In this document: one piece after another, positions 1-64,000 of the stretch
Layout: every line of letters begins with the position of its first letter
Numbering within the stretch: position 1 is the stretch's first letter
Source: Kineococcus sp. NBC_00420
GTDB taxonomy: Bacteria; Actinomycetota; Actinomycetes; Actinomycetales; Kineococcaceae
Length of the DNA: 64,000 bases
Direction: 5' to 3'
NCBI RefSeq assembly: GCF_036021035.1
Contig: NZ_CP107930.1
Coordinates: forward strand, 1,922,001 to 1,986,000
Position numbers and translations under genes: made by a program
Notes under the pieces: model-generated
Told to the model about the DNA's origin: nothing
Seen by the model: the letters and a program-made list of their open reading frames with translations, nothing else
Database searches by the model: none

Positions 1-3104
<3,104 letters not shown>

Positions 3105-3108
<4 letters not shown>

Positions 3109-3503
3109 AGCGAGTCCAATCCGTCGCGCACACGGCGCACGTCGTCGGGAGTCCCGAAGAGTTCGAAGCGGTACAGGTGGGGCACCTTGCACTTGACGGC
3201 GACGACGTCACCGGCAGCGGCGTAGTGCTCCCCGAAGTTGGTGTTGCCCGCGCCGATCACGCCTCGGACGAGGCCACGGTTCACGGGGTCGTTGAGGAAG
3301 CGGATGACCTGCTTGGGGACCGCTCCCACCCCACCGCCGCCACCGTAGGTGGGGAGGATGAGGACGTAGGGGTCGGTGACGACGAGGGGTTCGTCACGCG
3401 AGTGCAGCGGGATCCGCAGGGCCGGCCGCTCCAGCTGGAGCTTGTCGACGAAGCGGTGCGTGTTGCCTGAGACGCTCGAGAAGTAGACGACGCCGGGCTT
3501 CAC
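3105..3503 (-). CDS. nrdI: NrdI flavodoxin-like protein for class Ib RNR
   Basis: Small flavodoxin of 132 aa that in known systems supplies oxidant to NrdF for assembly of its dimanganese-tyrosyl cofactor. The sequence starts [19 protein letters not shown], with the FMN phosphate-binding SSVSGNT loop near residues 8-14, and has the glycine-rich YGGGGGVG loop near residue 54 typical of NrdI. The start GTG at 3503 has GGAGGA seven bases upstream. It sits between nrdH and nrdE in the canonical HIEF order. Confidence 0.94.
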
Positions 3504-3523
3504 GGCCGTTCCTCCGGACGTGC

Positions 3524-3763
3524 TCAGACCGAGGCGGTGGCGCGAGCCAGAGCGTCGATGCGGTCGGGACGGAAGCCCGACCAGTGGTCCTCGCCGGCCA
3601 CGACGACGGGCGCCTGGACGTACCCGAGGGAGCGCACCAGCGCCAGCGCATCGGCGTCCTGCGTCACGTCGACGACCTCGTAGGCGATGCCCTTGCGGTC
3701 GAGCGCGCGGTAGGTGGCCTTGCACTGCACGCAGGACGGCGTGCTGTAGACGGTGGTGGTCAT
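3524..3763 (-). CDS. nrdH: NrdH glutaredoxin-like redoxin
   Basis: Glutaredoxin-like electron donor of class Ib RNR, 79 aa. The active-site CVQC lies at residues 11-14 and a WSGFRPDRI segment near the C-terminus matches the family WSGFRPD signature. ATG at 3763 follows GGAAGGACC. First gene of the operon, so its upstream region carries the promoter and NrdR sites. Confidence 0.95.
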
Positions 3764-3876
3764 CGGGGTGGTCCTTCCCTCGGGTGGTGTCGTGCGGGTC
3801 CAGCTGATCGGCACCAGGTGGAGCGTGGAATCCGTGTCGGCTGGACGACGCGTCCCGTGCTGCTGGGGTCTCTCAG

Positions 3877-3924
3877 ACACTACCCCTAGGGGGCCGGATG
3901 GCAAACCACCACAAGATGGTGTGT
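3877..3924. promoter_or_regulatory. Tandem NrdR-box-like sites upstream of nrdHIEF
   Basis: Two 16-bp sites resemble the NrdR consensus acaCwAtATaTwgtgt. Site one (3877-3892) reads ACACTACCCCTAGGGG on the plus strand. Site two (3909-3924) reads ACACACCATCTTGTGG on the minus strand. Their starts are exactly 32 bp apart (16-bp gap), the about three-turn spacing known for paired NrdR boxes. About 10-12 of 16 positions agree in each. They lie 114 bp upstream of the nrdH start. Known: NrdR represses RNR operons. Inferred: it does so here. Confidence 0.65.
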
Positions 3925-4284
3925 GACAAGGATGTTATTCACCCCATCGGCCGGAGCGGACGGCCACCGACCGTCGCAAGCCTCTGACCTGCGGTTCTAC
4001 CCCTGCGCCACCCGTCTGGCGGGCACGCGTCGTCAGTAGAGATGCACGCAGCGTGAGCGGCGTGTCGATCTGCGTCGGCGTGTCCTCCACAGGCGTCCAC
4101 ACCTCCGTCCCCATGACGTCCACACACTCATCCACAACACCTGGGGGCGCCGAACCCTTTCCGCCCCAGATGTGGGGGTGGCCTGATGGCGGTGAACGCC
4201 TGCTCGAGCGGTTCTGGAGCCGCCCACGACGATCGCGGCACGGATCCAGCCGGCCTCCCCCAGCGCCCGCCGCAGCGCGGGAGC
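3925..4284. other. Gene-free stretch between the nrd promoter and the PAP2 gene
   Basis: No credible gene on either strand; open frames here have no family features. It holds the TCCACA cluster listed separately (4083-4136) and a weak hairpin CCCCA-GATG-TGGGG at 4164-4177 that could end the PAP2 transcript but has no U-tract. Confidence 0.5.
4083..4136 (+). promoter_or_regulatory. Cluster of four DnaA-box-like motifs
   Basis: Four 9-mers ending TCCACA lie in the same orientation within 54 bp: TCCTCCACA (4083), GCGTCCACA (4093), ACGTCCACA (4116) and TCATCCACA (4128). The last differs from TTATCCACA at one base; actinobacterial DnaA boxes tolerate GC-rich first positions. They sit 160-260 bp upstream of the NrdR sites and nrdH. 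DnaA control of nrd genes is known in E. coli; its action here is inference. Confidence 0.4.
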
Positions 4285-6129
4285 TCAGCCCGCGAGCCGC
4301 CGGACGCCGACGCCCTGGCGGGTCGCCACCAGTTCCGCCCGGCCGCCCCCGAGCACCGACACCGCACCGAACCCGCCGCGCACCGAACGGGCGGCCAGCA
4401 CGGGCCGGACCTCTCCCACCCGGCAGTCCTCGCCCAGGTCGACCTCGAGGCGGCTGCCGGGCGCGAGCGTCGCCGTCCCGGAGACCGTCAGCGGAGCCCG
4501 GTGGCCCCCGACCGGCACGTGCAGGACGGCGCCGGCCGCCTGCGTGAGGTCGCCGGCCAGTCGCAGGTCGGTCGTGAGCGTCAGCGTGCCCCCGCGCAGG
4601 TCGACGTCGCCGCACCCCAGGGCCGTCGCGGACCCCGCGAGCAGCGTGCCCGCCTCGACGCGCACACCGCCGCGGAAGGTGTTGCGGCCCGTGAGGGCCA
4701 GGCGGCCGGACCCGCGCTTGACGAGCCCACCCGCACCGTCGACGTCGTTGCGCCACGCGTCGGTGGCGCAGAACCCGCCGGCCGCGGCGTCGAGCACCAC
4801 GTCGACGGTCGTGTCGAAGCGGCCGTAGCCGTCGGCGGCGTCGAAGAGGTTCAACCGTCCCCAGAGTTCCGGGCCGTCCAGGACGGGGTAGCCCGCGGGC
4901 AGTGCGGTCGTGCGCAGCACCTCACGGCGCTGGGCGGCGTCCAGGTACGGGTGGCGGGTCTCCAGGAGCAGCTCGGCGCCCTTCGGCACGACCATCGCGC
5001 GGTGGCGACCGGTGCGCGGGAAGCCGAGGGTCAGGTGGTCCAGCACCTGGGCGCGCACGGCGTCGCGGTCGGAGACGGCGAACTCCACCAGCCCGGTCGC
5101 GTCCCGGCCGGTGGCGTCCTCGAAGTGGGCCAGCGCGCTCGCACGGGCCGCCCGCTTCAGCGCCGCGTTCGCGGGATCGGCCAGGGTCGCGGCGGCCAGG
5201 GCGGTGGCGAGCACCCGCCCACCGAGCACGTCCAGCGGTGAGTGCATGCCCGCGACGATCCGCAGGTGCGAGCGCTCGACCGCCCGGGCGACGAGCGCCT
5301 GGTAGCGCTCCGGCACGGCGTGGGCGAAGGCGAGGGCGGCGAGGTGGAAGGCGTTCGTGTGCCCGCTGGGGAAACCGCCGTCGGTCTCGGGGGTGCTCGA
5401 GCGCTGCCGCAGGAGCGTCGGCACGACGGCCACGTCCGAGCGGTACACGGGGTAGCCGAGGGCGTCGGTGCGGCCCGTGGGCCGCACGGTGCTGTCGGGG
5501 GCCAGCCGCCACGGCCGCGGGTACTGCAGGGCGTTCTTGCTGGGGTTGCCCGAGGCGAACGGCCCGCGGACGGTCCGGACGAGCCGGACGACGTCGCCGA
5601 GGTCGGAGTCGGGCGAGCCGGCCCCGGTCGCCGCTCCTGCCGGAGCACCCTCGGGGACCTCGTCCTCGACCTTCGTGGGCGGGGTGGTCGCCGGCGCGGC
5701 GGTGATGCTCGTGACCGCGAGGCTGCCGGCCAGGTACGACTCGGCCAGTGGACCGAGGGCCGCGATGAGGGCGTAGCTCTGGTCCTGCCGGTCGGCGACG
5801 AAGGCCTCCGCCGCCTGCTCGGCGGTGCGCGAGGCCGTGGTGCGGACGCAGTAGCGGACGTTGCGGCGCAGCACCGCGGGGTCGAGGACCCGGCCGGTGT
5901 CCCACGTCGGGCCCGTCCCCCAGTACCGGCCCAGGTCGGAGAGGATCCGCACCGCCGCGTTCGTGGCGGCGGTCGTGTTCTCCGGGACGTTGGTGCGGTA
6001 GCTGTCGACGAACGCGGACGGGGACGCTGCCGGCGCGGCCTGGGTGGCGCGGGCCGGTGCGAGCAGGGCGACGGGCGCGGCGAGGCCGACGGCGAGGAGG
6101 CTGCGACGGGTGGGGGCGACGACGGGCAC
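4285..6129 (-). CDS. Secreted PAP2/haloperoxidase-fold phosphatase with C-terminal autotransporter-type beta repeat
   Basis: Exported protein of 614 aa. The N-terminus (PTRRSLLAVGLAAPVALLAP, then Ala-rich cleavage region) is a twin-arginine-like signal peptide. The middle holds the PAP2 / vanadium haloperoxidase phosphate-binding motifs in order: KNALQYPRP, GGFPSGHTN and RIVAGMHSPLDVLGG, giving conserved Lys, Arg, Ser-Gly-His and Arg/His/Asp residues. The C-terminal 130 residues carry a GSGRLALTGRNTFRGGVRVEAG segment of the autotransporter-associated beta-strand type. I chose GTG 6129, with GGAGG four bases upstream, over longer frames. Likely a cell-surface or extracellular acid phosphatase; substrate unknown. 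It is transcribed toward nrd but is separated from it by 520 bp. Confidence 0.85.
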   Translation of the reverse strand: MPVVAPTRRSLLAVGLAAPVALLAPARATQAAPAASPSAFVDSYRTNVPENTTAATNAAVRILSDLGRYWGTGPTWDTGRVLDPAVLRRNVRYCVRTTASRTAEQAAEAFVADRQDQSYALIAALGPLAESYLAGSLAVTSITAAPATTPPTKVEDEVPEGAPAGAATGAGSPDSDLGDVVRLVRTVRGPFASGNPSKNALQYPRPWRLAPDSTVRPTGRTDALGYPVYRSDVAVVPTLLRQRSSTPETDGGFPSGHTNAFHLAALAFAHAVPERYQALVARAVERSHLRIVAGMHSPLDVLGGRVLATALAAATLADPANAALKRAARASALAHFEDATGRDATGLVEFAVSDRDAVRAQVLDHLTLGFPRTGRHRAMVVPKGAELLLETRHPYLDAAQRREVLRTTALPAGYPVLDGPELWGRLNLFDAADGYGRFDTTVDVVLDAAAGGFCATDAWRNDVDGAGGLVKRGSGRLALTGRNTFRGGVRVEAGTLLAGSATALGCGDVDLRGGTLTLTTDLRLAGDLTQAAGAVLHVPVGGHRAPLTVSGTATLAPGSRLEVDLGEDCRVGEVRPVLAARSVRGGFGAVSVLGGGRAELVATRQGVGVRRLAG

Positions 6130-6332
6130 GGGACCTCCGGGGTGGAGCGCGGACTCGGACCAGGCGCAGCGAGGCGGAGCACGCGATCTCCGGCCACGCT
6201 GCCGTTGCGGATGGTAAGCGGTTTCCCGAACGGTGGACAAGGTCCCCGCACACCGGTTCACCGCACCCGTCGCCGCCCTGCCGGTGATCGCCGTCGGCCT
6301 CGCCGTCCTGGCCCGCCGTCCGGGCCGAGCGG

Positions 6333-7112
6333 TCAGAACCGTCGGTTGAGCAGGACCGGGAGGACCGCGCGGACGTCGTCGGCGAGCGCCGGATCGAGGT
6401 CGACGACGAGGCGACCCGGTTCCTCCCCCAGCTCGGCGAGGAGCTCACCGTCCGGGGCGACGACGAGGCTGTGCCCCACGCCGGTCGGCGCCCCACCGTG
6501 GTCCTCGGTGGCCAGCGCCTGCCCGCAGGCCACCACGAAGGAGGTCGAGTCGAGCGCCCGGGCGCGGGCGAGCAGTCGCCACTGCTCGACCTTGCCGGGC
6601 CCGGCCCCCCAGGAGGCCGAGACCACGACGATCCGGGCCCCGGACCCGGCGAGGTGCGTGAACAACCCCGGGAAGCGCAGGTCGTAGCAGGTGGTCAGCC
6701 CGACGCCGACCCCGTCGACGTCGAGCAGGACGGGTTCCGCCCCCGGTTCGACGCTGTCGGACTCGGCGAAGCCGAACGCGTCGTAGAGGTGGACCTTGTC
6801 GTAGTCGGCGTGGACCCCGCCGCCCCGGGCGAAGAGGGTGTTGCGCACCCGCCCCCGCGAACCGGGGGTGAAACCACCCGCGACGACGGTGAGGCCGGCC
6901 GCGTCGGCGAGCTCCGTCAACGCGCTCGCCCACGGTCCGTCGGCGGGCTGGGCCACCGGCGCCAGCGGAACCCCGAACCGGCACATCGTCGCCTCCGGGA
7001 GGACGAGCAACCGGGCGCCGGCCGACGCGGCGGCCGCCACCTCCTCGCGGACCAGTTCGAGGTTCGCGGCGGGATCGGCGGAGCTGGAGATCTGAGCCAG
7101 GGCGATGCGCAC
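6333..7112 (-). CDS. Carbon-nitrogen hydrolase (nitrilase superfamily)
   Basis: Cytoplasmic amidase-type enzyme, 259 aa. The catalytic Glu-Lys-Cys triad is visible: E in LVLPEATM, K in YDKVHLYDAFG, and C in TTCYDLRFP. The layout matches the branch containing deaminated-glutathione amidase (Nit1/YafV) and omega-amidase Nit2, so it may hydrolyse alpha-keto amide products. GTG 7112 (VRIALAQISS) is chosen because family members begin just before RIALAQ; a GTG at 7130 is possible. No strong SD is seen. No operon partner. Confidence 0.85.
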   Translation of the reverse strand: MRIALAQISSSADPAANLELVREEVAAAASAGARLLVLPEATMCRFGVPLAPVAQPADGPWASALTELADAAGLTVVAGGFTPGSRGRVRNTLFARGGGVHADYDKVHLYDAFGFAESDSVEPGAEPVLLDVDGVGVGLTTCYDLRFPGLFTHLAGSGARIVVVSASWGAGPGKVEQWRLLARARALDSTSFVVACGQALATEDHGGAPTGVGHSLVVAPDGELLAELGEEPGRLVVDLDPALADDVRAVLPVLLNRRF

Positions 7113-7171
7113 GCCCCAACCCTGCCGCACGGACGGTCGCAGTGGGAACCGGGGAGATCAGGGGGAGGAAC

Positions 7172-8173
7172 TCAGGGGGTGACGCGTCGAGCCGTCGAGC
7201 GCCGCACGACGAGTTCCGGCTCGAAGACGATCTGCTGGGCCGGCCGACCTTCCACCTGGGCCAGCAGCAGTTCCACGGCCGTGCGCCCGAGGAGTTCCCG
7301 GGGTTGGCGCACCGAGGTCAGCGGAACGCTGGCGGTCGCCGCGAAACCGATGTCGTCGTAGCCCACGAGGGCGAGTTCGTCGGGAACCCGGACTCCCCGC
7401 CGCACGCACTCGTTGAGGACCCCGAGGGCCATCAGGTCGTTGGTGCAGAACACGGCGGTGGCCCGTTCCCCGGGCGGGGAGGCGAGGATCTGCGCGGCGG
7501 CCTGCGAACCCGCCCGGACCGAGAGCCCCGTGGCGTTGACGACCTCGACGGTCCCCGCCGCACCGACGGCCTCCCGCACCCCGCGCAGTCGTTCCTCGAC
7601 CTGGCGCAGCGGTGTCGCGACCCCCACGTAGGCGATGTGGCGGTGCCCCGCACCGACGAGGTGCTCCCCCGCGAGCCGCCCGCCGAGGACGTCGTCGACG
7701 GCCACCGAGGACTGTCCCGAGCTGGCGGCCCCCCGGTCGACGAGCACGACGGGCGTGCCGTGGTCACGGACCTCCGAGAGAGCTGCGCTCGGTGCGTCGT
7801 GGACGGGGGTCAGCAGCACCCCGAGCACCCGCTGCTGGTCGAGGCGGCGCAGGTGACGCGCCTCCCGGTCGGCGGAGTTCGCGCTGTTGCACATGACGAC
7901 CAGCGAGTCGTGCCGTTCGGCGAGCTCCTCGGCGCCGGCGATGACGTCGGTGAAGAAGGGGTTGGCGACGTCGAGCACGACCATCGCGATCGTCCGGCTG
8001 ACCCCGGCCCGCAGCTGGCGGGCGGACTCGTTGCGGACGAAGCCGAGTTCGGCGATCGCGTCGAGGACCCGGGTGCGGAGTCCCTCGGAGACGACCTCGG
8101 GTCGGTTGAGGACGTTGCTCACCGTCCCCAGCGACACCCCGGCGCGCCGGGCGACCTCCTTGACCGTCGCCAT
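7172..8173 (-). CDS. LacI-family transcriptional regulator
   Basis: Sugar-responsive repressor of 333 aa. An N-terminal HTH plus hinge (MATVKEVARRAGVSLGTVSNVLNRP) is followed by a periplasmic-binding-like effector domain (IAMVVLDVANPFFTDVIAGAE onward). It lies 76 bp downstream of, and on the same strand as, the rhamnose mutarotase gene, so L-rhamnose or a related sugar is a plausible inducer by context only. A TGA-N6-TCA dyad with central CG lies upstream of the mutarotase (8622-8633) and may be its operator. Confidence 0.92.
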   Translation of the reverse strand: MATVKEVARRAGVSLGTVSNVLNRPEVVSEGLRTRVLDAIAELGFVRNESARQLRAGVSRTIAMVVLDVANPFFTDVIAGAEELAERHDSLVVMCNSANSADREARHLRRLDQQRVLGVLLTPVHDAPSAALSEVRDHGTPVVLVDRGAASSGQSSVAVDDVLGGRLAGEHLVGAGHRHIAYVGVATPLRQVEERLRGVREAVGAAGTVEVVNATGLSVRAGSQAAAQILASPPGERATAVFCTNDLMALGVLNECVRRGVRVPDELALVGYDDIGFAATASVPLTSVRQPRELLGRTAVELLLAQVEGRPAQQIVFEPELVVRRSTARRVTP

Positions 8174-8249
8174 CCGGGCAGGATGTCACCTCCGCGGCCG
8201 GCGCTCGGCACAGGACCGCGGGCGTGGCGCGCTCCTCGTCCTCCGCGGG

Positions 8250-8579
8250 TCAGTCCAGGTGGAAGTACTCCACGAGCCGCTCCCGGGGCCGGTCCTCCCC
8301 GGTGGCCGCGGCGCTGGGCTGGAAGTACCTCCCCATCGCCTGCTCCCAGCGGGCCGACACGTCCTCGCGGTCCATCGCCGCCGTCGTCGCCGCGAAGTCG
8401 TCGGTCTCGCAGTACCCCACGACCAGGCCGTCGGCCTCGCGGAGGAAGAGGGAGTAGTTGCGCCATCCGGTCCGGGTCAACGCCTCGAGCACCTCCGGCC
8501 ACACCTCGCGGTGGACCTCCAGGTACTCCGGCAACGTCTCCGGCCGCAGGTGCAGCAGGAAGCAGGCTCGTTCACTCAC
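8250..8579 (-). CDS. rhaM: L-rhamnose mutarotase
   Basis: Small alpha/beta-barrel mutarotase (109 aa; family about 104) that interconverts alpha- and beta-L-rhamnose. Family features: CFLLHLRPETLPEYLEVHREVWPEVLEALTR, then a conserved WRNYSLFL segment, and a C-terminal VEYFHLD. GTG 8579 is preceded by GGAGGA at six bases, and this gives the family-length protein. No other rhamnose catabolic gene is in the window, so it may act with a pathway elsewhere. Confidence 0.88.
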   Translation of the reverse strand: MSERACFLLHLRPETLPEYLEVHREVWPEVLEALTRTGWRNYSLFLREADGLVVGYCETDDFAATTAAMDREDVSARWEQAMGRYFQPSAAATGEDRPRERLVEYFHLD

Positions 8580-8621
8580 GCGGGTTCCTCCGGAGGAGCG
8601 GTCGACGGTGACCGGACTCGT

Positions 8622-8633
8622 TGACACGATTCA
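8622..8633. promoter_or_regulatory. Candidate LacI-family operator upstream of rhaM
   Basis: TGACACGATTCA is a TGA...TCA dyad with a central CG, the general shape of LacI/GalR operators. It lies 43 bp upstream of the rhaM start, and rhaM is followed by a lacI-type gene. Only 8 of 12 positions are symmetric. Confidence 0.3.
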
Positions 8634-8759
8634 CGACAGGGCTCCGGCAGTGTGGGCGAGCCCTCCCGGACCGTCAAGCCGCCGGTGGGTGGCCGGGCGG
8701 TCCGCGATCCGTCCCGACGAGGGGTCAAGCCCGGCCCCGGGGCAGCCGATCACTGAACC

Positions 8760-9689
8760 GTGAGCGACACCTTCCGCCTCGTGACCCGCAGCGACTTCGA
8801 CGGGCTGGTCTGCGCCGTCCTGCTGCGCCAGCTCGACCTCGTCGACGAGATCACCTTCGTGCACCCCAAGGACGTGCAGGACGGGGTCGTCGAGATCTCG
8901 AGCCGGGACATCCTCACGAACCTGCCCTACGACCCGCGCGCGCACCTGGTGTTCGACCACCACCACTCCGAGACGCTGCGCAACGGCGAACGCGCCAACC
9001 ACGTCATCGACGCGGACGCACCGTCGGCGGCCCGGGTGGTCTTCGACCACTATGGCGGCGCGGACCGCTTCCCGAAGATCTCGGACGAGTTGATGCGCGC
9101 CGTCGACCAGGCCGACTCGGCGCAGTACTCCGTCGAGGAGATCCTCCAGCCGACCGGCTGGACCCTGCTGAACTTCCTCATGGACTCGCGCACCGGTCTG
9201 GGCCGTTTCCGCGACTTCCGGATCTCCAACTACCAGTTGATGATGCAGCTCATCGACATCTGCATCGAGTACCAGGACGTCGAGGAGATCCTCGCGCTGC
9301 CCGACGTCGCGGAGCGGGTCGAGCTGTTCCACGCCCAGGCCGAGCTGTTCGAGGCCCAGCTGGAACGCGTCACGACCCTGCACGGCGACGTCGCCGTCCT
9401 GGACCTGCGCGAGGAGGAGACGATCCACGCCGGGAACCGGTTCTTCGTCTACGCGATGTACCCGCAGGCGCGGGTCTCGATGCACGTGCTGTGGGGCAAG
9501 GCGAAGATGAACACCGTCTTCGCGATCGGCAAGTCGATCGTCGACCGCACCTCCCCCGTCGACGTCGGCGCCGTGTGCCTGGAGTACGGGGGCGGCGGTC
9601 ACCTGGCGGCGGGGACCTGCCAGGTCCCGCACACCGACTCCGTCCGCGTCCTCGACGAACTGGTGGGGAAGCTCCGCGCCGAGCGCTGA
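8760..9689 (+). CDS. DHH-family phosphoesterase (exopolyphosphatase-like)
   Basis: 309 aa. DHH superfamily motifs are all present: RSDFDGLVCAVLL near residue 11, VFDHHHSE near residue 65 with the metal-binding DHH, and a C-terminal DHHA1-like GGGGHLAAGTC glycine loop. This superfamily contains exopolyphosphatase, nanoRNase and cyclic dinucleotide phosphodiesterases; the substrate cannot be read from sequence. GTG 8760 is the start; no clear SD. Monocistronic, with a strong hairpin 186 bp downstream. Confidence 0.85.
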   Translation: MSDTFRLVTRSDFDGLVCAVLLRQLDLVDEITFVHPKDVQDGVVEISSRDILTNLPYDPRAHLVFDHHHSETLRNGERANHVIDADAPSAARVVFDHYGGADRFPKISDELMRAVDQADSAQYSVEEILQPTGWTLLNFLMDSRTGLGRFRDFRISNYQLMMQLIDICIEYQDVEEILALPDVAERVELFHAQAELFEAQLERVTTLHGDVAVLDLREEETIHAGNRFFVYAMYPQARVSMHVLWGKAKMNTVFAIGKSIVDRTSPVDVGAVCLEYGGGGHLAAGTCQVPHTDSVRVLDELVGKLRAER

Positions 9690-9874
9690 GGTTTGCCGTG
9701 ATCACGATGTGGGGTAGACACGTCGTGCGGTGGGGTCGGGCGTCTGGAGGGGCGAGCGGGGCGGTCACGTCCGACGCGGTGGAACTCCCGGGGTGACACC
9801 TGTCCACCGGTCACGCGAACCCGGCCCCACCGTCCGCCCCGTACCTGGTCCCCGTCCACGCTGGTGAACGCCGA

Positions 9875-9906
9875 GCAGCCGGCGGTCCTCCCGGACCGCC
9901 GGCTGC
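9875..9906. terminator. Strong perfect hairpin between the DHH gene and iclR-type gene
   Basis: Inverted arms GCAGCCGGCGGTCC and GGACCGCCGGCTGC (14 bp, no mismatch) flank a TCCC loop. There is no T-tract, as is common in high-GC actinobacteria. It lies 36 bp before the IclR start codon, so it could instead be a regulatory stem in that leader. Confidence 0.6.
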
Positions 9907-9941
9907 CACCCCTCTAGACTCGCGGTCTGGAGGTGGGACCG

Positions 9942-10763
9942 GTGACGACGCAGGACACCGAGGCCGAACAGCAGGAGTCCGACGCAGGGCGCGGGCCGGT
10001 GAAGTCCGCCGAGCGGACGGTCCGGATCCTGCAGGCCCTCGCCGAACCGCCGTACGTGCTGACCGTCGCGCAGCTGCAGGAACGCACGGGCTACCCGCGC
10101 TCCAGCCTGCACGCGCTGCTGCGGACGCTCGTCGACCTCGACTGGATCGAGACGCCCACGGGGGGCGCGACGGGGACGGGCGGGTACGGGATCGGCGCGC
10201 AGGCCCTGCTGACCGGCACCGCCTACCTGGACCGCGACCCGGCGCTGCCACCGGCCATCGCCGCCATCGAGGCCGTCCGGGACGAGAGCCGGTGCACGAC
10301 CCACATCGCGCGTCTCGAGGGGGGCAGCGTCGTGTACCTCGCGACCCGCGAGGCCGCCGACGCCCACCGCGGACACTCCCGGGTGGGCCGTTTCCTGCCC
10401 GCCTACGCGACGTCGCTGGGCAAGGCGCTGCTCGCCGAACGGAGCGCCGCGGAACTCGACGCCCTGCTCCCCGGTGACGTCCTGCCCCCGCTCACCCCGG
10501 ACACGGTGTCGAGCCGGGCCGCGCTCGACGAGGAACTCGCCGCCGTCCGCGGTCGCGGTTGGGCCGTGGAACGGGGGCAGAACCTGCCCGGGACGGTCTG
10601 CGTCGGGGTCCGCGTCGAGTACCGCATCCCCGCGACCGACGCGATCAGCTGCAGCCTGCCCGCCGAGATCGCGACGGAGGAGGAGATCGAGCGGGTCGCG
10701 GAGATCCTCACCCGGCACGCCGGCGAGCTCGCCCGGCACCTCCGCTCCGTCGGGATCCGCTGA
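9942..10763 (+). CDS. IclR-family transcriptional regulator
   Basis: 273 aa. N-terminal winged helix (KSAERTVRILQALAEPP, then YPRSSLHALLRTLVDLDWIE) and a C-terminal IclR effector domain (RVGRFLPAYATSLGKALLAE; LPGTVCVGVRVEYR). GTG 9942 is chosen because GGAGGT lies seven bases upstream; an earlier GTG at 9933 falls inside that SD. Target unknown. It converges with an MFS transporter gene. Confidence 0.92.
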   Translation: MTTQDTEAEQQESDAGRGPVKSAERTVRILQALAEPPYVLTVAQLQERTGYPRSSLHALLRTLVDLDWIETPTGGATGTGGYGIGAQALLTGTAYLDRDPALPPAIAAIEAVRDESRCTTHIARLEGGSVVYLATREAADAHRGHSRVGRFLPAYATSLGKALLAERSAAELDALLPGDVLPPLTPDTVSSRAALDEELAAVRGRGWAVERGQNLPGTVCVGVRVEYRIPATDAISCSLPAEIATEEEIERVAEILTRHAGELARHLRSVGIR

Positions 10764-10769
10764 CGCCGC

Positions 10770-10807
10770 AACCCCCGGGTGGTGGCCGACCCACCCGGAC
10801 CGGGGTT
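10770..10807. terminator. Bidirectional terminator between iclR-type and MFS genes
   Basis: CCGGGTGG (10775-10782) pairs with CCACCCGG (10791-10798), extended by AACCC and GGGTT outside. It sits in the 72-bp gap between two convergent stop codons. Confidence 0.6.
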
Positions 10808-10835
10808 CGGCGGCGACTCGCCACGACCGGGGAAC

Positions 10836-12008
10836 TCACGGCCCGGGTCGGTGTCGCGGCACGAACCTGAACAACCCGGCGGCGGCCCCGACCGCCAGCA
10901 CCGCAACGCCTCCGGTCGCCACGACGAGGCTCCCCGCACCGGCCAGGACCCCCACCAGCAACGGGCCGGAGGCGGCACCCGCGTCGGTCACCAGTCGCCA
11001 GGCCCCGAGGAACACGGCCCGTCCCCCCGGAGGGGCCGCGTCGGCGCCCAGCGTCATCACCAACCCGGCGCCCATGCCGTTGCCGAAGCCGAGGACCACC
11101 CCGACCAGGGCCACCGTCCAGGCGGTGTGCGTGAACGGGAGCAGCACGTGCCCGAGCGCGAGGACGAGCATCGAGGGAACTCCCACGGCCGCCCGGCCGA
11201 AGCGGTCCATCACCGAACCCGCCGGGTAGAAGAGCAGCATGTCGACGGCACCGGACACTCCCGCGACGAGGCTGGTCGTGGTGGCGTCGAGGCCGATGTG
11301 GTCGCACCACAGGGGCAGCACGGTCTGGCGCGACTGGCGCACGGCCTGGACGGCGAGCGCCGCGACGCCGAGGGTGGCGAGGACCCTCGCGTGGGAACGC
11401 AGGACCTCGCGCAGCGTCGGGGCCGGTCCGTGCTGGGAATCCTGGAGTTCCGGGTCCGGCAGCAGCAGGACGACTCCGGCGGCCAGCAGGACGGCGATGC
11501 CGGCGACGACGTAGGAACCCCGGAGCCCGAACAGCGCGCTCCCACCGGCGCCGAGGAACGGTCCGACGAAGGTCCCGATCCGGCCCACCCCGCCGAGCGT
11601 CGACAACGCCCGCGCCCGCAGGTGGACGGGCGCGGCCGCGGTCAGGAAGGACTGCCGGGCGAGGCTCCAGACGGCGGCGGCCAACCCGAGGGCGAGGACG
11701 CAGAGCGCGAGCACAGCCTCACCGGGGGCGAACACCGCCCCGGTGAGCGCGGCGGCGGAGACGAGAGCGGCCAGCAGCATCGCGGTCCGTTCCCCGGACC
11801 GGGCGACCAACGCCCCGGCCGGCAGCGCCCCCGCGACCTGTCCGACCCCGAGGAGCGCGACGAGGAAGGCCGACACCGCGACGGAGGCGCCGAGGTCGCG
11901 GGCGGTGAGGGGCAGGACGGGGAGGACGGCCCCCTGACTGGTGCTGAACAACGCAGCCGGGGCGTAGATCGCCGCGAGCGAACGCCAGGGGACCTCGCGG
12001 CTCGGCAT
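10836..12008 (-). CDS. MFS transporter
   Basis: 390 aa, about 12 hydrophobic segments, major facilitator fold. N-terminal half: IYAPAALFSTSQGAVLPVLPLTARDLG and the loop after TM2, PAGALVARSGERTAM, resembling motif A (G-x-L-a-D-r-x-G-r). C-terminal half has a second copy, PAGSVMDRFGRAAVG. Probably a proton-driven exporter of drugs or metabolites. ATG 12008 starts MPSREVPWRSL; no strong SD. It converges with the IclR gene. Confidence 0.88.
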   Translation of the reverse strand: MPSREVPWRSLAAIYAPAALFSTSQGAVLPVLPLTARDLGASVAVSAFLVALLGVGQVAGALPAGALVARSGERTAMLLAALVSAAALTGAVFAPGEAVLALCVLALGLAAAVWSLARQSFLTAAAPVHLRARALSTLGGVGRIGTFVGPFLGAGGSALFGLRGSYVVAGIAVLLAAGVVLLLPDPELQDSQHGPAPTLREVLRSHARVLATLGVAALAVQAVRQSRQTVLPLWCDHIGLDATTTSLVAGVSGAVDMLLFYPAGSVMDRFGRAAVGVPSMLVLALGHVLLPFTHTAWTVALVGVVLGFGNGMGAGLVMTLGADAAPPGGRAVFLGAWRLVTDAGAASGPLLVGVLAGAGSLVVATGGVAVLAVGAAAGLFRFVPRHRPGP

Positions 12009-12040
12009 CCGGCAACGATCCCAGACGGCTGCCCACCACC

Positions 12041-12071
12041 CCGCCCGCCCCTCCGGGGAGGGGTCGGGCGG
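12041..12071. terminator. Hairpin after the membrane-protein gene
   Basis: CCGCCCG-CCCCTCC (12041-12054) pairs with GGAGGGG and CGGGCGG (12057-12071), broken by one unpaired T. It ends one base before the stop codon of the minus-strand gene at 12073. Confidence 0.55.
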
Positions 12072-12072
12072 A

Positions 12073-12618
12073 TCAGAGCGCGGGGGTGCGGGAACCGAGC
12101 ACCGTGGCCTCGCGGGTGACGGTGCCGGCGCGGACCAGCATCCCGGCGGCACGGCCGAGGAGCATCCCCAGCACCGAGAAGACGATCCCGTTGGTGATGA
12201 CGGCGGTGATGTCGTCCAGCGCGACACCGTGCCCGTAGAGCCAGGTGCCCATGTCCTGCCCGAACCAGTGCTGCGCGCCGTAGCTGAAGGCGAAGCGGGC
12301 GGCGCAGGCGGCGATCCAGAAGGCGAAGTAGGCGGTACCGGCGCGGGTGACGGCCTGCCCGGTCGTCTCGTCCCGGCCGACCCGGGCGAGCAGTGCAGCG
12401 CCGGTCCCCACGAGGAGACCGAGGACCGCGCCGGCCGCCTCGACGGCGAGTCCGGTGCCACCGGTGACGAGGTGTGCCGTGAAGAACAGGGTGATCGGGA
12501 CGCCCACGAGCAGGGGGCGCAGCACCCGCCTCCGGTCCACCGGGCGGACGCCGCGGTCGAAGAGGAGCGTCGAGACGATCATGACGAGGGCGATGACGAG
12601 GGCGGTGGTGAGAGACAT
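12073..12618 (-). CDS. Multi-pass membrane protein of unknown function
   Basis: 181 aa with about five hydrophobic segments (TALVIALVMIVSTLLFD; LLVGVPITLFFTAHLV; AGAVLGLLVGTGAALLA; AYFAFWIAACAARFAFSY; VITNGIVFSVLGMLLG). I do not recognise a named family with certainty; the pattern resembles DUF1453/CcdC-like proteins. ATG 12618 follows GGAAGG. It is flanked by strong hairpins on the 3' side and a 150-bp gap on the 5' side, so probably monocistronic. Confidence 0.75.
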   Translation of the reverse strand: MSLTTALVIALVMIVSTLLFDRGVRPVDRRRVLRPLLVGVPITLFFTAHLVTGGTGLAVEAAGAVLGLLVGTGAALLARVGRDETTGQAVTRAGTAYFAFWIAACAARFAFSYGAQHWFGQDMGTWLYGHGVALDDITAVITNGIVFSVLGMLLGRAAGMLVRAGTVTREATVLGSRTPAL

Positions 12619-12723
12619 GGTCCGGCCTTCCGTGGGGTGTTCTTCGGTGTTTCCTGCAACACCTCGAGGTTCGCCCGGTGGGGCGCCCCACGTCGTCCAC
12701 CGCCGAACCGATCCGGGGTGGAA

Positions 12724-12750
12724 CCCGGGTGGAGACGGTCTCCACCCGGG
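12724..12750. terminator. Terminator after the minus-strand SDR gene
   Basis: CCCGGGTGGAGAC (12724-12736) and GTCTCCACCCGGG (12738-12750) form a perfect 13-bp inverted repeat 19 bp past the stop codon at 12769. Confidence 0.65.
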
Positions 12751-12768
12751 CCCCCCGGCGCCCGGTCG

Positions 12769-13521
12769 TCAGAGACCCTCGTAGGCCCGTCGCGGGATCT
12801 GGGTGGCGAGCTTTCCCCCGGAGACGTCGACGAGGGTGCCGGTGATGTAGCCGGCCGCGTCGCTGGCGAGGAAGACGAGCAGGTCGGCGACGTCGTCGGC
12901 GCTCTCCCAGCGGCGCAGGGACAACGTGTCGAGCAGTTCGTCGGCCTTCTCGGGCGGGAGTTCGGCGAAACCGTTCATCGCGGTCGGGATCATCCCCGGT
13001 GCGTAGGCGTTCACGGTGATGTTCCACGGCCCGAGTTCTGAGGCCAGGACGCGGGTGAACTGCACGACGGCCGCCTTGGACGCCGCGTAGGCGGCACTGC
13101 CGACGCTCGGCACGATGGCCGCGAAGGAGGCGGCGTTGATGATCCGCCCCTTCCCGGCGCGTTTCATGACCTCGGCGACCGCCTGGCTGACGAGGAAAAC
13201 CCCGCCGACGTTGACGTCGAAGCAGCGCCGCCAACCGTCCCAGGTGAGGTCCGCGACCCGGCCGTCGACGTTGATCCCGGCGTTGTTCACGAGGACGTCG
13301 ATCGTCCCGGAACGGCGCACGACCTCCTCGACCGCGGCGGTCACGGAGGCGGGGTCGGTCACGTCGCAGACGATCTCGGTCACCCCGTCCTGGGGTTCGA
13401 AGGCGCGGTCGAGACCGACGACCTGCGCGCCCTCCGCGACGAAGCGGCGGGCGAGGGTGTGCCCGATCCCCCGTCCTGCTCCGGTGACGACGACCACCCG
13501 GCCTGCGACGTCGAGGTGCAC
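12769..13521 (-). CDS. Short-chain dehydrogenase/reductase, classical type
   Basis: NAD(P)-dependent oxidoreductase of 250 aa. Rossmann motif TGAGRGIG at residues 13-20, NNAGIN, and catalytic S...YAASK. GTG 13521 follows GGAGGAGAACCCC. Diverges from a second SDR with its own GntR regulator; a GACA-N6-TGTC dyad lies between. The paired SDR and FadR-type regulator suggest catabolism of a sugar acid or hydroxy acid, which is inference. Substrate unknown. Confidence 0.9.
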   Translation of the reverse strand: MHLDVAGRVVVVTGAGRGIGHTLARRFVAEGAQVVGLDRAFEPQDGVTEIVCDVTDPASVTAAVEEVVRRSGTIDVLVNNAGINVDGRVADLTWDGWRRCFDVNVGGVFLVSQAVAEVMKRAGKGRIINAASFAAIVPSVGSAAYAASKAAVVQFTRVLASELGPWNITVNAYAPGMIPTAMNGFAELPPEKADELLDTLSLRRWESADDVADLLVFLASDAAGYITGTLVDVSGGKLATQIPRRAYEGL

Positions 13522-13539
13522 GGGGTTCTCCTCCCATTG

Positions 13540-13553
13540 GACATACTATTGTC
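13540..13553. promoter_or_regulatory. Dyad operator in the divergent SDR promoter region
   Basis: GACA-TACTAT-TGTC is a perfect 4+4 inverted repeat in an AT-rich pocket between the two SDR starts. It overlaps TAGTAT on the minus strand, a good -10 for the 13521 gene. The GntR regulator encoded at 14298 is the natural candidate to bind it. Confidence 0.45.
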
Positions 13554-13584
13554 GTCGGAGAACCTACGGTCGAGGAGGCCCCAC

Positions 13585-14301
13585 GTGCAACGAGTGCTCT
13601 GGATCACCGGTGCCGGATCGGGAATGGGACGGGCCGTCGCTCTGTCCGCCGCCGCTGCCGGGTGGACGGTCGCCCTCAGCGGTCGTCGCGCGGAACCGCT
13701 GCAGGACACCGCCTCCACCATCTCGAGGTCCGGCGGGACCGCGTTCGCACTTCCCCTCGACGTCCAGGACGGCGCGGCGGTCGCCGCGGCCCGGGCCCGG
13801 ATCGTGGCCGAGTTCGATCACCTCGACGGCATCGTCCTCGCCGCCGGCGTGAACACCCCGAAGCGTCGCTGGGACGACCAGGAGATCGCGACCTTCCACG
13901 ACGTCGTGGCGACGAACCTGGGTGCGGTCGCGACCACGGTCGACGCGGCCCTGCCGGACCTGCGGAAGACCGGTGGCGTCGTGGTGGTGATCTCTTCCTA
14001 CGCGGGCTGGTCGTTCCACCCCGGCGCCGGGGTGGCGTACTCGGCGAGCAAGACCGCCCTGGGTTCCCTGGTCCGCACGTTGAACGCCCACGAGGCGGCG
14101 TCCGGGGTCCGCGCGACGCACCTCTGCCCCGGTGACGTCGCGACCGACTTCCTCGACCAGCGCCCGAACGTTCCCGACGCCGCCGCCCGGGCCCGGATGC
14201 TGACCCCGGAGGACGTCGCCCGGACGGTGCAGTTCGTCCTGGACTCCCCCGCCCACGTGCGCATCGACGAACTGGTCGTCTCCCCCGTCTCCCAGGCGTG
14301 A
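13585..14301 (+). CDS. Short-chain dehydrogenase/reductase
   Basis: 238 aa SDR with cofactor motif TGAGSGMG at residues 8-15, LAAGVN in place of NNAG, and YSASK catalytic pair. GTG 13585 has GGAGG six bases upstream; the frame extends further upstream but only into the divergent promoter region. Its stop overlaps the GntR start (GTGA), so the two are co-translated. Confidence 0.88.
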   Translation: MQRVLWITGAGSGMGRAVALSAAAAGWTVALSGRRAEPLQDTASTISRSGGTAFALPLDVQDGAAVAAARARIVAEFDHLDGIVLAAGVNTPKRRWDDQEIATFHDVVATNLGAVATTVDAALPDLRKTGGVVVVISSYAGWSFHPGAGVAYSASKTALGSLVRTLNAHEAASGVRATHLCPGDVATDFLDQRPNVPDAAARARMLTPEDVARTVQFVLDSPAHVRIDELVVSPVSQA

Positions 14302-15038
14302 GCAGCCGCAGTCCCGCGTTCCGCCGCGTGCTCGACGACCTCGGCCGGGCCGTCGTGGCCGGGGAGTTCCCACCGGGCCACACCACGTCGGTGGAGACGC
14401 TGACCGCGCGGACCCTGACCTCCCGCAGCATCGTCCGCGAGGCGACCCGGGTCCTGGCCGCCCTCGGGATGCTGACGGCGTCGCCGCGCGTCGGGCTCGT
14501 GGTGCGTCCGCGCCCGGCGTGGAACCTGCTGGACCCCGAAGTCATCCGGTGGCGACTGCAGGGCCCGGACCGCGACACGCAGCTGGAGGAACTGCGGGAA
14601 CTGCGGGCGGCCGTGGAACCCGCCGCCGCGGTGGCCGCCGCCCGGCGGATCTCCCGCTCGGGGATGGCCCAGCGCCTGCTCGACGCGGCAACGGCTCTGG
14701 AGGACCCGGCCGTCCTGGCCGACCCCACCCGCTTCCTGGCCGCCGACGAGGAACTGCACTCCGCCGTGCTGGAGGCCTCCGGGAACGCGATGTTCGTCCG
14801 GTTGGGTGCGGTGGTCTCGCAAGCTCTCGAGGAACGCGCCGAGATCGCCCCGGTCGCCCGCGACGTGGAACTCCACACGACGCTGGCCCGCGCCGTCGCC
14901 GCCGGCGACGACACCACCGCGGGGGCCGCGATGGATGAACTCGTCGCCCGCACCCGGGACCGGCCGAGGGTGCGGCGACCGGCCGCGCAGGCGGGTCAGA
15001 GGTCGCGCGAGGTCACGACCGAGACGAGGGGCGCGTAG
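14298..15038 (+). CDS. FadR-subfamily GntR regulator
   Basis: 246 aa. Winged HTH (VLDDLGRAVVAGEFPPG; TSRSIVREATRVLAALGML) followed by an all-helical FCD effector domain with Asp/His metal-ligand-like positions (ELRELRAAVEPAAA; ADEELHSAVLEASGN). Coupled to the upstream SDR by a GTGA overlap. The last 43 bp overlap the convergent cysteine hydrolase gene. Probably controls the divergent SDR pair through the dyad at 13540. Confidence 0.9.
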   Translation: MSSRSPAFRRVLDDLGRAVVAGEFPPGHTTSVETLTARTLTSRSIVREATRVLAALGMLTASPRVGLVVRPRPAWNLLDPEVIRWRLQGPDRDTQLEELRELRAAVEPAAAVAAARRISRSGMAQRLLDAATALEDPAVLADPTRFLAADEELHSAVLEASGNAMFVRLGAVVSQALEERAEIAPVARDVELHTTLARAVAAGDDTTAGAAMDELVARTRDRPRVRRPAAQAGQRSREVTTETRGA

Positions 15039-15529
15039 AGGCGCAGGGCGTCGAGCGCCCGCTCGTGGTCGACGTCGCTCGCGCCGGCGCAGGCGTCGGC
15101 GACCACCGTCACGGGAACTCCGTCGTCGGCCGCGGCCAGGACCGTCGACAGGACGCAGCAGTCGGTGGACACCCCGCCGACCACGACGGGGGCGTCCCCG
15201 ACGATCTGCGCGAGTTCCGGACCCCACTTGCCGAACGTGGTGCGGGTCAGGACGGGCATCCCGCGCCCGGAGAACCCGTCGACGAGGGCGTAGAGCGGGT
15301 CCTCGTCGGGGACGAGGGCGAAGGGGAACTGTTCGTAGTAGGGCTTCCACGCCCCCCGCGGTTGCGCCGGGGCGACGAACCGGGTGAGCACGACCCGCGG
15401 CGCGTAGCGCTCGAGGAGTTCTGCGCAGACGCGCGCGGCAGCGTCGAACCGGGGCGCGGCCCACGGGCTCTCCGGGGCGCCGAAGATGCGTTGCAGGTCG
15501 ATGAGGACGAGCCAGGGGGCGGGCACCAT
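14996..15529 (-). CDS. Cysteine hydrolase, isochorismatase family
   Basis: 177 aa. The catalytic Asp-Lys-Cys set is visible: LIDLQRIFG (D), TTFGKWG (K), and STDCCVLST (C), with the cis-peptide region GVSTDC. Family includes nicotinamidase, ureidoacrylate amidase and biuret hydrolase; the substrate is not decidable. ATG 15529 is preceded by TAGCGT seven bases upstream and no SD, which suggests a leaderless mRNA. Divergent from a RidA gene 43 bp away, a common pairing in amide or uracil catabolism. Confidence 0.88.
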   Translation of the reverse strand: MVPAPWLVLIDLQRIFGAPESPWAAPRFDAAARVCAELLERYAPRVVLTRFVAPAQPRGAWKPYYEQFPFALVPDEDPLYALVDGFSGRGMPVLTRTTFGKWGPELAQIVGDAPVVVGGVSTDCCVLSTVLAAADDGVPVTVVADACAGASDVDHERALDALRLYAPLVSVVTSRDL

Positions 15530-15572
15530 GGTGCGGACGCTACCGGCCGGGCCCTGGTGGCACAGTCTCCCC

Positions 15573-15962
15573 GTGAGCACTCGACAGTCGATCTCCAGCG
15601 GCGGGACCTGGGAGCCGATCGTGGGCTACTCGCGGGCGCTGCGCGTCGGCGACCACGTGAGCGTCTCGGGCACCACCGCCGCGACCCCGGACGGTCCCGT
15701 CGGGGGCGACGACGTCGGCGAGCAGACCCGCACCTGCCTGACGCGGATCCGCGCGGCGCTGATCGAGGCCGGCGCGACCCTGGAGGACGTCGTGCGCACC
15801 CGGATGTTCGTCACCGACATCTCCCGCTGGGAGGAGGTCGGACGCGTCCACGCCGAGTTCTTCGGCCACGTGCGGCCGGCCACGACGATGGTCGAGGTCC
15901 GCGCGCTCATCGAACCGGACCTGCTGGTCGAGGTCGAGGTCGACGCGATCATCCAGCGCTAG
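15573..15962 (+). CDS. RidA/YjgF-family enamine-imine deaminase
   Basis: 129 aa. Family features: SGTTAATPDG, the arginine-containing EDVVRTRMFVTDI, and VRPATTMVEVRALIEPDLLVEVEVDAI. RidA proteins hydrolyse reactive enamines made by PLP enzymes. GTG 15573 begins VSTRQSISSGGTWEP, matching family N-termini. Its last 14 bases overlap the convergent small gene at 15949. Confidence 0.9.
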   Translation: MSTRQSISSGGTWEPIVGYSRALRVGDHVSVSGTTAATPDGPVGGDDVGEQTRTCLTRIRAALIEAGATLEDVVRTRMFVTDISRWEEVGRVHAEFFGHVRPATTMVEVRALIEPDLLVEVEVDAIIQR

Positions 15963-16248
15963 GGTCACCGCCGGCTCCGGCCGCACGCAGGTTCACCGCC
16001 TCGACCCACGCCTCGACGACGACGGGTTCCGGACCCGGCACGACGTAGACCACCCGGCCACGCCACCCCCGGGGTCCCCTCGACCAGGCGACGACGATCC
16101 CCGGCCACGGCTCCGCCCCGCCGTCGGCCGGTCGCACCCAGCAGTGCCGGACGGCGGGGCGCTCCCCGGCCTCGCGACGGGCCTGGTGTTCGCGCACCAG
16201 CTCGTAGAGCGGGCGCTGCCCGTTCCTGCGCGACTGACCCCCGGACAC
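15949..16248 (-). CDS. Small unrecognised protein with a LexA box in its promoter
   Basis: 99 aa, basic N-terminus (SGGQSRRNGQRPLYELVREHQARRE) then a beta-rich WPGIVVAWSRGPRGWRGRVVYVV core and EAWVEAVNLRAA. From memory, similar small proteins occur near actinobacterial ImuB/DnaE2 mutasome genes, but I cannot confirm that. GTG 16248 is chosen because it falls 21 bp after a near-perfect SOS box, with no gene-like features upstream. Function unknown; DNA-damage inducibility is inferred from the box. Confidence 0.6.
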   Translation of the reverse strand: MSGGQSRRNGQRPLYELVREHQARREAGERPAVRHCWVRPADGGAEPWPGIVVAWSRGPRGWRGRVVYVVPGPEPVVVEAWVEAVNLRAAGAGGDPSAG

Positions 16249-16268
16249 CCCGCGAGCATCGCACAGCT

Positions 16269-16284
16269 TCGAACACCTGTACGA
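16269..16284. promoter_or_regulatory. LexA (SOS) box
   Basis: TCGAACACCTGTACGA matches the actinobacterial/Gram-positive SOS consensus TCGAAC-N4-GTTCGA at 11 of 12 defined bases. It is placed 21 bp upstream of the small gene starting at 16248 and well away from the plus-strand gene at 16445. Confidence 0.7.
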
Positions 16285-16444
16285 ACCCTCGCGCGGGGTC
16301 CCGGTCGTCTGCGCGCGCACCGCTCCCCGAACGGCGGAACCGCGGAGAACTGCGCACTGGTGCAGGACAGCCCCTGACCTCTTCTCCCGAGATGGTTCTT
16401 CCACACCCGAGCGGACGGCCCGCTCAGGTCGGAGGAGGACCACC

Positions 16445-16876
16445 GTGAGCGTCACCAGCACCCTGCACGTCAACCTGCGCGGCAACGCCAAGCAGGCCCT
16501 GGAGTTCTACCGGTCCGTGTTCGGTGGCGACGTCGTCGCCATCCCCTACGGCAGCGCCCCCGCCGGCCAGGAACCGGACCAGGCCGAGCAGATCGCCTGG
16601 GGTCAGGTGGTCTCGCCCAGCGGGTTCCACGTCATGGCCTACGACGTGCAGGGGTCCAAGCCCTACGACCAGGGCCGGAACCCCTACTACCTGTCCCTGC
16701 GCAGCACCGACGCCGAGGAGATCACCCGGTACTGGAACGGCATGCGCCCCAGCGCCGTCGACGTCGAGGTGGAACTGGGCCCGTCGATCTTCAGCCCGCT
16801 CTACGGCAAGCTCACCGACCAGTTCGGGGTCACCTGGATCATCGACGTGATCGTCCCCTGGTCCCCGGCCGAGTGA
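16445..16876 (+). CDS. VOC-family (PhnB-like) protein
   Basis: 143 aa glyoxalase/bleomycin-resistance fold, PhnB branch. N-terminal LHVNLRGNAKQALEFYRSVFGG is the classic beta-alpha-beta unit; later GFHVMAYDV and the C-terminal YGKLTDQFGVTWIIDV match the family end. GTG 16445 has GGAGG six bases upstream. No enzymatic role can be assigned. The WYL regulator starts 80 bp downstream on the same strand, so they may be regulated together. Confidence 0.88.
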   Translation: MSVTSTLHVNLRGNAKQALEFYRSVFGGDVVAIPYGSAPAGQEPDQAEQIAWGQVVSPSGFHVMAYDVQGSKPYDQGRNPYYLSLRSTDAEEITRYWNGMRPSAVDVEVELGPSIFSPLYGKLTDQFGVTWIIDVIVPWSPAE

Positions 16877-16955
16877 GCCCCGGTCGTGGGGCGGCGCCTC
16901 GAGGTCGTCCGGACGTGCGGACACCCGCTGACCACCGAGAGGGCACGCTGTCGCC

Positions 16956-18017
16956 ATGGCTCTTCCCGCCTCCGCCACGTCCTCGCGCCTCCTGTCGCTG
17001 CTGTCCCTGCTGCAGTCCCGACGCGACTGGCCCGGGTCCGTGCTGGCCCGGAGGCTGGACATCAGCGAGCGGACCGTCCGCCGTGACGTGGACCGTCTGC
17101 GGGAACTCGGCTACCCGATCAACGCGGTCAAGGGACCCGACGGCGGGTACCGGCTGGAGGCCGGTGCCCGACTGCCGCCATTGCTGTTCGACGACGAGCA
17201 GGCCGTCGCCCTGACGGTGGCCCTGCAACTCGCCGTCGTCACCGGTGCCGGGATCGCGGAAGCCGCCGCCCGAGCGCTCGGCACCGTCTCGCAGGTCCTC
17301 CCCTCCCACCTCACCCGACGCGTCGAGGGGTTCCGCCCGGTCGTGGTGGAGCGGACCGCGGGAGGAGGTGGCGAGCAGGTCGACGTCGACGTGCTGCTCG
17401 CCATCGCCCAGGCCGTGCAGCGCAGCGAAGGGCTGCGCTTCGACTACGGCGTGCCCCCGGCGGACGAGCACGACACCGTCCCCCCGACCGGACCGGCGGC
17501 GGCCCGGGAGGTCCACCCCCACCGGCTGGTCCTGCGCGCCGGCCGGTGGTACCTGCTCGCCTGGGAACCCCGGAAGGAGGACTGGCGGACCTACCGCGTC
17601 GACCGGGTGCGACTGCGGGTACCCGGCGGGGCCCGCTTCACCCCGCGCGAGATCCCCGGTGGTGACGCGGCCGCCCTCGTCGCGGGCCGGTTCAAGGGTT
17701 CGCCCGCGGGCGACGCGTGGCCGTGCACGGGGGTGGTCGTCGTGCACGCGTCCGCCGCTGAGCTGTCACCGTTCGTCGGGGACGGAACCCTCGAGAGCAT
17801 CGGTCCGCGACGCTGTCGTCTCGTGCTGGGATCCTGGTCCTGGACCGGGCTGGCGGCCTCTCTGGCCCGTCTGGACGAGGACGTCGAGGTCGTCGAACCC
17901 CAGGAGTTGCGGGACGCCTTCACCCGCCTCGCCGAACGGGCAGGACGGGCTGCGGCCGTCGTTCCACGACCCGCAGAACTCCGGCAGGCGGATCAGCCGG
18001 GAGAAGTTCCCTCCTGA
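16956..18017 (+). CDS. WYL-domain transcriptional regulator
   Basis: 353 aa. N-terminal DeoR-like HTH (RLLSLLSLLQSRRDWPGSVLARRLDISERTVRRDVDRL) followed by a WYL domain with its signature in RWYLLAWEPRKEDWRTYRVDRV and a WCX-like C-terminal extension. WYL proteins often respond to nucleic-acid ligands or act in stress control. Likely autoregulated or controlling the adjacent VOC gene (inference). Confidence 0.9.
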   Translation: MALPASATSSRLLSLLSLLQSRRDWPGSVLARRLDISERTVRRDVDRLRELGYPINAVKGPDGGYRLEAGARLPPLLFDDEQAVALTVALQLAVVTGAGIAEAAARALGTVSQVLPSHLTRRVEGFRPVVVERTAGGGGEQVDVDVLLAIAQAVQRSEGLRFDYGVPPADEHDTVPPTGPAAAREVHPHRLVLRAGRWYLLAWEPRKEDWRTYRVDRVRLRVPGGARFTPREIPGGDAAALVAGRFKGSPAGDAWPCTGVVVVHASAAELSPFVGDGTLESIGPRRCRLVLGSWSWTGLAASLARLDEDVEVVEPQELRDAFTRLAERAGRAAAVVPRPAELRQADQPGEVPS

Positions 18018-18488
18018 CCTCGTCCGCCGGCACCGGAGGATCGCTGAGACCCGACGTTCGACGTCGGTGTTCAGACCGGTGTGGACCGGCCCGGAAACCT
18101 CCTGGTGGTTCCGGGAAGGAGAACACTGCGTCGTTCTCAAGCTTCTGTGCTGCAATGTACTTGACACCGATCTTCTATCGGAGGAACTCCGCCCGCACAG
18201 AGGCCGACCCGGCTCGTTCCACGGTCGCCGGTCCTGCTGCTGATCTCCGCCAGGGTGCAAGCACGATCGAGCAGCACCAGGTTCACGGGTCCGACGACGA
18301 GCATCGCGTTGGGAAACTCCCCCTCGTGGAGGAAACTCCCACGGCGCCCCGGCCGGATCCAGCAGCCGACGGTCCCGCCCTGCCGAGACCTGCTCGATGG
18401 CCGTGGTCGACAGCCCGGCGGTGAGGGCAGGGGACCAGGACCGGGGCCGGCGGGTTAGCGTGACGGCCTGGCTCGCGACATCGACATC
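18018..18488. other. 471-bp gene-poor stretch, possible decayed coding remnant
   Basis: No intact gene. Base composition is more AT-rich around 18110-18190 than its flanks. On the minus strand near 18240-18345 a short open stretch reads GEFPNAMLVVGPVNLVLLDR, reminiscent of a flavoprotein monooxygenase end, without a start or full domain. It is most simply a fragment or a chance frame. Confidence 0.25.
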
Positions 18489-19688
18489 GTGCTTTTCGGC
18501 GCCTCCGGCTTCGTCGGGCGCCTCACCGCGGCGCACCTCGCCACGCACGCCCCCACCGGGACGCGGATCGCCCTGGCCGGCCGCTCGCGCGAACGGCTGA
18601 CGGCCGTGGCCCGCGACCTGGGACCCGCCGCCGCGAACTGGCCGCTCGTGGTGGCCGACGCCTCCGACGAGGCGTCCCTGCGCACGCTCGCCGAGTCGAC
18701 CCACGTCGTGGTCTCGACCGTCGGCCCCTACCTGAGGCACGGGCTGCCGCTCGTGCAGGCGTGCGCCCGCGCCGGCACCCACTACGCCGACCTGACCGGC
18801 GAGGTCCTGTTCGCACGCCGCAGCATCGACACCGCCCACGAGACGGCCCGCGCCAGCGGAGCCCGGATCGTGCACTCCTGCGGCTTCGACTCCGTCCCCT
18901 CCGACCTGGCCGTGCTGCTCGCCCACGACTGGGCACGGATCCACGACGCCGGACCGCTCGCCAGCGCGACGCTCGAGGTCGTCTCGGCGCGCGGCGGCTT
19001 CAGCGGCGGCACGGTCGACTCGCTGCGCCTGCAGCTGGACACCGCGCGCCGCGACCCGCAGGCCCGACGGCTGGTGGCCGACCCGTACGCCCTGAGCCCC
19101 GAGCGCGCGAGCGAACCCGACCTGGGCCGCCAGCCCGACGCGTTCGGCCCCCACCGACGCGGGGTGACGGGCGACTGGGTGGCCCCCTTCGTCATGGCCT
19201 CCTACAACACCCGGGTGGTACGACGCAGCAACGCCCTCCTCGACCACGCCTACGGCCCGCGCCTGCGCTACGCGGAGGTCATGGCGTTCTCCGGGCGCAC
19301 CGCGGCCCTGCGGGCGACCGCCGTCACGGGGGTGCTGGCCGGGCTGACCGGCCTGCTGGCCGTCCAGCCCCTGCGGCCGCTGCTCGACCGTCTGCTGCCC
19401 TCCCCCGGCACCGGCCCCAGCGAGCACACCCGCCGCACGGGCCGCTTCCACCTGCGCCTCGACGCGCGCACGCAGTCCGGCCGCCGCACCACCGTGACCG
19501 TCGCCGCCCAGGGCGACCCGGGCTACGCCGCGACCGCGGTCATGCTCGGCGAGAGCGCCCTGGCCCTCGCGCTCGACGGCGACCGCCTACCTGCCCGCGC
19601 GGGGGTCTTGACCCCCGCCACGGGCATCGGGCTCCCGCTCGTGGATCGTCTGCGCCGCAGGGGTTTCACGCTCGACGTCGCGGACTGA
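18489..19688 (+). CDS. Saccharopine dehydrogenase-like / trans-acting enoyl reductase family protein
   Basis: 399 aa. Begins at a Rossmann unit (LFGASGFVGRLTAAHLA; ALAGRSRERL), with STVGPYLRHGLPLVQACARAGTHYADLTGE and SCGFDSVPSDLAV, all hallmarks of the family that includes mycobacterial enoyl reductase Rv2953. A hydrophobic segment (ATAVTGVLAGLTGLLAV) suggests membrane association. GTG 18489 removes part of the usual N-terminal beta strand; an in-frame CTG at 18468 (LARDIDIVLFGA) fits the family better. An in-frame TAG at 18456 excludes anything longer. Confidence 0.85.
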   Translation: MLFGASGFVGRLTAAHLATHAPTGTRIALAGRSRERLTAVARDLGPAAANWPLVVADASDEASLRTLAESTHVVVSTVGPYLRHGLPLVQACARAGTHYADLTGEVLFARRSIDTAHETARASGARIVHSCGFDSVPSDLAVLLAHDWARIHDAGPLASATLEVVSARGGFSGGTVDSLRLQLDTARRDPQARRLVADPYALSPERASEPDLGRQPDAFGPHRRGVTGDWVAPFVMASYNTRVVRRSNALLDHAYGPRLRYAEVMAFSGRTAALRATAVTGVLAGLTGLLAVQPLRPLLDRLLPSPGTGPSEHTRRTGRFHLRLDARTQSGRRTTVTVAAQGDPGYAATAVMLGESALALALDGDRLPARAGVLTPATGIGLPLVDRLRRRGFTLDVAD

Positions 19689-20003
19689 CGCCCCGGGGCG
19701 TCGAGCGCGCCCACCGTTGACGACGGTGAGCCTGGACTCCCCGGTGCTCGCGACGGCGCTGCGGCCGGCCGGGACGGGCGGGGCCCGGAACCTGACCGTG
19801 CCTTGCACCCCTGGGCTGTTGGTGCGTCGATGTGGCAGGCTCACTCCAGGACGACGACACGGTGGACCCGCAGTGAAACGGAACAACCCCTCGACCCGAT
19901 GACGTTGTAGACCGACGACGTCGCCTCCACCGGAGGTGTCGTCGCCACCTGGGTCGAGGAACACACCGGTGAACCGACATCTGCAGCAGGCAGGAGTGAT
20001 GAC
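19689..20003. other. 315-bp intergenic stretch
   Basis: No gene seen. CACCGT-TGACG-ACGGTG (19712-19728) is a weak terminator for the upstream gene. A second stem, CCTCC/GGAGG inside GACGAC/GTCGTC (19914-19943), lies 60 bp before the next start and may structure its leader. Confidence 0.4.
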
Positions 20004-20534
20004 GTGCCCCGCACCACCATGCGCCGCGCCGGCACCGTCGCCCTGACCTCCTTCGCCACCCTCACCCTCCTTCCCCTCCTGGCCCCGGCCAAGCCCAGCG
20101 AACGGGTGCTCCTGCTGCTCGCCGCCGTCCCGGCTGCCGTGCTCCTCGGCTACCTCGCCGGCCACACCGCTGCGACGGGCCCCCACTCCCACGACGAGCG
20201 GCTGCAGGAGATCCAGCAGCACATCGATCAGCTGCAGGCCGCACAACGCAGTGCCGCCGTCACCGCCCAGCCGGCTGCGCCGGTGGTCACCGTGGTCAGC
20301 GAGCCCGTCCCCGGCCCCGGGACCGGTTCACCCATCGGGGGTGGCCACCTCGCCGCCCTGGCCCGACCCCCGGCAGACCAGCTCCGGCCCGGGCTCCACC
20401 TGGTGGACGCGTCCAGCCGCGGAGCCGTCGCGACCCCCGACGCACCGGCTGACGCCGCTCCTGGCGGGCTCGACGAGAGCAGCCCCCACCTCACCCTCAT
20501 CGTCACCCATCCCGATCGGCACCTCACCAGCTGA
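20004..20534 (+). CDS. Small membrane-anchored protein of unknown function
   Basis: 176 aa. Two hydrophobic segments (TVALTSFATLTLLPLLAPA, about 11-29; [20 protein letters not shown], about 34-53), then a short amphipathic, coiled-coil-like DERLQEIQQHIDQLQAAQ and a Pro/Ala-rich tail. GTG 20004 is preceded by AGGAG. No family recognised. Codon use is like a real high-GC gene; with the next gene and the IS relic it looks like accessory content. Confidence 0.6.
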   Translation: MPRTTMRRAGTVALTSFATLTLLPLLAPAKPSERVLLLLAAVPAAVLLGYLAGHTAATGPHSHDERLQEIQQHIDQLQAAQRSAAVTAQPAAPVVTVVSEPVPGPGTGSPIGGGHLAALARPPADQLRPGLHLVDASSRGAVATPDAPADAAPGGLDESSPHLTLIVTHPDRHLTS

Positions 20535-20676
20535 GACCCGGCCCGACTCAGTTCGAGCACCTGCTCCGCTGAGGGCCGCACCGACACAGCCGTACGCCGT
20601 GCACGGGCCCTGAGCAGCAGGGCTGTCCGCAGATCGCTGGCACCTCCCATCCCAGGACCACACCGAAGGACCCGCC

Positions 20677-21003
20677 ATGACCCAGATCCCCAGTCACGAG
20701 CCCACCAGCACCCGTGCAGGCGCTGATGGCGATGCTGACGTCGTCGTCCTCAACCACGAGGGTGAAGACCCCGCCACCCGCGCTGCCCGGACCCGCCACA
20801 ACAACGCACAACGTGCCGGTTACGCCGCCCAGGCCCTCCACCACCACACCCGCGCCAGTGCCAGCGACGCCGAGGACGTGCAGCAGGCCCTCATCGAACT
20901 GCTCACCGACATCCACCACCTCTGCAACACCTGCGACCTCGACCTCGCTCCCCTCCTCCACACCGCCGACCTCATCTACGCCGCCGAGGTCCAAGCCGCC
21001 TGA
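20677..21003 (+). CDS. Small helical protein of unknown function
   Basis: 108 aa, acidic disordered N-terminus then a helical, His-rich core (GYAAQALHHH; DAEDVQQALIELLTDIHHLCNTCDLDLAPLLHTADLIYAAE). The DVQQALIELLTDIHHL pattern recalls small proteins common on actinobacterial mobile elements, but I cannot name a family. ATG 20677 follows GAAGGA six bases upstream. 142 bp after the membrane protein on the same strand, possibly one transcript. Confidence 0.6.
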   Translation: MTQIPSHEPTSTRAGADGDADVVVLNHEGEDPATRAARTRHNNAQRAGYAAQALHHHTRASASDAEDVQQALIELLTDIHHLCNTCDLDLAPLLHTADLIYAAEVQAA

Positions 21004-21139
21004 CCACCTCACGGGCACGACGGACAGGGCAGGGGGGTACGGCCGGAACAGCTCCGCCGCCGCCCGCGGGGCGCACCCACACGGAGTCCACCCGAGCGGC
21101 GCCCCGGGTCTGGCACCGCTCTGGTTCGCTGCTGACCTC

Positions 21140-21187
21140 CGAGGACCATGGTCCTCGCTGGAAGCGATGACCCGGAAGCGATGACCC
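21140..21187. repeat. 18-bp perfect palindrome followed by a 2 x 14-bp tandem duplication
   Basis: CGAGGACCATGGTCCTCG (21140-21157) is fully symmetric. Two bases later GGAAGCGATGACCC occurs twice without mismatch (21160-21173, 21174-21187). Both lie immediately before the IS3-type relic and may be remains of an element end or insertion scar. Confidence 0.8.
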
Positions 21188-21193
21188 CGTGCC

Positions 21194-21452
21194 CGCGCCG
21201 TTCCGGCGGAGTTCTGCCGCGACGTGATCGCCGTCGCCCGCCACGGCAGCCCCTCCCGAGCTGACACCGCCCACAACGTCGACATCTCCGGGTCCTGCCT
21301 CGGACGCTGGTCGGAGACCGCCCATCACGACGAGGGTGCGTCCGACTCCGCCCCGCGGTCAGCGTGGATCTCGAGGCGGAGAACCGTGAGCTGCGCGGAC
21401 GAGCGAAGCAGCTCGACCAGGAAGACGACATCCTGCGTCAAGCGACGTGTCC
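21194..21452 (+). pseudogene. IS3-family transposase OrfA remnant, frameshifted
   Basis: One frame reads AVPAEFCRDVIAVARHGS, then DISGSCLGRW, as in IS3/IS150-type OrfA helix-turn-helix regions (compare PAEFRRDVIAVAR and ISESCLGRW). After about 21352 the similarity moves to another frame: VDLEAENRELRGRAKQL, then DILRQA, the OrfA leucine-zipper segment. No start codon, no OrfB, so inactive. From 21453 to the vapC stop at 21684 nothing recognisable remains. It marks past mobile-element activity here. Confidence 0.7.
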
Positions 21453-21683
21453 TGTCACAGGACGTCGGTGACACTCTCGTGCCGAGAGGTCGAGGAACCG
21501 ACGTCCCGGCGCCTACCGGTGCCGACGTACCTCACGTTCCCGCCGGGCGTTGGACGCCAGGTCAGGGCCCACCGCGCGAGCCCCGTCGGTCGTTGCGGCA
21601 CGCGCGGATCGGAGAGCGGGCGGCCTGACCGGGAGGGTCCTCGCGTTCGCGCGTGCGGTTCTCGATGGCTCACCCGCCTCGCG

Positions 21684-22067
21684 TCAAGGGCTTCGCAGGT
21701 CGAGCAGCGCTTCCAGCCCTCGGTAGTCGTCGAGGTTGGAAGTCACCAGCGGAAGCTCGTGTGCTCGAGCGGTCGCCGCGATCATCAAGTCCAGTCGCCG
21801 AGGCCTCGGCTTGCGACCGATGGCCACCACGGCAGCGTCGATGTCGGGGTAGGCCTCGAGAACCCGTCCGGACACCGGGAAGGGGTCGAAGACCGAGGCG
21901 GCGACGTCGTAGCGCCGCTTGCGGGCCGCCCTCACCGCCGGGTCGGCGATGCTGTTGATCCCTCCGGCCAGCTCGAACATCGTCAGGATGGAGATGGCGG
22001 CACCGTCGACGACGATCCCGTCGATGAGCACGTTGGTGTCGATGAGAACGGCTGCGTCGGAGTTCAC
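21684..22067 (-). CDS. PIN-domain toxin (VapC family)
   Basis: 127-aa ribonuclease-type toxin. PIN acidic residues are visible: D in VLIDTNVLIDG, E in MFELAGG, D in RRLDLMIAATA, and a final LVTSNLDDYRGLEAL. VapC toxins cut tRNA or rRNA. GTG 22067 overlaps the antitoxin stop in GTGA, the usual coupling. Complete, so probably functional. Confidence 0.88.
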   Translation of the reverse strand: MNSDAAVLIDTNVLIDGIVVDGAAISILTMFELAGGINSIADPAVRAARKRRYDVAASVFDPFPVSGRVLEAYPDIDAAVVAIGRKPRPRRLDLMIAATARAHELPLVTSNLDDYRGLEALLDLRSP

Positions 22068-22360
22068 CGTTCCCCGCGGAGGGTGGCTCGGAGGTACGGG
22101 TCGTCGAGCTCGTCGTCGACGACGTCGCGGACGTCCCGCTTCCAGGCCTCGACCTGTTCGGTGCTCAACGGTGCCTCGGCGTACAGAGCTCGAAGGGCGT
22201 CGGCGCTGACGAACCGTTGGGGCCTGGCAGGGAGTGGGGTCATCCGCAGGATGCCGAAGCTCTCCCCGTTGATGGTGACCTCGAACTCCTCCCCGTCGCG
22301 CAGCTCGCGGAGGATCTTCCCGCTGTCGTTGCGGAGCTCCCGCTGACTGATCGTCCTCAC
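22064..22360 (-). CDS. Phd/YefM-type antitoxin (VapB partner)
   Basis: 98 aa. N-terminal Phd/YefM DNA-binding fold (RTISQRELRNDSGKILREL; EFEVTINGESFGILRM) and a C-terminal tail for toxin binding. GTG 22360 has no SD but TACGGT lies six bases upstream, so the mRNA is probably leaderless. A perfect GTAGCA/TGCTAC dyad lies just upstream for autoregulation. Confidence 0.88.
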   Translation of the reverse strand: MRTISQRELRNDSGKILRELRDGEEFEVTINGESFGILRMTPLPARPQRFVSADALRALYAEAPLSTEQVEAWKRDVRDVVDDELDDPYLRATLRGER

Positions 22361-22369
22361 GGGACAACC

Positions 22370-22387
22370 GTAGCATCGATCTGCTAC
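22370..22387. promoter_or_regulatory. Toxin-antitoxin operator
   Basis: GTAGCA-TCGATC-TGCTAC, 6-bp perfect arms around a 6-bp spacer. It begins nine bases upstream of the antitoxin start and overlaps its likely -10 (TACGGT on the minus strand). This is where a VapBC complex would repress. Confidence 0.6.
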
Positions 22388-22562
22388 ACGCGGCCGAGAC
22401 CACGAGGTCGAAGATCCTCGGAGCACGGATTCGGAGGACGTTCACGACGGTGGCCTCGGCCGCAGCAGCGGCCGCCTCACGAGCTCGCCGTCGGACTGCA
22501 CCGGTCTCGGTCCGCCGCTCCACCACTGCCGTGCCGGCCCGCCGACGGTGCGGCCGCCGCGC

Positions 22563-23615
22563 TCAGGTCCGGCGCGCGGTGACGACCTTCTGCAGGACGA
22601 CGAAGGCCAGCAGCACGGCGCCGATGAAGACGCGGGTGTACCAGGAGTCCAGCCCCTCGCGGGCGATGAGGACCTGGATCAGGCCGTAGACGAGAACCCC
22701 GGCCCCGGTGCCGAGGACGAACCCGACACCCCCCGAGAGCAGGGTCCCGCCGATGACGACGGCGGCGATGGCGTCGAGCTCCATGCCGATCCCGGTGAGG
22801 TTGAACCCGGACTTCGTGTACAGCGCGAAGAGGATCCCCGCGATGCCCGCGCAGGTGCCGGAGATGACGTAGACCCCGATGCGGGTGCGGGCCGGACGCA
22901 GGCCCATGAGTTCGACCGCGACGCCGCGGTCCCCGGCACCGAGGCCGTACACGCTGCGCCCGAAGCGGGTGTAGTGCAGGACGTAGACCGCGAGCAGCAG
23001 CACGGCGACGGCGATCACCATGCTGGCGTTGATCCGCCACGTCCCCCGGCCCTCACCGAACTTGATGCTCCACGACGCCAGAGCGGAGAAGGAGGGGTCG
23101 TCGATGACGAGGGAATTGGTGCTGACCACGTTGGCCAGGCCGCGGGCCAGGAACATGACGGCCAGCGACGCGATGAACGGCTGGATGTCGAAGACCTGGA
23201 CCATGACCCCGATCAGGAGCCCGCAACAGGTTCCGATGAGGACCCCCACCACCAGCACCACCGGCAACGGCGCCCCGGCGGTGAACAACTTGGCGGTGAT
23301 GAGTCCGACGAGAGCGACCACCGCTCCCACGGACAGGTCGATCCCGCCCGCGAGGATGACGAAGGTCATGCCGACGGCCAGGACGAGGAGGTAGGAGTTG
23401 TCCAGGAGCAGGTTGGAGAGCAGTCGCATGCTGAGGAAGTCGGCGCGTGCGGTGCTGTACCGCTGCTGACCCACCCCGAGCATGACGACCAGGGTCAGGA
23501 CCGTGCCGACGACGGGGAGGAACCGACGGTCGAGGCGGTCCAGGACCCGGCGGACGCGGTGCTCGCGCGGGCGGCGGGTGGCACTCGGGGGCGCAGGGGA
23601 CAGTTCGGTGCTCAT
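22563..23615 (-). CDS. yjfF: Sugar ABC transporter permease, YjfF-like
   Basis: 350-aa inner-membrane permease of the ribose/galactofuranose class. Signature stretches: NSYLLVLAVGMTFVILAGGIDLSVGAVVAL and MELDAIAAVVIGGTLLSGGVG, closely like E. coli YjfF. ATG 23615 overlaps the preceding permease stop and has GGAGG seven bases upstream. Last gene of the ytfQRT-yjfF-type operon. Confidence 0.88.
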   Translation of the reverse strand: MSTELSPAPPSATRRPREHRVRRVLDRLDRRFLPVVGTVLTLVVMLGVGQQRYSTARADFLSMRLLSNLLLDNSYLLVLAVGMTFVILAGGIDLSVGAVVALVGLITAKLFTAGAPLPVVLVVGVLIGTCCGLLIGVMVQVFDIQPFIASLAVMFLARGLANVVSTNSLVIDDPSFSALASWSIKFGEGRGTWRINASMVIAVAVLLLAVYVLHYTRFGRSVYGLGAGDRGVAVELMGLRPARTRIGVYVISGTCAGIAGILFALYTKSGFNLTGIGMELDAIAAVVIGGTLLSGGVGFVLGTGAGVLVYGLIQVLIAREGLDSWYTRVFIGAVLLAFVVLQKVVTARRT

Positions 23616-24682
23616 GCCGCCACCTCCGTGGGGATCGATCGCTGGGGCCGGGATGCGGACCGGTGCAGACGCGACCGCAGGTACGGCGACGCCGCGACGC
23701 AGACCGCGATGAGCACGAGGGCCTTGAACAGGGGTGTCGTCTGGCTGGGGAGCTCGAAGACGATGACCGCGCGCTCCAGGGTCGAGAGCAGCAGAGCGCC
23801 GACGACGAGACCACCGAGGTGGAAACGCCCACCGTCCAGCCGGGTACCACCGAGAACGACCACCATGATCGCGTCGAGTTCCTTGAGGAGCCCGATGTTG
23901 TTGGCGTCGGCGGCCATCGTCGGTGCGCCGTAGACGATCCCGGCCAGAGCGGCGAGCACCCCGGCCAGGACGTAGACCGTCCAGGTCGTCGAGCGGGCCT
24001 TCACCCCGGCGAGCCGGCTGGCCTCGCGGTTGATGCCGATGGACTCCAGGAACATGCCGAGCGCGGTGCGGCGCACGGTGAGGGCGACGAGGACGAAGAC
24101 CACGGCGGCGATGAGAACGGGGACGGGGACGCCCAGGACGAAGCCGGAACCCAGGAACTTGAACGGCGCGCTGGTGACGGTGGTGATCTGCCCCTTGGTG
24201 ATGAGCATGGCGATGCCGCGCCCGGCGACCATGAGGATCATCGTCGCGATGAAGGGCTGGATCCCCAGCGAGGTCACCATGAACCCGTTGAAGGCGCCGA
24301 CCACCAGACCCAGCGCGAGACCGAGCACGACCGCGATCACGACCGTCCCGGGGGAACCGGGGTCGGAGGCTCCGGCGAGGTAGGTGAGGGAGACGGCCAG
24401 CGAGATCGCCATCACCGCTCCGACGGAGAGGTCGATGCCGCCGGTGGCGATGACCAGGCACATGCCCAGCGCCAGCAGCAGGGGCGTCGCGCTGTTGCGC
24501 AGCAGGTCGATGAGCTGGCCGTAGAGGTTGCCGTCACGGGTGGCGACGTCGAGGAACCCCGGGCTCTTCAGACCGCAGGCCAGGAGCAGGACGACCAGGG
24601 CCAGGACCGGCCAGAGCAGACCGTGCTGGGAGACCCGTTGCAGCACCGCGGACGGGTTCGCGTTCTTCGGGGTGCCGCTCAC
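23612..24682 (-). CDS. ytfT: Sugar ABC transporter permease, YtfT-like
   Basis: 356 aa. Same permease family (LLALGMCLVIATGGIDLSVGAVMAI; LKELDAIMVVVLGGTRLDGGR). It forms the second half of the heterodimeric channel with the YjfF-like protein. GTG 24682 overlaps the ATPase stop as GTGA, and its own stop overlaps the next ATG. Confidence 0.88.
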   Translation of the reverse strand: MSGTPKNANPSAVLQRVSQHGLLWPVLALVVLLLACGLKSPGFLDVATRDGNLYGQLIDLLRNSATPLLLALGMCLVIATGGIDLSVGAVMAISLAVSLTYLAGASDPGSPGTVVIAVVLGLALGLVVGAFNGFMVTSLGIQPFIATMILMVAGRGIAMLITKGQITTVTSAPFKFLGSGFVLGVPVPVLIAAVVFVLVALTVRRTALGMFLESIGINREASRLAGVKARSTTWTVYVLAGVLAALAGIVYGAPTMAADANNIGLLKELDAIMVVVLGGTRLDGGRFHLGGLVVGALLLSTLERAVIVFELPSQTTPLFKALVLIAVCVAASPYLRSRLHRSASRPQRSIPTEVAA

Positions 24683-26229
24683 GACGCCCTCACCTCCGTG
24701 TCGGCGATGGTTTCGAGGATGGTGTCGGTGGTGACCGAGGCGTCGTTGGTGATCTCGGCGATCTTCTGCCGGTCGCGCATCACGACGATGCGCTGGCTCA
24801 GGCGCAGCACCTCCTCCAGTTCGGAGGAGATGAAGACGATGGACATCCCGTCGGCGGCGAGGTCGGCGACGAGGCGCTGGATCTCGGTCTTGGCCCCGAT
24901 GTCGATGCCCCGGGTGGGTTCGTCCAGGACCATCAGCCGGGGGGCGGTGGCCAGCCAACGCGCCAGCAGGACCTTCTGCTGGTTGCCCCCGGAGAGGTTG
25001 CGGATGAGCGCGTTGGGGTTGGGCGGGTTGATGTTGAGGACGACCATGTACTTCTGGACGATCTCGTCGAGTTCACGCGCGGGGATGCGCCGCCAGGTAC
25101 CGCGGCCGGCCTGCAGGGCCAGTGCGATGTTCTCCCGGACCGTGAGGTCGCCGATGATCCCCTCCTTCTTGCGGTCCTCGCTGGACATGGCGATGTGGCG
25201 GCGCAGGGCTGCCAGCGGGGTGGGCAGCTTCACGGGGCGGGCGTCCAGCGTGAGCGTCCCCTGGTCGGGGCGGTCCGCTCCGACCAGGAGCCGGGCCGCC
25301 TCGGAACGGCCTGATCCCAGCAGACCGGCGAAACCCACGATCTCCCCGGGGTAGAGGTCGAGGTCGAAGGGTTCCACCACGCCGGAGCGCCCGATCCCGA
25401 GGCCCGTCATGAGCGGGGTCTCGCGGGCGGAGTGGGTGGTCACGGCGGCGCGGGCCTGTTCCTCGATGCCGGCCAGCGCCTCCCCCGACCGGCCGATCAT
25501 GTGCGAGATCAGTTCGCGCCGAGGCAGTTCCGCGGTGAGGAACTCTCCGACGAAACGGCCGTTGCGCAGCACCGTCATGCGGTCGGAGAGGTCGTACACC
25601 TGCTCCAGGAAGTGGGAGACGAAGAGGATCGCGACCCCCGCGTCGCGCAGCTGACGGATGACGCGGAACAGTTCCGCGACCTCCGCGCGGTCCAGGCTGG
25701 AGGTGGGCTCGTCGAGGATGAGGACCCTGGAGTCCACGACCAGGGCCCGGGCGATGGCGCACAACTGCTGGACGGCGATGCTGTGCGCGGAGAGCTGGGA
25801 GCGGACGTCGACGTCGAGGTTGAGCCGCTGCAGGTAACCACGCGCGGCCCGGCGGGTGGCCGCCCAGTCGATGAACGGACCGCGCCGGATCTCGTGGCCG
25901 AGCATGACGTTCTCGGCCACCGTGAGGTTCGGGCAGAGGTTCACCTCCTGGTAGACGGTGGCGATCCCGGCGGTCTGGGCCTGGCTGGGACCGGTGAAGC
26001 GCACGTCGCGCCCCTCGACCGTCATCCCGCCGTGGTCGATGCGGTTCACCCCCGTCAACGCCTTGATGAGCGTGGACTTCCCGGCGCCGTTCTCGCCCAT
26101 GAGAGCGTGCACCTCACCCCGGCGCAGGGTGAGGTCGACCCCGTCGAGGGCCTTGACCCCGGGGAAGCTGATCGTGATCCCCGTCATCCGGACGACGGTT
26201 TCCCCCGCCGTGGTTCGCGTGTTCGACAT
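24679..26229 (-). CDS. ytfR: Sugar ABC transporter ATP-binding protein, YtfR-like (two ABC domains)
   Basis: 516 aa. First ABC domain has Walker A GENGAGKST (residues 45-53) and Walker B LILDEPTSSLD; its signature region (LSAHSIAVQQL) is degenerate, as in RbsA/MglA relatives. The second domain has a normal LSGGNQQKV signature and LMVLDEPTRGID, and a degenerate Walker A (GLLGSGRSE). ATG 26229 is preferred over the adjacent TTG. Drives import with the two permeases. Confidence 0.9.
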   Translation of the reverse strand: MSNTRTTAGETVVRMTGITISFPGVKALDGVDLTLRRGEVHALMGENGAGKSTLIKALTGVNRIDHGGMTVEGRDVRFTGPSQAQTAGIATVYQEVNLCPNLTVAENVMLGHEIRRGPFIDWAATRRAARGYLQRLNLDVDVRSQLSAHSIAVQQLCAIARALVVDSRVLILDEPTSSLDRAEVAELFRVIRQLRDAGVAILFVSHFLEQVYDLSDRMTVLRNGRFVGEFLTAELPRRELISHMIGRSGEALAGIEEQARAAVTTHSARETPLMTGLGIGRSGVVEPFDLDLYPGEIVGFAGLLGSGRSEAARLLVGADRPDQGTLTLDARPVKLPTPLAALRRHIAMSSEDRKKEGIIGDLTVRENIALALQAGRGTWRRIPARELDEIVQKYMVVLNINPPNPNALIRNLSGGNQQKVLLARWLATAPRLMVLDEPTRGIDIGAKTEIQRLVADLAADGMSIVFISSELEEVLRLSQRIVVMRDRQKIAEITNDASVTTDTILETIADTEVRAS

Positions 26230-26283
26230 CAACGCCCTCTCTGGGCCGTCAGGGTTCCAGGGACCCGGGGTTCCGGGACCGCC

Positions 26284-27258
26284 TCAGTAGGCCCGGGCGT
26301 CCACGGTGGCCTGGGTGGTGGTCTGGTCGAACGCCTCGTCCTTGACGATGGTCTCCTTGGGAACGTCCTCGCCGGCCGCCACCTTCTTGACCAGTTCCGC
26401 GAGCTGGGTCCCGAACACCGGGTTGCACTCCACGACGTAGTTGAACTTGCCGTCCACCAGGGCCTGCAGGCCGTCGCGGACGCCGTCGACGGAGACGATC
26501 TGCACGTCCTTGCCGGGGGTCTTGCCCGCGGCCTCGACGGCCTCGATCGCGCCCAGCCCCATGTCGTCGTTGTGGGTGAAGATGAGGGTGGTCTCGGGGT
26601 AGGTCTGCAACGCGGCCTCGACGGCGGTCTTGCCCTCGGCCCGGGTGAAGTTCCCGCTGGCCTTGCCGACCACCTGGTTCCCGGCGATCGCGTTGAAACC
26701 CTTCTCGCGGTCGACCTGCGCACCGGAGCCGAGGGTTCCCTGGAGTTCGAAGACCTTGGCGCCCGGGGCGTTCTTGGCGACCCACTCCCCCGCGGTCTTG
26801 CCCTCCTGCTCGAAGTCCGCGCCGATCCAGGTGGTGTAGGGGTCCTCGACCGAGGTGTCGACCGTGCGGTCGACGAGGACGACGGGGATCCCGGCGTCCT
26901 TGATCTCCTGCAGGACCTCGTCCCAGCCGGTCTCGATGACCGGGGAGAAGGCGATGACGTCGACGTCCTGGGCGATGAAGTCGCGCAGCGCCTTGATCTG
27001 GTTCTCCTGCTTCTGTTGGGCGTCGACGAACTTCAGGTCGAACCCCTTGGCCGTCGTGAGGCTGGCCTTGACCGACTCGGTGTTCGCCGTGCGCCAACCA
27101 CTCTCGGCCCCCAGCTGGGAGAAGCCGACGCTGACGGCGTCGCCGGCCGCGGCGGTCCCGGTGGACTCGTCCGCACCGCAGGCGCTGAGCCCCCAGACGG
27201 CGGCGGCGAGACCGGCGGCGACGAACGAGCGGCGAGAGGGGGAAGGGAACGTGGACAT
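26284..27258 (-). CDS. ytfQ: Substrate-binding lipoprotein, YtfQ-like (galactofuranose type)
   Basis: 324 aa. Lipobox LSAC follows a short signal with SRRSF twin arginines. The mature protein tracks E. coli YtfQ closely: VGFSQLGAESGWRTAN, QQKQENQIKALRDFIAQ, VIETGWDEVLQEIKDAGIPVVLVDR and HNDDMGLGAIEAVE. YtfQ binds galactofuranose; that ligand is inferred here. ATG 27258 has AGGAGGAGCCC upstream. First gene of the operon, behind a LacI operator. Confidence 0.9.
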   Translation of the reverse strand: MSTFPSPSRRSFVAAGLAAAVWGLSACGADESTGTAAAGDAVSVGFSQLGAESGWRTANTESVKASLTTAKGFDLKFVDAQQKQENQIKALRDFIAQDVDVIAFSPVIETGWDEVLQEIKDAGIPVVLVDRTVDTSVEDPYTTWIGADFEQEGKTAGEWVAKNAPGAKVFELQGTLGSGAQVDREKGFNAIAGNQVVGKASGNFTRAEGKTAVEAALQTYPETTLIFTHNDDMGLGAIEAVEAAGKTPGKDVQIVSVDGVRDGLQALVDGKFNYVVECNPVFGTQLAELVKKVAAGEDVPKETIVKDEAFDQTTTQATVDARAY

Positions 27259-27304
27259 GGGCTCCTCCTAGAGCGTGGCCGACTGCTGTGTCGGGCCGAC
27301 TTGG

Positions 27305-27334
27305 ATTGTGAGCGCTCACAACCACGGGGGTCAA
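27305..27334 (-). promoter_or_regulatory. Promoter and LacI operator of the ytf-like operon
   Basis: TTGTGAGCGCTCACAA (27306-27321) is a 16-bp perfect palindrome with the central CG of LacI-family sites. On the minus strand it overlaps CACAAT (27310-27305), 18 bp downstream of TTGACC (27334-27329), a good -10/-35 pair. Binding would block transcription of ytfQ. The regulator gene is just upstream. Confidence 0.7.
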
Positions 27335-27382
27335 GCGGTTCCCGGTCACGGCCGAGTCACGACCGAGTCGCCACCCTGGAAC

Positions 27383-28426
27383 TCAGCGACGCGGTGGACC
27401 GCTGCTGGCCCGCACGGTCAACCGCGCACCGACGAGGGCCCCCTCGGCGGGCAGGTGGTCGATGGCCGCCGTCATGCGTTCCAGGCAGCGGGCCCCGAGC
27501 GCGGCCCAGTCCGGCGTCACGGTGGTCAACGGCGGGAAGAAGTGCTCGGACCCCTCGACGTCGTCGAAACCCACCACGGACACCTCCCGCGGGACGCTGA
27601 CGCCGGCGTCGGCGAAGGCGTGCAGCAGGCCGAGGGCGAGTTGGTCGTTGGCGGTGAAAACGGCCGTGGGCAGAGCCCGGTCGTCCCGCTGTCCGAGCAG
27701 GGACCGCCCGATGGCGAAACCCGAGGACGCCGTCCAGTCCCCCGGAACCGGATCGCGCGGCACCGCTCCGGACTGCAGCATCGCGTCGAGCCACCCGCGT
27801 TCCCGCGCCCGCGCGTCCAGCCACATCGACGGCCCGCTGACGTGCAGGATCTCGGTGTGCCCCAGGTCCAGGAGGTGGCCCACCGCGAGACCCGCTCCGG
27901 CGTACTGGTTCACGGCCACGGTGTGGATGTCCCCGTTGACGCGCGTGGGCCCCACCATGACGACGGGCAACCGTCGGCTGTAGTCCTTCACCGCCCGCAC
28001 GGCCTCGTCGTGCGAGGCGATGACGACGACGCCGTCCACGCCCTGGTCCAGGAAGTGCTCCAGGGTCGCCTGGACCGTCGCCACCTCCCAGCGGGTGACC
28101 GTGGCGACCGAGACGTAGGTGCCCTGACTGCGGGCCGCGCCCTCGATGGCGATCAGCGTCATGGTCGGCCCGTAGAGCGGGGAGTCCTCGGTGATGACGC
28201 CGATCGCCCCGGTGCGGCGCGTCACGAGGGCCCGGGCGGCCTCGTTGCGCCGGTAGCCGAGCTCCGCGATCGCCGAGCGCACCCGCGCCCGCGTCTCGTC
28301 CTTGACGTTGGGGTGGTCGTTGAGGACCCGCGACACCGTCTGGTGGGAGACCCCCGCGAGCTTGGCCACGTCGCTCATCGCCGGGGGCCGGGCACCGTCG
28401 ACGTTCCCGCGGATCGTTTCAGACAC
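27383..28426 (-). CDS. LacI-family regulator of the ytf-like operon
   Basis: 347 aa. HTH and hinge MSDVAKLAGVSHQTVSRVLNDHPNV, then a sugar-sensing core (GAIGVITEDSPLYGPTM; GVDGVVVIASHD; SVVGFDDVEGSEHF). GTG 28426 is a compromise; a GTG at 28480 would lie inside the putative autoregulatory operator. Transcribed toward ytfQ and 124 bp upstream of it, so it is the obvious regulator. Confidence 0.88.
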   Translation of the reverse strand: MSETIRGNVDGARPPAMSDVAKLAGVSHQTVSRVLNDHPNVKDETRARVRSAIAELGYRRNEAARALVTRRTGAIGVITEDSPLYGPTMTLIAIEGAARSQGTYVSVATVTRWEVATVQATLEHFLDQGVDGVVVIASHDEAVRAVKDYSRRLPVVMVGPTRVNGDIHTVAVNQYAGAGLAVGHLLDLGHTEILHVSGPSMWLDARARERGWLDAMLQSGAVPRDPVPGDWTASSGFAIGRSLLGQRDDRALPTAVFTANDQLALGLLHAFADAGVSVPREVSVVGFDDVEGSEHFFPPLTTVTPDWAALGARCLERMTAAIDHLPAEGALVGARLTVRASSGPPRR

Positions 28427-28466
28427 GGCGGGACATCCGGACAGTGCGCATGGGACCCCTTCACCG

Positions 28467-28482
28467 TTGAGAGCGTTCACAT
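28467..28482. promoter_or_regulatory. Second LacI operator copy, likely autoregulatory
   Basis: TTGAGAGCGTTCACAT matches the palindrome at 27306 at 13 of 16 positions, and lies 41 bp upstream of the chosen lacI start. Confidence 0.5.
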
Positions 28483-28676
28483 CCTAGGGTGGCAGGCGAG
28501 CGCAGGGAAGCCTCCCGCTGTTTCCAGGGGCGCCCGGGAACTCGACGTGTCCGGGGCGAACACCCGCGCCGTCCACCTCCACCGCAGCGCCGGCTGCACC
28601 GTGACCACGCAGCAGGTGCGCAAAACCCTGACCTGACCCGTGCCGGGGTGACCACCACCTTCGCGGGGACGCTCCT

Positions 28677-28702
28677 GGTTCCACGGGTTCGCGGTTGGGT
28701 AG
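28677..28702 (+). promoter_or_regulatory. Possible alternative-sigma (SigB/SigF-type) promoter before the RsbW-like gene
   Basis: GGTTCC-N14-GGGTAG resembles the GTTT-N14-17-GGGTAT pattern of actinobacterial general-stress sigma factors. It ends 47 bp upstream of the ATG at 28749. The rest of the 28427-28748 gap holds the LacI site and the short frame described separately. Confidence 0.3.
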
Positions 28703-28729
28703 TCTCCGCCCGACCCGGGAGGAGGCACC

Positions 28730-28771
28730 GTGCCGCTGTTCGTCCACGATGCCCGGACCCCTCGTGCGTGA
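28730..28771 (+). other. 13-codon upstream reading frame with strong SD
   Basis: GGAGGAGGCACC precedes GTG 28730, opening VPLFVHDARTPRA and ending at TGA 28769. It overlaps the start region of the ATPase gene in another frame; a GTG at 28764 of that gene lies at the TGA. Either a leader for translational coupling or just the SD region of a gene with an unusual start. Confidence 0.35.
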
Positions 28772-29159
28772 ACCCCGACGCCTGGTCCTCGACGCCGAGA
28801 CCTCGGCCGTCCCTCTCGCGCGGCACTGGGCCTCGGAGGTCTGCAGCGGGCAGGGCCTGCCCACCGAGGCGCTCGGGGTCCTCCAGCTGCTCGTGACCGA
28901 AGCCGTGGCCAACGCGGTGGAACACGGCAGCGGACCCATCACCGTCGAGGTCGACACCCTCGGCCGGGGTGTGCACGTCACCGTGCACGACACCTGCCCC
29001 GACCACCCCGTCCTGCGCCACGTCGATGCGATGGCCACCGGCGGTCGCGGTGTCGCGCTGATCGACCAGCTCGCCACCGGCTGGGGCGTGGAGGAGGAGC
29101 CCGAGGACGGGAAGACCGTCTGGTTCGACGTGGCCACCGACGCCGAGTGGCCGACCTGA
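28749..29159 (+). CDS. RsbW-like ATP-binding anti-sigma/regulatory protein
   Basis: 136 aa GHKL ATPase (HATPase_c) fold as in RsbW/SpoIIAB. The N-box VTEAVANAVEHG and glycine-rich GGRGVALIDQLATGWG are visible, followed by GKTVWFDV. Such proteins bind sigma factors or act as stand-alone serine kinases. Start is ambiguous between ATG 28749 and in-frame GTG 28764. No sigma factor is in the window. Confidence 0.8.
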   Translation: MPGPLVREPRRLVLDAETSAVPLARHWASEVCSGQGLPTEALGVLQLLVTEAVANAVEHGSGPITVEVDTLGRGVHVTVHDTCPDHPVLRHVDAMATGGRGVALIDQLATGWGVEEEPEDGKTVWFDVATDAEWPT

Positions 29160-29168
29160 GGCGCGCTC

Positions 29169-29993
29169 TCAGCTGCGCTGCAGGCCCTGCCGGACGTCGT
29201 CCCGCAGGTCCACGACGTCCGGCGCGGGCAGTTCGACGCGCCGCTCGCTCGCCGGGACGAGCACCACCGGCGAGCGCAACGTCCTGATCGGCATCGCCCG
29301 TACGCTCGCCGCCGCGACCACGACGAGGTCGCCCACGGTGAGGCGCTGCGGGACGACCTCCCCCACCGACCCCTCGGTCACGTCGGCCCGCACGGGACGG
29401 GCCGTGGCGGCGGACAGCACCGAGCGGACGGCCTGGTGGCGCGCCACGGCGACGAGGTGGGCACGACGTCGTTCGGCGTCGCTGGGCCGGGTCGCGACGG
29501 AGCGGGCCTGCCACGTCGTCAGCAGGCGCAGCGGGAGGTCACCGCCCCGCTCCAGCGCCCACTCGCTCACGGCGGCGTCCGTCGAGGAGACGATCAGCAG
29601 CCGCCGGGGGGCCGTGAGGACGGCCTGCGGGCCGACGAGGACGACGGCGGCGGGGCTGCGCGGCAGGACCACGCTGAGGACCTTCCCCGTCCCGGGGCCG
29701 ATCGGGGCCACCTTCCGCCCGCACCCGAGGACCAGTTCCGCGCTGTCGGCCGCCGCCCGCAGGAGGGCGCTCGCCGGGTCGCCGGTCGTGACGGTGACGT
29801 CCACCTCCGGTTCCCGGCCCGGGACCCGGCTCAGCTCCTCGGCGAGGAGGGCGTCCAGTTCACCCGGTCCGGCCGCGGCTCCGGAGGCCAGCACGACGTG
29901 CAGCGGGTGCGCGGTCGCCGCGCAGTCCTGGACCGCCCAGCGCAGCGCCCGCCGGGACGCGCCGGACCCGGAGAAACCCACCGTCGTGCGCAT
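29169..29993 (-). CDS. Universal-stress-protein-like protein, tandem domains
   Basis: 274 aa. First half resembles a UspA fold (TTVGFSGSGASRRALRWAVQDCA; SAELVLGCGR; LPRSPAAVVLVGP), second half repeats it weakly (RRLLIVSSTDAAVSEWALERG; VGDLVVVAA; LRSPVVLVP). The nucleotide-binding G-2x-G-9x-G(S/T) motif is not clear, so it may not bind ATP. ATG 29993 follows GGAGG six bases upstream. Converges with the RsbW-like gene. Confidence 0.75.
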   Translation of the reverse strand: MRTTVGFSGSGASRRALRWAVQDCAATAHPLHVVLASGAAAGPGELDALLAEELSRVPGREPEVDVTVTTGDPASALLRAAADSAELVLGCGRKVAPIGPGTGKVLSVVLPRSPAAVVLVGPQAVLTAPRRLLIVSSTDAAVSEWALERGGDLPLRLLTTWQARSVATRPSDAERRRAHLVAVARHQAVRSVLSAATARPVRADVTEGSVGEVVPQRLTVGDLVVVAAASVRAMPIRTLRSPVVLVPASERRVELPAPDVVDLRDDVRQGLQRS

Positions 29994-30083
29994 GCGCCGC
30001 CTCCTCGCGGTCGGACCGCGACGTCAGTGCGGTTCCACCCCCGATGGTGCCCCGGTGAGCCCGTGCGCACAACGTGTGACCAC

Positions 30084-30971
30084 TCACCCACCCGCCATCG
30101 TGCGGGCGATGTCGGAGGCGGAGTCACCCGATCGGCGCAGGACCAACGCCACGACGCCCAGGGCCACCAGGGTCAGCAGCAGCAACAGGGTGGAGACGGC
30201 GGCGATCTCCGGTCGGAGACCGGCCCGCAGGGCCGAGAACACGTAGACCGGCCACGGACTCGCCCCGGGCAGCGACACGAAGCTGGCGACGATCGTGTTG
30301 TCGAGGCTCAACGTGAAGGCCATCAACCCACCCGCGAGGACCCCCGGTGCGGCCAGCGGCAGCGTGACGTCGCGGAACCTGCGCCACGGGGTGGCGTAGA
30401 GGTCCGCGGCGGCCTCCTCCAGCCGGGAGTCCAGCCCCGAGACCCGGGCCCGCACGATGAAGGTGACGACGGCCGTGGAGAGCACCGAGTGCGCGATGAC
30501 GAGCCGGGCTATCCCGTCGCCGAACAACGGCAACCCGGCCTCGGTGTTCAGCGAGACGAACCACCCCAGCAAGGAGATCGCGTCCATGATCTCGGGGGTC
30601 ACGAGGGTGAGGCCCAGCAACAGGGTGAGCAGCGCCGTCCAGCGCCCCGCACGACGCGCCAGCGCGAGGCCCGCCAGCGATCCGATGACCGCCGACAGCA
30701 CCGCGGCGCCCAGCGCCGACTCCAGCGACGTCACGACGGCGGCCCGGATCACCGGGCGGTCCAGTCCCGCGACGTAGGCGTCGAACCCCGCCCCCTGCCA
30801 GGAGGTCAGCAACCGCCCGGTGTTGAAGGAGTAGACGACGATGACGACGATCGGCAGGAACAGAAACGCCAGGACGAGCACGCCCCAGATCCCCAGCACC
30901 GTCGCCGACCCCGACCGGCGCCGCCGCCGCGAGGGAGGAACCCCGACCTCCGCCGGCCGCTCGTCGATCAC
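30084..30971 (-). CDS. Polyamine-type ABC transporter permease (PotC-like)
   Basis: 295 aa, six hydrophobic segments, MetI-type permease. The EAA loop is EEAAADLYATPWRRFRDVTLPLAAPGVLAGG, which contacts the ATPase. YSFNTGR near the first periplasmic loop is typical of PotC. GTG 30971 overlaps the PotB stop (GTGA). Last gene of the five-gene amine import operon. Confidence 0.9.
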   Translation of the reverse strand: MIDERPAEVGVPPSRRRRRSGSATVLGIWGVLVLAFLFLPIVVIVVYSFNTGRLLTSWQGAGFDAYVAGLDRPVIRAAVVTSLESALGAAVLSAVIGSLAGLALARRAGRWTALLTLLLGLTLVTPEIMDAISLLGWFVSLNTEAGLPLFGDGIARLVIAHSVLSTAVVTFIVRARVSGLDSRLEEAAADLYATPWRRFRDVTLPLAAPGVLAGGLMAFTLSLDNTIVASFVSLPGASPWPVYVFSALRAGLRPEIAAVSTLLLLLTLVALGVVALVLRRSGDSASDIARTMAGG

Positions 30972-31861
30972 GCCGTCACCCCCTCGAGGTCGACCCGGCG
31001 CGAGGCGCGCACGACGCGGCGCACCACGAGCAGCACGGCCGCCGTCAGGAGGACGGTGCCCCCCGTGAACAGCACGAGGACCACGGCCATCGCCGACCCG
31101 AGGGCCCAGTTCTGCGCGGTCTGGAACTGGCTCGCGACCAGCTGCCCGACCATGTTCCCCTTCGCCCCGCCCAGGACGGTCGCGGTGACGTAGTCACCCA
31201 TCAGCGGGACGAACACCAGCAGGCAACCCGACGCGATCCCGGGGAACGCCAGGGGCAGGGTGACGTCGGCGAACGTGCGCCACCGCCCGGCCCCGAGGTC
31301 CCGGCTCGCCTCGCGCAGGGCCTGACTCGTCCGCTCCAGGGCGACGTAGACGGGCAGCAGCATGAGCGGCAGGTAGTTGTAGACGACCCCCAGCTGGACG
31401 GCGCCGCGGGTGTAGAGGACGTCCAGCGGACCACCGCCGATCGCCTGCAGCGCGGTCGAGAACGGTCCTTCCGGGGAGAGCGCGATCTGCCACCCCAACG
31501 TCCGGACGAGGAAGTTCGTCCAGAACGGCACCAGGACGAGCGCCAGCAGCAGACCGCGCCAGCGGGCGGGGACCTTCACCGCGAGCCAGTACGCGAACGG
31601 CAGCGCGACGACGAGGCAGATCAGCGTGCCGACGACACCGATGCGCAGGGTGTTCCAGAACGTCCGCAGGAACGACCCGCCCAGCGCCTCGCCGTAGCGG
31701 TCGAGGGACAGGACGTCGTTGGCGTGGGTTCCGAACAGCCCGGGTTTGTAGCCGAAGCTGTACCAGACGACCAGGGCGACGGGCGCGACGAAGAACCCGA
31801 GCAGGAACACCCAGGCAGGCAGGGCCAGCGCCCCGTGGGGGGCCCGGAGCCGGCGCAGCAT
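30968..31861 (-). CDS. Polyamine-type ABC transporter permease (PotB-like)
   Basis: 297 aa. First TM WVFLLGFFVAPVALVVWYSF, EAA loop REASRDLGAGRWRTFADVTLPLAFPGIASG, and the PotB-like VPLMGDYVTATVLGGAKGNMVG. ATG 31861 shares its A with the preceding TGA (TGATG). Partner channel subunit to the PotC-like protein. Confidence 0.9.
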   Translation of the reverse strand: MLRRLRAPHGALALPAWVFLLGFFVAPVALVVWYSFGYKPGLFGTHANDVLSLDRYGEALGGSFLRTFWNTLRIGVVGTLICLVVALPFAYWLAVKVPARWRGLLLALVLVPFWTNFLVRTLGWQIALSPEGPFSTALQAIGGGPLDVLYTRGAVQLGVVYNYLPLMLLPVYVALERTSQALREASRDLGAGRWRTFADVTLPLAFPGIASGCLLVFVPLMGDYVTATVLGGAKGNMVGQLVASQFQTAQNWALGSAMAVVLVLFTGGTVLLTAAVLLVVRRVVRASRRVDLEGVTA

Positions 31862-33036
31862 CAGGACCCGGCCGCCGCGCGGATCGCGTCGAGGATGGCG
31901 ACGATGCTGTCGTGCTTCTCGGTGATCCGGCTCGCCGTCAACCGGTCCACGACGTCCTGGCTGGGGAAGACGAGTTCCGGACGGTCGAGCCCGGCCGCCG
32001 TGGCCTTGGCCTCGATGTCGGTGAGCGCGGTGTTGTAGCCGATGTAGAGGACGTCCTTGACGGAGTTGTCGACGTCGAGCATGAAGTCGATGAAGGCGTA
32101 GGCCGCGTCGGGGTGCTCCGCCCCGGCCGTGATGCACCAGTTGTCCATCCAGAGGTTCGCCGTCGGCGTCGCGTACACGAACTTCCACTTGTCCGGCTCC
32201 TCGGAACCGTCCATGCCCAGGCGGGCGTCACCGTTCCAGCACTGCATGAGGGCGTACGTCGACTGGGCGATCGCGCTGCCACCGGGGTTGGACTCGAAAC
32301 CCTTGAGGTTCGGGGCCAGGTTCGCGACCATCCACTCCTTGCAGGCCGCGATCTCCGCGTCGTCGGTGGTGTTCGGGTCGATCCCGTTCGCCGCGAAGTA
32401 CATCGAGGTGACCTCCCAGGGGTCCTCGAGGATGGAGGTGTTCCCCTTGCCCTCCTTCTGCGCGGCGTCGAGGAAGTCGGCCCAGGAGACGAGGTCCCGG
32501 CTGATCACGCTGGTGTCGTAGACGAACCCCGTGGTGCCCCAGTCCTTCGGCACCGAGTACTTGTTGTCCGGGTCCCAGCTCTGCCCGAGGTAGGCCGGGT
32601 CGAGGTTGCCGAAGTTCTTCAGCTTGCCGTGGTCGAGTTCGGCCAGCAGGCCGTTGCTGGACATCTGCGGGATGTAGACCCCCGTCGGCACGACAATGTC
32701 GTACCCGCTGGCCCCGTTGGCGGCGACCAGCTTCGCGAGCATCTCCTCGTTGGACCCGTAGCTGTCGACCTGCAATCGCGGACCGGTCTCCCCGAAGGCC
32801 TTCAGGACGTCCGGATCGTCGTAGTCCGCCCAGCTGTAGACGTTCAGGCTGTCCTCGACCTTCCCGTCGACCGAGGTGCCGGCACTGCCGGAACTGTTCC
32901 CACCGCAGGCGGCCAGGGCGGCGCTCGACGCCAGCGCGGTCAGGACGCTGCGGCGGCGGGCGAGGGTCCGCCCGACGCGTTCCGCGGTCGCGGTCGGGAC
33001 GAGGACGGACGCGGCAGGTCGATCGGTGCGGGACAC
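31861..33036 (-). CDS. Polyamine-type substrate-binding lipoprotein (PotD-like)
   Basis: 391 aa. Signal with SVLTALASSAALAAC lipobox, then the PotD-type start DSLNVYSWADYDDPDVLKAF. Residues SWADY and later DNWCITAGAEHPDAAYAFIDFMLD fit the polyamine-binding family. GTG 33036 has GGAGC six bases upstream. Binds the amine outside the membrane and delivers it to the two permeases. Exact ligand unknown. Confidence 0.9.
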   Translation of the reverse strand: MSRTDRPAASVLVPTATAERVGRTLARRRSVLTALASSAALAACGGNSSGSAGTSVDGKVEDSLNVYSWADYDDPDVLKAFGETGPRLQVDSYGSNEEMLAKLVAANGASGYDIVVPTGVYIPQMSSNGLLAELDHGKLKNFGNLDPAYLGQSWDPDNKYSVPKDWGTTGFVYDTSVISRDLVSWADFLDAAQKEGKGNTSILEDPWEVTSMYFAANGIDPNTTDDAEIAACKEWMVANLAPNLKGFESNPGGSAIAQSTYALMQCWNGDARLGMDGSEEPDKWKFVYATPTANLWMDNWCITAGAEHPDAAYAFIDFMLDVDNSVKDVLYIGYNTALTDIEAKATAAGLDRPELVFPSQDVVDRLTASRITEKHDSIVAILDAIRAAAGS

Positions 33037-33062
33037 GGGGGCTCCAGGTTCTGGGATCGGTC

Positions 33063-34193
33063 TCAGGCGGGGAAGACGTGGACGTTCTCGGGCGCGAAAC
33101 CGCACCACACCTCGACCCCGACCTCGGCGGTGGCGGGTCCGTCAGCCCCGCGGGGAGCACGCGCGAGGAGCTCGATCCCCGAAGCGGTCACGACGACGCG
33201 CTGGACCACGTCGCCGAGGTGGGCGACCCCGGCCAGGCGCCCACGGACCCGGTTCGGGGTCGTGACCGGCTCGGTGGTGCCGACGTGCAGCGACTCCGGC
33301 CGCACCGCGGCCAGCACCGCCGTCCCGGCGGCGAGGTCGCCCGCGCGGGAGCTCGACAGCGTCGCGTCGGCGCAGTGCAGGACGCCGGGCTGGACGACCG
33401 TCGCGGGCAGGAAGTTCTGCTTGCCGATGAACCCGGCGACGAAGGCGCTCACCGGTTCGGCGTAGATGTCCTCGGGTGCCCCGAACTGCTGGATGCGCCC
33501 GTCGAGCATGACCGCGATGCGGTCGCTCATCGAGAGCGCCTCCTCCTGGTCGTGGGTGACGAACACGAACGTCGTCCCCAGCGAGCTCTGCAGGAGCTTC
33601 AGCTCGACCTGCATCTCCTCCCGCAGCTTGCGGTCCAGCGCCGAGAGGGGTTCGTCCAGCAGCAGCACCTGCGGCCGGTTGACCAGGGCCCGGGCGAGGG
33701 CGACCCGCTGCTGCTGCCCGCCGGAGAGCGCGGCCGGGGCCCGGGTGGCGAAGGCGCTCATGCGCACCATCTCCAGCGCCTCGCCGACGCGGCGGCTGAT
33801 CTCGTCCTTGCCGGCCCGGCCGGCTCGGCCGCCCGCCCGGCGCTGACGCAGCCCGTAGGCGACGTTCTCGGCGACGCTCATGTGCGGGAACAGCGCGTAG
33901 GCCTGGAACACGGTGTTGACGGGTCGCCGGTGCGCGGGGAGCCCCAGCACGGACGACCCGGCGATGGCGATGTCCCCCTCGTCGGGGTCCTCGAAACCGG
34001 CGAGCATCCGCAGCAGGGTCGTCTTCCCGCACCCGGAGGGCCCCAGCAGCGAGAGGAACTCCCCCGACTCCACGGCCAGGTCGACCCCGGCGACGGCGGT
34101 CGCGGTGCCGAAGCGCTTGACGATGCCGGTGAGGGTGACGGATCCTCCGCCGACCCCCGTGAGGGACGCCGTGTCCGGGGCCAGGACGCTCAC
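33063..34193 (-). CDS. Polyamine-type ABC transporter ATPase (PotA-like)
   Basis: 376 aa. Walker [12 protein letters not shown]-loop [12 protein letters not shown], signature [15 protein letters not shown], Walker [14 protein letters not shown]-loop VTHDQEE, and a C-terminal TOBE domain. GTG 34193 overlaps the amidohydrolase stop (GTGA). Powers uptake. A 26-bp gap precedes the binding protein, the loosest junction in the operon. Confidence 0.92.
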
Positions 34194-35875
34194 AGGACTC
34201 CTCCGCTGGTCAGGTTCTTCTCGTGCACGGGACGGCCCCCGACGAAGGTGTGGTCGACGGCGACCTCCCAGAGGTCGACGGCGTCGACGGCGAAGGGGTC
34301 GGTGCTGCAGACGGCGAGGTCCGCCACCGCACCCGGTGCGATCGACCCGGCTCCGGTGTGGCGGTTGATCCACGCCGATCCGGCGGTGTAGGCGGTGAGG
34401 GCCTGCGTGAGGGTGAGGGCCTGGTCGGGCAGGAACGGTTCCCCCGGTTCCCCCGGTGGGGTGCGGTTCACGGCGACGTGGATCGCCTGCCAGGGATCGG
34501 GGGTGGACACGGGCCAGTCCGAGCCCATGACCAACCGCGCCCCGGCCTGCAGGAACCCCGCGAAGGGGTACTGCCAGGAACTGCGTTCGGGGCCCAGGAA
34601 GGGGACGGTGAGTTCCGACATCTGCGCGTCGTCGCAGGCCCAGAGGGCCTGCGCGTTGGCGGCGACGTCGAGCGCGGCGAACCGCGCGACGTCGTCGGGG
34701 TGGACGACCTGCAGGTGCGCGAGGTGGTGGCGACCGGTGCCCGCGGCCCGGCGGGCCGCGTCGACCGCGTCGAGGGCGTCGCGCACGGCCCGGTCGCCGA
34801 TGACGTGCACGTGGACGTCGAAACCCGCGGCGTCGAGCGCCGGGACGGCGGCCAGCAGGAGGTCCCGGTCGAGGTAGGACAACCCCTGTTCACCGGTGCT
34901 GCAGCCGCACCCGTCGAGGTAGGGCGCCAGCATCGAGGCCGTGCGGTTCTCCGCGACGCCGTCCAGCATGATCTTGATGCTCGTGGTGACGAACCGGTCC
35001 GACCCGAGTTCCGCCGTCCGCGCGGCGACGGCCTCGCGGTGGGCGGCGAACCCCGCGACCAGGGCGTCGACGTCGGCGACGGTGTGCCCGCGGGGCCACC
35101 AGAGCGCCCCCACGACACGGGCCGTCAGGGTTCCGGCGGCCACGGCGTCGAGGTAGACGGGAGTCGTGTCCTCGTGGCCGGCGTAGGCACCGACGATGGC
35201 GTCCTGCCACCCGGTCACGCCGACGGAGTGGAGGTAGCGCTGGCCCTCCGCGAGGCCGGCAGCGAGCTGGTCGCGGGTCACCGGGGACAGGTGCCGGGAG
35301 ACGAGGTCCATCGCGCCCTCGTGCAGGGTTCCCGTCGGAGTACCGTCCGGGTCGCGTTCGATCCGACCGTCGGTCGGGTCGGGGGTGTGGGCGTCGACAC
35401 CGGCCAGTTCGAGGGCCCGCGAGTTCACCCAGGCCCCGTGGTGGTCGCGGTTCAGCAGGAACACGGGCCGGTCGGGCACCACCCGGTCGAGGTCCTCGCG
35501 CCGCGGGGTCCCGCCGGGGAAGTCGGCCATCGCCCAGCCCCCGCCGGAGATCCACTCCCCCGGGTTCTGCGCGGCGAAATCGGCGACCCGCCGCAACGCG
35601 CCGTCCGGTCCCGACGTCGTCGTCAGGTCGCACCCCAGCCGTTCCAGCCCGCCCATGACGGGGTGGACGTGGGCGTCGGTGAAACCGGGCAGGACGAGCC
35701 GCCCCGCGAGGTCGAGGGTTTCCGCCGCCGCTCCGACCGCCGCCCGCACGTCGGCGTCGCTGCCGACGGCGACGACCCGTCCCCCCGAGACGGCTACCGC
35801 AGTGGCCGTCTCGTGGAGCCCGGTCCCGGTGAAGACCCGGCCCGAGTGCAGGACGAGTTCTGCGCTGTCCCTCAT
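34190..35875 (-). CDS. Amidohydrolase (YtcJ-like, amidohydro_3 family)
   Basis: 561 aa metal-dependent hydrolase. Motifs in order: [17 protein letters not shown] (HxH), [39 protein letters not shown] and [22 protein letters not shown]. First gene of the operon with the Pot-like importer, so it probably hydrolyses an N-acylated or amide-linked amine brought in by that system (inference). ATG 35875 lies exactly seven bases after a TACGTT -10 with no SD, indicating a leaderless mRNA. Confidence 0.9.
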
Positions 35876-35882
35876 GAACCGG

Positions 35883-35911
35883 AACGTACAAGCAACTCGT
35901 CGCTGTGACAA
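35883..35911 (-). promoter_or_regulatory. Leaderless promoter of the amidohydrolase-pot operon
   Basis: On the minus strand TTGTCA (35911-35906), 17-bp spacer, TACGTT (35888-35883). Seven bases separate the -10 from ATG 35875, so transcription should start at the A of the start codon. Confidence 0.7.
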
Positions 35912-35957
35912 CGGATTCGATGTTTCGATCGTGTTGCCACCACGGATTCTGCTCCCC
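35906..35957. promoter_or_regulatory. Two tandem copies of the amine-cluster operator
   Basis: GACAACGGATTC (35907-35918) and CACCACGGATTC (35938-35949) are matching parts of a 21-bp site seen as a perfect dyad at 42864. The two 21-bp frames start 31 bp apart (35906, 35937), on the same face of the helix. The first covers the -35 hexamer. Confidence 0.55.
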
Positions 35958-36053
35958 TCGTCGCGATCGGGAACTCGCCGACACCGGGCGGAGTTTCACC
36001 TCGCCGTCGACGGACTTCCGTGGCGGACCTCGGACGAAGGTTGCGCGGAGGCG

Positions 36054-37415
36054 TCAGTGCGCGGTGAGGCGGGCCAGGGCGCCGGAGAGCGGTGTGGGAC
36101 GGTTCAGGACGTTCTCCGCGGCGTCGGCGGCGCGCGCGACGAGCAGGCCGGCGTTCACGCCGAGCCAACGCAGGGGTTCCGGTTCCCACCGTGGCGAGGT
36201 GTGGTTGAACCAGGGCAACCGCACGAGGTCGGAACCGGTCCCGGTCACGGCGTCGGCGAGCGTCCGCCCCGCGAGGTTCGTCGTCGCGACCCCGTCGCCG
36301 ACGTACCCGCCGGCACTCCCGAGCCCGGAGGCCGGGTCGTGGCGGACCGCGGCGTGCCAGTCCCGGGAGATCCCGAGCGGGCCGCCCCAGGCGTGGGTGA
36401 AGCGCGCCCCGGCCACGGCGGGGAACATGTCGGCGAGCGTGCTCCGCAGCCTCCGGAACACGGTCTCGTCCCCGTCGAACTCCGGGCGCACGGAGGAACC
36501 GAAGTGGTACGGCGCACCCCGTCCGCCGAACACCAGCCGGTCGTCGGCGGTGCGCTGGCCGTAGACGATCACGTGGCGGAAGTCGGAGAAGGTCTCCCCG
36601 CCGGACAGTCCGACCTCGTCCCAGAACGGTGCGGGCAGCGGTTCCGTCGCCACCATGAGCGAGTACACCGGGACGACCTCGCGGGCCGCCCCCGGCAGTC
36701 GCGGGGTCCACCCCTCCGTCGCGCGCAGCACGTGCCGCGCCCGGACGACCCCGCGGTCGGTGCGGACCGCACCGGGCGAGAGGTCGAGGGCCCGGGTGTG
36801 CTCGACGATGCGCCCGCCGCGGCGTTCGAGCGCCGCGGCCAGGCCGCGGGCCAGTCGCAACGGGTGGATGCGGGCGCAGTCGGGGGTGTGCGTCGCTCCG
36901 AGGGCGCGGGTCATGCCGACGGTCTTGCGGGTCTCCTCCGCGTCGAGCAGGCGCAGGCCCTCGGGCGACCCGCCGGCCTCGTCCTCGGCGACCTCGGCCG
37001 TGGCGCGGGCGAGCTGCGGAGCGCTGCGGGCGACGACGACGGTCCCTCCGCGCCGCCAGTGGCAGTCGATCCCCTCCTCCCGCACGACCCGCTCGACCTC
37101 GTCGAGGGTTCCGCGCATCGCGGTGCGCATCGCCTGCGCCGCGACCGGTCCGTGGTCACGGGTCATCCGCTCGACGCCCTGCGGCAACAGGGCGGAACAC
37201 CAGCCGCCGTTGCGACCGCTGGCCCCGAACGCCACCGTCTCGGCCTCCACGACGAGGACCTGCAGGGTCGGGTCGCGGCGCAGCAGGTAGTAGGCGGTCC
37301 ACAGGCCGGTGTACCCCGCGCCCACGACGCACACGTCGACCTCGGTGTCCCCGTCCAACGGGGGCCGTTCCGGGGCCTCCGGGGCGGTGTCGGCCCAGAG
37401 CGAGCGGACCCTCAC
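36054..37415 (-). CDS. FAD-dependent amine oxidoreductase (PuuB/DAO family)
   Basis: 453 aa. FAD dinucleotide motif VDVCVVGAGYTGLWTAYYLLRRDP near residue 26, ASGRNGGWCSALLPQG, and a C-terminal GYVGDGVATTNLAGRTLAD typical of gamma-glutamylputrescine oxidase relatives. Oxidises a primary or secondary amine to an imine, giving aldehyde and H2O2 (family knowledge). GTG 37415 overlaps the aminotransferase stop, so it is co-translated with it. A paralogue lies at 39431. Confidence 0.9.
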   Translation of the reverse strand: MRVRSLWADTAPEAPERPPLDGDTEVDVCVVGAGYTGLWTAYYLLRRDPTLQVLVVEAETVAFGASGRNGGWCSALLPQGVERMTRDHGPVAAQAMRTAMRGTLDEVERVVREEGIDCHWRRGGTVVVARSAPQLARATAEVAEDEAGGSPEGLRLLDAEETRKTVGMTRALGATHTPDCARIHPLRLARGLAAALERRGGRIVEHTRALDLSPGAVRTDRGVVRARHVLRATEGWTPRLPGAAREVVPVYSLMVATEPLPAPFWDEVGLSGGETFSDFRHVIVYGQRTADDRLVFGGRGAPYHFGSSVRPEFDGDETVFRRLRSTLADMFPAVAGARFTHAWGGPLGISRDWHAAVRHDPASGLGSAGGYVGDGVATTNLAGRTLADAVTGTGSDLVRLPWFNHTSPRWEPEPLRWLGVNAGLLVARAADAAENVLNRPTPLSGALARLTAH

Positions 37416-38806
37416 AGGCGCTTCCCCGCCTCGTCGAGGACCGAGCGCAGGCGCCGCTCGATCTCGTCGAAGTCGCTCGGACCGATGATCAGCGGGGGCG
37501 CCAGCTGGATGACGGGGTCGCCGCGGTCGTCGGCCCGGCAGTAGAGGCCGGCCTCCCACAACGAGGGGGAGATGAACCCCCGCAGCAACCGCTCGGCCTC
37601 GGCGTCGTCGAACGTCTCCCGGGTCTGGCGGTCCTTCACCAGCTCGATCCCGTAGAAGAACCCTGCCCCGCGCACGTCCCCCACGATCGGCAGGTCCAGC
37701 AGCTTCTCCAGGGTGGAGCGGAAGAGCGGTGCGTTCTCGTGGACGTGCTGGACGAGTCCCTCGCGTTCGAAGATGTCGAGGTTGGCCATCGCGACGGCCG
37801 CCGACACCGGGTGCCCACCGAAGGTGTAGCCGTGGGCGAAGCTGTCCTCGTCGCGGCGGAAGGGTTCGAAGATGCGGTCCGAGGCGATGACCGCCCCCAG
37901 CGGGGAGTACCCGCTGGTGAGTCCCTTGGCACAAGTGATCATGTCGGGGACGTAGTCGAAGTCCTTGCAGGCGAACAACTCCCCGATCCGGCCGAACGCG
38001 CAGATCGTCTCGTCGCTGACCAGCAGGACGTCGTGCTCGTCGCAGATCTCACGCAGACGCTCGAAGTACCCGGGTGGCGGCGGGAAGCACCCACCGGCGT
38101 TCTGCACGGGTTCCACGAACACCGCGGCGACGGTGTCGGGGCCCTCGAACTCGATGGCCTCCCCCACCCGGTCGGCGGCCCAGCGCCCGAACGCCTTCGC
38201 ATCGTCGCGCAGGTGCTCCGGAGCCCGGTAGGAGTTCGTGTTCGGCACCCGGAAGGTGCCGGGCACCAGGGGTTCGAACTCCGCCTTCACCCCCGGGATC
38301 CCCGTGATGGACAGCGCGCCGTGCGTGGTGCCGTGGTAGGCGATCGAACGGCTGACGACCTTGTGCTTGCCGGGCTTGCCGACGCGTTTGAAGTAGGCCT
38401 TGGCCAGTTTCCAGGCCGTCTCGACGGCCTCGCTGCCGGACGTGGTGAAGAACACCCGGTCGAGGTCACCGGGTGCCTCGTGGGCCAGGCGCTCGGCGAG
38501 GTCGACGGCCGCCGGGTGCGCGTAGGACCACAGCGGGAAGAAACCCAGCGTCGAGGCCTGCCGGGCGGCGGCCTCGGCGAGTTCGGTGCGACCGTGCCCG
38601 ACCTGGACGGTGAACAACCCGGCGAGGCCGTCGATGTACTCGCGGCCGTGCTGGTCCCAGATCCGCGCGCCCTCGCCGCGGACGATCATCGGAACCTCCT
38701 CGCCCCGCTCGTAGGGGGCGTGGCGGGTGAAGTGCATCCACAGGTGGTCGCGGGCGGCGGCGGAGCGCTCCGTGCCGCGCGGGGTCGTCGCGGGGAGGCT
38801 GGACAT
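37412..38806 (-). CDS. Class III PLP aminotransferase (putrescine/amine-pyruvate type)
   Basis: 464 aa. PLP lysine in MITCAKGLTSGYSPLGAV, preceded by DETICAFGRIG (Asp contacting the PLP ring nitrogen) and TTSGSEAVETAWKLAKAY. The MHFTRHAPYE N-terminus is typical of the SpuC-type omega-transaminases that act on putrescine or beta-alanine. ATG 38806 stands six bases after a TAGTCT -10 with no SD: probably leaderless. Moves the amino group to pyruvate or a similar acceptor. Confidence 0.92.
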   Translation of the reverse strand: MSSLPATTPRGTERSAAARDHLWMHFTRHAPYERGEEVPMIVRGEGARIWDQHGREYIDGLAGLFTVQVGHGRTELAEAAARQASTLGFFPLWSYAHPAAVDLAERLAHEAPGDLDRVFFTTSGSEAVETAWKLAKAYFKRVGKPGKHKVVSRSIAYHGTTHGALSITGIPGVKAEFEPLVPGTFRVPNTNSYRAPEHLRDDAKAFGRWAADRVGEAIEFEGPDTVAAVFVEPVQNAGGCFPPPPGYFERLREICDEHDVLLVSDETICAFGRIGELFACKDFDYVPDMITCAKGLTSGYSPLGAVIASDRIFEPFRRDEDSFAHGYTFGGHPVSAAVAMANLDIFEREGLVQHVHENAPLFRSTLEKLLDLPIVGDVRGAGFFYGIELVKDRQTRETFDDAEAERLLRGFISPSLWEAGLYCRADDRGDPVIQLAPPLIIGPSDFDEIERRLRSVLDEAGKRL

Positions 38807-38812
38807 GCCCGG

Positions 38813-38856
38813 AGACTAGGCGCTCAGCCCGGCTCCGACAAGGGATTCAGTCGTCG
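38813..38856 (-). promoter_or_regulatory. Leaderless promoter and operator of the aminotransferase operon
   Basis: Minus strand: TTGTCG (38841-38836), 17-bp spacer, TAGTCT (38818-38813), then six bases to ATG 38806. The plus strand at 38836-38856 carries the amine-cluster operator copy (GACAAGGGATTC core) covering the -35. A GATTC/GAATC inverted repeat spans 38844-38860. Confidence 0.65.
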
Positions 38857-38881
38857 AATCGGAGATGAGCGACGGATCCCG

Positions 38882-39349
38882 TCAGCGAGTACCCCAGTTG
38901 TAGAGCTGTTTGCGCAGCTTGAGGTAGACGAAGGTCTCGGTCGCGACCACGCCGGGGATGGCCCGGATCTTGGCGTTGATGAGCTCGAGCAGGCCGTCGT
39001 CGTCCTCGCAGACGACCTCGACGAGGATGTCGAAGGAGCCGGCCGTCACCACGACGTAGTCGATCTGGGCCAGCTCGGCGAGGCGGTCCGCGACGACGCG
39101 GGTGTCCCCCTCGGCGCGGATGCCGATCATCGCCTGCCGGGCGAAACCGACCTGGACCGGGTCGGTGACGGCGACGATCTGCATGACCCCACCGTCGAGG
39201 AGGCGCTGCACCCGCTGACGCACCGCCGCCTCGGACAACCCCACGGCCTTCCCGATCGCCGCGTAGGACATCCGTCCGTCCTCCTGCAGGACCTCGATGA
39301 TCCGCTTGGAGACGTCGTCGAGAGCGGGGGCGGGAAGGCGGCTGGACAC
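38882..39349 (-). CDS. Lrp/AsnC-family regulator
   Basis: 155 aa. HTH DDVSKRIIEVLQEDGRMSYAAIGKAVGLSEAAVRQRVQRLLDGG, then a RAM effector domain (DYVVVTAGSFDILVEVVCEDDDGLLELI). Lies between the aminotransferase operon and a divergent FAD oxidoreductase, and is the only regulator inside the amine cluster, so it is the best candidate for the shared operator. GTG 39349 is six bases after TAGACT with CTGACC 17 bp further up: probably leaderless. Confidence 0.93.
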   Translation of the reverse strand: MSSRLPAPALDDVSKRIIEVLQEDGRMSYAAIGKAVGLSEAAVRQRVQRLLDGGVMQIVAVTDPVQVGFARQAMIGIRAEGDTRVVADRLAELAQIDYVVVTAGSFDILVEVVCEDDDGLLELINAKIRAIPGVVATETFVYLKLRKQLYNWGTR

Positions 39350-39355
39350 CGGGTG

Positions 39356-39384
39356 AGTCTACGGGCCACACCCTGCACGGTCAG
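39356..39384 (-). promoter_or_regulatory. Leaderless promoter of the Lrp/AsnC gene
   Basis: CTGACC (39384-39379), 17-bp spacer, TAGACT (39361-39356), six bases to GTG 39349; no SD. Confidence 0.55.
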
Positions 39385-39394
39385 GGGTTCCCCC

Positions 39395-39423
39395 TTGTCC
39401 GACCGGCCGGGGAACGGTAGAAC
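39395..39423 (+). promoter_or_regulatory. Leaderless promoter of the plus-strand FAD oxidoreductase
   Basis: TTGTCC (39395-39400), 17-bp spacer, TAGAAC (39418-39423), seven bases to GTG 39431. A GGGTTCC stretch just upstream weakly resembles the right half of the amine-cluster operator. Confidence 0.5.
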
Positions 39424-39430
39424 TCCCGAG

Positions 39431-40828
39431 GTGCCGTTCCTCTCGATGAGTTCCCCGGCCGTCGACGACGCTCTGCGCCACGCCGCGAGCACCCCCTTCT
39501 GGCTGGACGACCCCGGTCGCCCGGACCCGGAACCCGCCCTGCGCGGGAACTCGACGGCCGAACTCGTCGTCGTCGGCGGCGGCTTCACCGGGCTGTGGAC
39601 GGCGTTGCGCGCCAAGGAACGCGACCCCGACCGCAACGTGCTGCTCCTGGAAGGGGCGTGGACGGGCTGGGCGGCGTCGGGTCGCAACGGCGGGTTCGTC
39701 TCGGCGAGCCTCACCCACGGGCGCAGCAACGGGGAACTCCACCTGCCCGACGAGGTGGACCGGCTCGACGAACTCGGGCTCGCGAACCTCGACGCCCTCG
39801 GCAAGTCCGTCGCACAGTACGGCTGGGTCTGCGACTACGAACGCACCGGTGGCCTGTCGGTGGCGACCGAGCCGTACCAGGTCGACGAGCTGCGGGGGCA
39901 GGACGGTTTCCTCGACACCGCGGCCGTCCGGGACCAGGTGAACTCCCCCACCTACCTGGCCGGGGTCTGGACCCCCGAGGACACCGCCCTGGTGAACCCG
40001 GCCCGCCTGGTCTGGGAGCTGAAGCGGACCTGCCTCGACCTCGGGGTCCGGATCGCCGAGAACACCCCGGTGCGGGCGATCCGCTCCAACCGGTCGGGGG
40101 TGTCGGTTCAGACGACGTCGGGAACCGTGCGGGCCCGCCGGGTGGCGTTGGCCACCAACGTCTTCCCGGCCCTGCTCCGGCGCTACCGGCTGCACACCAT
40201 CCCGGTCTACGACTACGCCCTGGTCACCGAACCCCTCTCCACCGCCCAGCTCGCGGAGATCGGCTGGCAGAACCGGCAGGGCATCGACGACCTCGGCAAC
40301 CGGTTCCACTACTACCGGTTGACCGCCGACGACCGCATCCTGTTCGGCGGTTTCGACGCCGTCTACCACTACGGACGGTCGCTGTCCTCGGAGCACGACC
40401 AGAACCCGGAGTCGTTCCGGACGCTGGCCTCGCACTTCCAGCAGACGTTCCCGCAGCTCGAGGGGCTGGGGTTCACCCACGCCTGGGGTGGGGCGATCGA
40501 CACCTGCACGCGGTTCTTCCCGTTCTTCGGCACGGCCCACGACGGCCGCGTCGCGCACGTCGCCGGCTACACGGGCCTCGGGGTCGGCATGACGCGGTTC
40601 GCCGCGGACGTCCTGCTCGACCTGCTCGCCGCCGACGAGCAGGGCCCCACCGAGCTCACCGAACTCGAACTCGTCCGGCGCACGCCCGTCCCGTTCCCGC
40701 CGGAACCCCTCGCCTGGGCCGGGGTGGAGGCGACGACCCTGTCGTTGGCCCACGCCGACCGGCACGAGGGTCAGCGCAACGTGTGGTTGCGGGCCCTCGA
40801 CCGGTTCGGTCTCGGCTTCGACTCCTGA
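39431..40828 (+). CDS. FAD-dependent amine oxidoreductase (PuuB/DAO family), second copy
   Basis: 465 aa. FAD motif AELVVVGGGFTGLWTALRAKERDPDRNVLLLE, then ASGRNGGFVSASLTHG, and C-terminal HVAGYTGLGVGMTRFAADVL. Same family as the 36054 gene but clearly diverged, so the two probably act on different amines. GTG 39431 is preferred because of the promoter placed seven bases before it; ATG 39446 is an alternative. Converges tightly (11 bp) with the copper amine oxidase. Confidence 0.9.
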   Translation: MPFLSMSSPAVDDALRHAASTPFWLDDPGRPDPEPALRGNSTAELVVVGGGFTGLWTALRAKERDPDRNVLLLEGAWTGWAASGRNGGFVSASLTHGRSNGELHLPDEVDRLDELGLANLDALGKSVAQYGWVCDYERTGGLSVATEPYQVDELRGQDGFLDTAAVRDQVNSPTYLAGVWTPEDTALVNPARLVWELKRTCLDLGVRIAENTPVRAIRSNRSGVSVQTTSGTVRARRVALATNVFPALLRRYRLHTIPVYDYALVTEPLSTAQLAEIGWQNRQGIDDLGNRFHYYRLTADDRILFGGFDAVYHYGRSLSSEHDQNPESFRTLASHFQQTFPQLEGLGFTHAWGGAIDTCTRFFPFFGTAHDGRVAHVAGYTGLGVGMTRFAADVLLDLLAADEQGPTELTELELVRRTPVPFPPEPLAWAGVEATTLSLAHADRHEGQRNVWLRALDRFGLGFDS

Positions 40829-40839
40829 ACCCCGACGGC

Positions 40840-42765
40840 TCAGGGTTTGCCGGTGGCGGGCGGGTGGCAGTGCCCGGACGGGCTCCGCGGCAGGTCGAGG
40901 GTGGGGTTGCGGTCGAAGAACCCCGACGGGGTCAGCGAGAACGAGACGACGTCCACGGGCATGACCGGCCAGTCCTCGGGACGGGGAACGTGGTGGATGC
41001 CGAAGACGTGCCAGAGCACGACGTCGGTGTCCACCAGCGGTTCGTCGTCGGCGGTCCAGCGGGTCATCCCGAGGTCCTCGGAACTCTGCGTCGGGTGGTC
41101 ACCGGCCGGCCACAGCTCGTCGTCGTGGTGGCGGGTGACCCACACGTCGTGCCCGATGACGGGGGCCCGCAGGAACTGCGGCGCATCGGGTGCGAACAGG
41201 TGCGGCAACGCGTTCGGGGTGTGCAGGGCGTAAGCCGTCGGGGTCCCCAGGGAGTTCCGCCGGTCGGAACTCACGACCTTCCAGACCCGCTGGCGCTGCC
41301 AGTCGACGTCGCGGCCCGCCTCGCGCTCGGAACGGACCGGTGTCGCGGTCGTCGCGAGCGCGAGCCCGTGCGGGTTGTCCGGGCCGGTCGCCACGACGTG
41401 GGTGTCGACCTCGTGCACCGTGTTCCGCCGGCCGTCGACGTCGAGGTCGAGGCGGGCGACGAGGAAGTGCTGGTGGATCGGGGCGTAGGTCCGCTGGTCG
41501 ACGAGGGTTCCCGTCGACGGGGTGGCGGCCCCCTCCGGCAACGGGGTCGTCACCATGATCCCGGTCGCTCGCACCTCGCACTCGATCGTGCCGTCGAGGT
41601 AGAGCCGCCAGTAGACGAGGTACTCGTAGTTCGCGACGGTCGCGTGGAAGGAGACGACCATCCGTCGCGACCGGCGGACCTCCGCGCCGGCGTTCTCGTC
41701 GACGTGCTTCCACAGGACGCCGTCGTCCTCCTCGTGCAGGCAGATCGCCTGCGGCACGGAGTACGGCTCCCCCCGGGAGTCGGAGAGGACCGCGTCGAGG
41801 TAGCGGATCTCCCCGAGGCAGTCGCAGCCCAGTTCGAGCGAGGTCGTCATGTACCCGAGGCCCCACTCGCCGATGTCGTAGGCCGTGCGGCGGCGGTGGT
41901 CGAAGCTCGCGTCGCGGTAGGGCACGACCATCTCGGCGAAGGACAGGCGGTAGCCGATCTCGCGTCGCCCGCTGCCGTCGTCCCAGGCGAGCTGGTGCAG
42001 GACGAGCCCCTCGCGGTGGGTGAAGCCGAGCCGCAACGACCACTGCGCCCAGCGGAGCTCCCCGTCGTCGGAGATCGTGAACGACGGGCCGTCCGGTTGG
42101 GTGATCTCCAGGGGCTGCAACGGTTCCCGCGGGACGAGTCCGGGGACGAGTTCGGGCACGTACTCCCCCATCACGGGGGCCGCCGGCGCCGCGACGTCCT
42201 CGTCGACGGACAGCAGTTCGAACGTGTTCACGTCGACGACGAACTTGAGCCCGCTCACGGGGTGGGCGTAGGGGTTCCCGTTCGGGGTCTCGCGCACCCA
42301 GACGTCGACCCACCCGAGGCGGCGGTCGCGCCACTGCGGGGGCATGACGGCCGCGCCGTAGGTCCAGGTGTCGAGCAGGACCAGGGACAGGTCGGTGATG
42401 CCCCGCGCCGCGAGCGCCGCGATCACGCGGGGTTCCGCGATGAGCGCCTCGGCGACCTCGTGGAACTCGTCGAGGGTGAAGTTCGGCGTGATCCCGGGCA
42501 GGGGCTCGAACCGTTCGACCACCCCGCCCTCGAGCTCGACCAGCACGTCGTAGGTGCGGTTGTCGGCGCGGTCCCAGACCGTGGAGCGCGCCCGGCGCTC
42601 GACGGGGTCACCGGGCTCCCAGGCCAGCACCCGTTCCTTCGGCGGTTCCGCCAGCACGACCCCGGCGAAGCGCATCGAGGGGGTCAGGCGGCTCTCGGCG
42701 CGGAGCACGTCGAGGTTGCGGCGGAACTCCTCCTCGCGGAGGGGGGTGAGCGGGTGCGCAGGCAC
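40840..42765 (-). CDS. Copper-containing primary-amine oxidase
   Basis: 641 aa, normal length for bacterial Cu amine oxidases. The topaquinone tyrosine lies in TVANYEYLVYW (N-Y-E/D-Y consensus); copper ligands include the HxH of YAPIHQHFLVARLDLDVDG and a later C-terminal His; the catalytic base Asp is in AYDIGEWGLGYM. Converts primary amines (phenethylamine, tyramine, histamine or putrescine) to aldehydes with H2O2 and NH3. GTG 42765 has AGGAGG eight bases upstream. Diverges from the APC permease. Confidence 0.93.
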   Translation of the reverse strand: MPAHPLTPLREEEFRRNLDVLRAESRLTPSMRFAGVVLAEPPKERVLAWEPGDPVERRARSTVWDRADNRTYDVLVELEGGVVERFEPLPGITPNFTLDEFHEVAEALIAEPRVIAALAARGITDLSLVLLDTWTYGAAVMPPQWRDRRLGWVDVWVRETPNGNPYAHPVSGLKFVVDVNTFELLSVDEDVAAPAAPVMGEYVPELVPGLVPREPLQPLEITQPDGPSFTISDDGELRWAQWSLRLGFTHREGLVLHQLAWDDGSGRREIGYRLSFAEMVVPYRDASFDHRRRTAYDIGEWGLGYMTTSLELGCDCLGEIRYLDAVLSDSRGEPYSVPQAICLHEEDDGVLWKHVDENAGAEVRRSRRMVVSFHATVANYEYLVYWRLYLDGTIECEVRATGIMVTTPLPEGAATPSTGTLVDQRTYAPIHQHFLVARLDLDVDGRRNTVHEVDTHVVATGPDNPHGLALATTATPVRSEREAGRDVDWQRQRVWKVVSSDRRNSLGTPTAYALHTPNALPHLFAPDAPQFLRAPVIGHDVWVTRHHDDELWPAGDHPTQSSEDLGMTRWTADDEPLVDTDVVLWHVFGIHHVPRPEDWPVMPVDVVSFSLTPSGFFDRNPTLDLPRSPSGHCHPPATGKP

Positions 42766-42799
42766 GTCGGGGTCCTCCTGGGCGGGGCGTCGGAGCCAC

Positions 42800-42828
42800 A
42801 GTGTGACCGCATCCCGCACCCCCTACAA
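42800..42828 (-). promoter_or_regulatory. Candidate promoter of the copper amine oxidase
   Basis: Minus strand TTGTAG (42828-42823), 17-bp spacer, CACACT (42805-42800). Leaves a leader of about 30 bases that contains the SD. Confidence 0.35.
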
Positions 42829-42863
42829 GCTCGACCGGCGTTCTCCGTCGCGTGCCTCCCGGT

Positions 42864-42906
42864 TCACCACGGATTCCGTGGTGAGACCCCCTGGGACTGC
42901 TAGTGT
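42864..42906 (+). promoter_or_regulatory. Perfect-dyad operator and promoter of the APC permease
   Basis: Arms TCACCACGG (42864-42872) and CCGTGGTGA (42876-42884) flank ATT, a perfect 9-bp inverted repeat. The right arm covers the -35 position (GTGGTG 42878-42883), 17 bp before TAGTGT (42901-42906). This is the most symmetric copy of the site also found at 35906, 35937 and 38836. Confidence 0.65.
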
Positions 42907-42945
42907 CTCCGGGTTCTCGACCCTGAAAGCCCGCAAGGAGCCCCC

Positions 42946-44472
42946 GTGGCAGCAACCGACCACCCCACCGCCGCACCCTCCGGGAAGGGCCTGCAGTCCG
43001 GCGCCCTGGGGTTGTGGGGCAACACCGTCATCGGCCTCGGCGCGACGGCACCGGCCTACAGCCTGGCGGCGACGCTGGGGTACGTGGTGCTCGCGGTGCA
43101 CGACAAGGCCCCGGCGATGTTCCTGGTCGCGTTCGTCCCGATGCTGCTGGTCGCGATCGCCTACCGCGAGCTGAACCGCGCCGCTCCGGACTGCGGGACG
43201 ACGTTCACCTGGGGCACCAAGGCGTTCGGGCCGTGGGTCGGGTGGATGGGCGGCTGGGGGGTCGCGGTGTCCGCGATCATCGTGCTCGCCAACGTCGCGG
43301 AGATCTCCGCGGTCTACACGCTGCGCCTGCTCGGCCTGGACGCCGCGTCGGAGAACCTGTTCGTCCGGGTCGGCCTCGGCCTGGCGTTCATCGTCGGGAT
43401 GACCTGGGTCAGCTACCGCGGGATCACCATCTCCGAGCGGATCCAGAACGTGCTGATCCTCGTGCAGTTCGCGGTGCTGGGGATCATCTCGATCGGCGCC
43501 CTGTACCTGGTCTACTCCGGCGGGGCGGGCGCCCAGGCGGTGCACCCGTCGTGGGACTGGTTCAGCCCCTTCGGCGTGAGCGGTTCGGCGCTGGCCGAAG
43601 CCGTGATCCTCTGCATCTTCATCTACTGGGGCTGGGACGCCTGCCTCGCGGTGAGCGAGGAGACGAAGGACGCCGACCGGACCCCCGGACGGGCGGCGCT
43701 GCTCGCGACGGTGATCCTCGTCGTGACCTACGTCCTGGTGGCCGTGGCGGTGCAGGCCTACGCCGGTTTCGGGACGAGCGGCATCGGGCTGGCGAACGAG
43801 GAGAACGCCGACGACGTCCTCACCCTGCTCGGCGACCCGGTCGGCGGGGCGGTGATGTCGGGGTTGCTGCTGTTCACGGTCGCGATCTCGGCGGCCTCCT
43901 CGACCCAGACGACCATCCTGCCGACGGCGCGCGGGACGTTGTCGATGGCCGTCTACGGCGCTCTACCGCAACGGTTCGCGAAGGTGCACCCGAAGTTCAG
44001 GACGCCGTCCTTCGGGACGGTGGTGATGGGGGCCGCGGCCGTCGCGTTCTACCTCGTCCTCAGCCTGGTGAGCCAGAACGCCCTGCAGGACTCGATAGCC
44101 TCGCTGGGGCTGGCCGTCGCCTTCTACTACGGCATCACGGCGTTCGCCTGCGTCTGGTACTTCCGCCGCACCCTGAACCGGTCCGCCCGGGACTTCCTGC
44201 TGCGGGGTCTGCTGCCCGCGCTCGGCGGGATCGCGATGCTCTGGGCCTTCGTCCAGAGCTGCGTGGACATGCTCGCCCCGGACTACGGCTACACCCAGTT
44301 CGGCCCGCTCGGCGGGGTGTTCGTCATCGGCGTCGGCATGCTCGTGCTGGGCGTCCCGCTGATGCTGCTCTGCGCGACACGGCTGCGCGCGTTCTTCCGG
44401 GGCGAGACCCTCGACGCGGACACCCCGATCCTCGTCCCGGAGACCGGGGAGCCCCCCATCGGCGGCCTCTGA
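42946..44472 (+). CDS. APC-family amino acid/amine permease
   Basis: 508 aa, about 12 TM segments. N-terminal GALGLWGNTVIGLGATAPAYSLAATLGYVV and the conserved TM3 region REL-rich loop then WGTKAFGPWVGWMGGW; an SEETKDADRTPGRAAL loop follows TM6. The group includes putrescine and GABA permeases, and context beside the amine oxidase supports an amine substrate. GTG 42946 follows AAGGAG. Confidence 0.9.
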   Translation: MAATDHPTAAPSGKGLQSGALGLWGNTVIGLGATAPAYSLAATLGYVVLAVHDKAPAMFLVAFVPMLLVAIAYRELNRAAPDCGTTFTWGTKAFGPWVGWMGGWGVAVSAIIVLANVAEISAVYTLRLLGLDAASENLFVRVGLGLAFIVGMTWVSYRGITISERIQNVLILVQFAVLGIISIGALYLVYSGGAGAQAVHPSWDWFSPFGVSGSALAEAVILCIFIYWGWDACLAVSEETKDADRTPGRAALLATVILVVTYVLVAVAVQAYAGFGTSGIGLANEENADDVLTLLGDPVGGAVMSGLLLFTVAISAASSTQTTILPTARGTLSMAVYGALPQRFAKVHPKFRTPSFGTVVMGAAAVAFYLVLSLVSQNALQDSIASLGLAVAFYYGITAFACVWYFRRTLNRSARDFLLRGLLPALGGIAMLWAFVQSCVDMLAPDYGYTQFGPLGGVFVIGVGMLVLGVPLMLLCATRLRAFFRGETLDADTPILVPETGEPPIGGL

Positions 44473-44476
44473 GGAC

Positions 44477-45574
44477 TCAGAGCACGCGCTGGAGGGTCAG
44501 GTCGGCGTCGAGGACGACGGCTCCCCCGCGGGCACCGGGTTCCAGGTGCCCGACGTCGGTGCGGCCCAGCACCCGGGCGGGGGTGGAGGTCAGGGCGGCG
44601 AGGGCGTCGTCGAGGTCGATCCCGGCGGTCTGCACCGCGAAGCGCAGCGCGTGGTCGAGGGTCAGCGTGCTGCCGGCGATCGAGCCCCCCTCGACGAGAC
44701 GCGCGACCCCGTCGACGACGTCGACCTCGAGGTCTCCCAGCAGGTAGCGGCCGTCCGCGGAACCCGTCGCCGCCATGGCGTCGGTGACCAGGGCGACGCG
44801 GCCCCGGCCGGCCCGGCGGGCGGCCAGCGACACGACGAGCGGGTCGAGGTGCACCCCGTCGGCGATGAGTTCGACGGTGACGCGGTCGTCGTCCAGCAGC
44901 GCCCCGACCGGGCCGGGGGCACGGTGGTGCAACGGCGGCATCGCGTTGAAGAGGTGCGTGGCGAGGCTGACCCCGGCGTCGACGGCCCGTCGCGCGGTGG
45001 CGGCGTCGGCGTCGGTGTGGCCGATGGCCGCGACCGCTCCGGCCGCGACGATCCGTTGCACGGCAGCCAGTCCACCCGGCAGTTCGGGGGCGAGGGTGAC
45101 GACGCGGACCAGCCCCGTGCCGAGCAGGCGGTCGAGGTCGCCCGGCTCGGGCTCCCGCAGCAGCGACGGGTCGTGCGCCCCCTGGTGCAGCGGGCTGAGC
45201 CACGGCCCCTCGAGGTGGACCCCGGCCAGCACCCCGTCGGTGACGAGGTCGGCGTAGGCGTCGAGGGTGGCGGCGAGGTCGTCGATCGGACGGGTCACGA
45301 GGCTGGCGACCAGCGTCGTGGTGCCGTGCGCGCGGTGCACGGCGGCGACGGTGCGGGCGTCCTCGAGCGAACCCCCGAAGCTCGCCCCGCCCCCGCCGTG
45401 GCAGTGGACGTCGACGAAACCGGGGACGACGTGCGCGCCGGTGACGACCTCGTCCGCCGCGGGCGCGGGACCCGTCCCGGCGGCCACGACCTCCCCCGCC
45501 CGCAGCAGCACCCACCCGTCGGGGACGACCCGTCCCCCGGTGTGGACCGTCCCCCGCGCGAGGACGGTGCTCAC
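44477..45574 (-). CDS. nagA: N-acetylglucosamine-6-phosphate deacetylase
   Basis: 365 aa. NagA motifs: VVPGFVDVHCHGGGGASFGG (metal HxH), HLEGPWLSPLHQGAHDP, IGHTDADA, THLFNAMPPLHHRAPG and LVTDAMAATG (catalytic Asp). Removes acetate from GlcNAc-6-P in amino-sugar catabolism and wall recycling. GTG 45574 overlaps the SIS gene stop (GTGA). Two genes form the operon, divergent from an RpiR regulator. Confidence 0.93.
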   Translation of the reverse strand: MSTVLARGTVHTGGRVVPDGWVLLRAGEVVAAGTGPAPAADEVVTGAHVVPGFVDVHCHGGGGASFGGSLEDARTVAAVHRAHGTTTLVASLVTRPIDDLAATLDAYADLVTDGVLAGVHLEGPWLSPLHQGAHDPSLLREPEPGDLDRLLGTGLVRVVTLAPELPGGLAAVQRIVAAGAVAAIGHTDADAATARRAVDAGVSLATHLFNAMPPLHHRAPGPVGALLDDDRVTVELIADGVHLDPLVVSLAARRAGRGRVALVTDAMAATGSADGRYLLGDLEVDVVDGVARLVEGGSIAGSTLTLDHALRFAVQTAGIDLDDALAALTSTPARVLGRTDVGHLEPGARGGAVVLDADLTLQRVL

Positions 45575-46611
45575 CGGGTCTCCGTCACCTTGCGCAGCCC
45601 GCGCGGCGCGTCCGGGTCGAGACCGCGGGCGACCGCCATCTCGAGGGCGAGGCGTTGCAGCGGAACGATCTGCACCACGGGAGCGAGGTCCTCGGGCATC
45701 CCGGTCGGCAGGTCGAGCCGGACGGTCGCGTCCGGGGCGCGGCCGGCGGGGGCGACCGCGCAGACGTCGGCTCCGCGGTCCTTCAGGGCGTCGAGGACCG
45801 GCGCCATGGCGTCCCCGCCGGGACCTTCGGCCACGATCGCGATGACGGGCCGGTCCGCGTCGACCATCGCCAGCGGGCCGTGCATGAGGTCGGCGGCGGA
45901 GAACGCCTGGGCGGAGAGGTAGCTCGTCTCCATGAGCTTCAGCGCGGCCTCGCGCGCCGTCGGGTAGGAGTACCCGCGGGCGGTGACCACGAGCCGGTCG
46001 ACGAAGCGGTAGCGCGCGGCGACCTCGGGGACGTCCGGGCTGGAGACGGCTCGTTCCAGGAACTGCGGCAACGCCTTCGCGGGCGTGAGGTCGCCCCCGC
46101 GCCAGGTCGTGATCAGCAGCCACAGCGTGAGGAGCTGGGCGGTGTAGCTCTTGGTCGCGGCGACGGCGAGTTCCGGTCCGGCGTGGACGTCGAGGTGGTG
46201 CTCGGCGGCGGCGGCCAGCGGGGAGGACGGGTTGTTGGTGACGGCGAGGGTGATCGCGCCGGCCCGACGGGCCGCGGCGGTCGACTCGACGAGGTCCGGT
46301 GACCCGCCGGACTGGCTGATGCTGATCCACAGCACCCCGCGCAGGTCGGGGGTCGCGCCGTAGACGGTGAGCGTCGAGGTGGAGGTCAGCCCGCAGGGCA
46401 GCCCGAGCCCGACCTCGACGAGGTACTTCGCGTAGAGGGCGGCGTGGTCACTGGTGCCGCGCGCGGTCAGCAGCACGGCCCGCGGGGCCGCCTCGCGGAT
46501 GAGGCCCGCGAGGCGCGCGATCTCCCCCGTTGCGCTGGAGAGGATCCGGTCGGCGACGGCCGGCTGTTCGGCGATCTCGGATCGGACGAGGTGTCCCCGG
46601 GGGGTGCTCAC
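45571..46611 (-). CDS. Double SIS-domain sugar-phosphate isomerase/deaminase (GlmS-like, AgaS/NagB-II type)
   Basis: 346 aa with two SIS domains, as in the isomerase half of GlmS but without the glutaminase. SIS signatures: LTARGTSDHAALYAKYLVE, SISQSGGSPDLVES, ATKSYTAQLLTL, and the second domain RGYSYPTAREAALKLMETSYLSAQAFSAADLMHGP. Likely deaminates GlcN-6-P after NagA. GTG 46611 (VSTPRGHLVRSEIAEQP) has GGAGC seven bases upstream and fits the family; GTG 46656 would add unrelated residues. Confidence 0.9.
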   Translation of the reverse strand: MSTPRGHLVRSEIAEQPAVADRILSSATGEIARLAGLIREAAPRAVLLTARGTSDHAALYAKYLVEVGLGLPCGLTSTSTLTVYGATPDLRGVLWISISQSGGSPDLVESTAAARRAGAITLAVTNNPSSPLAAAAEHHLDVHAGPELAVAATKSYTAQLLTLWLLITTWRGGDLTPAKALPQFLERAVSSPDVPEVAARYRFVDRLVVTARGYSYPTAREAALKLMETSYLSAQAFSAADLMHGPLAMVDADRPVIAIVAEGPGGDAMAPVLDALKDRGADVCAVAPAGRAPDATVRLDLPTGMPEDLAPVVQIVPLQRLALEMAVARGLDPDAPRGLRKVTETR

Positions 46612-46653
46612 GCGCTGCTCCAGTTCCGTGGTGCTGACGATGAAGGAAGTTGA

Positions 46654-46673
46654 CACGACCGTAGCCGTTCGTG
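46654..46673. promoter_or_regulatory. Possible operator between SIS gene and RpiR regulator
   Basis: CACGA-N10-TCGTG inverted repeat in the 97-bp divergent intergenic region. TTGACA (46650-46655) overlaps its left end and could be a -35 for the plus-strand regulator. Confidence 0.3.
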
Positions 46674-46708
46674 AAAGTCAGTGCCAGACCCCTGCTGGAC
46701 GGAGCTCC

Positions 46709-47632
46709 GTGACCGACCCCGCGCACGCCCCGACGACCGACCCGACGCACGACGCGACGACGCTGCACGCTCGCCTGCTCTCCGCGCTGCCCTCGGCCAC
46801 GGCGTCCGCGGCGCGCGTCCTGCGGGAACTGCTCGACGACCCCGCGGGCGCCGCCCAGCTGACCGTCACCGAGCTCGCCCGCCGGGCCGCCACGAGCGAG
46901 GCGACCGTGGTGCGTACCGCACGGTCCCTGGGTTTCCCCGGTTACCCGCAGCTGCGCCTCGCCCTCGCTGCTTCCGGCGCCGCCCACGAACCCGCCGCCC
47001 TGCTGACCGGTTCGCTCGAGGACTCCGCCGACCTCGCCACCGTCGTCGCGACGCTGGCCGCCGTCGAGACCGAGGCGATCACCGCGACCGCCCGCACGCT
47101 GGACGTCGTCGCCCTCGCCGCAGCCGCCGACGCGGTCCACACCGCGCGGGTCGTCGACTGCTACGGCATCGGCGCCTCGGGCCTGCTGGCCGCGGACTTC
47201 GACCACAAGGCCGCCCGGGTCGGTCTCCTCACCCGGCTGCGCACCGAGGGGCACGGCGCCCTCGTCAGTTCCGCCCTGCTGGAACCCGGCGACACGGCCC
47301 TCGTCGTCAGCCACTCGGGGCGGACGGTCGACGTCGTGACCGCCGCCCGGCAGGCGCGGGACCGGGGAGCCACCGTCGTCGCGGTGACGAGTTCGGCGGG
47401 TTCGCCGCTGGCCGGGTACGCGGACCACACGCTGGTCGCGACCGGGCGGGAGACGGCCTACCGCGCGGGGGCGATGGCGAGCCGCGCGAGTTCCCTGCTC
47501 GTCCTCGACTGCCTGTACGTGGCGGTCGTGCAGCGACTCGGGAGTTCCGCCACCGCTGCGCTGCAACGGACCTACCGCGCCGTCGAGGGACCGCGGTCGG
47601 CCGAGGGCGGGCGACCGGTCCGTCGCCGGTAG
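46709..47632 (+). CDS. MurR/RpiR-family regulator
   Basis: 307 aa. N-terminal RpiR HTH (LTVTELARRAATSEATVVRTARSLGFPGYPQLRLALA) and C-terminal SIS domain (VVDCYGIGASGLLAADFDHKAARVGLLTR; LVVSHSGRTVDVVTAARQARDRGATVVAVTS). Senses a phosphosugar; divergence from nagA and the SIS enzyme implies it controls amino-sugar use. GTG 46709 has GGAG five bases upstream. Its 3' end overlaps the AraC gene by 61 bp. Confidence 0.92.
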   Translation: MTDPAHAPTTDPTHDATTLHARLLSALPSATASAARVLRELLDDPAGAAQLTVTELARRAATSEATVVRTARSLGFPGYPQLRLALAASGAAHEPAALLTGSLEDSADLATVVATLAAVETEAITATARTLDVVALAAAADAVHTARVVDCYGIGASGLLAADFDHKAARVGLLTRLRTEGHGALVSSALLEPGDTALVVSHSGRTVDVVTAARQARDRGATVVAVTSSAGSPLAGYADHTLVATGRETAYRAGAMASRASSLLVLDCLYVAVVQRLGSSATAALQRTYRAVEGPRSAEGGRPVRRR

Positions 47633-48462
47633 GCGGCGCTCAGGCTGAACGCGTCGGCGTAGCCGACCTCGCGGGCGATGGCGGCGATCGTCCGGTCGCC
47701 GGTCCGCAGCAGTTCGGCGGCGAGGTCGAGGCGGTGGGCCCGGAGGTAGGCGATCACCGGCTCCCCCGTGAGACCGGGGAAACGCCGCGCGAGGGACGCC
47801 CGGGAGACGCCCACCCGACCCGCGAGCTCCCCGACGCTCCACTGCCGGGCGGGATCGCCGTGCAGGAGTTCCAGCACCGGACCCACCACGGGATCGGCCA
47901 CCGCCGCGAGCCACCCGGTGTCGTCGCGCGACCGGAGCACCGTGATGACGAGGAGGTCCACGAGACGGTCGAGGACAGCGTGCTGCCACGCCCCTTCCCG
48001 CACCGACTCCGTGGTCAGGAGTTCCCGCAGCGCCGGTGGTGCGGGAGCCCGCACGACCGCGGGGAGGGCGGCGAGGACACGCCGGTCGAGGACGTCACCC
48101 GTCGGGTAGGTGGCGTGGACGACGAGGGTCTCCGCCCCCAGCGCGGTCCCGTAGCTGCGGGCCTGGTCCAGGCGCCACCGGTCGCCCGCCGCGACCGCGG
48201 GTTCACCGGGTTCCCGACTCCGCCCCGGACCCTCGACGACGACCCCGGGCAGGGTTCCCCGGGCGTCCCGGAGTTCGTGCGGGCCGCGGACGAGCAGCAC
48301 GTCGCCCGGTTCGACGACCTCCCCGGCGCACCCGGCCGCACCGCGGACGAGCACGTGGACGGTCAGTCCCGCGTCGCCGACGAACCGCATCCCCCACGGT
48401 TGCGCCAGGTAGGAGAGCGAGACGTGCGTGCGGACCCTCCCGCCGAGCAGATCACCGAGCAC
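47572..48462 (-). CDS. AraC-family regulator with cupin-type sensor
   Basis: 296 aa. N-terminal half has a cupin-like AraC sensor (FVGDAGLTVHVLVRGAAGC; EPGDVLLVRGPHELRDARG); the C-terminal double HTH is VGELAGRVGVSRASLARRFPGLTGEPVIAYLRAHRLDLAAELLRTGDRTIAAIAREVGYADAFSLSAAYRR. Resembles regulators placed next to oxidoreductases, but none adjoins here. GTG 48462 starts VLGDLL. Convergent overlap with the RpiR gene. Confidence 0.9.
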   Translation of the reverse strand: MLGDLLGGRVRTHVSLSYLAQPWGMRFVGDAGLTVHVLVRGAAGCAGEVVEPGDVLLVRGPHELRDARGTLPGVVVEGPGRSREPGEPAVAAGDRWRLDQARSYGTALGAETLVVHATYPTGDVLDRRVLAALPAVVRAPAPPALRELLTTESVREGAWQHAVLDRLVDLLVITVLRSRDDTGWLAAVADPVVGPVLELLHGDPARQWSVGELAGRVGVSRASLARRFPGLTGEPVIAYLRAHRLDLAAELLRTGDRTIAAIAREVGYADAFSLSAAYRRRTGRPPSADRGPSTAR

Positions 48463-48562
48463 CCCTGCACCGTAGACGCCGGAACATGCCCGTGAGCACC
48501 GGGAACCTGTCGCTCCGTCCCGGGGAGAGGTGGACTGGGTCCGGGAACCTGAGGAGGAAACG

Positions 48563-49066
48563 ATGCTGATCGTCCTGTCCGGCCTGCCCGGCAGCGGGAA
48601 GACGACCGTGGCCCGGGCACTGACCGCCCGCGCGGGCGCGGTGCACCTGCGGATGGACACCGTGGAGCAGGCCCTCGTCGACTCCGGCCACGAGACCCAC
48701 CCCGTGAGCCCCGCCGGGTACTACGTCCTGCGCGCCCTGGCGGGCGACCTGCTGCGCCAGGGACACACCGTGGTCGCCGACAGCGTGAACCCGTTGACGA
48801 TCACGCGGGAGACGTGGCGAGAGGTCGCGCGCGAGGCCGGCGTGGGGTTCCGCGAGGTCGAGGTCGTGTGTTCCGACGTCGCGCAGCACGAACGGCGGGT
48901 GCGCGAGCGCGTCGGTGACATCGCGGGGTTGCCGCTGCCCACCTGGGAGGACGTGCAGGCCGTGGAGTTCGAGCCGTGGGACGGGAACCGGCTGGTGGTC
49001 GACACCGCGACGGAGGCGGTCGCCGCGGCCGTCGAACGCGTGCTCGAGGGGTCGACCCGACCGTGA
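48563..49066 (+). CDS. P-loop kinase/ATPase, small (AAA_33 type)
   Basis: 167 aa. Walker A LSGLPGSGKTTVARAL at residues 5-13, HLRMDTVEQAL and VVADSVNPLTITRETW give the shape of small metabolite kinases (zeta-toxin/chloramphenicol-phosphotransferase-like group). Substrate unknown. ATG 48563 follows GAGGAGGAAACG. Alone on this strand between two minus-strand genes. Confidence 0.85.
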   Translation: MLIVLSGLPGSGKTTVARALTARAGAVHLRMDTVEQALVDSGHETHPVSPAGYYVLRALAGDLLRQGHTVVADSVNPLTITRETWREVAREAGVGFREVEVVCSDVAQHERRVRERVGDIAGLPLPTWEDVQAVEFEPWDGNRLVVDTATEAVAAAVERVLEGSTRP

Positions 49067-49090
49067 CGGGTGGAGGAACGTCTTCCGTCC

Positions 49091-49609
49091 TCAGGGGCGG
49101 AAGACCATCAGGAGGGTCTCGTCCTCACCGCGCTCCCCCGTGGGCACGAAACCCGCCCGCTGCCAGGCGGCGATCGCCCGGGCGTTGTCCACCCCGGGGT
49201 CGACGGTGAGGGTCCCCCAGCCGGAACGGGTCAGCTCCTCGGCCAGGGCCCGAGCGACCCGGGGGCCCGTCCCCCGACCCTGCGCGTGCGCGGCCAGGAA
49301 CATGTCGAGGCCGGCAGTGCCGTCGGGGTCGCGCCAGGCCTGCAGCAACCCGACCGGCTCGCCGTCCCGCAGCACGAGGTGGACGACGACGTCGGGGGCG
49401 CGCGCTCCGGTGTACTTGCGCCGGACCTCCGCGAGCGGCACCGGTTCGCCGCCCCACCAGCGGTGGACACGGGGGTCGGCCAACCACCCGGTGATGAGTT
49501 CGGCGTCCTCGGACGTGCTGAGCCGCAACCCCTCACCGCCCACGCCGAGCGCCCGCGGGTGCGACCGGCGCGGGTCGCCGTGCAGCGCCGCATCCCAGGG
49601 TTTCGCCAC
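49091..49609 (-). CDS. GNAT N-acetyltransferase, AAC(6')-like
   Basis: 172 aa. Pattern LRLSTSEDAELITGWLADPRVHRWWGGEPVPLAEVRRKYTG, GLDMFLAAHAQGRGTGPRVARALAEEL (acetyl-CoA loop) and TVDPGVDNARAIAAWQRAGFV resembles AAC(6')-Ib and its housekeeping relatives. Acetylates some amine; a resistance role cannot be claimed. GTG 49609 lies one base after the upstream gene's stop, so the two are coupled. Confidence 0.85.
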   Translation of the reverse strand: MAKPWDAALHGDPRRSHPRALGVGGEGLRLSTSEDAELITGWLADPRVHRWWGGEPVPLAEVRRKYTGARAPDVVVHLVLRDGEPVGLLQAWRDPDGTAGLDMFLAAHAQGRGTGPRVARALAEELTRSGWGTLTVDPGVDNARAIAAWQRAGFVPTGERGEDETLLMVFRP

Positions 49610-49610
49610 G

Positions 49611-50864
49611 TCAACCCCTCGCCGACGGGATCCCGCTGCGCAGCAGCACGTCCAACGCCTCGACCGGTCGCAGGGGCACCTCGAGAACCAGGTGGGCCGT
49701 CTCGTCCCCGAGGTCGCGGCGCCAGCCCAACCGGGTGGACGTGCGGCCCGAACGCTGGATCCCGACCCGGTGGCCGCCGACGCGGACCAGGGTGCGCCCG
49801 CCCGCCGCGGAGTGCAGGTCGGTCGTCGGTCCCGGGTCGGTGTGGTCGGCGTCGCGACGCCGGACGACGATCGTGAGCGTCGCCACTCCGGATCCCACCT
49901 CCTGGTGGAACGGCACCTCGTCGAGGGAGACACCGGGCGGCACCCAGCACACGAACACCGGCCGGTGTTCCTCCTCCCGCAGGAGCGGAACCGCACGGTC
50001 GGGAAGTTCCCCGGCCTCCCAGCTGAAGCACTCCCGCCGGTACCCGGCCTCGGTCAGCGCGCTCAGTTCCGGGACGGGGAGACCGAGCCGGTCCGCGAGC
50101 TCCCGGGAGGTCCGGCGGCGCAGTTCCTGCGCGATCGCGCCGCGTCCCCACAGCCCCAGTCCACCGCCACGCATCCCCCCGGGACGCCGCAGGTGTCGCA
50201 GGACCTCGACGACCTCCGCCGCCAGCGGGAGGGAGACCTCGGGTTCGGGGTTCGCCACGGCCCACGCGGCGGCGGCCTCCTCGGCCACCCGGGCCGGCCA
50301 CAGGGCCAGTTCCGGCTGCTGCCAGGTGCTCGGCTCCGCGAGCGGCCACTCGACGATGCGCGGCATCGGAACCCCACCCATGCCGTAGAACCCGTCGCGA
50401 CCGTCGGGCAACCGCGGCGAGTAGTACTGGACGTGGGCCTGGGTGCTGGACTCCACGGCAGCCAGGACGTAACGGGTGGTCTCGTGGTCGAGGCCGCTGA
50501 GGACGTCGGCGAGGTCGACGGGGCCGGCGCCGGCGAGACCGGCGGCGATCCTGAGGAGTCGCGGGTCCTTCCCGGGGTGGCGGACCTCGTCGTGCAGCAC
50601 ACCGCCGTACTCCGTCGCGGCGACGGCCTCGGCCCACCGGACGACCGCGCGGGGTCGCTGGTCGGGGTCGCGCGGGGAAGGCGCTCCGATCGCGATGAAC
50701 CCCGCGGCGTCCATCGACGCCAACCACCCGGTGCGGCGTCGCAGCAGTTCCACGGCCGCCTGCCGCCCGCCCCCGACCTCGTCGTGGGCCCGGACCAGGA
50801 CCCCACCGAGTTCCTCGGGCGGAAGCCCACTGGGGCAGGCGAACTCGTCCTCGTCCTCCCACAC
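49611..50864 (-). CDS. Protein of unknown function, coupled to a GNAT gene
   Basis: 417 aa, soluble, Trp- and Arg-rich, no signal or TM. No domain recognised. The central region holds ARVAEEAAAAWAVANP and a GGGLGLWGRGAIAQELRRRTSRELADRLGLP stretch; the C-terminal third is beta-rich with EVPFHQEVGSGVATLTIVVRRRD. GTG 50864 follows GGAGGTTGCG. Stop is one base before the acetyltransferase start, so the two act together or share regulation. Confidence 0.8.
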   Translation of the reverse strand: MWEDEDEFACPSGLPPEELGGVLVRAHDEVGGGRQAAVELLRRRTGWLASMDAAGFIAIGAPSPRDPDQRPRAVVRWAEAVAATEYGGVLHDEVRHPGKDPRLLRIAAGLAGAGPVDLADVLSGLDHETTRYVLAAVESSTQAHVQYYSPRLPDGRDGFYGMGGVPMPRIVEWPLAEPSTWQQPELALWPARVAEEAAAAWAVANPEPEVSLPLAAEVVEVLRHLRRPGGMRGGGLGLWGRGAIAQELRRRTSRELADRLGLPVPELSALTEAGYRRECFSWEAGELPDRAVPLLREEEHRPVFVCWVPPGVSLDEVPFHQEVGSGVATLTIVVRRRDADHTDPGPTTDLHSAAGGRTLVRVGGHRVGIQRSGRTSTRLGWRRDLGDETAHLVLEVPLRPVEALDVLLRSGIPSARG

Positions 50865-50900
50865 CGCAACCTCCCCCCACGCTCTTCCGACCGTCCCTGC

Positions 50901-52064
50901 TCACCACGTGGCGACGGTGTGCCGTTCCACGTGCTCCAGGTCCAGGTCGTCGCCGAGCCCAGGGGTTTCGGGCATGGCCACGAACCCGTCGGCGTCCATC
51001 GTGTCGACGATCGAGTTCAGGTGCGGTGGGACCCGGTCGTAGTCCAGGTGCGGGTGCAGCAACCCGCGCTCGTACCAGCGACCGTTGCCCATCGCGCCGA
51101 GCAGGGCCAGGTTCGCCGATCCCGGCCCGTGGATCTCGCAGTCCATCCCGAACGCCTCGGCGACGTGCACGGCCTTCATCGCCGCACCGATGCCGGCCCC
51201 GTTGGAGGCCCCCACCCGAAGGATGTCGCACGCCCCGGCGACCGCCCACTCCGCACGGACGTGGAACGTCCCGAACGCCGTCTCGGGCCCGACGACCGGG
51301 ATCTCCAACTGGTCGGCGAGCCAGCGGTAGGACTGCATCGAGGACTCCTCCATGGGTTCCTCGTACCAGGCGAAACCCAGCTCCTGGATGGCCCGGCCCA
51401 GGGTGAGCGCCTCCACCCGGGAGTACCAGTGGTTGGCGTCGAGCATCAGGGGGACGTCCGGCCCCACCGCGTCGCGGACGGCGATGCAGGCGGCGATGTC
51501 CCGCCGGACGTCGGGAGCCCCGGGGACGGGCGGCATCCAGGTGTGGAGTTTGATCGCCGGGTACCCCTGGTCCAGGAGCTGCACCGCGAACTCCCCGTAC
51601 TCCTGCGGGGAACTCAGCCCGCCGGGGACGTCGTCGCCGCACATCGTGCTGCCGTAGGCGGGAACCCGGTCGCGCACCCCGCCGAGCAACCGCCACACGG
51701 GCATCCCGGTCCGCCGTCCGAGCAGGTCCCACAACGCCTGGTCGACGGTGCTGAGGGTCCGGTCCAGCAGTGCGCCGTGGGTACCGCGTCGACGTTTCGC
51801 CAGCTCGTACCAGAGCCGGTCGCGCTGGTACGGATCCGCCCCGAGCAGGACGGGCCGGACGTGCTGCTCGACCAGGGAACGTTCGACCGCGTGGGAAGGA
51901 GCTGCGAGACAACGGCCTTCGACCCCGTCGCCGTCCCGGACCGTCAGCAGCGCGGCCGTCGTCGTGCGCCCGGGGCCGGGGTGGGCGTGACCGTCGCTGT
52001 CGACGTGCAGCCGGGTCTCGGTCTCGAAGACCCGGACCGAGACGTCGGTGATGCTCGTGGGCAC
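50901..52064 (-). CDS. Mandelate racemase/muconate lactonizing (enolase superfamily) enzyme
   Basis: 387 aa. N-terminal capping domain, then barrel motifs: AIKLHTW (K-x-H rather than K-x-K), MLDANHWY (metal Asp), FAWYEEPMEE (metal Glu), VVGPETAFG (metal Glu) and the late MDCEIHGPGSANLA with catalytic His. The K-x-H form suggests a sugar-acid dehydratase or epimerase rather than mandelate racemase. GTG 52064 follows AGGAGG. No pathway partner in the vicinity. Confidence 0.88.
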   Translation of the reverse strand: MPTSITDVSVRVFETETRLHVDSDGHAHPGPGRTTTAALLTVRDGDGVEGRCLAAPSHAVERSLVEQHVRPVLLGADPYQRDRLWYELAKRRRGTHGALLDRTLSTVDQALWDLLGRRTGMPVWRLLGGVRDRVPAYGSTMCGDDVPGGLSSPQEYGEFAVQLLDQGYPAIKLHTWMPPVPGAPDVRRDIAACIAVRDAVGPDVPLMLDANHWYSRVEALTLGRAIQELGFAWYEEPMEESSMQSYRWLADQLEIPVVGPETAFGTFHVRAEWAVAGACDILRVGASNGAGIGAAMKAVHVAEAFGMDCEIHGPGSANLALLGAMGNGRWYERGLLHPHLDYDRVPPHLNSIVDTMDADGFVAMPETPGLGDDLDLEHVERHTVATW

Positions 52065-52166
52065 GGGGTGTCTGCCTCCTCGCAGCGTGTGCGACCGACC
52101 CTAGGCAGCGGGCGGAGGGGTGTCAACGAAACCCCCTCCGCGCAACTCCCCGTCGACGGGACCGGG

Positions 52167-52934
52167 TCAGGGCAGGGTGAGGACGACCGGGCCGTCGGAG
52201 GTGATCGCCACGGTGTGCTCCTCGTGCGCCCCGGAACTCCCGTCGACGCTGCGCATCGTCCACCCGTCGTCGTCGGTCGTGAACTCGGGGCTCCCACCGG
52301 CCATGAACCAGGGTTCGATGGCGACGACCAGCCCGGGCTTGAGGACGAGCCCGCGACCGGCGCGGCCGTCGTTGGGGACCGACGGGTCCTCGTGCATCGT
52401 ATGCCCGACGCCGTGACCGCCGAAGGTGGTGTTGACCCCGCACCCGTGCGCCCGGCCGACGGCGCCGATCGCGGCGGAGACGTCACCGATCCGGTTCCCG
52501 ACGACGGCGGCGGCGATCCCGGCCGCGAGCGCCTCCCTGGTCGCCGCGACGAGTTCCGCGTCACCGGGGCGGGGGGTGCCGACGCTGAAGGTCGTGGCGG
52601 AGTCACCGGCCCAGCCGTCGAGGACCGCACCGCAGTCGACGCTCAGCAGGTCACCGTCGCGCAGGACGTAGCGGCCGGGGATCCCGTGCAGCACCGCGTC
52701 GTTCACCGAGGTGCAGATGACCCCGGGGAAGGGCGAGTCGGCGAACCCGGGCTGGTAGCCGAGGAACGGGGAGGTCGCGCCGGCTCCGAAGATCACCTCA
52801 CGGGCGACGGCGTCGAGTTCGTCGAGGCGCATCCCGACGGCCGCGTGCTCCTTCACCGCGGCCAGGGCGGCGCCGACGACCCGACCGGCGGCCCGCATCC
52901 CCTCGATCTCGCGGGGTGTCTTCAGCTCGACCAC
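52167..52934 (-). CDS. map: Methionine aminopeptidase, type I
   Basis: 255 aa. Metal ligands are seen in order: D in LLSVDCGAVLDGWAGDSATTF (two Asp), H in GGHGVGHTMHEDPSVPN, E in VVAIEPWF and E in SGAHEEHTVAI. Removes N-terminal Met from nascent proteins. It is not beside ribosomal genes as the housekeeping copy normally is, so probably a second copy. GTG 52934 has GGAGGTCGAC. Divergent from an XRE regulator 57 bp away. Confidence 0.92.
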   Translation of the reverse strand: MVELKTPREIEGMRAAGRVVGAALAAVKEHAAVGMRLDELDAVAREVIFGAGATSPFLGYQPGFADSPFPGVICTSVNDAVLHGIPGRYVLRDGDLLSVDCGAVLDGWAGDSATTFSVGTPRPGDAELVAATREALAAGIAAAVVGNRIGDVSAAIGAVGRAHGCGVNTTFGGHGVGHTMHEDPSVPNDGRAGRGLVLKPGLVVAIEPWFMAGGSPEFTTDDDGWTMRSVDGSSGAHEEHTVAITSDGPVVLTLP

Positions 52935-52960
52935 GTCGACCTCCTGCTCGTCACGGACCT

Positions 52961-52988
52961 GGTATTCCTATCCCGGTATTAGTATCAC
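52961..52988. promoter_or_regulatory. Tandem 14-bp repeats between map and the XRE gene
   Basis: GGTATTCCTATCCC (52961) and GGTATTAGTATCAC (52975) agree at 11 of 14 positions, abutting head-to-tail. TAGTAT (52980-52985) inside the second is a -10 six bases before ATG 52992. Probable binding site for the XRE protein. Confidence 0.5.
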
Positions 52989-52991
52989 TCC

Positions 52992-53261
52992 ATGGTCCGT
53001 CCGCCGCTGCCCGAGGAAGTCCGCGCCCGAGGTCGTCTCCTGGGCGAACTGCTCCGCTCCGCGCGCGGCGAGCGCACCGTCCCGCAGATCTCCGCCGCCT
53101 CCGGCGTCCCGGCCGAGACGCTGCGCAAGATCGAGTCCGGTCGCATCCCGACCCCCGCGTTCTTCACCGTCGTGGCCCTCGCGGATGCCCTGGACCTGCC
53201 CCTGGCGGACCTCGTGACCCACTGCGCCGCACCGGCTCCCCGGGCCGAGGGGGTCGCGTGA
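52992..53261 (+). CDS. XRE-family HTH regulator
   Basis: 89 aa, essentially one HTH_3 domain (LGELLRSARGERTVPQISAASGVPAETLRKIESGRIPTPAFFTVVALADALDLPLADLV). ATG 52992 has no SD; TAGTAT lies six bases upstream, so leaderless. The stop overlaps the FAD oxidase start (GTGA). It probably controls itself and the divergent aminopeptidase. Confidence 0.9.
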   Translation: MVRPPLPEEVRARGRLLGELLRSARGERTVPQISAASGVPAETLRKIESGRIPTPAFFTVVALADALDLPLADLVTHCAAPAPRAEGVA

Positions 53262-54577
53262 AGCTGTTCACCGACGAGGAGTCCCGGCGCGCCGTCGCCA
53301 CCGACCGCTCCGGCCACCTGCCGGCGACCCTGCCCGACGGGGTCGTGCGCGCGGCCACCGTCGACGACGTCGTCGAGACCCTCCGCTGGGCCACCGAGCA
53401 CCGCACCCCGGTCGTCACCCGCGGCGCCGGGACGGGCCTCGCCGCCGGGTCGAGCGCCCAGGCGGGCGAGATCGTCCTGGACCTCTCCGGGATGGACCGC
53501 ATCGTCGCGATCCGCCCTGACGACCAGGTCGCCGTCGTCGAACCCGGCGTCCTCACCGCCGACCTGGACGCCGCGGCCGGTGAGCACGGGCTGTTCTACG
53601 CGCCCGACCCGGCCAGTTCCGCGATCTCCTCGATCGGCGGGAACATCGCCACCAACGCGGGCGGGCTGCGCTGCGCGAAGTACGGCGTGACCCGTGACGC
53701 CGTCCTCGGTCTGGACCTCGTGCTCGCCGACGGCCGGAAGGTCTCGACGGGGCGCCAGACCGTCAAGGGCGTCGCCGGCTACGACCTCACCAGCCTCGTC
53801 GTGGGTTCGGAGGGGACCCTCGCCGTCGTCGTGGGCGCGACCCTGCGGCTGCGGCCGCGACCGGCCGCGATCGCCACGCTGGCGGCGCACTTCGACGACC
53901 TCGTGGCCGCGGCGGCCGCCGCCTCGGCGATCACGACGGCCCGCCTGCAACCCTCCGTCCTGGAACTCGTGGACAGCGTCACCCTCGAGGCCGTCGACGC
54001 GGCCCGGGGTTCCTCGTTGCGCGCCCTGGGCGCCGCCGTCCTCGTCGTGCAGTGCGACGGACTCAGCGCCCGGGCCGAGATCGACGCCGTCGCCGCGGTC
54101 GTGGCGCCGTTCGCGTCGTCGTGGCGTTCGACCAGCGACCCCGTCGAGGCCGAGGAACTGCTGGCCGCCCGCCGGGCCGGGCTGCCCGCCCTGGAACGCA
54201 CGGGCGACGTGTTCATCGAGGACGTGGCCGTGCCGCGGTCGCAGCTGGCCGCGGCCGTCGCCGGCATCCAGGAGATCTCCGCCCGCACCGGGGTGCGGAT
54301 CGCGACGATCGCCCACGCCGGCGACGGGAACCTGCACCCGATCATCGTCGTGGAACGCGGCGGGACGGTCACGGAGGGCCCGCCGTGGGACGCGGCCTGC
54401 GCGGTTTTCGACCTCGCCCTGGCGCTCGGCGGAACCCTCACGGGTGAGCACGGCGTCGGGTTGCTGAAACGCACCTGGTTGCGCCGGGAACTCGGCGACG
54501 ACTCGCTCTCGTTGCAGCGCAGCATCAAGGCGGTGTTCGACCCGCTGGGGATCCTCAACCCCGGCAAGGCCGTCTGA
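53258..54577 (+). CDS. FAD-linked oxidase, GlcD/D-lactate dehydrogenase type
   Basis: 439 aa. FAD-binding PCMH domain (PVVTRGAGTGLAAGSSAQAGEIVLDLSGMDRI; PDPASSAISSIGGNIATNAGGLRCAKYGVTRD) and C-terminal FAD-oxidase domain with IATIAHAGDGNLHPII and LTGEHGVGLLKR. Oxidises a 2-hydroxy acid such as glycolate or D-lactate. GTG 53258 overlaps the XRE stop, an unusual pairing. Stop abuts the convergent TetR stop with no gap. Confidence 0.92.
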   Translation: MKLFTDEESRRAVATDRSGHLPATLPDGVVRAATVDDVVETLRWATEHRTPVVTRGAGTGLAAGSSAQAGEIVLDLSGMDRIVAIRPDDQVAVVEPGVLTADLDAAAGEHGLFYAPDPASSAISSIGGNIATNAGGLRCAKYGVTRDAVLGLDLVLADGRKVSTGRQTVKGVAGYDLTSLVVGSEGTLAVVVGATLRLRPRPAAIATLAAHFDDLVAAAAAASAITTARLQPSVLELVDSVTLEAVDAARGSSLRALGAAVLVVQCDGLSARAEIDAVAAVVAPFASSWRSTSDPVEAEELLAARRAGLPALERTGDVFIEDVAVPRSQLAAAVAGIQEISARTGVRIATIAHAGDGNLHPIIVVERGGTVTEGPPWDAACAVFDLALALGGTLTGEHGVGLLKRTWLRRELGDDSLSLQRSIKAVFDPLGILNPGKAV

Positions 54578-55144
54578 TCACCGCGGGGCAGCGCGGAGGG
54601 CGTCGACGAGCAGGTCGAGCAGGCGGACGGGTTGTCCGGGCGGCCCGCCGGCGGTGGAGAGGAACACCCCGAGCAGCATCGCGGCCACGTCGTCGGGTTC
54701 GACGTCGGCGCGCAACGTGCCGGTCCTCGCCCCCTCCGCGAGGAACGTCGCCAGGACCGCGGTGATGCGTTCCCGCGTCGCCGGGGTGGTGATCCGACCC
54801 GAGGCCCAGCCGGCCCGCAACGTGTCCATCATCGCGCGCTTGGTGGCGACGAACTCGGCGTAGCGGGCCAGCCAGGCCCGCAGGGCGAGGTCCGGCGCAA
54901 GCTCGGCCAGCACCCCGGACGCGGCCTCGACGACGCCGTCGAGCTCCGCGCCGTAGACGGCTTCCACCAGCGCGTCCCGGGTCGGGAAGTGCCGGTAGAG
55001 CGTCCCGATCCCGACCCCGGCGTCACGGGCGATGGCCTCGAGCGCGACGGCCTCGCCACCGGCGAAGGCCGCCCGGGCGGCGCTCAGCAGCAGCTCGCGG
55101 TTGCGGGCGACGTCGGCGCGCGGACGACGAGGAGCGGCAGACAA
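54578..55144 (-). CDS. TetR-family regulator
   Basis: 188 aa. HTH RNRELLLSAARAAFAGGEAVALEAIARDAGVGIGTLYRHFPTRDALVEAVY, then a helical ligand domain. TTG 55144 is the only start fitting the full HTH; it lies two bases from an operator. Divergent from an aldo/keto reductase with two matching palindromes between them. Confidence 0.92.
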   Translation of the reverse strand: MSAAPRRPRADVARNRELLLSAARAAFAGGEAVALEAIARDAGVGIGTLYRHFPTRDALVEAVYGAELDGVVEAASGVLAELAPDLALRAWLARYAEFVATKRAMMDTLRAGWASGRITTPATRERITAVLATFLAEGARTGTLRADVEPDDVAAMLLGVFLSTAGGPPGQPVRLLDLLVDALRAAPR

Positions 55145-55146
55145 AG

Positions 55147-55197
55147 CGGAGGTTCCTCCGGTTCAGTGCTAACGTCGTCGCTGCGGAGGCTCCTCCG
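55147..55197. promoter_or_regulatory. Twin TetR operators
   Basis: CGGAGG-TT-CCTCCG (55147-55160) and CGGAGG-CT-CCTCCG (55184-55197), identical 6-bp arms, centres 37 bp apart. They fill the space between the tetR start and the reductase promoter, and account for the odd SD-like GGAGG on both strands. Confidence 0.7.
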
Positions 55198-55234
55198 CTT
55201 CAGATCATCATCCCACGCCGAGAGGGATCCCACG

Positions 55235-56125
55235 ATGACCAGCACCGCCACGCTCGCGAGCCGCACCGTCCACCGCATCGGCTACGGCGCCATGCAGCTC
55301 GAGCGGCTCCACACCGACCGCGAAGCCGCGATCACCCTGATGCGCCACGCCTTCGACCGCGGCGTCGACCACGTCGACACGGCGCAGTTCTACGGCGACG
55401 GTTTCGTCAACGGCGTGCTGCGCGACGCACTGCGCCGCGACGACGACGTCCTGGTCGCGACCAAGGTCGGCGGCGAACCCAACCCCGGCGGCGCGATCGC
55501 GTTGCGACTGGCCCAGCGTCCCGAGCAGCTCCGGGCGAGCGTCGAGGCGAACCTGACGAGCCTCCGCCTCGACCGGCTCCCTCTGGTGAACCTGCGCCGG
55601 GCCGAGGTCGGACCGGGCCTCATCGCCGAAGGCGACCAGGTCGTCGACCTCGACGACCAGCTCGCCGTCCTGACGGAACTGCGGGACGCCGGGAAGGTCG
55701 GGGCGATCGGCCTGAGCAACGTCACCCTGTCCGACCTGCGACGGGCACTGCCCGTCGGGATCGCCTGCGTGCAGAACTCCTACAGCCTGGTGAGCCGCGG
55801 CAGCGAGGACCTCCTCGACCTCTGCACGACGGAGGACATCGCGTGGGTGCCGTACTTCCCTCTCGGCGGGGCGTTCCCGGGCCTGCCGAAGGTGATCGAC
55901 GAACCGGCGGTTCGGGCTGCGGCACAGGCCCTCGGGGTCACTCCCGCCCAGGTCGGTCTCGCCTGGCTGCTGGCCCACACCGCCACCACCCACCTCATCC
56001 CGGGCACGGCGGACCTCGCCCACCTCGAGGCGAACCTCGCCGTCGGCGGGATCACGCTGGACGCCGCGACCCTGGCCGCGCTCGACGCCGTCCCGTCCCG
56101 CTCCGGTGACATCGCCGCGCCGTGA
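55235..56125 (+). CDS. Aldo/keto reductase
   Basis: 296 aa. Starts RTVHRIGYGAMQLE; catalytic D-Y-K-H positions: D in DHVDTAQFYG with the Tyr, K in VLVATKVGG; the usual His in a D-x-x-x-x-H-x-P/W block is replaced (LPLVNLRRAEVG), as in relatives with an Asn. C-terminal NADPH region VGAIGLSNV and PVQ-like CVQNSYSLVSR. ATG 55235 follows GAGGGA. Controlled by the divergent TetR. Confidence 0.88.
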   Translation: MTSTATLASRTVHRIGYGAMQLERLHTDREAAITLMRHAFDRGVDHVDTAQFYGDGFVNGVLRDALRRDDDVLVATKVGGEPNPGGAIALRLAQRPEQLRASVEANLTSLRLDRLPLVNLRRAEVGPGLIAEGDQVVDLDDQLAVLTELRDAGKVGAIGLSNVTLSDLRRALPVGIACVQNSYSLVSRGSEDLLDLCTTEDIAWVPYFPLGGAFPGLPKVIDEPAVRAAAQALGVTPAQVGLAWLLAHTATTHLIPGTADLAHLEANLAVGGITLDAATLAALDAVPSRSGDIAAP

Positions 56126-56151
56126 GACGGTCCTGTCCGTCGGTCGGCTGA

Positions 56152-57660
<1,509 letters not shown>

Positions 57661-57675
57661 CGTCTCCGGGGGTCA

Positions 57676-57696
57676 GACCGTCACGGCGCGACGGTC
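57676..57696. terminator. Hairpin between convergent argG and ybaK-type genes
   Basis: GACCGTC-ACGGCGC-GACGGTC, 7-bp perfect arms, overlapping the stop codon of the minus-strand gene. No U-tract. Confidence 0.4.
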
Positions 57697-58148
57697 ACCG
57701 GTTCGGCGTCGCAGATGCGCAGCAGCTCGGAGTACGTCGTCGGGAAGACCGTGTGCGGGGTTCCCGCGGCGGCCCAGACGACGTCGTAGCGCAGCAGGTC
57801 GACGTCGATCACCGTCCGCAGGTGGGCCGGGTGCCCGAGCGGTGCGACCCCACCGATGGGCTGCCCCGTCGCGGCCCGGACCGTCGCCGCGTTCGGGCGG
57901 GTCAGCTTCTCCACCCCGAGGGCGGCCGCGGTGTGCTCCGGGTCCACGCGGTGCCCACCGCTGGTGAGGACGAGGACCGGCTCACCGTCGGCGAGGAACA
58001 CCAAGCTGTTGGCGATCGCCCCCACCGAACACCCCAGGGCACCGGCGGCGTCAGCGGCCGTGCGGGCCGACGTCGTCAGTTCCACGACCTCACCACCCGC
58101 CCCGGCCGCGTGCAGGGCTTGCGACACGACTTCGGCGTTGCGGTGCAC
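57681..58148 (-). CDS. YbaK/EbsC-type aminoacyl-tRNA deacylase
   Basis: 155 aa. Family core: AADAAGALGCSVGAIANSLVFLADGEPVLVLTSGGHRVD with the conserved Lys-position replaced, ATGQPIGGVAPLGHP with the catalytic GxPGG-like loop, and AAAGTPHTVFPTTYSELLRI. Members hydrolyse mischarged Cys- or Ala-tRNA. GTG 58148 follows AGGAG. Monocistronic. Confidence 0.88.
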   Translation of the reverse strand: MHRNAEVVSQALHAAGAGGEVVELTTSARTAADAAGALGCSVGAIANSLVFLADGEPVLVLTSGGHRVDPEHTAAALGVEKLTRPNAATVRAATGQPIGGVAPLGHPAHLRTVIDVDLLRYDVVWAAAGTPHTVFPTTYSELLRICDAEPVTVAP

Positions 58149-58172
58149 GCGAACTCCTGGGCTCGGGTGGAG

Positions 58173-61073
58173 CTAGTGGGACTCCTGTCGATCCTCACCC
58201 GGAGCGGATCGGGAGAGCAAGCCGCCGCGCAACCCGATCAACACCGCTTCGGCACGGGAGGATGCCCCGAGCTTGGCGAAGATCCGGGAGACGTGCACGC
58301 TGGCGGTCTTCTCGGCCATGAACAACTCCTCCCCCACCTGCCGGTTGGTGCGGCCGGCGGCGAGCAGGTCCAGGACCTGCAACTCCCGTGCGGTCAGCGG
58401 GCCGCGCCCGGGAGCGGCCGTGGCGCGCATCCGGCGGGCCAGGTCCTCCAGCGCCGCCGACAACGGCACGGCGCGCATCGCCGACGCCGCCCGACGCGCC
58501 TCGTCGAGGGCGAGCAACCCCTCCTCGCGCAGACCGGCCGCGCTGCACGCCTCGGCCAGACGACGCCGCGCCCGGGCCAGGTCGTGGACGTCGCCGTAGG
58601 AGAACTCCTCGACCGCGAGGCGCCAGGCCCGCACCTGCTCCACCGGGTCGCTCCCGCGGAACCGGGCCACCTCGGCGTGCGACGTCGCGAGCCAGGCGCG
58701 ACCTTCCGGGCCCATCGTCCCCGCGCGCGGTTGTCCCACCTCGACGAGGTGCAGCACGCGGTCGTGGATGCGCTGCACCAGCGCGTCGTCGGTGGAACGG
58801 GCGTCCGCGAGCGCCGCGACGGCCTGGGCTCCCAGGCGCAGACCGCGCAGGTGGGCGGGGTTCTCGATGCCCTCGAAGCTGAAGAGGGCCTCGGTCAGCA
58901 GCCGGGCGGCACCGGCCGGATCCCCGCGCCAGCTCAGCACCTCGGCCTGCACGACGGTGACGGAGAGGCCTTCCTCGGGGTCGTCGGACCAGGCTGGGTC
59001 GAGCAGGGCGGCGACCTCGTCGAAGGCTCCGCGCGCGGCGAGGACCTGCGCCTGGACGACGCCGACGGCCGCGGCGGCCAGGTGGGGGGCCTGCGGCCCG
59101 ATCGCCCGGGCCTGGCGCAGCGCGCGGTCGAACTCCCCGGTGACGAAGCTCGTCGTGACCTGCAGCCAGAGCAGTTGCAGGCCGTAGGGCGCCCAGGACA
59201 GCCCGACCGAGGCGGCCCAGGCGCAGGAGTCGTCGAGGACCTCCGCCGCACCCGCGAGGTCTCCCCGGTCGTAGCGTTCGACGGCCAGGTTGTACCGGGC
59301 CCGCAGGGCGGTGCCGAGGTGGCCGGCCTCCTCGGCCGTGCGGGCGGCGCGGGCGAAGAGCGCGTCGGCGTCGGCGAGCGCGCCGTCGAGGTTGTCGAGA
59401 CCGCCGAGGGTGATGAGGACGTCGGCCTCGGCCCCCGCGAGGTCGCCCGACGTGGCGACCAGGGCGAGCGCGCGTTCGGCTTCCCGCCGGCACTCGGAGA
59501 ACCGGTCGAGGTTCAGGTAGCACCGGGCGATCACGGCGGTGGCCCAGCAGACCGCGTGCGCCGCAGCGGGATCGTCGCCGCCCCGGCGTTGCGCCTCGCG
59601 GGCCTGGGTGATGGCCCGTTCCTGCTGCCCGCACCCCCAGAGCGCGGTGGCGCACTGCCGGTGGACCTCGGCGGCCAGCGCGGGCGCGGCGTCGTCGGGC
59701 AGGAGCTCGACCGCGGCGCGGGCGAGCAGGGCGGACCGTCCGGGATCCCCCGAGACCATCGCGAGGTCGGAGGCACGCGTGGTGAGTTCGAGGAGGGTCG
59801 TCCCGGACCGTCGGGCGGCGTCGGGTACGGCGTCGAAGAGCGGGAGGACCTCTTCGAGGTGTCGCCAGGCCTCGGCCGGGGCGCGCAACCGTTCGGCCTC
59901 GTCGGCGGCGGCGACACCCGCGACGAGCGCCCCGGCGAGGTCGTTGCTGCGGCGGGCGTGGTGGGCGAGTTCAGCAGCGGAGGCGAAGGAGTGTGTCGCG
60001 GCGGCGGAGCCGGTGATGGCGCGGGCGTAGGCGGCGTGCAGCCGGACCCGTTCACCGGGCAGCAGGTCCTCGTAGACGGCTTCCTGCAGCAGGGCGTGCC
60101 GGAAGGCGTAGCCGTCCTGGCCGTCGACGTCGAGCACCCGGAGGGCGACGGCCGTCCGCACCCGTGCGTCGAGGTCGTCGTCGGAGGTTCCCGTCGCGGC
60201 CCGCAGCAGGTCGTGCCGCACGCGGCGGCCGCCGACGGAGGCGGCCCGGACGAGGTCGGCCACCTCGGGTGGCAGCGTCTCGACCCGGGCGAGGACGACG
60301 TCGGCGAGGGCGGTCGGCAGGCGGCCACCGCGCACCGGCGCGGCGAGCAGGAGTTCCGCCGCGTAGTAGGCGTTCCCCTCGGCGCGCTGGTGGATGCGGC
60401 TCGCCGTCGTGGCGTCGACGTCGCGCCCGAGGAGGTCGCGCAGGAACTGACGCATCTCCTCACCCGTGAAGGGTTCGAGGGCGAGGCGCCGCACGGAGGC
60501 CAGCCGACCGAGTTCGGCGAGGACGGGCCGCAGCGGGTGACGCCGGTGCAGGTCGTCGGTGCGGACGGTGGCGACGACGAGGAGTCGTTCCTCCCGCACC
60601 CGGCGCAGCAGGTAGGTCAGCAGGTCGCGGCTGGCGCTGTCGGCCCAGTGCAGGTCCTCGAGGACGAGCACGACCGGCCGGTCCCGGGCGGCGGCGGCGA
60701 GGGTGGCGGTGACCGCGTCGAAGAGCTGCAGCGGGGACAGGTCGGAACGGGTCGGGCCCGGGCGGTCACCGAACCACCGGTCGGGGTCGTCGCCGCGCAA
60801 CGGTTCCAGGGCTTCGACGAAGGGCAGGTAGGGCAGGGCCTCACCACCGGCGGAGGCGCAGTGGCCGAGGAGGACGGTGTCCCCGTTCCCGCGCGCGCGG
60901 TGGGCGAGTTCGGCGACGAGCCGGGACTTGCCGACCCCGGCGTCGGCCTCGACCAGGACGGCCCCGGAGGCTCCCGCGCGGGCCGCGCCGAGGGCTCCCT
61001 CGAGCACGTCGAGTTCCCGGGCGCGCCCCACGAGGCGGGTCGGGTCGGGCGGCAGCGCGGGCACGCCGGACAT
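58173..61073 (-). CDS. LuxR-family ATP-binding regulator (LAL type)
   Basis: 966 aa. N-terminal AAA/STAND ATPase with Walker A VEADAGVGKSR (residues 41-51) and Walker B VVLVLEDLHWADSASRDLL, a long TPR-like helical middle, and a C-terminal GerE HTH (LTARELQVLDLLAAGRTNRQVGEELFMAEKTASVHVSRIFAKLG). LAL regulators activate catabolic or secondary-metabolite genes; the target is unknown. ATG 61073 starts MSGVPALPPD. A 56-aa gene lies 29 bp upstream. Confidence 0.92.
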   Translation of the reverse strand: MSGVPALPPDPTRLVGRARELDVLEGALGAARAGASGAVLVEADAGVGKSRLVAELAHRARGNGDTVLLGHCASAGGEALPYLPFVEALEPLRGDDPDRWFGDRPGPTRSDLSPLQLFDAVTATLAAAARDRPVVLVLEDLHWADSASRDLLTYLLRRVREERLLVVATVRTDDLHRRHPLRPVLAELGRLASVRRLALEPFTGEEMRQFLRDLLGRDVDATTASRIHQRAEGNAYYAAELLLAAPVRGGRLPTALADVVLARVETLPPEVADLVRAASVGGRRVRHDLLRAATGTSDDDLDARVRTAVALRVLDVDGQDGYAFRHALLQEAVYEDLLPGERVRLHAAYARAITGSAAATHSFASAAELAHHARRSNDLAGALVAGVAAADEAERLRAPAEAWRHLEEVLPLFDAVPDAARRSGTTLLELTTRASDLAMVSGDPGRSALLARAAVELLPDDAAPALAAEVHRQCATALWGCGQQERAITQAREAQRRGGDDPAAAHAVCWATAVIARCYLNLDRFSECRREAERALALVATSGDLAGAEADVLITLGGLDNLDGALADADALFARAARTAEEAGHLGTALRARYNLAVERYDRGDLAGAAEVLDDSCAWAASVGLSWAPYGLQLLWLQVTTSFVTGEFDRALRQARAIGPQAPHLAAAAVGVVQAQVLAARGAFDEVAALLDPAWSDDPEEGLSVTVVQAEVLSWRGDPAGAARLLTEALFSFEGIENPAHLRGLRLGAQAVAALADARSTDDALVQRIHDRVLHLVEVGQPRAGTMGPEGRAWLATSHAEVARFRGSDPVEQVRAWRLAVEEFSYGDVHDLARARRRLAEACSAAGLREEGLLALDEARRAASAMRAVPLSAALEDLARRMRATAAPGRGPLTARELQVLDLLAAGRTNRQVGEELFMAEKTASVHVSRIFAKLGASSRAEAVLIGLRGGLLSRSAPGEDRQESH

Positions 61074-61102
61074 CGTGGCACCGAGAGGGGACGCGGGGCC
61101 GG

Positions 61103-61273
61103 TCAGCGCCGGAGCCGTCGCGTCCACCAGTGACGTCGCTGCGGCGGGCCCGCGGCGCGGCGGGCGGTGCGCAGCACCCGCACGAGGTGCTCGCGGGCGG
61201 CGAGGGCTTCGGCCTCCTTCCGGCGCTGGTCGAGTCCTCCGTGCAGTTCCCACTCCAGGGCGGTGAGGTTCAT
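61103..61273 (-). CDS. Small basic protein of unknown function
   Basis: 56 aa, Arg-rich (MNLTALEWELHGGLDQRRKEAEALAAREHLVRVLRTARRA, ending TRRLRR). Mostly helical with a basic tail. ATG 61273 is the first reasonable start; 29 bp before the LAL gene on the same strand. No family recognised; could be a spurious frame. Confidence 0.45.
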   Translation of the reverse strand: MNLTALEWELHGGLDQRRKEAEALAAREHLVRVLRTARRAAGPPQRRHWWTRRLRR

Positions 61274-61458
61274 GCGGACGACGTTCCTGCTGAGGCCCGG
61301 GGGTGGTCGTCCGGCGTTCACGTCGCCTCGGCGCGCACTCCGCGCCTTAGTTACTTACAGTTCATGAGGTGGAACGCAGTGTCCTGAGGCGTGGACCGGC
61401 CCGGTCGACTTCGACGCTCGACCGTGCATCGAACCCGACGCCGGGCCACCATCGTGAG

Positions 61459-61695
61459 GTGGCCGTCTGGAAGTCCTTCATGGACCTCGTGCACCTCATC
61501 GGTGCGCTGGGGTGCCTCGCCCTGACCGGCGGGTTCGCCGCCGACGGCGAGGTCGCCCGAGCCGTCTTCTACGGCCTGCTGACCATGACCTTCGCCATCG
61601 GCCTGGCCCAGCGCCGGACCGCGCACGACCACGTCATCGACCTGCGCGAGAACGCCGCGACACCGGCCCTCCACCCGGTGGCCCGCCCGCGCTGA
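61459..61695 (+). CDS. Small membrane protein of unknown function
   Basis: 78 aa with two hydrophobic segments (FMDLVHLIGALGCLALTGGFA; RAVFYGLLTMTFAIGLAQ) and a charged tail. GTG 61459 (VAVWKSF); no SD, so the start is uncertain. 27 bp before the MBL gene on the same strand. No family recognised. Confidence 0.5.
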   Translation: MAVWKSFMDLVHLIGALGCLALTGGFAADGEVARAVFYGLLTMTFAIGLAQRRTAHDHVIDLRENAATPALHPVARPR

Positions 61696-61722
61696 GCCGC
61701 CCGCGGTCGCTACGGTCGGGAC

Positions 61723-62340
61723 ATGAGCGCCACCACCACCAGCTCCGCCGAGGTCGACTCCGTCCACGTCGGGGACATGGACAACGTCGCCTACCTCGTG
61801 ACCTGCCGCAGCACCGGCCGCCGCCTGCTGGTCGACGCGGCCGCCGAGCCCGCGAAGCTGCTGGAGTTCGTCGGCGGCCCGCTGGACCTGATCGTCACCA
61901 CCCACCGCCACCACGACCACGTCGGGGCCCTCGCCGCGCTCGTCGAGGCCACGGGCGCCACCACCGCCGCGGGCGAGGACGACGCCGACCACCTGCCCCT
62001 CCCCGTGCAGCAGCGCCTCACGCACGGCGACGTCGTCCGCGTCGGTGACGTGGTCCTCGAGGTCGTGCACCTGCGCGGGCACACCCCCGGGTCCGTCGCC
62101 CTCGTCCTGCGCGACGCCGACGGTCCCGACCAGGTCTTCACGGGCGACTCGCTGTTCCCCGGTGGCGTCGGCAACACCCGCGGCGACGTCGCCGACTTCG
62201 CCCGGCTCCTCGACGACGTCAGCACGAGGTTGTTCGACGTCCTCGACGACGACACCGTCGTGCACCCCGGCCACGGGGCTCCCACGACGATCGGCACCGA
62301 ACGCCCGCACCTGGCGCAGTGGCGCGAACGCGGCTGGTAG
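61723..62340 (+). CDS. MBL-fold metallo-hydrolase (glyoxalase II-like)
   Basis: 205 aa. Zinc motif TTHRHHDHVGAL (HxHxDH), later HLRGHTPGSVAL, FTGDSLFPGGVGNTRGD and VHPGHGAPTTIG supply the rest of the binuclear site. Probably a thioesterase or lactonase. ATG 61723 lies six bases after TACGGT with no SD, so possibly leaderless. Confidence 0.9.
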   Translation: MSATTTSSAEVDSVHVGDMDNVAYLVTCRSTGRRLLVDAAAEPAKLLEFVGGPLDLIVTTHRHHDHVGALAALVEATGATTAAGEDDADHLPLPVQQRLTHGDVVRVGDVVLEVVHLRGHTPGSVALVLRDADGPDQVFTGDSLFPGGVGNTRGDVADFARLLDDVSTRLFDVLDDDTVVHPGHGAPTTIGTERPHLAQWRERGW

Positions 62341-62341
62341 G

Positions 62342-63514
62342 TCACGGCGGGACGATCGGCTCCCGCATCGCCGCGGACGGGTAGACCGTCCCGACGCGCA
62401 CCCCGCCGAGCCAGGACGTCAGACGCGCGGCCTCGGCCCGCAGCGCCTTCCGGGCGCGGGCGCCGACCTGCTCCAGCAGCCGCAGGTGCACCACACCCGC
62501 CTCGTCCTGCACCCAGCAGCCCACGACGCGCCCGTCGACCCAGACGGTCGTGCCGGCGTTGCCGTTGCGGTCGAAGAGCTGCTCGCGGTGCGGGCCGAGG
62601 TGGAACTCCCGCGCCTTCCAGCCCATCACGGTCGGGTCCAGCACCGGCAGCAGCGACACCCAGGCGCCCGGGTCGGGCGTCTCCTCGACGTCGTCGGGCA
62701 GGAGGTACCCGAGCGATCCGCCGTCCAGCGAGACCTCGACGGCGTCGAGTTCGCGCAGCGCCGCACGCACGATGGTCTTGGTCGCGCCCAGCCACCAGAC
62801 GACGTCGTCCTCGGTCCCGGGCCCGAACGTCCCCAGCCAGCGCCGGACGAGTTCCCGGTAGCCCGCCTGCGCCGAGGTGGGTGCGGGAACCTCGCCCAGC
62901 CAGTCCGGGGTCAGCGTCCACCGGGGCCGCGACGTCCGCCAGTGCCCGGTGTTGACGCCCCGCACCACGTGTCCCGTCAGCCCGAGGTGGGTGAGGATCC
63001 GCGAGGCCGACCACGACGACCCCGGTGAGACCGAGACCTTGACGTCGATCATCGGCACCGCGAGCCGGACCTGTTGCGCCGTCAGGCCTTCCGGCGCGTC
63101 GGCGAGGACGGCGAGGACCTCCCGGCGGGCGCGGTCCAGCCACTCGTGGCCGTCCTGCGCGAGGTCCGCCTTCACGACGTCCTTCGCGATCGTCGCGCGT
63201 TCGGTGCCCGCGACCCGCGCCGACGCGCTCGGCCAGACGTGGGGCAGCAGTTCCCGCGGGAACACGAACAGCGTGCGCCGCATCGCGAGCTGCTTGACCA
63301 GGGTGCGGTCGACGTGGAGCGCCCGTTCGACGTCGGCGACCTGCAGGTCCCGTCCCCGCGCCCAGCAGGAGAGGTGCACCGTCGCCGGTTCCGTGGAGTG
63401 CAGGACCGTCATCGCCCGGGTGACGGCCTCCGGGCCGTCCAGCCGCGCCGCCGGCGCCAGGGCGTGCCGCCACGCGATCCGGGCACGGCGTTCGGCGTCG
63501 GTCACGTGGCGCAC
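62342..63514 (-). CDS. Winged-helix DNA-binding domain protein (YcaQ-like)
   Basis: 390 aa HTH_42 family: MTVLHSTEPATVHLSCWARG, MRRTLFVFPRELLP, PGSSWSASRILTHLGLTGHVVRG, WLGTFGPGTEDDVVWWLGATKTIVRAAL and LLPVLDPTVMGWKAREFHLGPHREQLFDRNGNAGTTVWVDGRVVG. The family includes DNA glycosylases AlkX/YcaQ that unhook interstrand crosslinks, so a repair role is plausible. GTG 63514 follows GGAGGATGGCGTC. Convergent with the MBL gene, one base between stops. Confidence 0.88.
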   Translation of the reverse strand: MRHVTDAERRARIAWRHALAPAARLDGPEAVTRAMTVLHSTEPATVHLSCWARGRDLQVADVERALHVDRTLVKQLAMRRTLFVFPRELLPHVWPSASARVAGTERATIAKDVVKADLAQDGHEWLDRARREVLAVLADAPEGLTAQQVRLAVPMIDVKVSVSPGSSWSASRILTHLGLTGHVVRGVNTGHWRTSRPRWTLTPDWLGEVPAPTSAQAGYRELVRRWLGTFGPGTEDDVVWWLGATKTIVRAALRELDAVEVSLDGGSLGYLLPDDVEETPDPGAWVSLLPVLDPTVMGWKAREFHLGPHREQLFDRNGNAGTTVWVDGRVVGCWVQDEAGVVHLRLLEQVGARARKALRAEAARLTSWLGGVRVGTVYPSAAMREPIVPP

Positions 63515-63563
63515 GACGCCATCCTCCACCGCGGCGCGGGGCCGGCGCTGCCAGGATCGGGTC

Positions 63564-63905
63564 GTGAACGACGTGGACGTGGTCCGGGACCTCGAGGTCG
63601 AACTGCTCTCCCCCACCGCCCGACGCTCCCCGGAGCGGTTGGGGCAGCTGCTCGACGCGGACTTCCGCGAGATCGGCGCCTCCGGTCGGGTCTGGTCGCG
63701 CGCCGAGACGATCGAGCTGCTGGCGGGCGAGGACCGGACCGAGCCGCTCCCGCACGCCGAGCTCACCGGGGAGGTCCTGGCCCCGGGCGTCGTGCTCCTC
63801 ACCTACGTCTCCGACCCGACCGGTCGCCGCGCCCACCGGTCCTCGCTGTGGCGCCGGACCCCGGACGGCTGGAAGTTGCGGCACCACCAGGGCACGCTCT
63901 GCTGA
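63564..63905 (+). CDS. DUF4440/NTF2-like protein
   Basis: 113 aa NTF2-like fold: VVRDLEVELLSPTARRSPERLGQLLDADFREIGASGRVWSRAETIELL, then beta strands ending RRTPDGWKLRHHQGTLC. Members often sit next to enzymes as accessory or detoxifying domains; function unknown. GTG 63564. Divergent from the winged-helix gene by 49 bp. Confidence 0.8.
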   Translation: MNDVDVVRDLEVELLSPTARRSPERLGQLLDADFREIGASGRVWSRAETIELLAGEDRTEPLPHAELTGEVLAPGVVLLTYVSDPTGRRAHRSSLWRRTPDGWKLRHHQGTLC

Positions 63906-63929
63906 TCATCGGTGGGAGTCTTGGGCCAT

Positions 63930-64000
63930 GGGACTGGGTGGAGCGCCGGACGAGTGGGCCGACTACGAGTGGTTCAGGCTCGAGGACGTCCCCGCCCCCG
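63930..64000 (+). CDS. Unidentified protein, 5' end only
   Basis: ATG 63930 opens a frame (MGLGGAPDEWADYEWFRLEDVPAP) that runs off the window after 23 codons. GGGAG lies about ten bases upstream. Too short to identify. Confidence 0.5.

Follow-up and report, generated by a model that had tools for sequence, protein, structure and literature searches.

Paired dyads as predicted operators of an Lrp/AsnC-family regulator in an amine gene cluster of Kineococcus sp. NBC_00420

Dyad sites at three promoters of an amine gene cluster were identified as predicted operators, very probably of the Lrp/AsnC-family regulator encoded in the same cluster at 38882-39349. An earlier note on this DNA had described four copies of one dyad. 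The four sites are real, but they make better sense as parts of three pairs than as four separate copies, since a second, weaker site exactly 31 bp off was also found at the other two promoters (38867 for 38836, and the half site 42833 for 42864). The whole 64,000-nucleotide stretch that was analysed is called the window below.

Gene cluster, promoters and candidate sites

The reverse strand carries genes for two ABC permeases (30084-31870; 30084-30971 and 30968-31870), a PotD/PotF-like solute-binding protein scoring under the NCBIfam cut-offs (31861-33108), an ABC importer ATPase with a tentative start (33063-34310) and, as the first gene of the run with these importer genes, an amidohydrolase (Amidohydro_3, 34190-35875). 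On the same strand, a FAD-dependent oxidoreductase (DAO, 36054-37412) lies downstream of a class III aminotransferase matching NF005102 above cut-off (37412-38806, the transaminase), and the gene at 38882-39349 encodes the Lrp/AsnC-family regulator of 155 amino acids, of EpuRII/SCO5656 type by gene order. A second FAD-dependent oxidoreductase (DAO, 39446-40828) is on the forward strand. A copper primary-amine oxidase matching NF008559 above cut-off (40840-42774, reverse strand) is divergent from an APC-type amino acid/amine permease (42946-44472, forward strand).

The best site of the 64 kb was the candidate operator at the permease promoter (42864-42884, forward strand), which reads TCACCACGGATTCCGTGGTGA (21/21). 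It is a perfect dyad of odd length, for which arms of 10 bp, TCACCACGGA and TCCGTGGTGA, are possible with a single T at the centre. The distal, half-conserved candidate 31 bp from it (42833-42853, forward strand) lies between the divergent amine oxidase and permease genes; its full-site score was -6.7 with a matrix retrained on other genera and -2.3 with the better of two matrices. At the amidohydrolase/importer promoter the proximal candidate dyad (35906-35926, reverse strand) reads GAAACATCGAATCCGTTGTCA toward the gene, its right arm including the -35 box, and the distal dyad (35937-35957, reverse strand) is 31 bp upstream. The proximal candidate at the transaminase promoter (38836-38856, reverse strand) reads CGACGACTGAATCCCTTGTCG toward the gene. 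Its distal partner, 31 bp upstream (38867-38887, reverse strand), is weak and overlaps the end of the Lrp gene; it scored 12.1 with the genus matrix and 2.2 with the other-genera matrix. Third sites at 35968, 38898 and 42802 scored far below zero with the latter matrix, and a matrix scan of the 64 kb found no good site at the Lrp gene's own promoter. A dyad-like sequence covering the -35 region of the second oxidoreductase (about 39384-39400) has no GAWTC core and was left out of the count.

The positions of the four sites given in the earlier note were confirmed by reading the sequence, as were their matches to the perfect site (14/21 at 35906-35926, 13/21 at 35937-35957 and 13/21 at 38836-38856) and the presence of GGATTC on the forward strand in all four. 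Its statement that the sites at 35906, 38836 and 42864 overlap a -35 box, with the -10 box 17 bp further on, also held for boxes identified by eye. The core promoters were TTGTCA-17-TACGTT for the amidohydrolase/importer run (35883-35911, reverse strand), TTGTCG-17-TAGTCT for the transaminase-oxidase run (38813-38841, reverse strand) and GTGGTG-17-TAGTGT for the permease (42878-42906, forward strand), of which GTGGTG is a poor -35. The amidohydrolase and transaminase transcripts are probably leaderless, their ATG codons at 35875 and 38806 lying 7 bp and 6 bp, respectively, past the -10 box.

Conservation of the sites and of the 31-bp spacing

Conservation in orthologous promoters had been set beforehand as the test, and it was found both in the genus and directly upstream of Lrp orthologues in other actinobacterial families. 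Within the genus, the site was kept in all three promoter types. At site 35906, GAATCCGTTGT was identical in all six aligned amidohydrolase promoters, as were the -10 letters GTAC-TT. The CCGTCG half, in the 42833 site, and the TCCG half were identical in 8/8 aligned amine oxidase/permease regions, and CTG-TAG at the permease -10 was identical in 8/8 aligned sequences. In the gap between the Lrp and transaminase genes the site was kept in three loci (L033, L035 and L036), with a copy one base shorter in L034. The Lrp gene was absent from three members of the genus (G003, G007 and G010), which also had no amine oxidase at E 1e-40 and no close transaminase orthologue; thus the site was lost with the whole cluster and not with the regulator alone. 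In G011, from another genus of the same family, with an Lrp of 66% identity, no recognisable site was found near Lrp, the transaminase or the amine oxidase.

Loci of other genera were searched with the genus matrix, which was built from 15 sites (three from the window, 11 from genus relatives and one from another family of the order). Of the 80 loci, 46 had a site at score 12 between 20 and 160 bp upstream of the Lrp start and 34 had none; in 77, a transaminase relative begins 0.4-1.1 kb past the Lrp start. Site density upstream of the Lrp start was 94 times that elsewhere in the same loci. As a control, 200 symmetric column-permuted matrices with matched background gave a mean of 2.2 loci and at most 20.

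In 32 of 55 loci, against 0.8 expected, the best second site within 80 bp lay at a distance of exactly 31 bp; in six more it lay at 32 bp. A third site at 62-63 bp was visible in the average of other loci. The unit is a pair of dyads. In the accessible text of an archaeal review, Lrp-type sites are placed two or three helical turns apart (PMC2995911), and 30-31 bp is given among Lrp-type site periodicities in that of another source (PMC8707732). The family trait of multiple dyads at a spacing of two or three turns was present in the window as the pairs 35906/35937, 38836/38867 and 42833/42864, the last two with a weak distal site.

Linkage of the pair to the Lrp gene and other readings of the sites

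The 38882 protein has an N-terminal AsnC-type helix-turn-helix (PF13404, 61.4 bits, cut-off 27) and a C-terminal RAM ligand-binding domain (PF01037, 52.4 bits, cut-off 25), and it also matches PF22482 (59.1 bits, cut-off 24.4). Its sequence matches include PDB 2gqq and 1ri7/2e1c. The recognition-helix stretch SEAAVRQRV was invariant in the 18 Lrp sequences aligned. Ten further Lrp-type matches were found in the same genome; SEAAVRQRV was in none of the six that could be aligned, and the other four gave no alignment.

A pair (two-site) model was built from 40 promoters outside the genus. When it was run on the 5.43-Mb genome, with 150 of 228 first-look candidates scored, three matches were obtained at E up to 10, all in the window: 38837-38882 on both strands (E 0.005 and 0.057) and 42844-42883 (E 0.017). 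The match at 38837-38882, which includes the weak site at 38867, was the genome's best among the 150 of 228 candidates scored, and the pair at 35907-35949 had an E of 0.028 in a search of the window alone. Among 39 genomes, our own included, a pair at E 0.1 was found in 14 of 20 with an Lrp orthologue and in none of 19 without. A sample of 196 genomes of the class was scanned with stricter filters and 28 candidates scored per genome; pairs at E 0.1 were found in 87 of 122 genomes with the Lrp gene and 3 of 74 without, leaving 35 of the 122 with no pair under these filters. At E 0.01, 76 genomes of this sample had a pair, all 76 with Lrp. The best pair was within 300 bp of the Lrp start in 42 of them, within 40 kb in 24 more, on a contig other than that of Lrp in nine and 515 kb from Lrp in one. 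Part of the co-occurrence is built in, because the pair model was trained on Lrp gene promoters.

Elsewhere in the genome, no site above 12 was found in ten 901-bp stretches around other Lrp-type genes or at the paralogous transaminase and amine oxidase loci, the highest score, Lrp stretches included, being 11.9. A single-site search gave 93 places within one mismatch of GGAWTCCSTKGTS compared to 14 for a reversed control pattern, and 30 of the 93 were scored as loci. High scorers outside the cluster in three of these (L052, L056 and L066) were inside open frames. No further operon is claimed by extending the regulon through single sites among the 30 of 93 places scored. One high scorer (L065) was at a probable gene start.

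Site conservation by itself names no protein, and a regulator gene can itself be the target of another regulator. A different regulator, for example of TetR, GntR or MarR type or one of the paralogous Lrp proteins suggested by the ten further matches, might thus use the dyads, with the Lrp gene merely its target. We consider this very unlikely, as the site sits at the Lrp gene in many families, the pair tracks the presence of the 38882-type Lrp, 31-bp pairing is typical of Lrp, and the invariant recognition-helix stretch was missing from the six alignable paralogues. Site conservation and linkage with the Lrp gene instead support the 38882 protein as the one regulator over the importer, oxidase/transaminase and permease transcripts, as the earlier note had inferred.

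Alternatively, a single sigma factor might account for the repeats as its -35 elements (TTGTC/TTGCC plus upstream bases), without any regulator. The right arm of the proximal dyad does overlap the -35 in the three window promoters, and TTG lies within this arm in 26 of 40 aligned Lrp promoters. However, this reading would explain neither the symmetry of the dyad nor its left arm, nor the perfect 21-bp copy, nor the second dyad found 31 bp further upstream in 32 of 55 loci, and the pair model had no match elsewhere in the genome among the 150 of 228 first-look candidates scored, which makes it scarcely credible.

The partial copies are weak and unimpressive if judged on letter identity only. 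The perfect 42864 site stands alone, with 0 sites expected by chance within three mismatches of it (100 shuffles). A count of 13/21 was common in the window, reached at 82 places (14/21 at 12), and identity to the perfect site was therefore rejected as a criterion. Six places had at least 13 matches and an in-register GGATTC, against a mean of 1.68 and a maximum of 4 in 60 Markov-1 simulations; four of the six are the noted sites, and the others are at 3820 and 22420. With the matrix retrained on other genera, the four sites ranked 1st (42864), 2nd (38836), 3rd (35906) and 6th (35937) of the 64 kb. The partial copies are convincing because they are conserved, not because of letter identity. 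That the perfect dyad is the sole operator and the partial copies are chance resemblances, as the 82 equals of 13/21 might suggest, is extremely unlikely given these matrix ranks of 38836 and 35906, their conservation in orthologous promoters and the best pair match at 38837-38882 (150 of 228 candidates scored).

Proposed regulation and comparison with known systems

As the -35 box falls within the promoter-proximal dyad at the amidohydrolase/importer, transaminase/oxidase and permease promoters, ligand-free Lrp protein at these predicted operators should block RNA polymerase and so act as a repressor. An amine-derived or amino-acid ligand may lift the block, or convert it to activation from the distal site. 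The 38882 protein might wrap DNA as an octamer, to judge from the Lrp family. A broader proposal, which we regard as unlikely, is that an amine-sensing Lrp widespread in actinobacteria uses the 31-bp tandem dyad, often with the -35 inside the proximal dyad, as its general operator, with one logo from Streptomycetaceae to mycobacteria to Microbacteriaceae, and that a few Lrp octamers here bind all three paired operators, across 7 kb, in a single common nucleoprotein complex, switching the importer, transaminase and divergent oxidase/permease promoters together.

This is ordinary Lrp biology, with an operator that is widely shared and apparently not previously described. No published operator for an EpuRII/38882-type regulator was found in the literature searched, which was mostly without subscription journals; in the accessible text of the earlier work found, the binding results were limited to shifts of entire promoter fragments by a single Streptomyces protein. 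With the operator model, the regulon of the actinobacterial polyamine/amine Lrp can be predicted from sequence in many genera, and the model's exact prediction is two dyads, 31 bp apart, with essential GAWTC cores.

The closest counterpart of the 38882 protein, matched by gene order alone, is likely EpuRII (SCO5656) of Streptomyces coelicolor, described in the accessible text as an Lrp/AsnC regulator of polyamine genes (PMC8998196, PMC9397018). SCO5656 stands between the polyamine aminotransferase SCO5655 and the aldehyde dehydrogenase SCO5657, with the polyamine-binding lipoprotein SCO5658 next (PMC9397018). In EMSA, EpuRII retards several promoters, including its own and those of glnA3, sco5676 and sco5977 (PMC8998196, PMC9397018), the sco5676 shift being attributed to EpuRI in one place and to EpuRII in another (PMC8998196). 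Like EpuRII, the window regulator belongs to the Lrp/AsnC family and adjoins a class III polyamine-type aminotransferase (37412-38806). Unlike EpuRII, it is flanked by the transaminase and a FAD oxidoreductase, with no aldehyde dehydrogenase beside it; it also differs in having, at its locus, a copper amine oxidase, two FAD oxidoreductases and an amidohydrolase. All three loci tested (L100, L115 and L150) had an aldehyde dehydrogenase. The Lrp orthologue is followed by the transaminase in two Actinacidiphila loci, L147 and L150; in L150 a divergent aldehyde dehydrogenase is directly upstream of Lrp, and a strong site pair marks the start of a solute-binding protein gene two genes farther on. 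EpuRII binds its own promoter, and candidate sites lie at the Lrp gene in other genera, whereas the window Lrp promoter has no good one.

E. coli Lrp is a global regulator; in contrast, close sites of the 38882-type regulator are confined to one cluster in its own genome. Dimers of E. coli Lrp and of Pyrococcus FL11 are described, in the accessible text, as sitting on dyads two or three turns apart, with octamers wrapping DNA (PMC2995911, PMC8707732, PMC10201364), but the site sequences differ from those in the window. BarR of Sulfolobales is likewise reported there as an Lrp-type octamer on several regularly spaced semi-palindromic sites, controlling the adjacent aminotransferase gene and its own gene (PMC4977709, PMC10201364). 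As far as these sources go, BarR differs in being archaeal, in its 15-bp sites with spacers of 15-17 or 27-29 bp, in its beta-alanine ligand and in activating the aminotransferase gene. Several regularly spaced semi-palindromic sites and an aminotransferase gene adjoining that of the regulator are common to BarR and the window system.

Dyad sites and promoters in the window

The earlier note had described a 21-bp dyad in four copies over the amine-catabolism promoters, and all four sequences were found, at 35906, 35937, 38836 and 42864. The perfect copy (42864-42884) can also be read as 10-bp arms with a single T between them. By letter identity alone the partial copies are not special; at least 13 of 21 identities to the dyad occurred at 82 places in the 64 kb. 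Matches with GGATTC in register numbered six in the window, compared with a simulated mean of 1.68 and maximum of 4 (60 simulations).

As had also been proposed, three copies lay on -35 boxes with the -10 box 17 bp further on. Read by eye, these boxes were TTGTCA-17-TACGTT for the amidohydrolase, TTGTCG-17-TAGTCT for the transaminase and GTGGTG-17-TAGTGT, with a poor -35, for the permease. Since the amidohydrolase ATG lies 7 bp past its -10 box (35875-35888) and the transaminase start codon 6 bp past its own (38806-38818), both mRNAs are probably leaderless. At 39384-39400, a dyad-like GGGGTTCCCCCTTGTCC missing the GAWTC core covers the second oxidoreductase's -35 region; GGAACCCCTTG or similar stood at the matching position in three compared loci (L033-L035).

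The dyad-site finding is real, and three operator pairs describe it better than four single dyads do. The spacing was exactly 31 bp at the amidohydrolase-importer (35906/35937), at the transaminase (38836/38867) and in the gap from which amine oxidase and permease diverge (42864/42833). In the last two pairs the distal sites were weak by matrix score (2.2 for 38867 and -6.7 for 42833); the CCGTCG half of 42833 was nonetheless identical in all eight aligned sequences, as was the half TCCG of the same gap. A possible amine oxidase promoter (TTGTAG-17-CACACT, 42801-42829, minus strand, read by eye) adjoins the distal 42833 site, so the 42833/42864 pair, judged from its position, may serve both divergent genes.

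Conservation and spacing in other genomes

Gene content and a GC content of 72% point tentatively to Kineococcus or a near relative as the host. Seven congeneric genomes besides that of the window had orthologues of the Lrp gene (38882-39349, minus strand) at 82-92% identity. Twenty neighbourhoods were compared; eight came from congeneric genomes and twelve from other members of the order. Conservation of the sites in orthologous amine promoters was borne out within the genus at the amidohydrolase, permease and transaminase. Upstream of the amidohydrolase, GAATCCGTTGT and the -10 GTAC-TT were identical in 6/6 aligned sequences, and the permease -10 (CTG-TAG) in 8/8. L033, L035 and L036 had the site upstream of the transaminase, and L034 had a copy shorter by one base; L031 and L032 carried it upstream of the Lrp gene instead. 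The genus consensus, approximately GACGACGGAWTCCGTCGTC, is longer than the dyad first described. One genome, G008, carried two Lrp copies, about 90% (L033) and 86% (L037) identical to that of the window, one accompanied by transaminase, oxidoreductases and importer and the other by the amine oxidase and permease genes; the window's cluster is split in two there, with its own Lrp copy beside each half.

A symmetric genus matrix was built from 15 sites (3 from the window, 11 from genus relatives and 1 from a different family within the order) and applied to the best 80 of 586 public actinobacterial loci with an Lrp orthologue (69-81% identity), retrieved through two conserved peptides of the Lrp protein. 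In 46 of the 80 loci the interval 20-160 bp ahead of the Lrp start contained a score-12 site, and in the other 34 it contained none; the site density there was 94 times that in the remainder of the same loci. With 200 permuted matrices, their thresholds set to equal 60 background hits, the mean was 2.2 loci and the maximum 20. In 55 loci the top site scored 10 or more; the strongest partner within 80 bp of it lay exactly 31 bp away in 32 of these, compared with 0.8 expected, and 32 bp away in 6. Because the loci are phylogenetically non-independent, with several species each of Mycolicibacterium, Curtobacterium and Leucobacter, nominal probabilities make the evidence look stronger than it is. 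Good-scoring pairs, examined at 31 bp only, occurred in Cellulomonas, Agromyces, Embleya, Actinacidiphila, Actinomadura, Curtobacterium and Mycolicibacterium. Matrix matches also recurred within the Lrp coding sequence (L081-L160), about +145 and +403 from the start; these are probably conserved codons rather than operators.

Using the higher of two matrices, one retrained on these loci, a score-14 site was found within 137 bp upstream of an APC relative (at least 46% identity) in 6 of the 8 mycobacterial or Williamsia loci that have such a relative, two at a 66-69% relative and four at a 46-47% relative (L115, L121, L133, L138, L141 and L145), and none there in L094 and L112. In an Actinacidiphila locus (L150), a solute-binding protein gene had a strong pair at its start; this gene lies two genes past an aldehyde dehydrogenase gene, which points away from the Lrp gene.

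Linkage of the pair to the Lrp gene

A matrix seeded with the genus matrix and retrained on 106 sites from 71 non-genus loci gave a window ranking led by 42864, then 38836 and 35906, with 23105 in fourth place, 22420 in fifth and 35937 in sixth. The match at 23105-23125 (TGACGAGGGAATTGGTGCTGA, score 14.8), apparently within a gene, is likely due to chance. With a 56-column pair model from 40 non-genus promoters, the 5.43 Mb genome gave three matches at E<=10 (150 of 228 candidates scored), namely 38837-38882 on both strands and 42844-42883. The third promoter (35907-35949, E 0.028) was found in the scan of the window alone, without a genome-scan match. As far as the genome scan reaches, close pairs are confined to the window's cluster.

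Across 39 genomes, counting the window's own, 14/20 with an Lrp orthologue and 0/19 without had the pair at E 0.1. Within the genus it was 8/8 versus 0/3, the latter also being without the amine oxidase and close transaminase, which calls for caution on Lrp linkage. In a class sample, taking the pair scan and Lrp search (E 1e-40) as covering the same 196 genomes, 87/122 with Lrp had a pair versus 3/74 without. The counts of both samples are to be read with caution, as promoters of Lrp genes had served to train the model. Lrp was present in every one of the 76 class genomes whose pair reached E 0.01; 42 of their best pairs lay no more than 300 bp from the Lrp start, 24 within 40 kb, 1 farther on the same contig and 9 on another contig.

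In the own genome no site above 12 (highest score 11.9) occurred at ten further Lrp-type loci (901 bp each), at a second class III transaminase or at a second copper amine oxidase. The recognition-helix stretch SEAAVRQRV was invariant in 18/18 sequences and absent from six alignable own-genome paralogues (four of the ten gave no alignment). Counting against the linkage, G011, whose Lrp is 66% identical, had no recognisable site. That the Lrp/AsnC protein encoded at 38882 would control the predicted sites is well supported by conservation and by pair-Lrp co-occurrence.

Predicted action and known relatives

The Lrp protein has an AsnC-type helix-turn-helix and a RAM ligand domain, both exceeding Pfam cut-offs. 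Lrp-family dimers are reported to bind dyads, which in archaea lie two or three turns apart (PMC2995911), and 30-31 bp is among the site periodicities described (PMC8707732). Octameric wrapping of DNA appears to occur with BarR, a regulator of an aminotransferase gene (PMC10201364). As the proximal dyad sits on the -35 box, the simplest action would be occlusion of that box by bound Lrp; the distal dyad might contribute to cooperativity or activation. For the window Lrp, we infer the sign of regulation, the ligand and DNA wrapping.

Gene order in Actinacidiphila loci suggests that this Lrp is likely the counterpart of EpuRII (SCO5656) of S. coelicolor, an Lrp/AsnC regulator whose gene is listed next to those of a polyamine aminotransferase and an aldehyde dehydrogenase. 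In the portions available, the EpuRII papers give no operator sequence that we could find and report that in EMSA the protein bound the promoter of its own gene as well as others, including the glnA3, sco5676 and sco5977 promoters (PMC8998196, PMC9397018). The reading of the sites as three predicted operator pairs, belonging to an Lrp regulon that is widely shared, is well supported.
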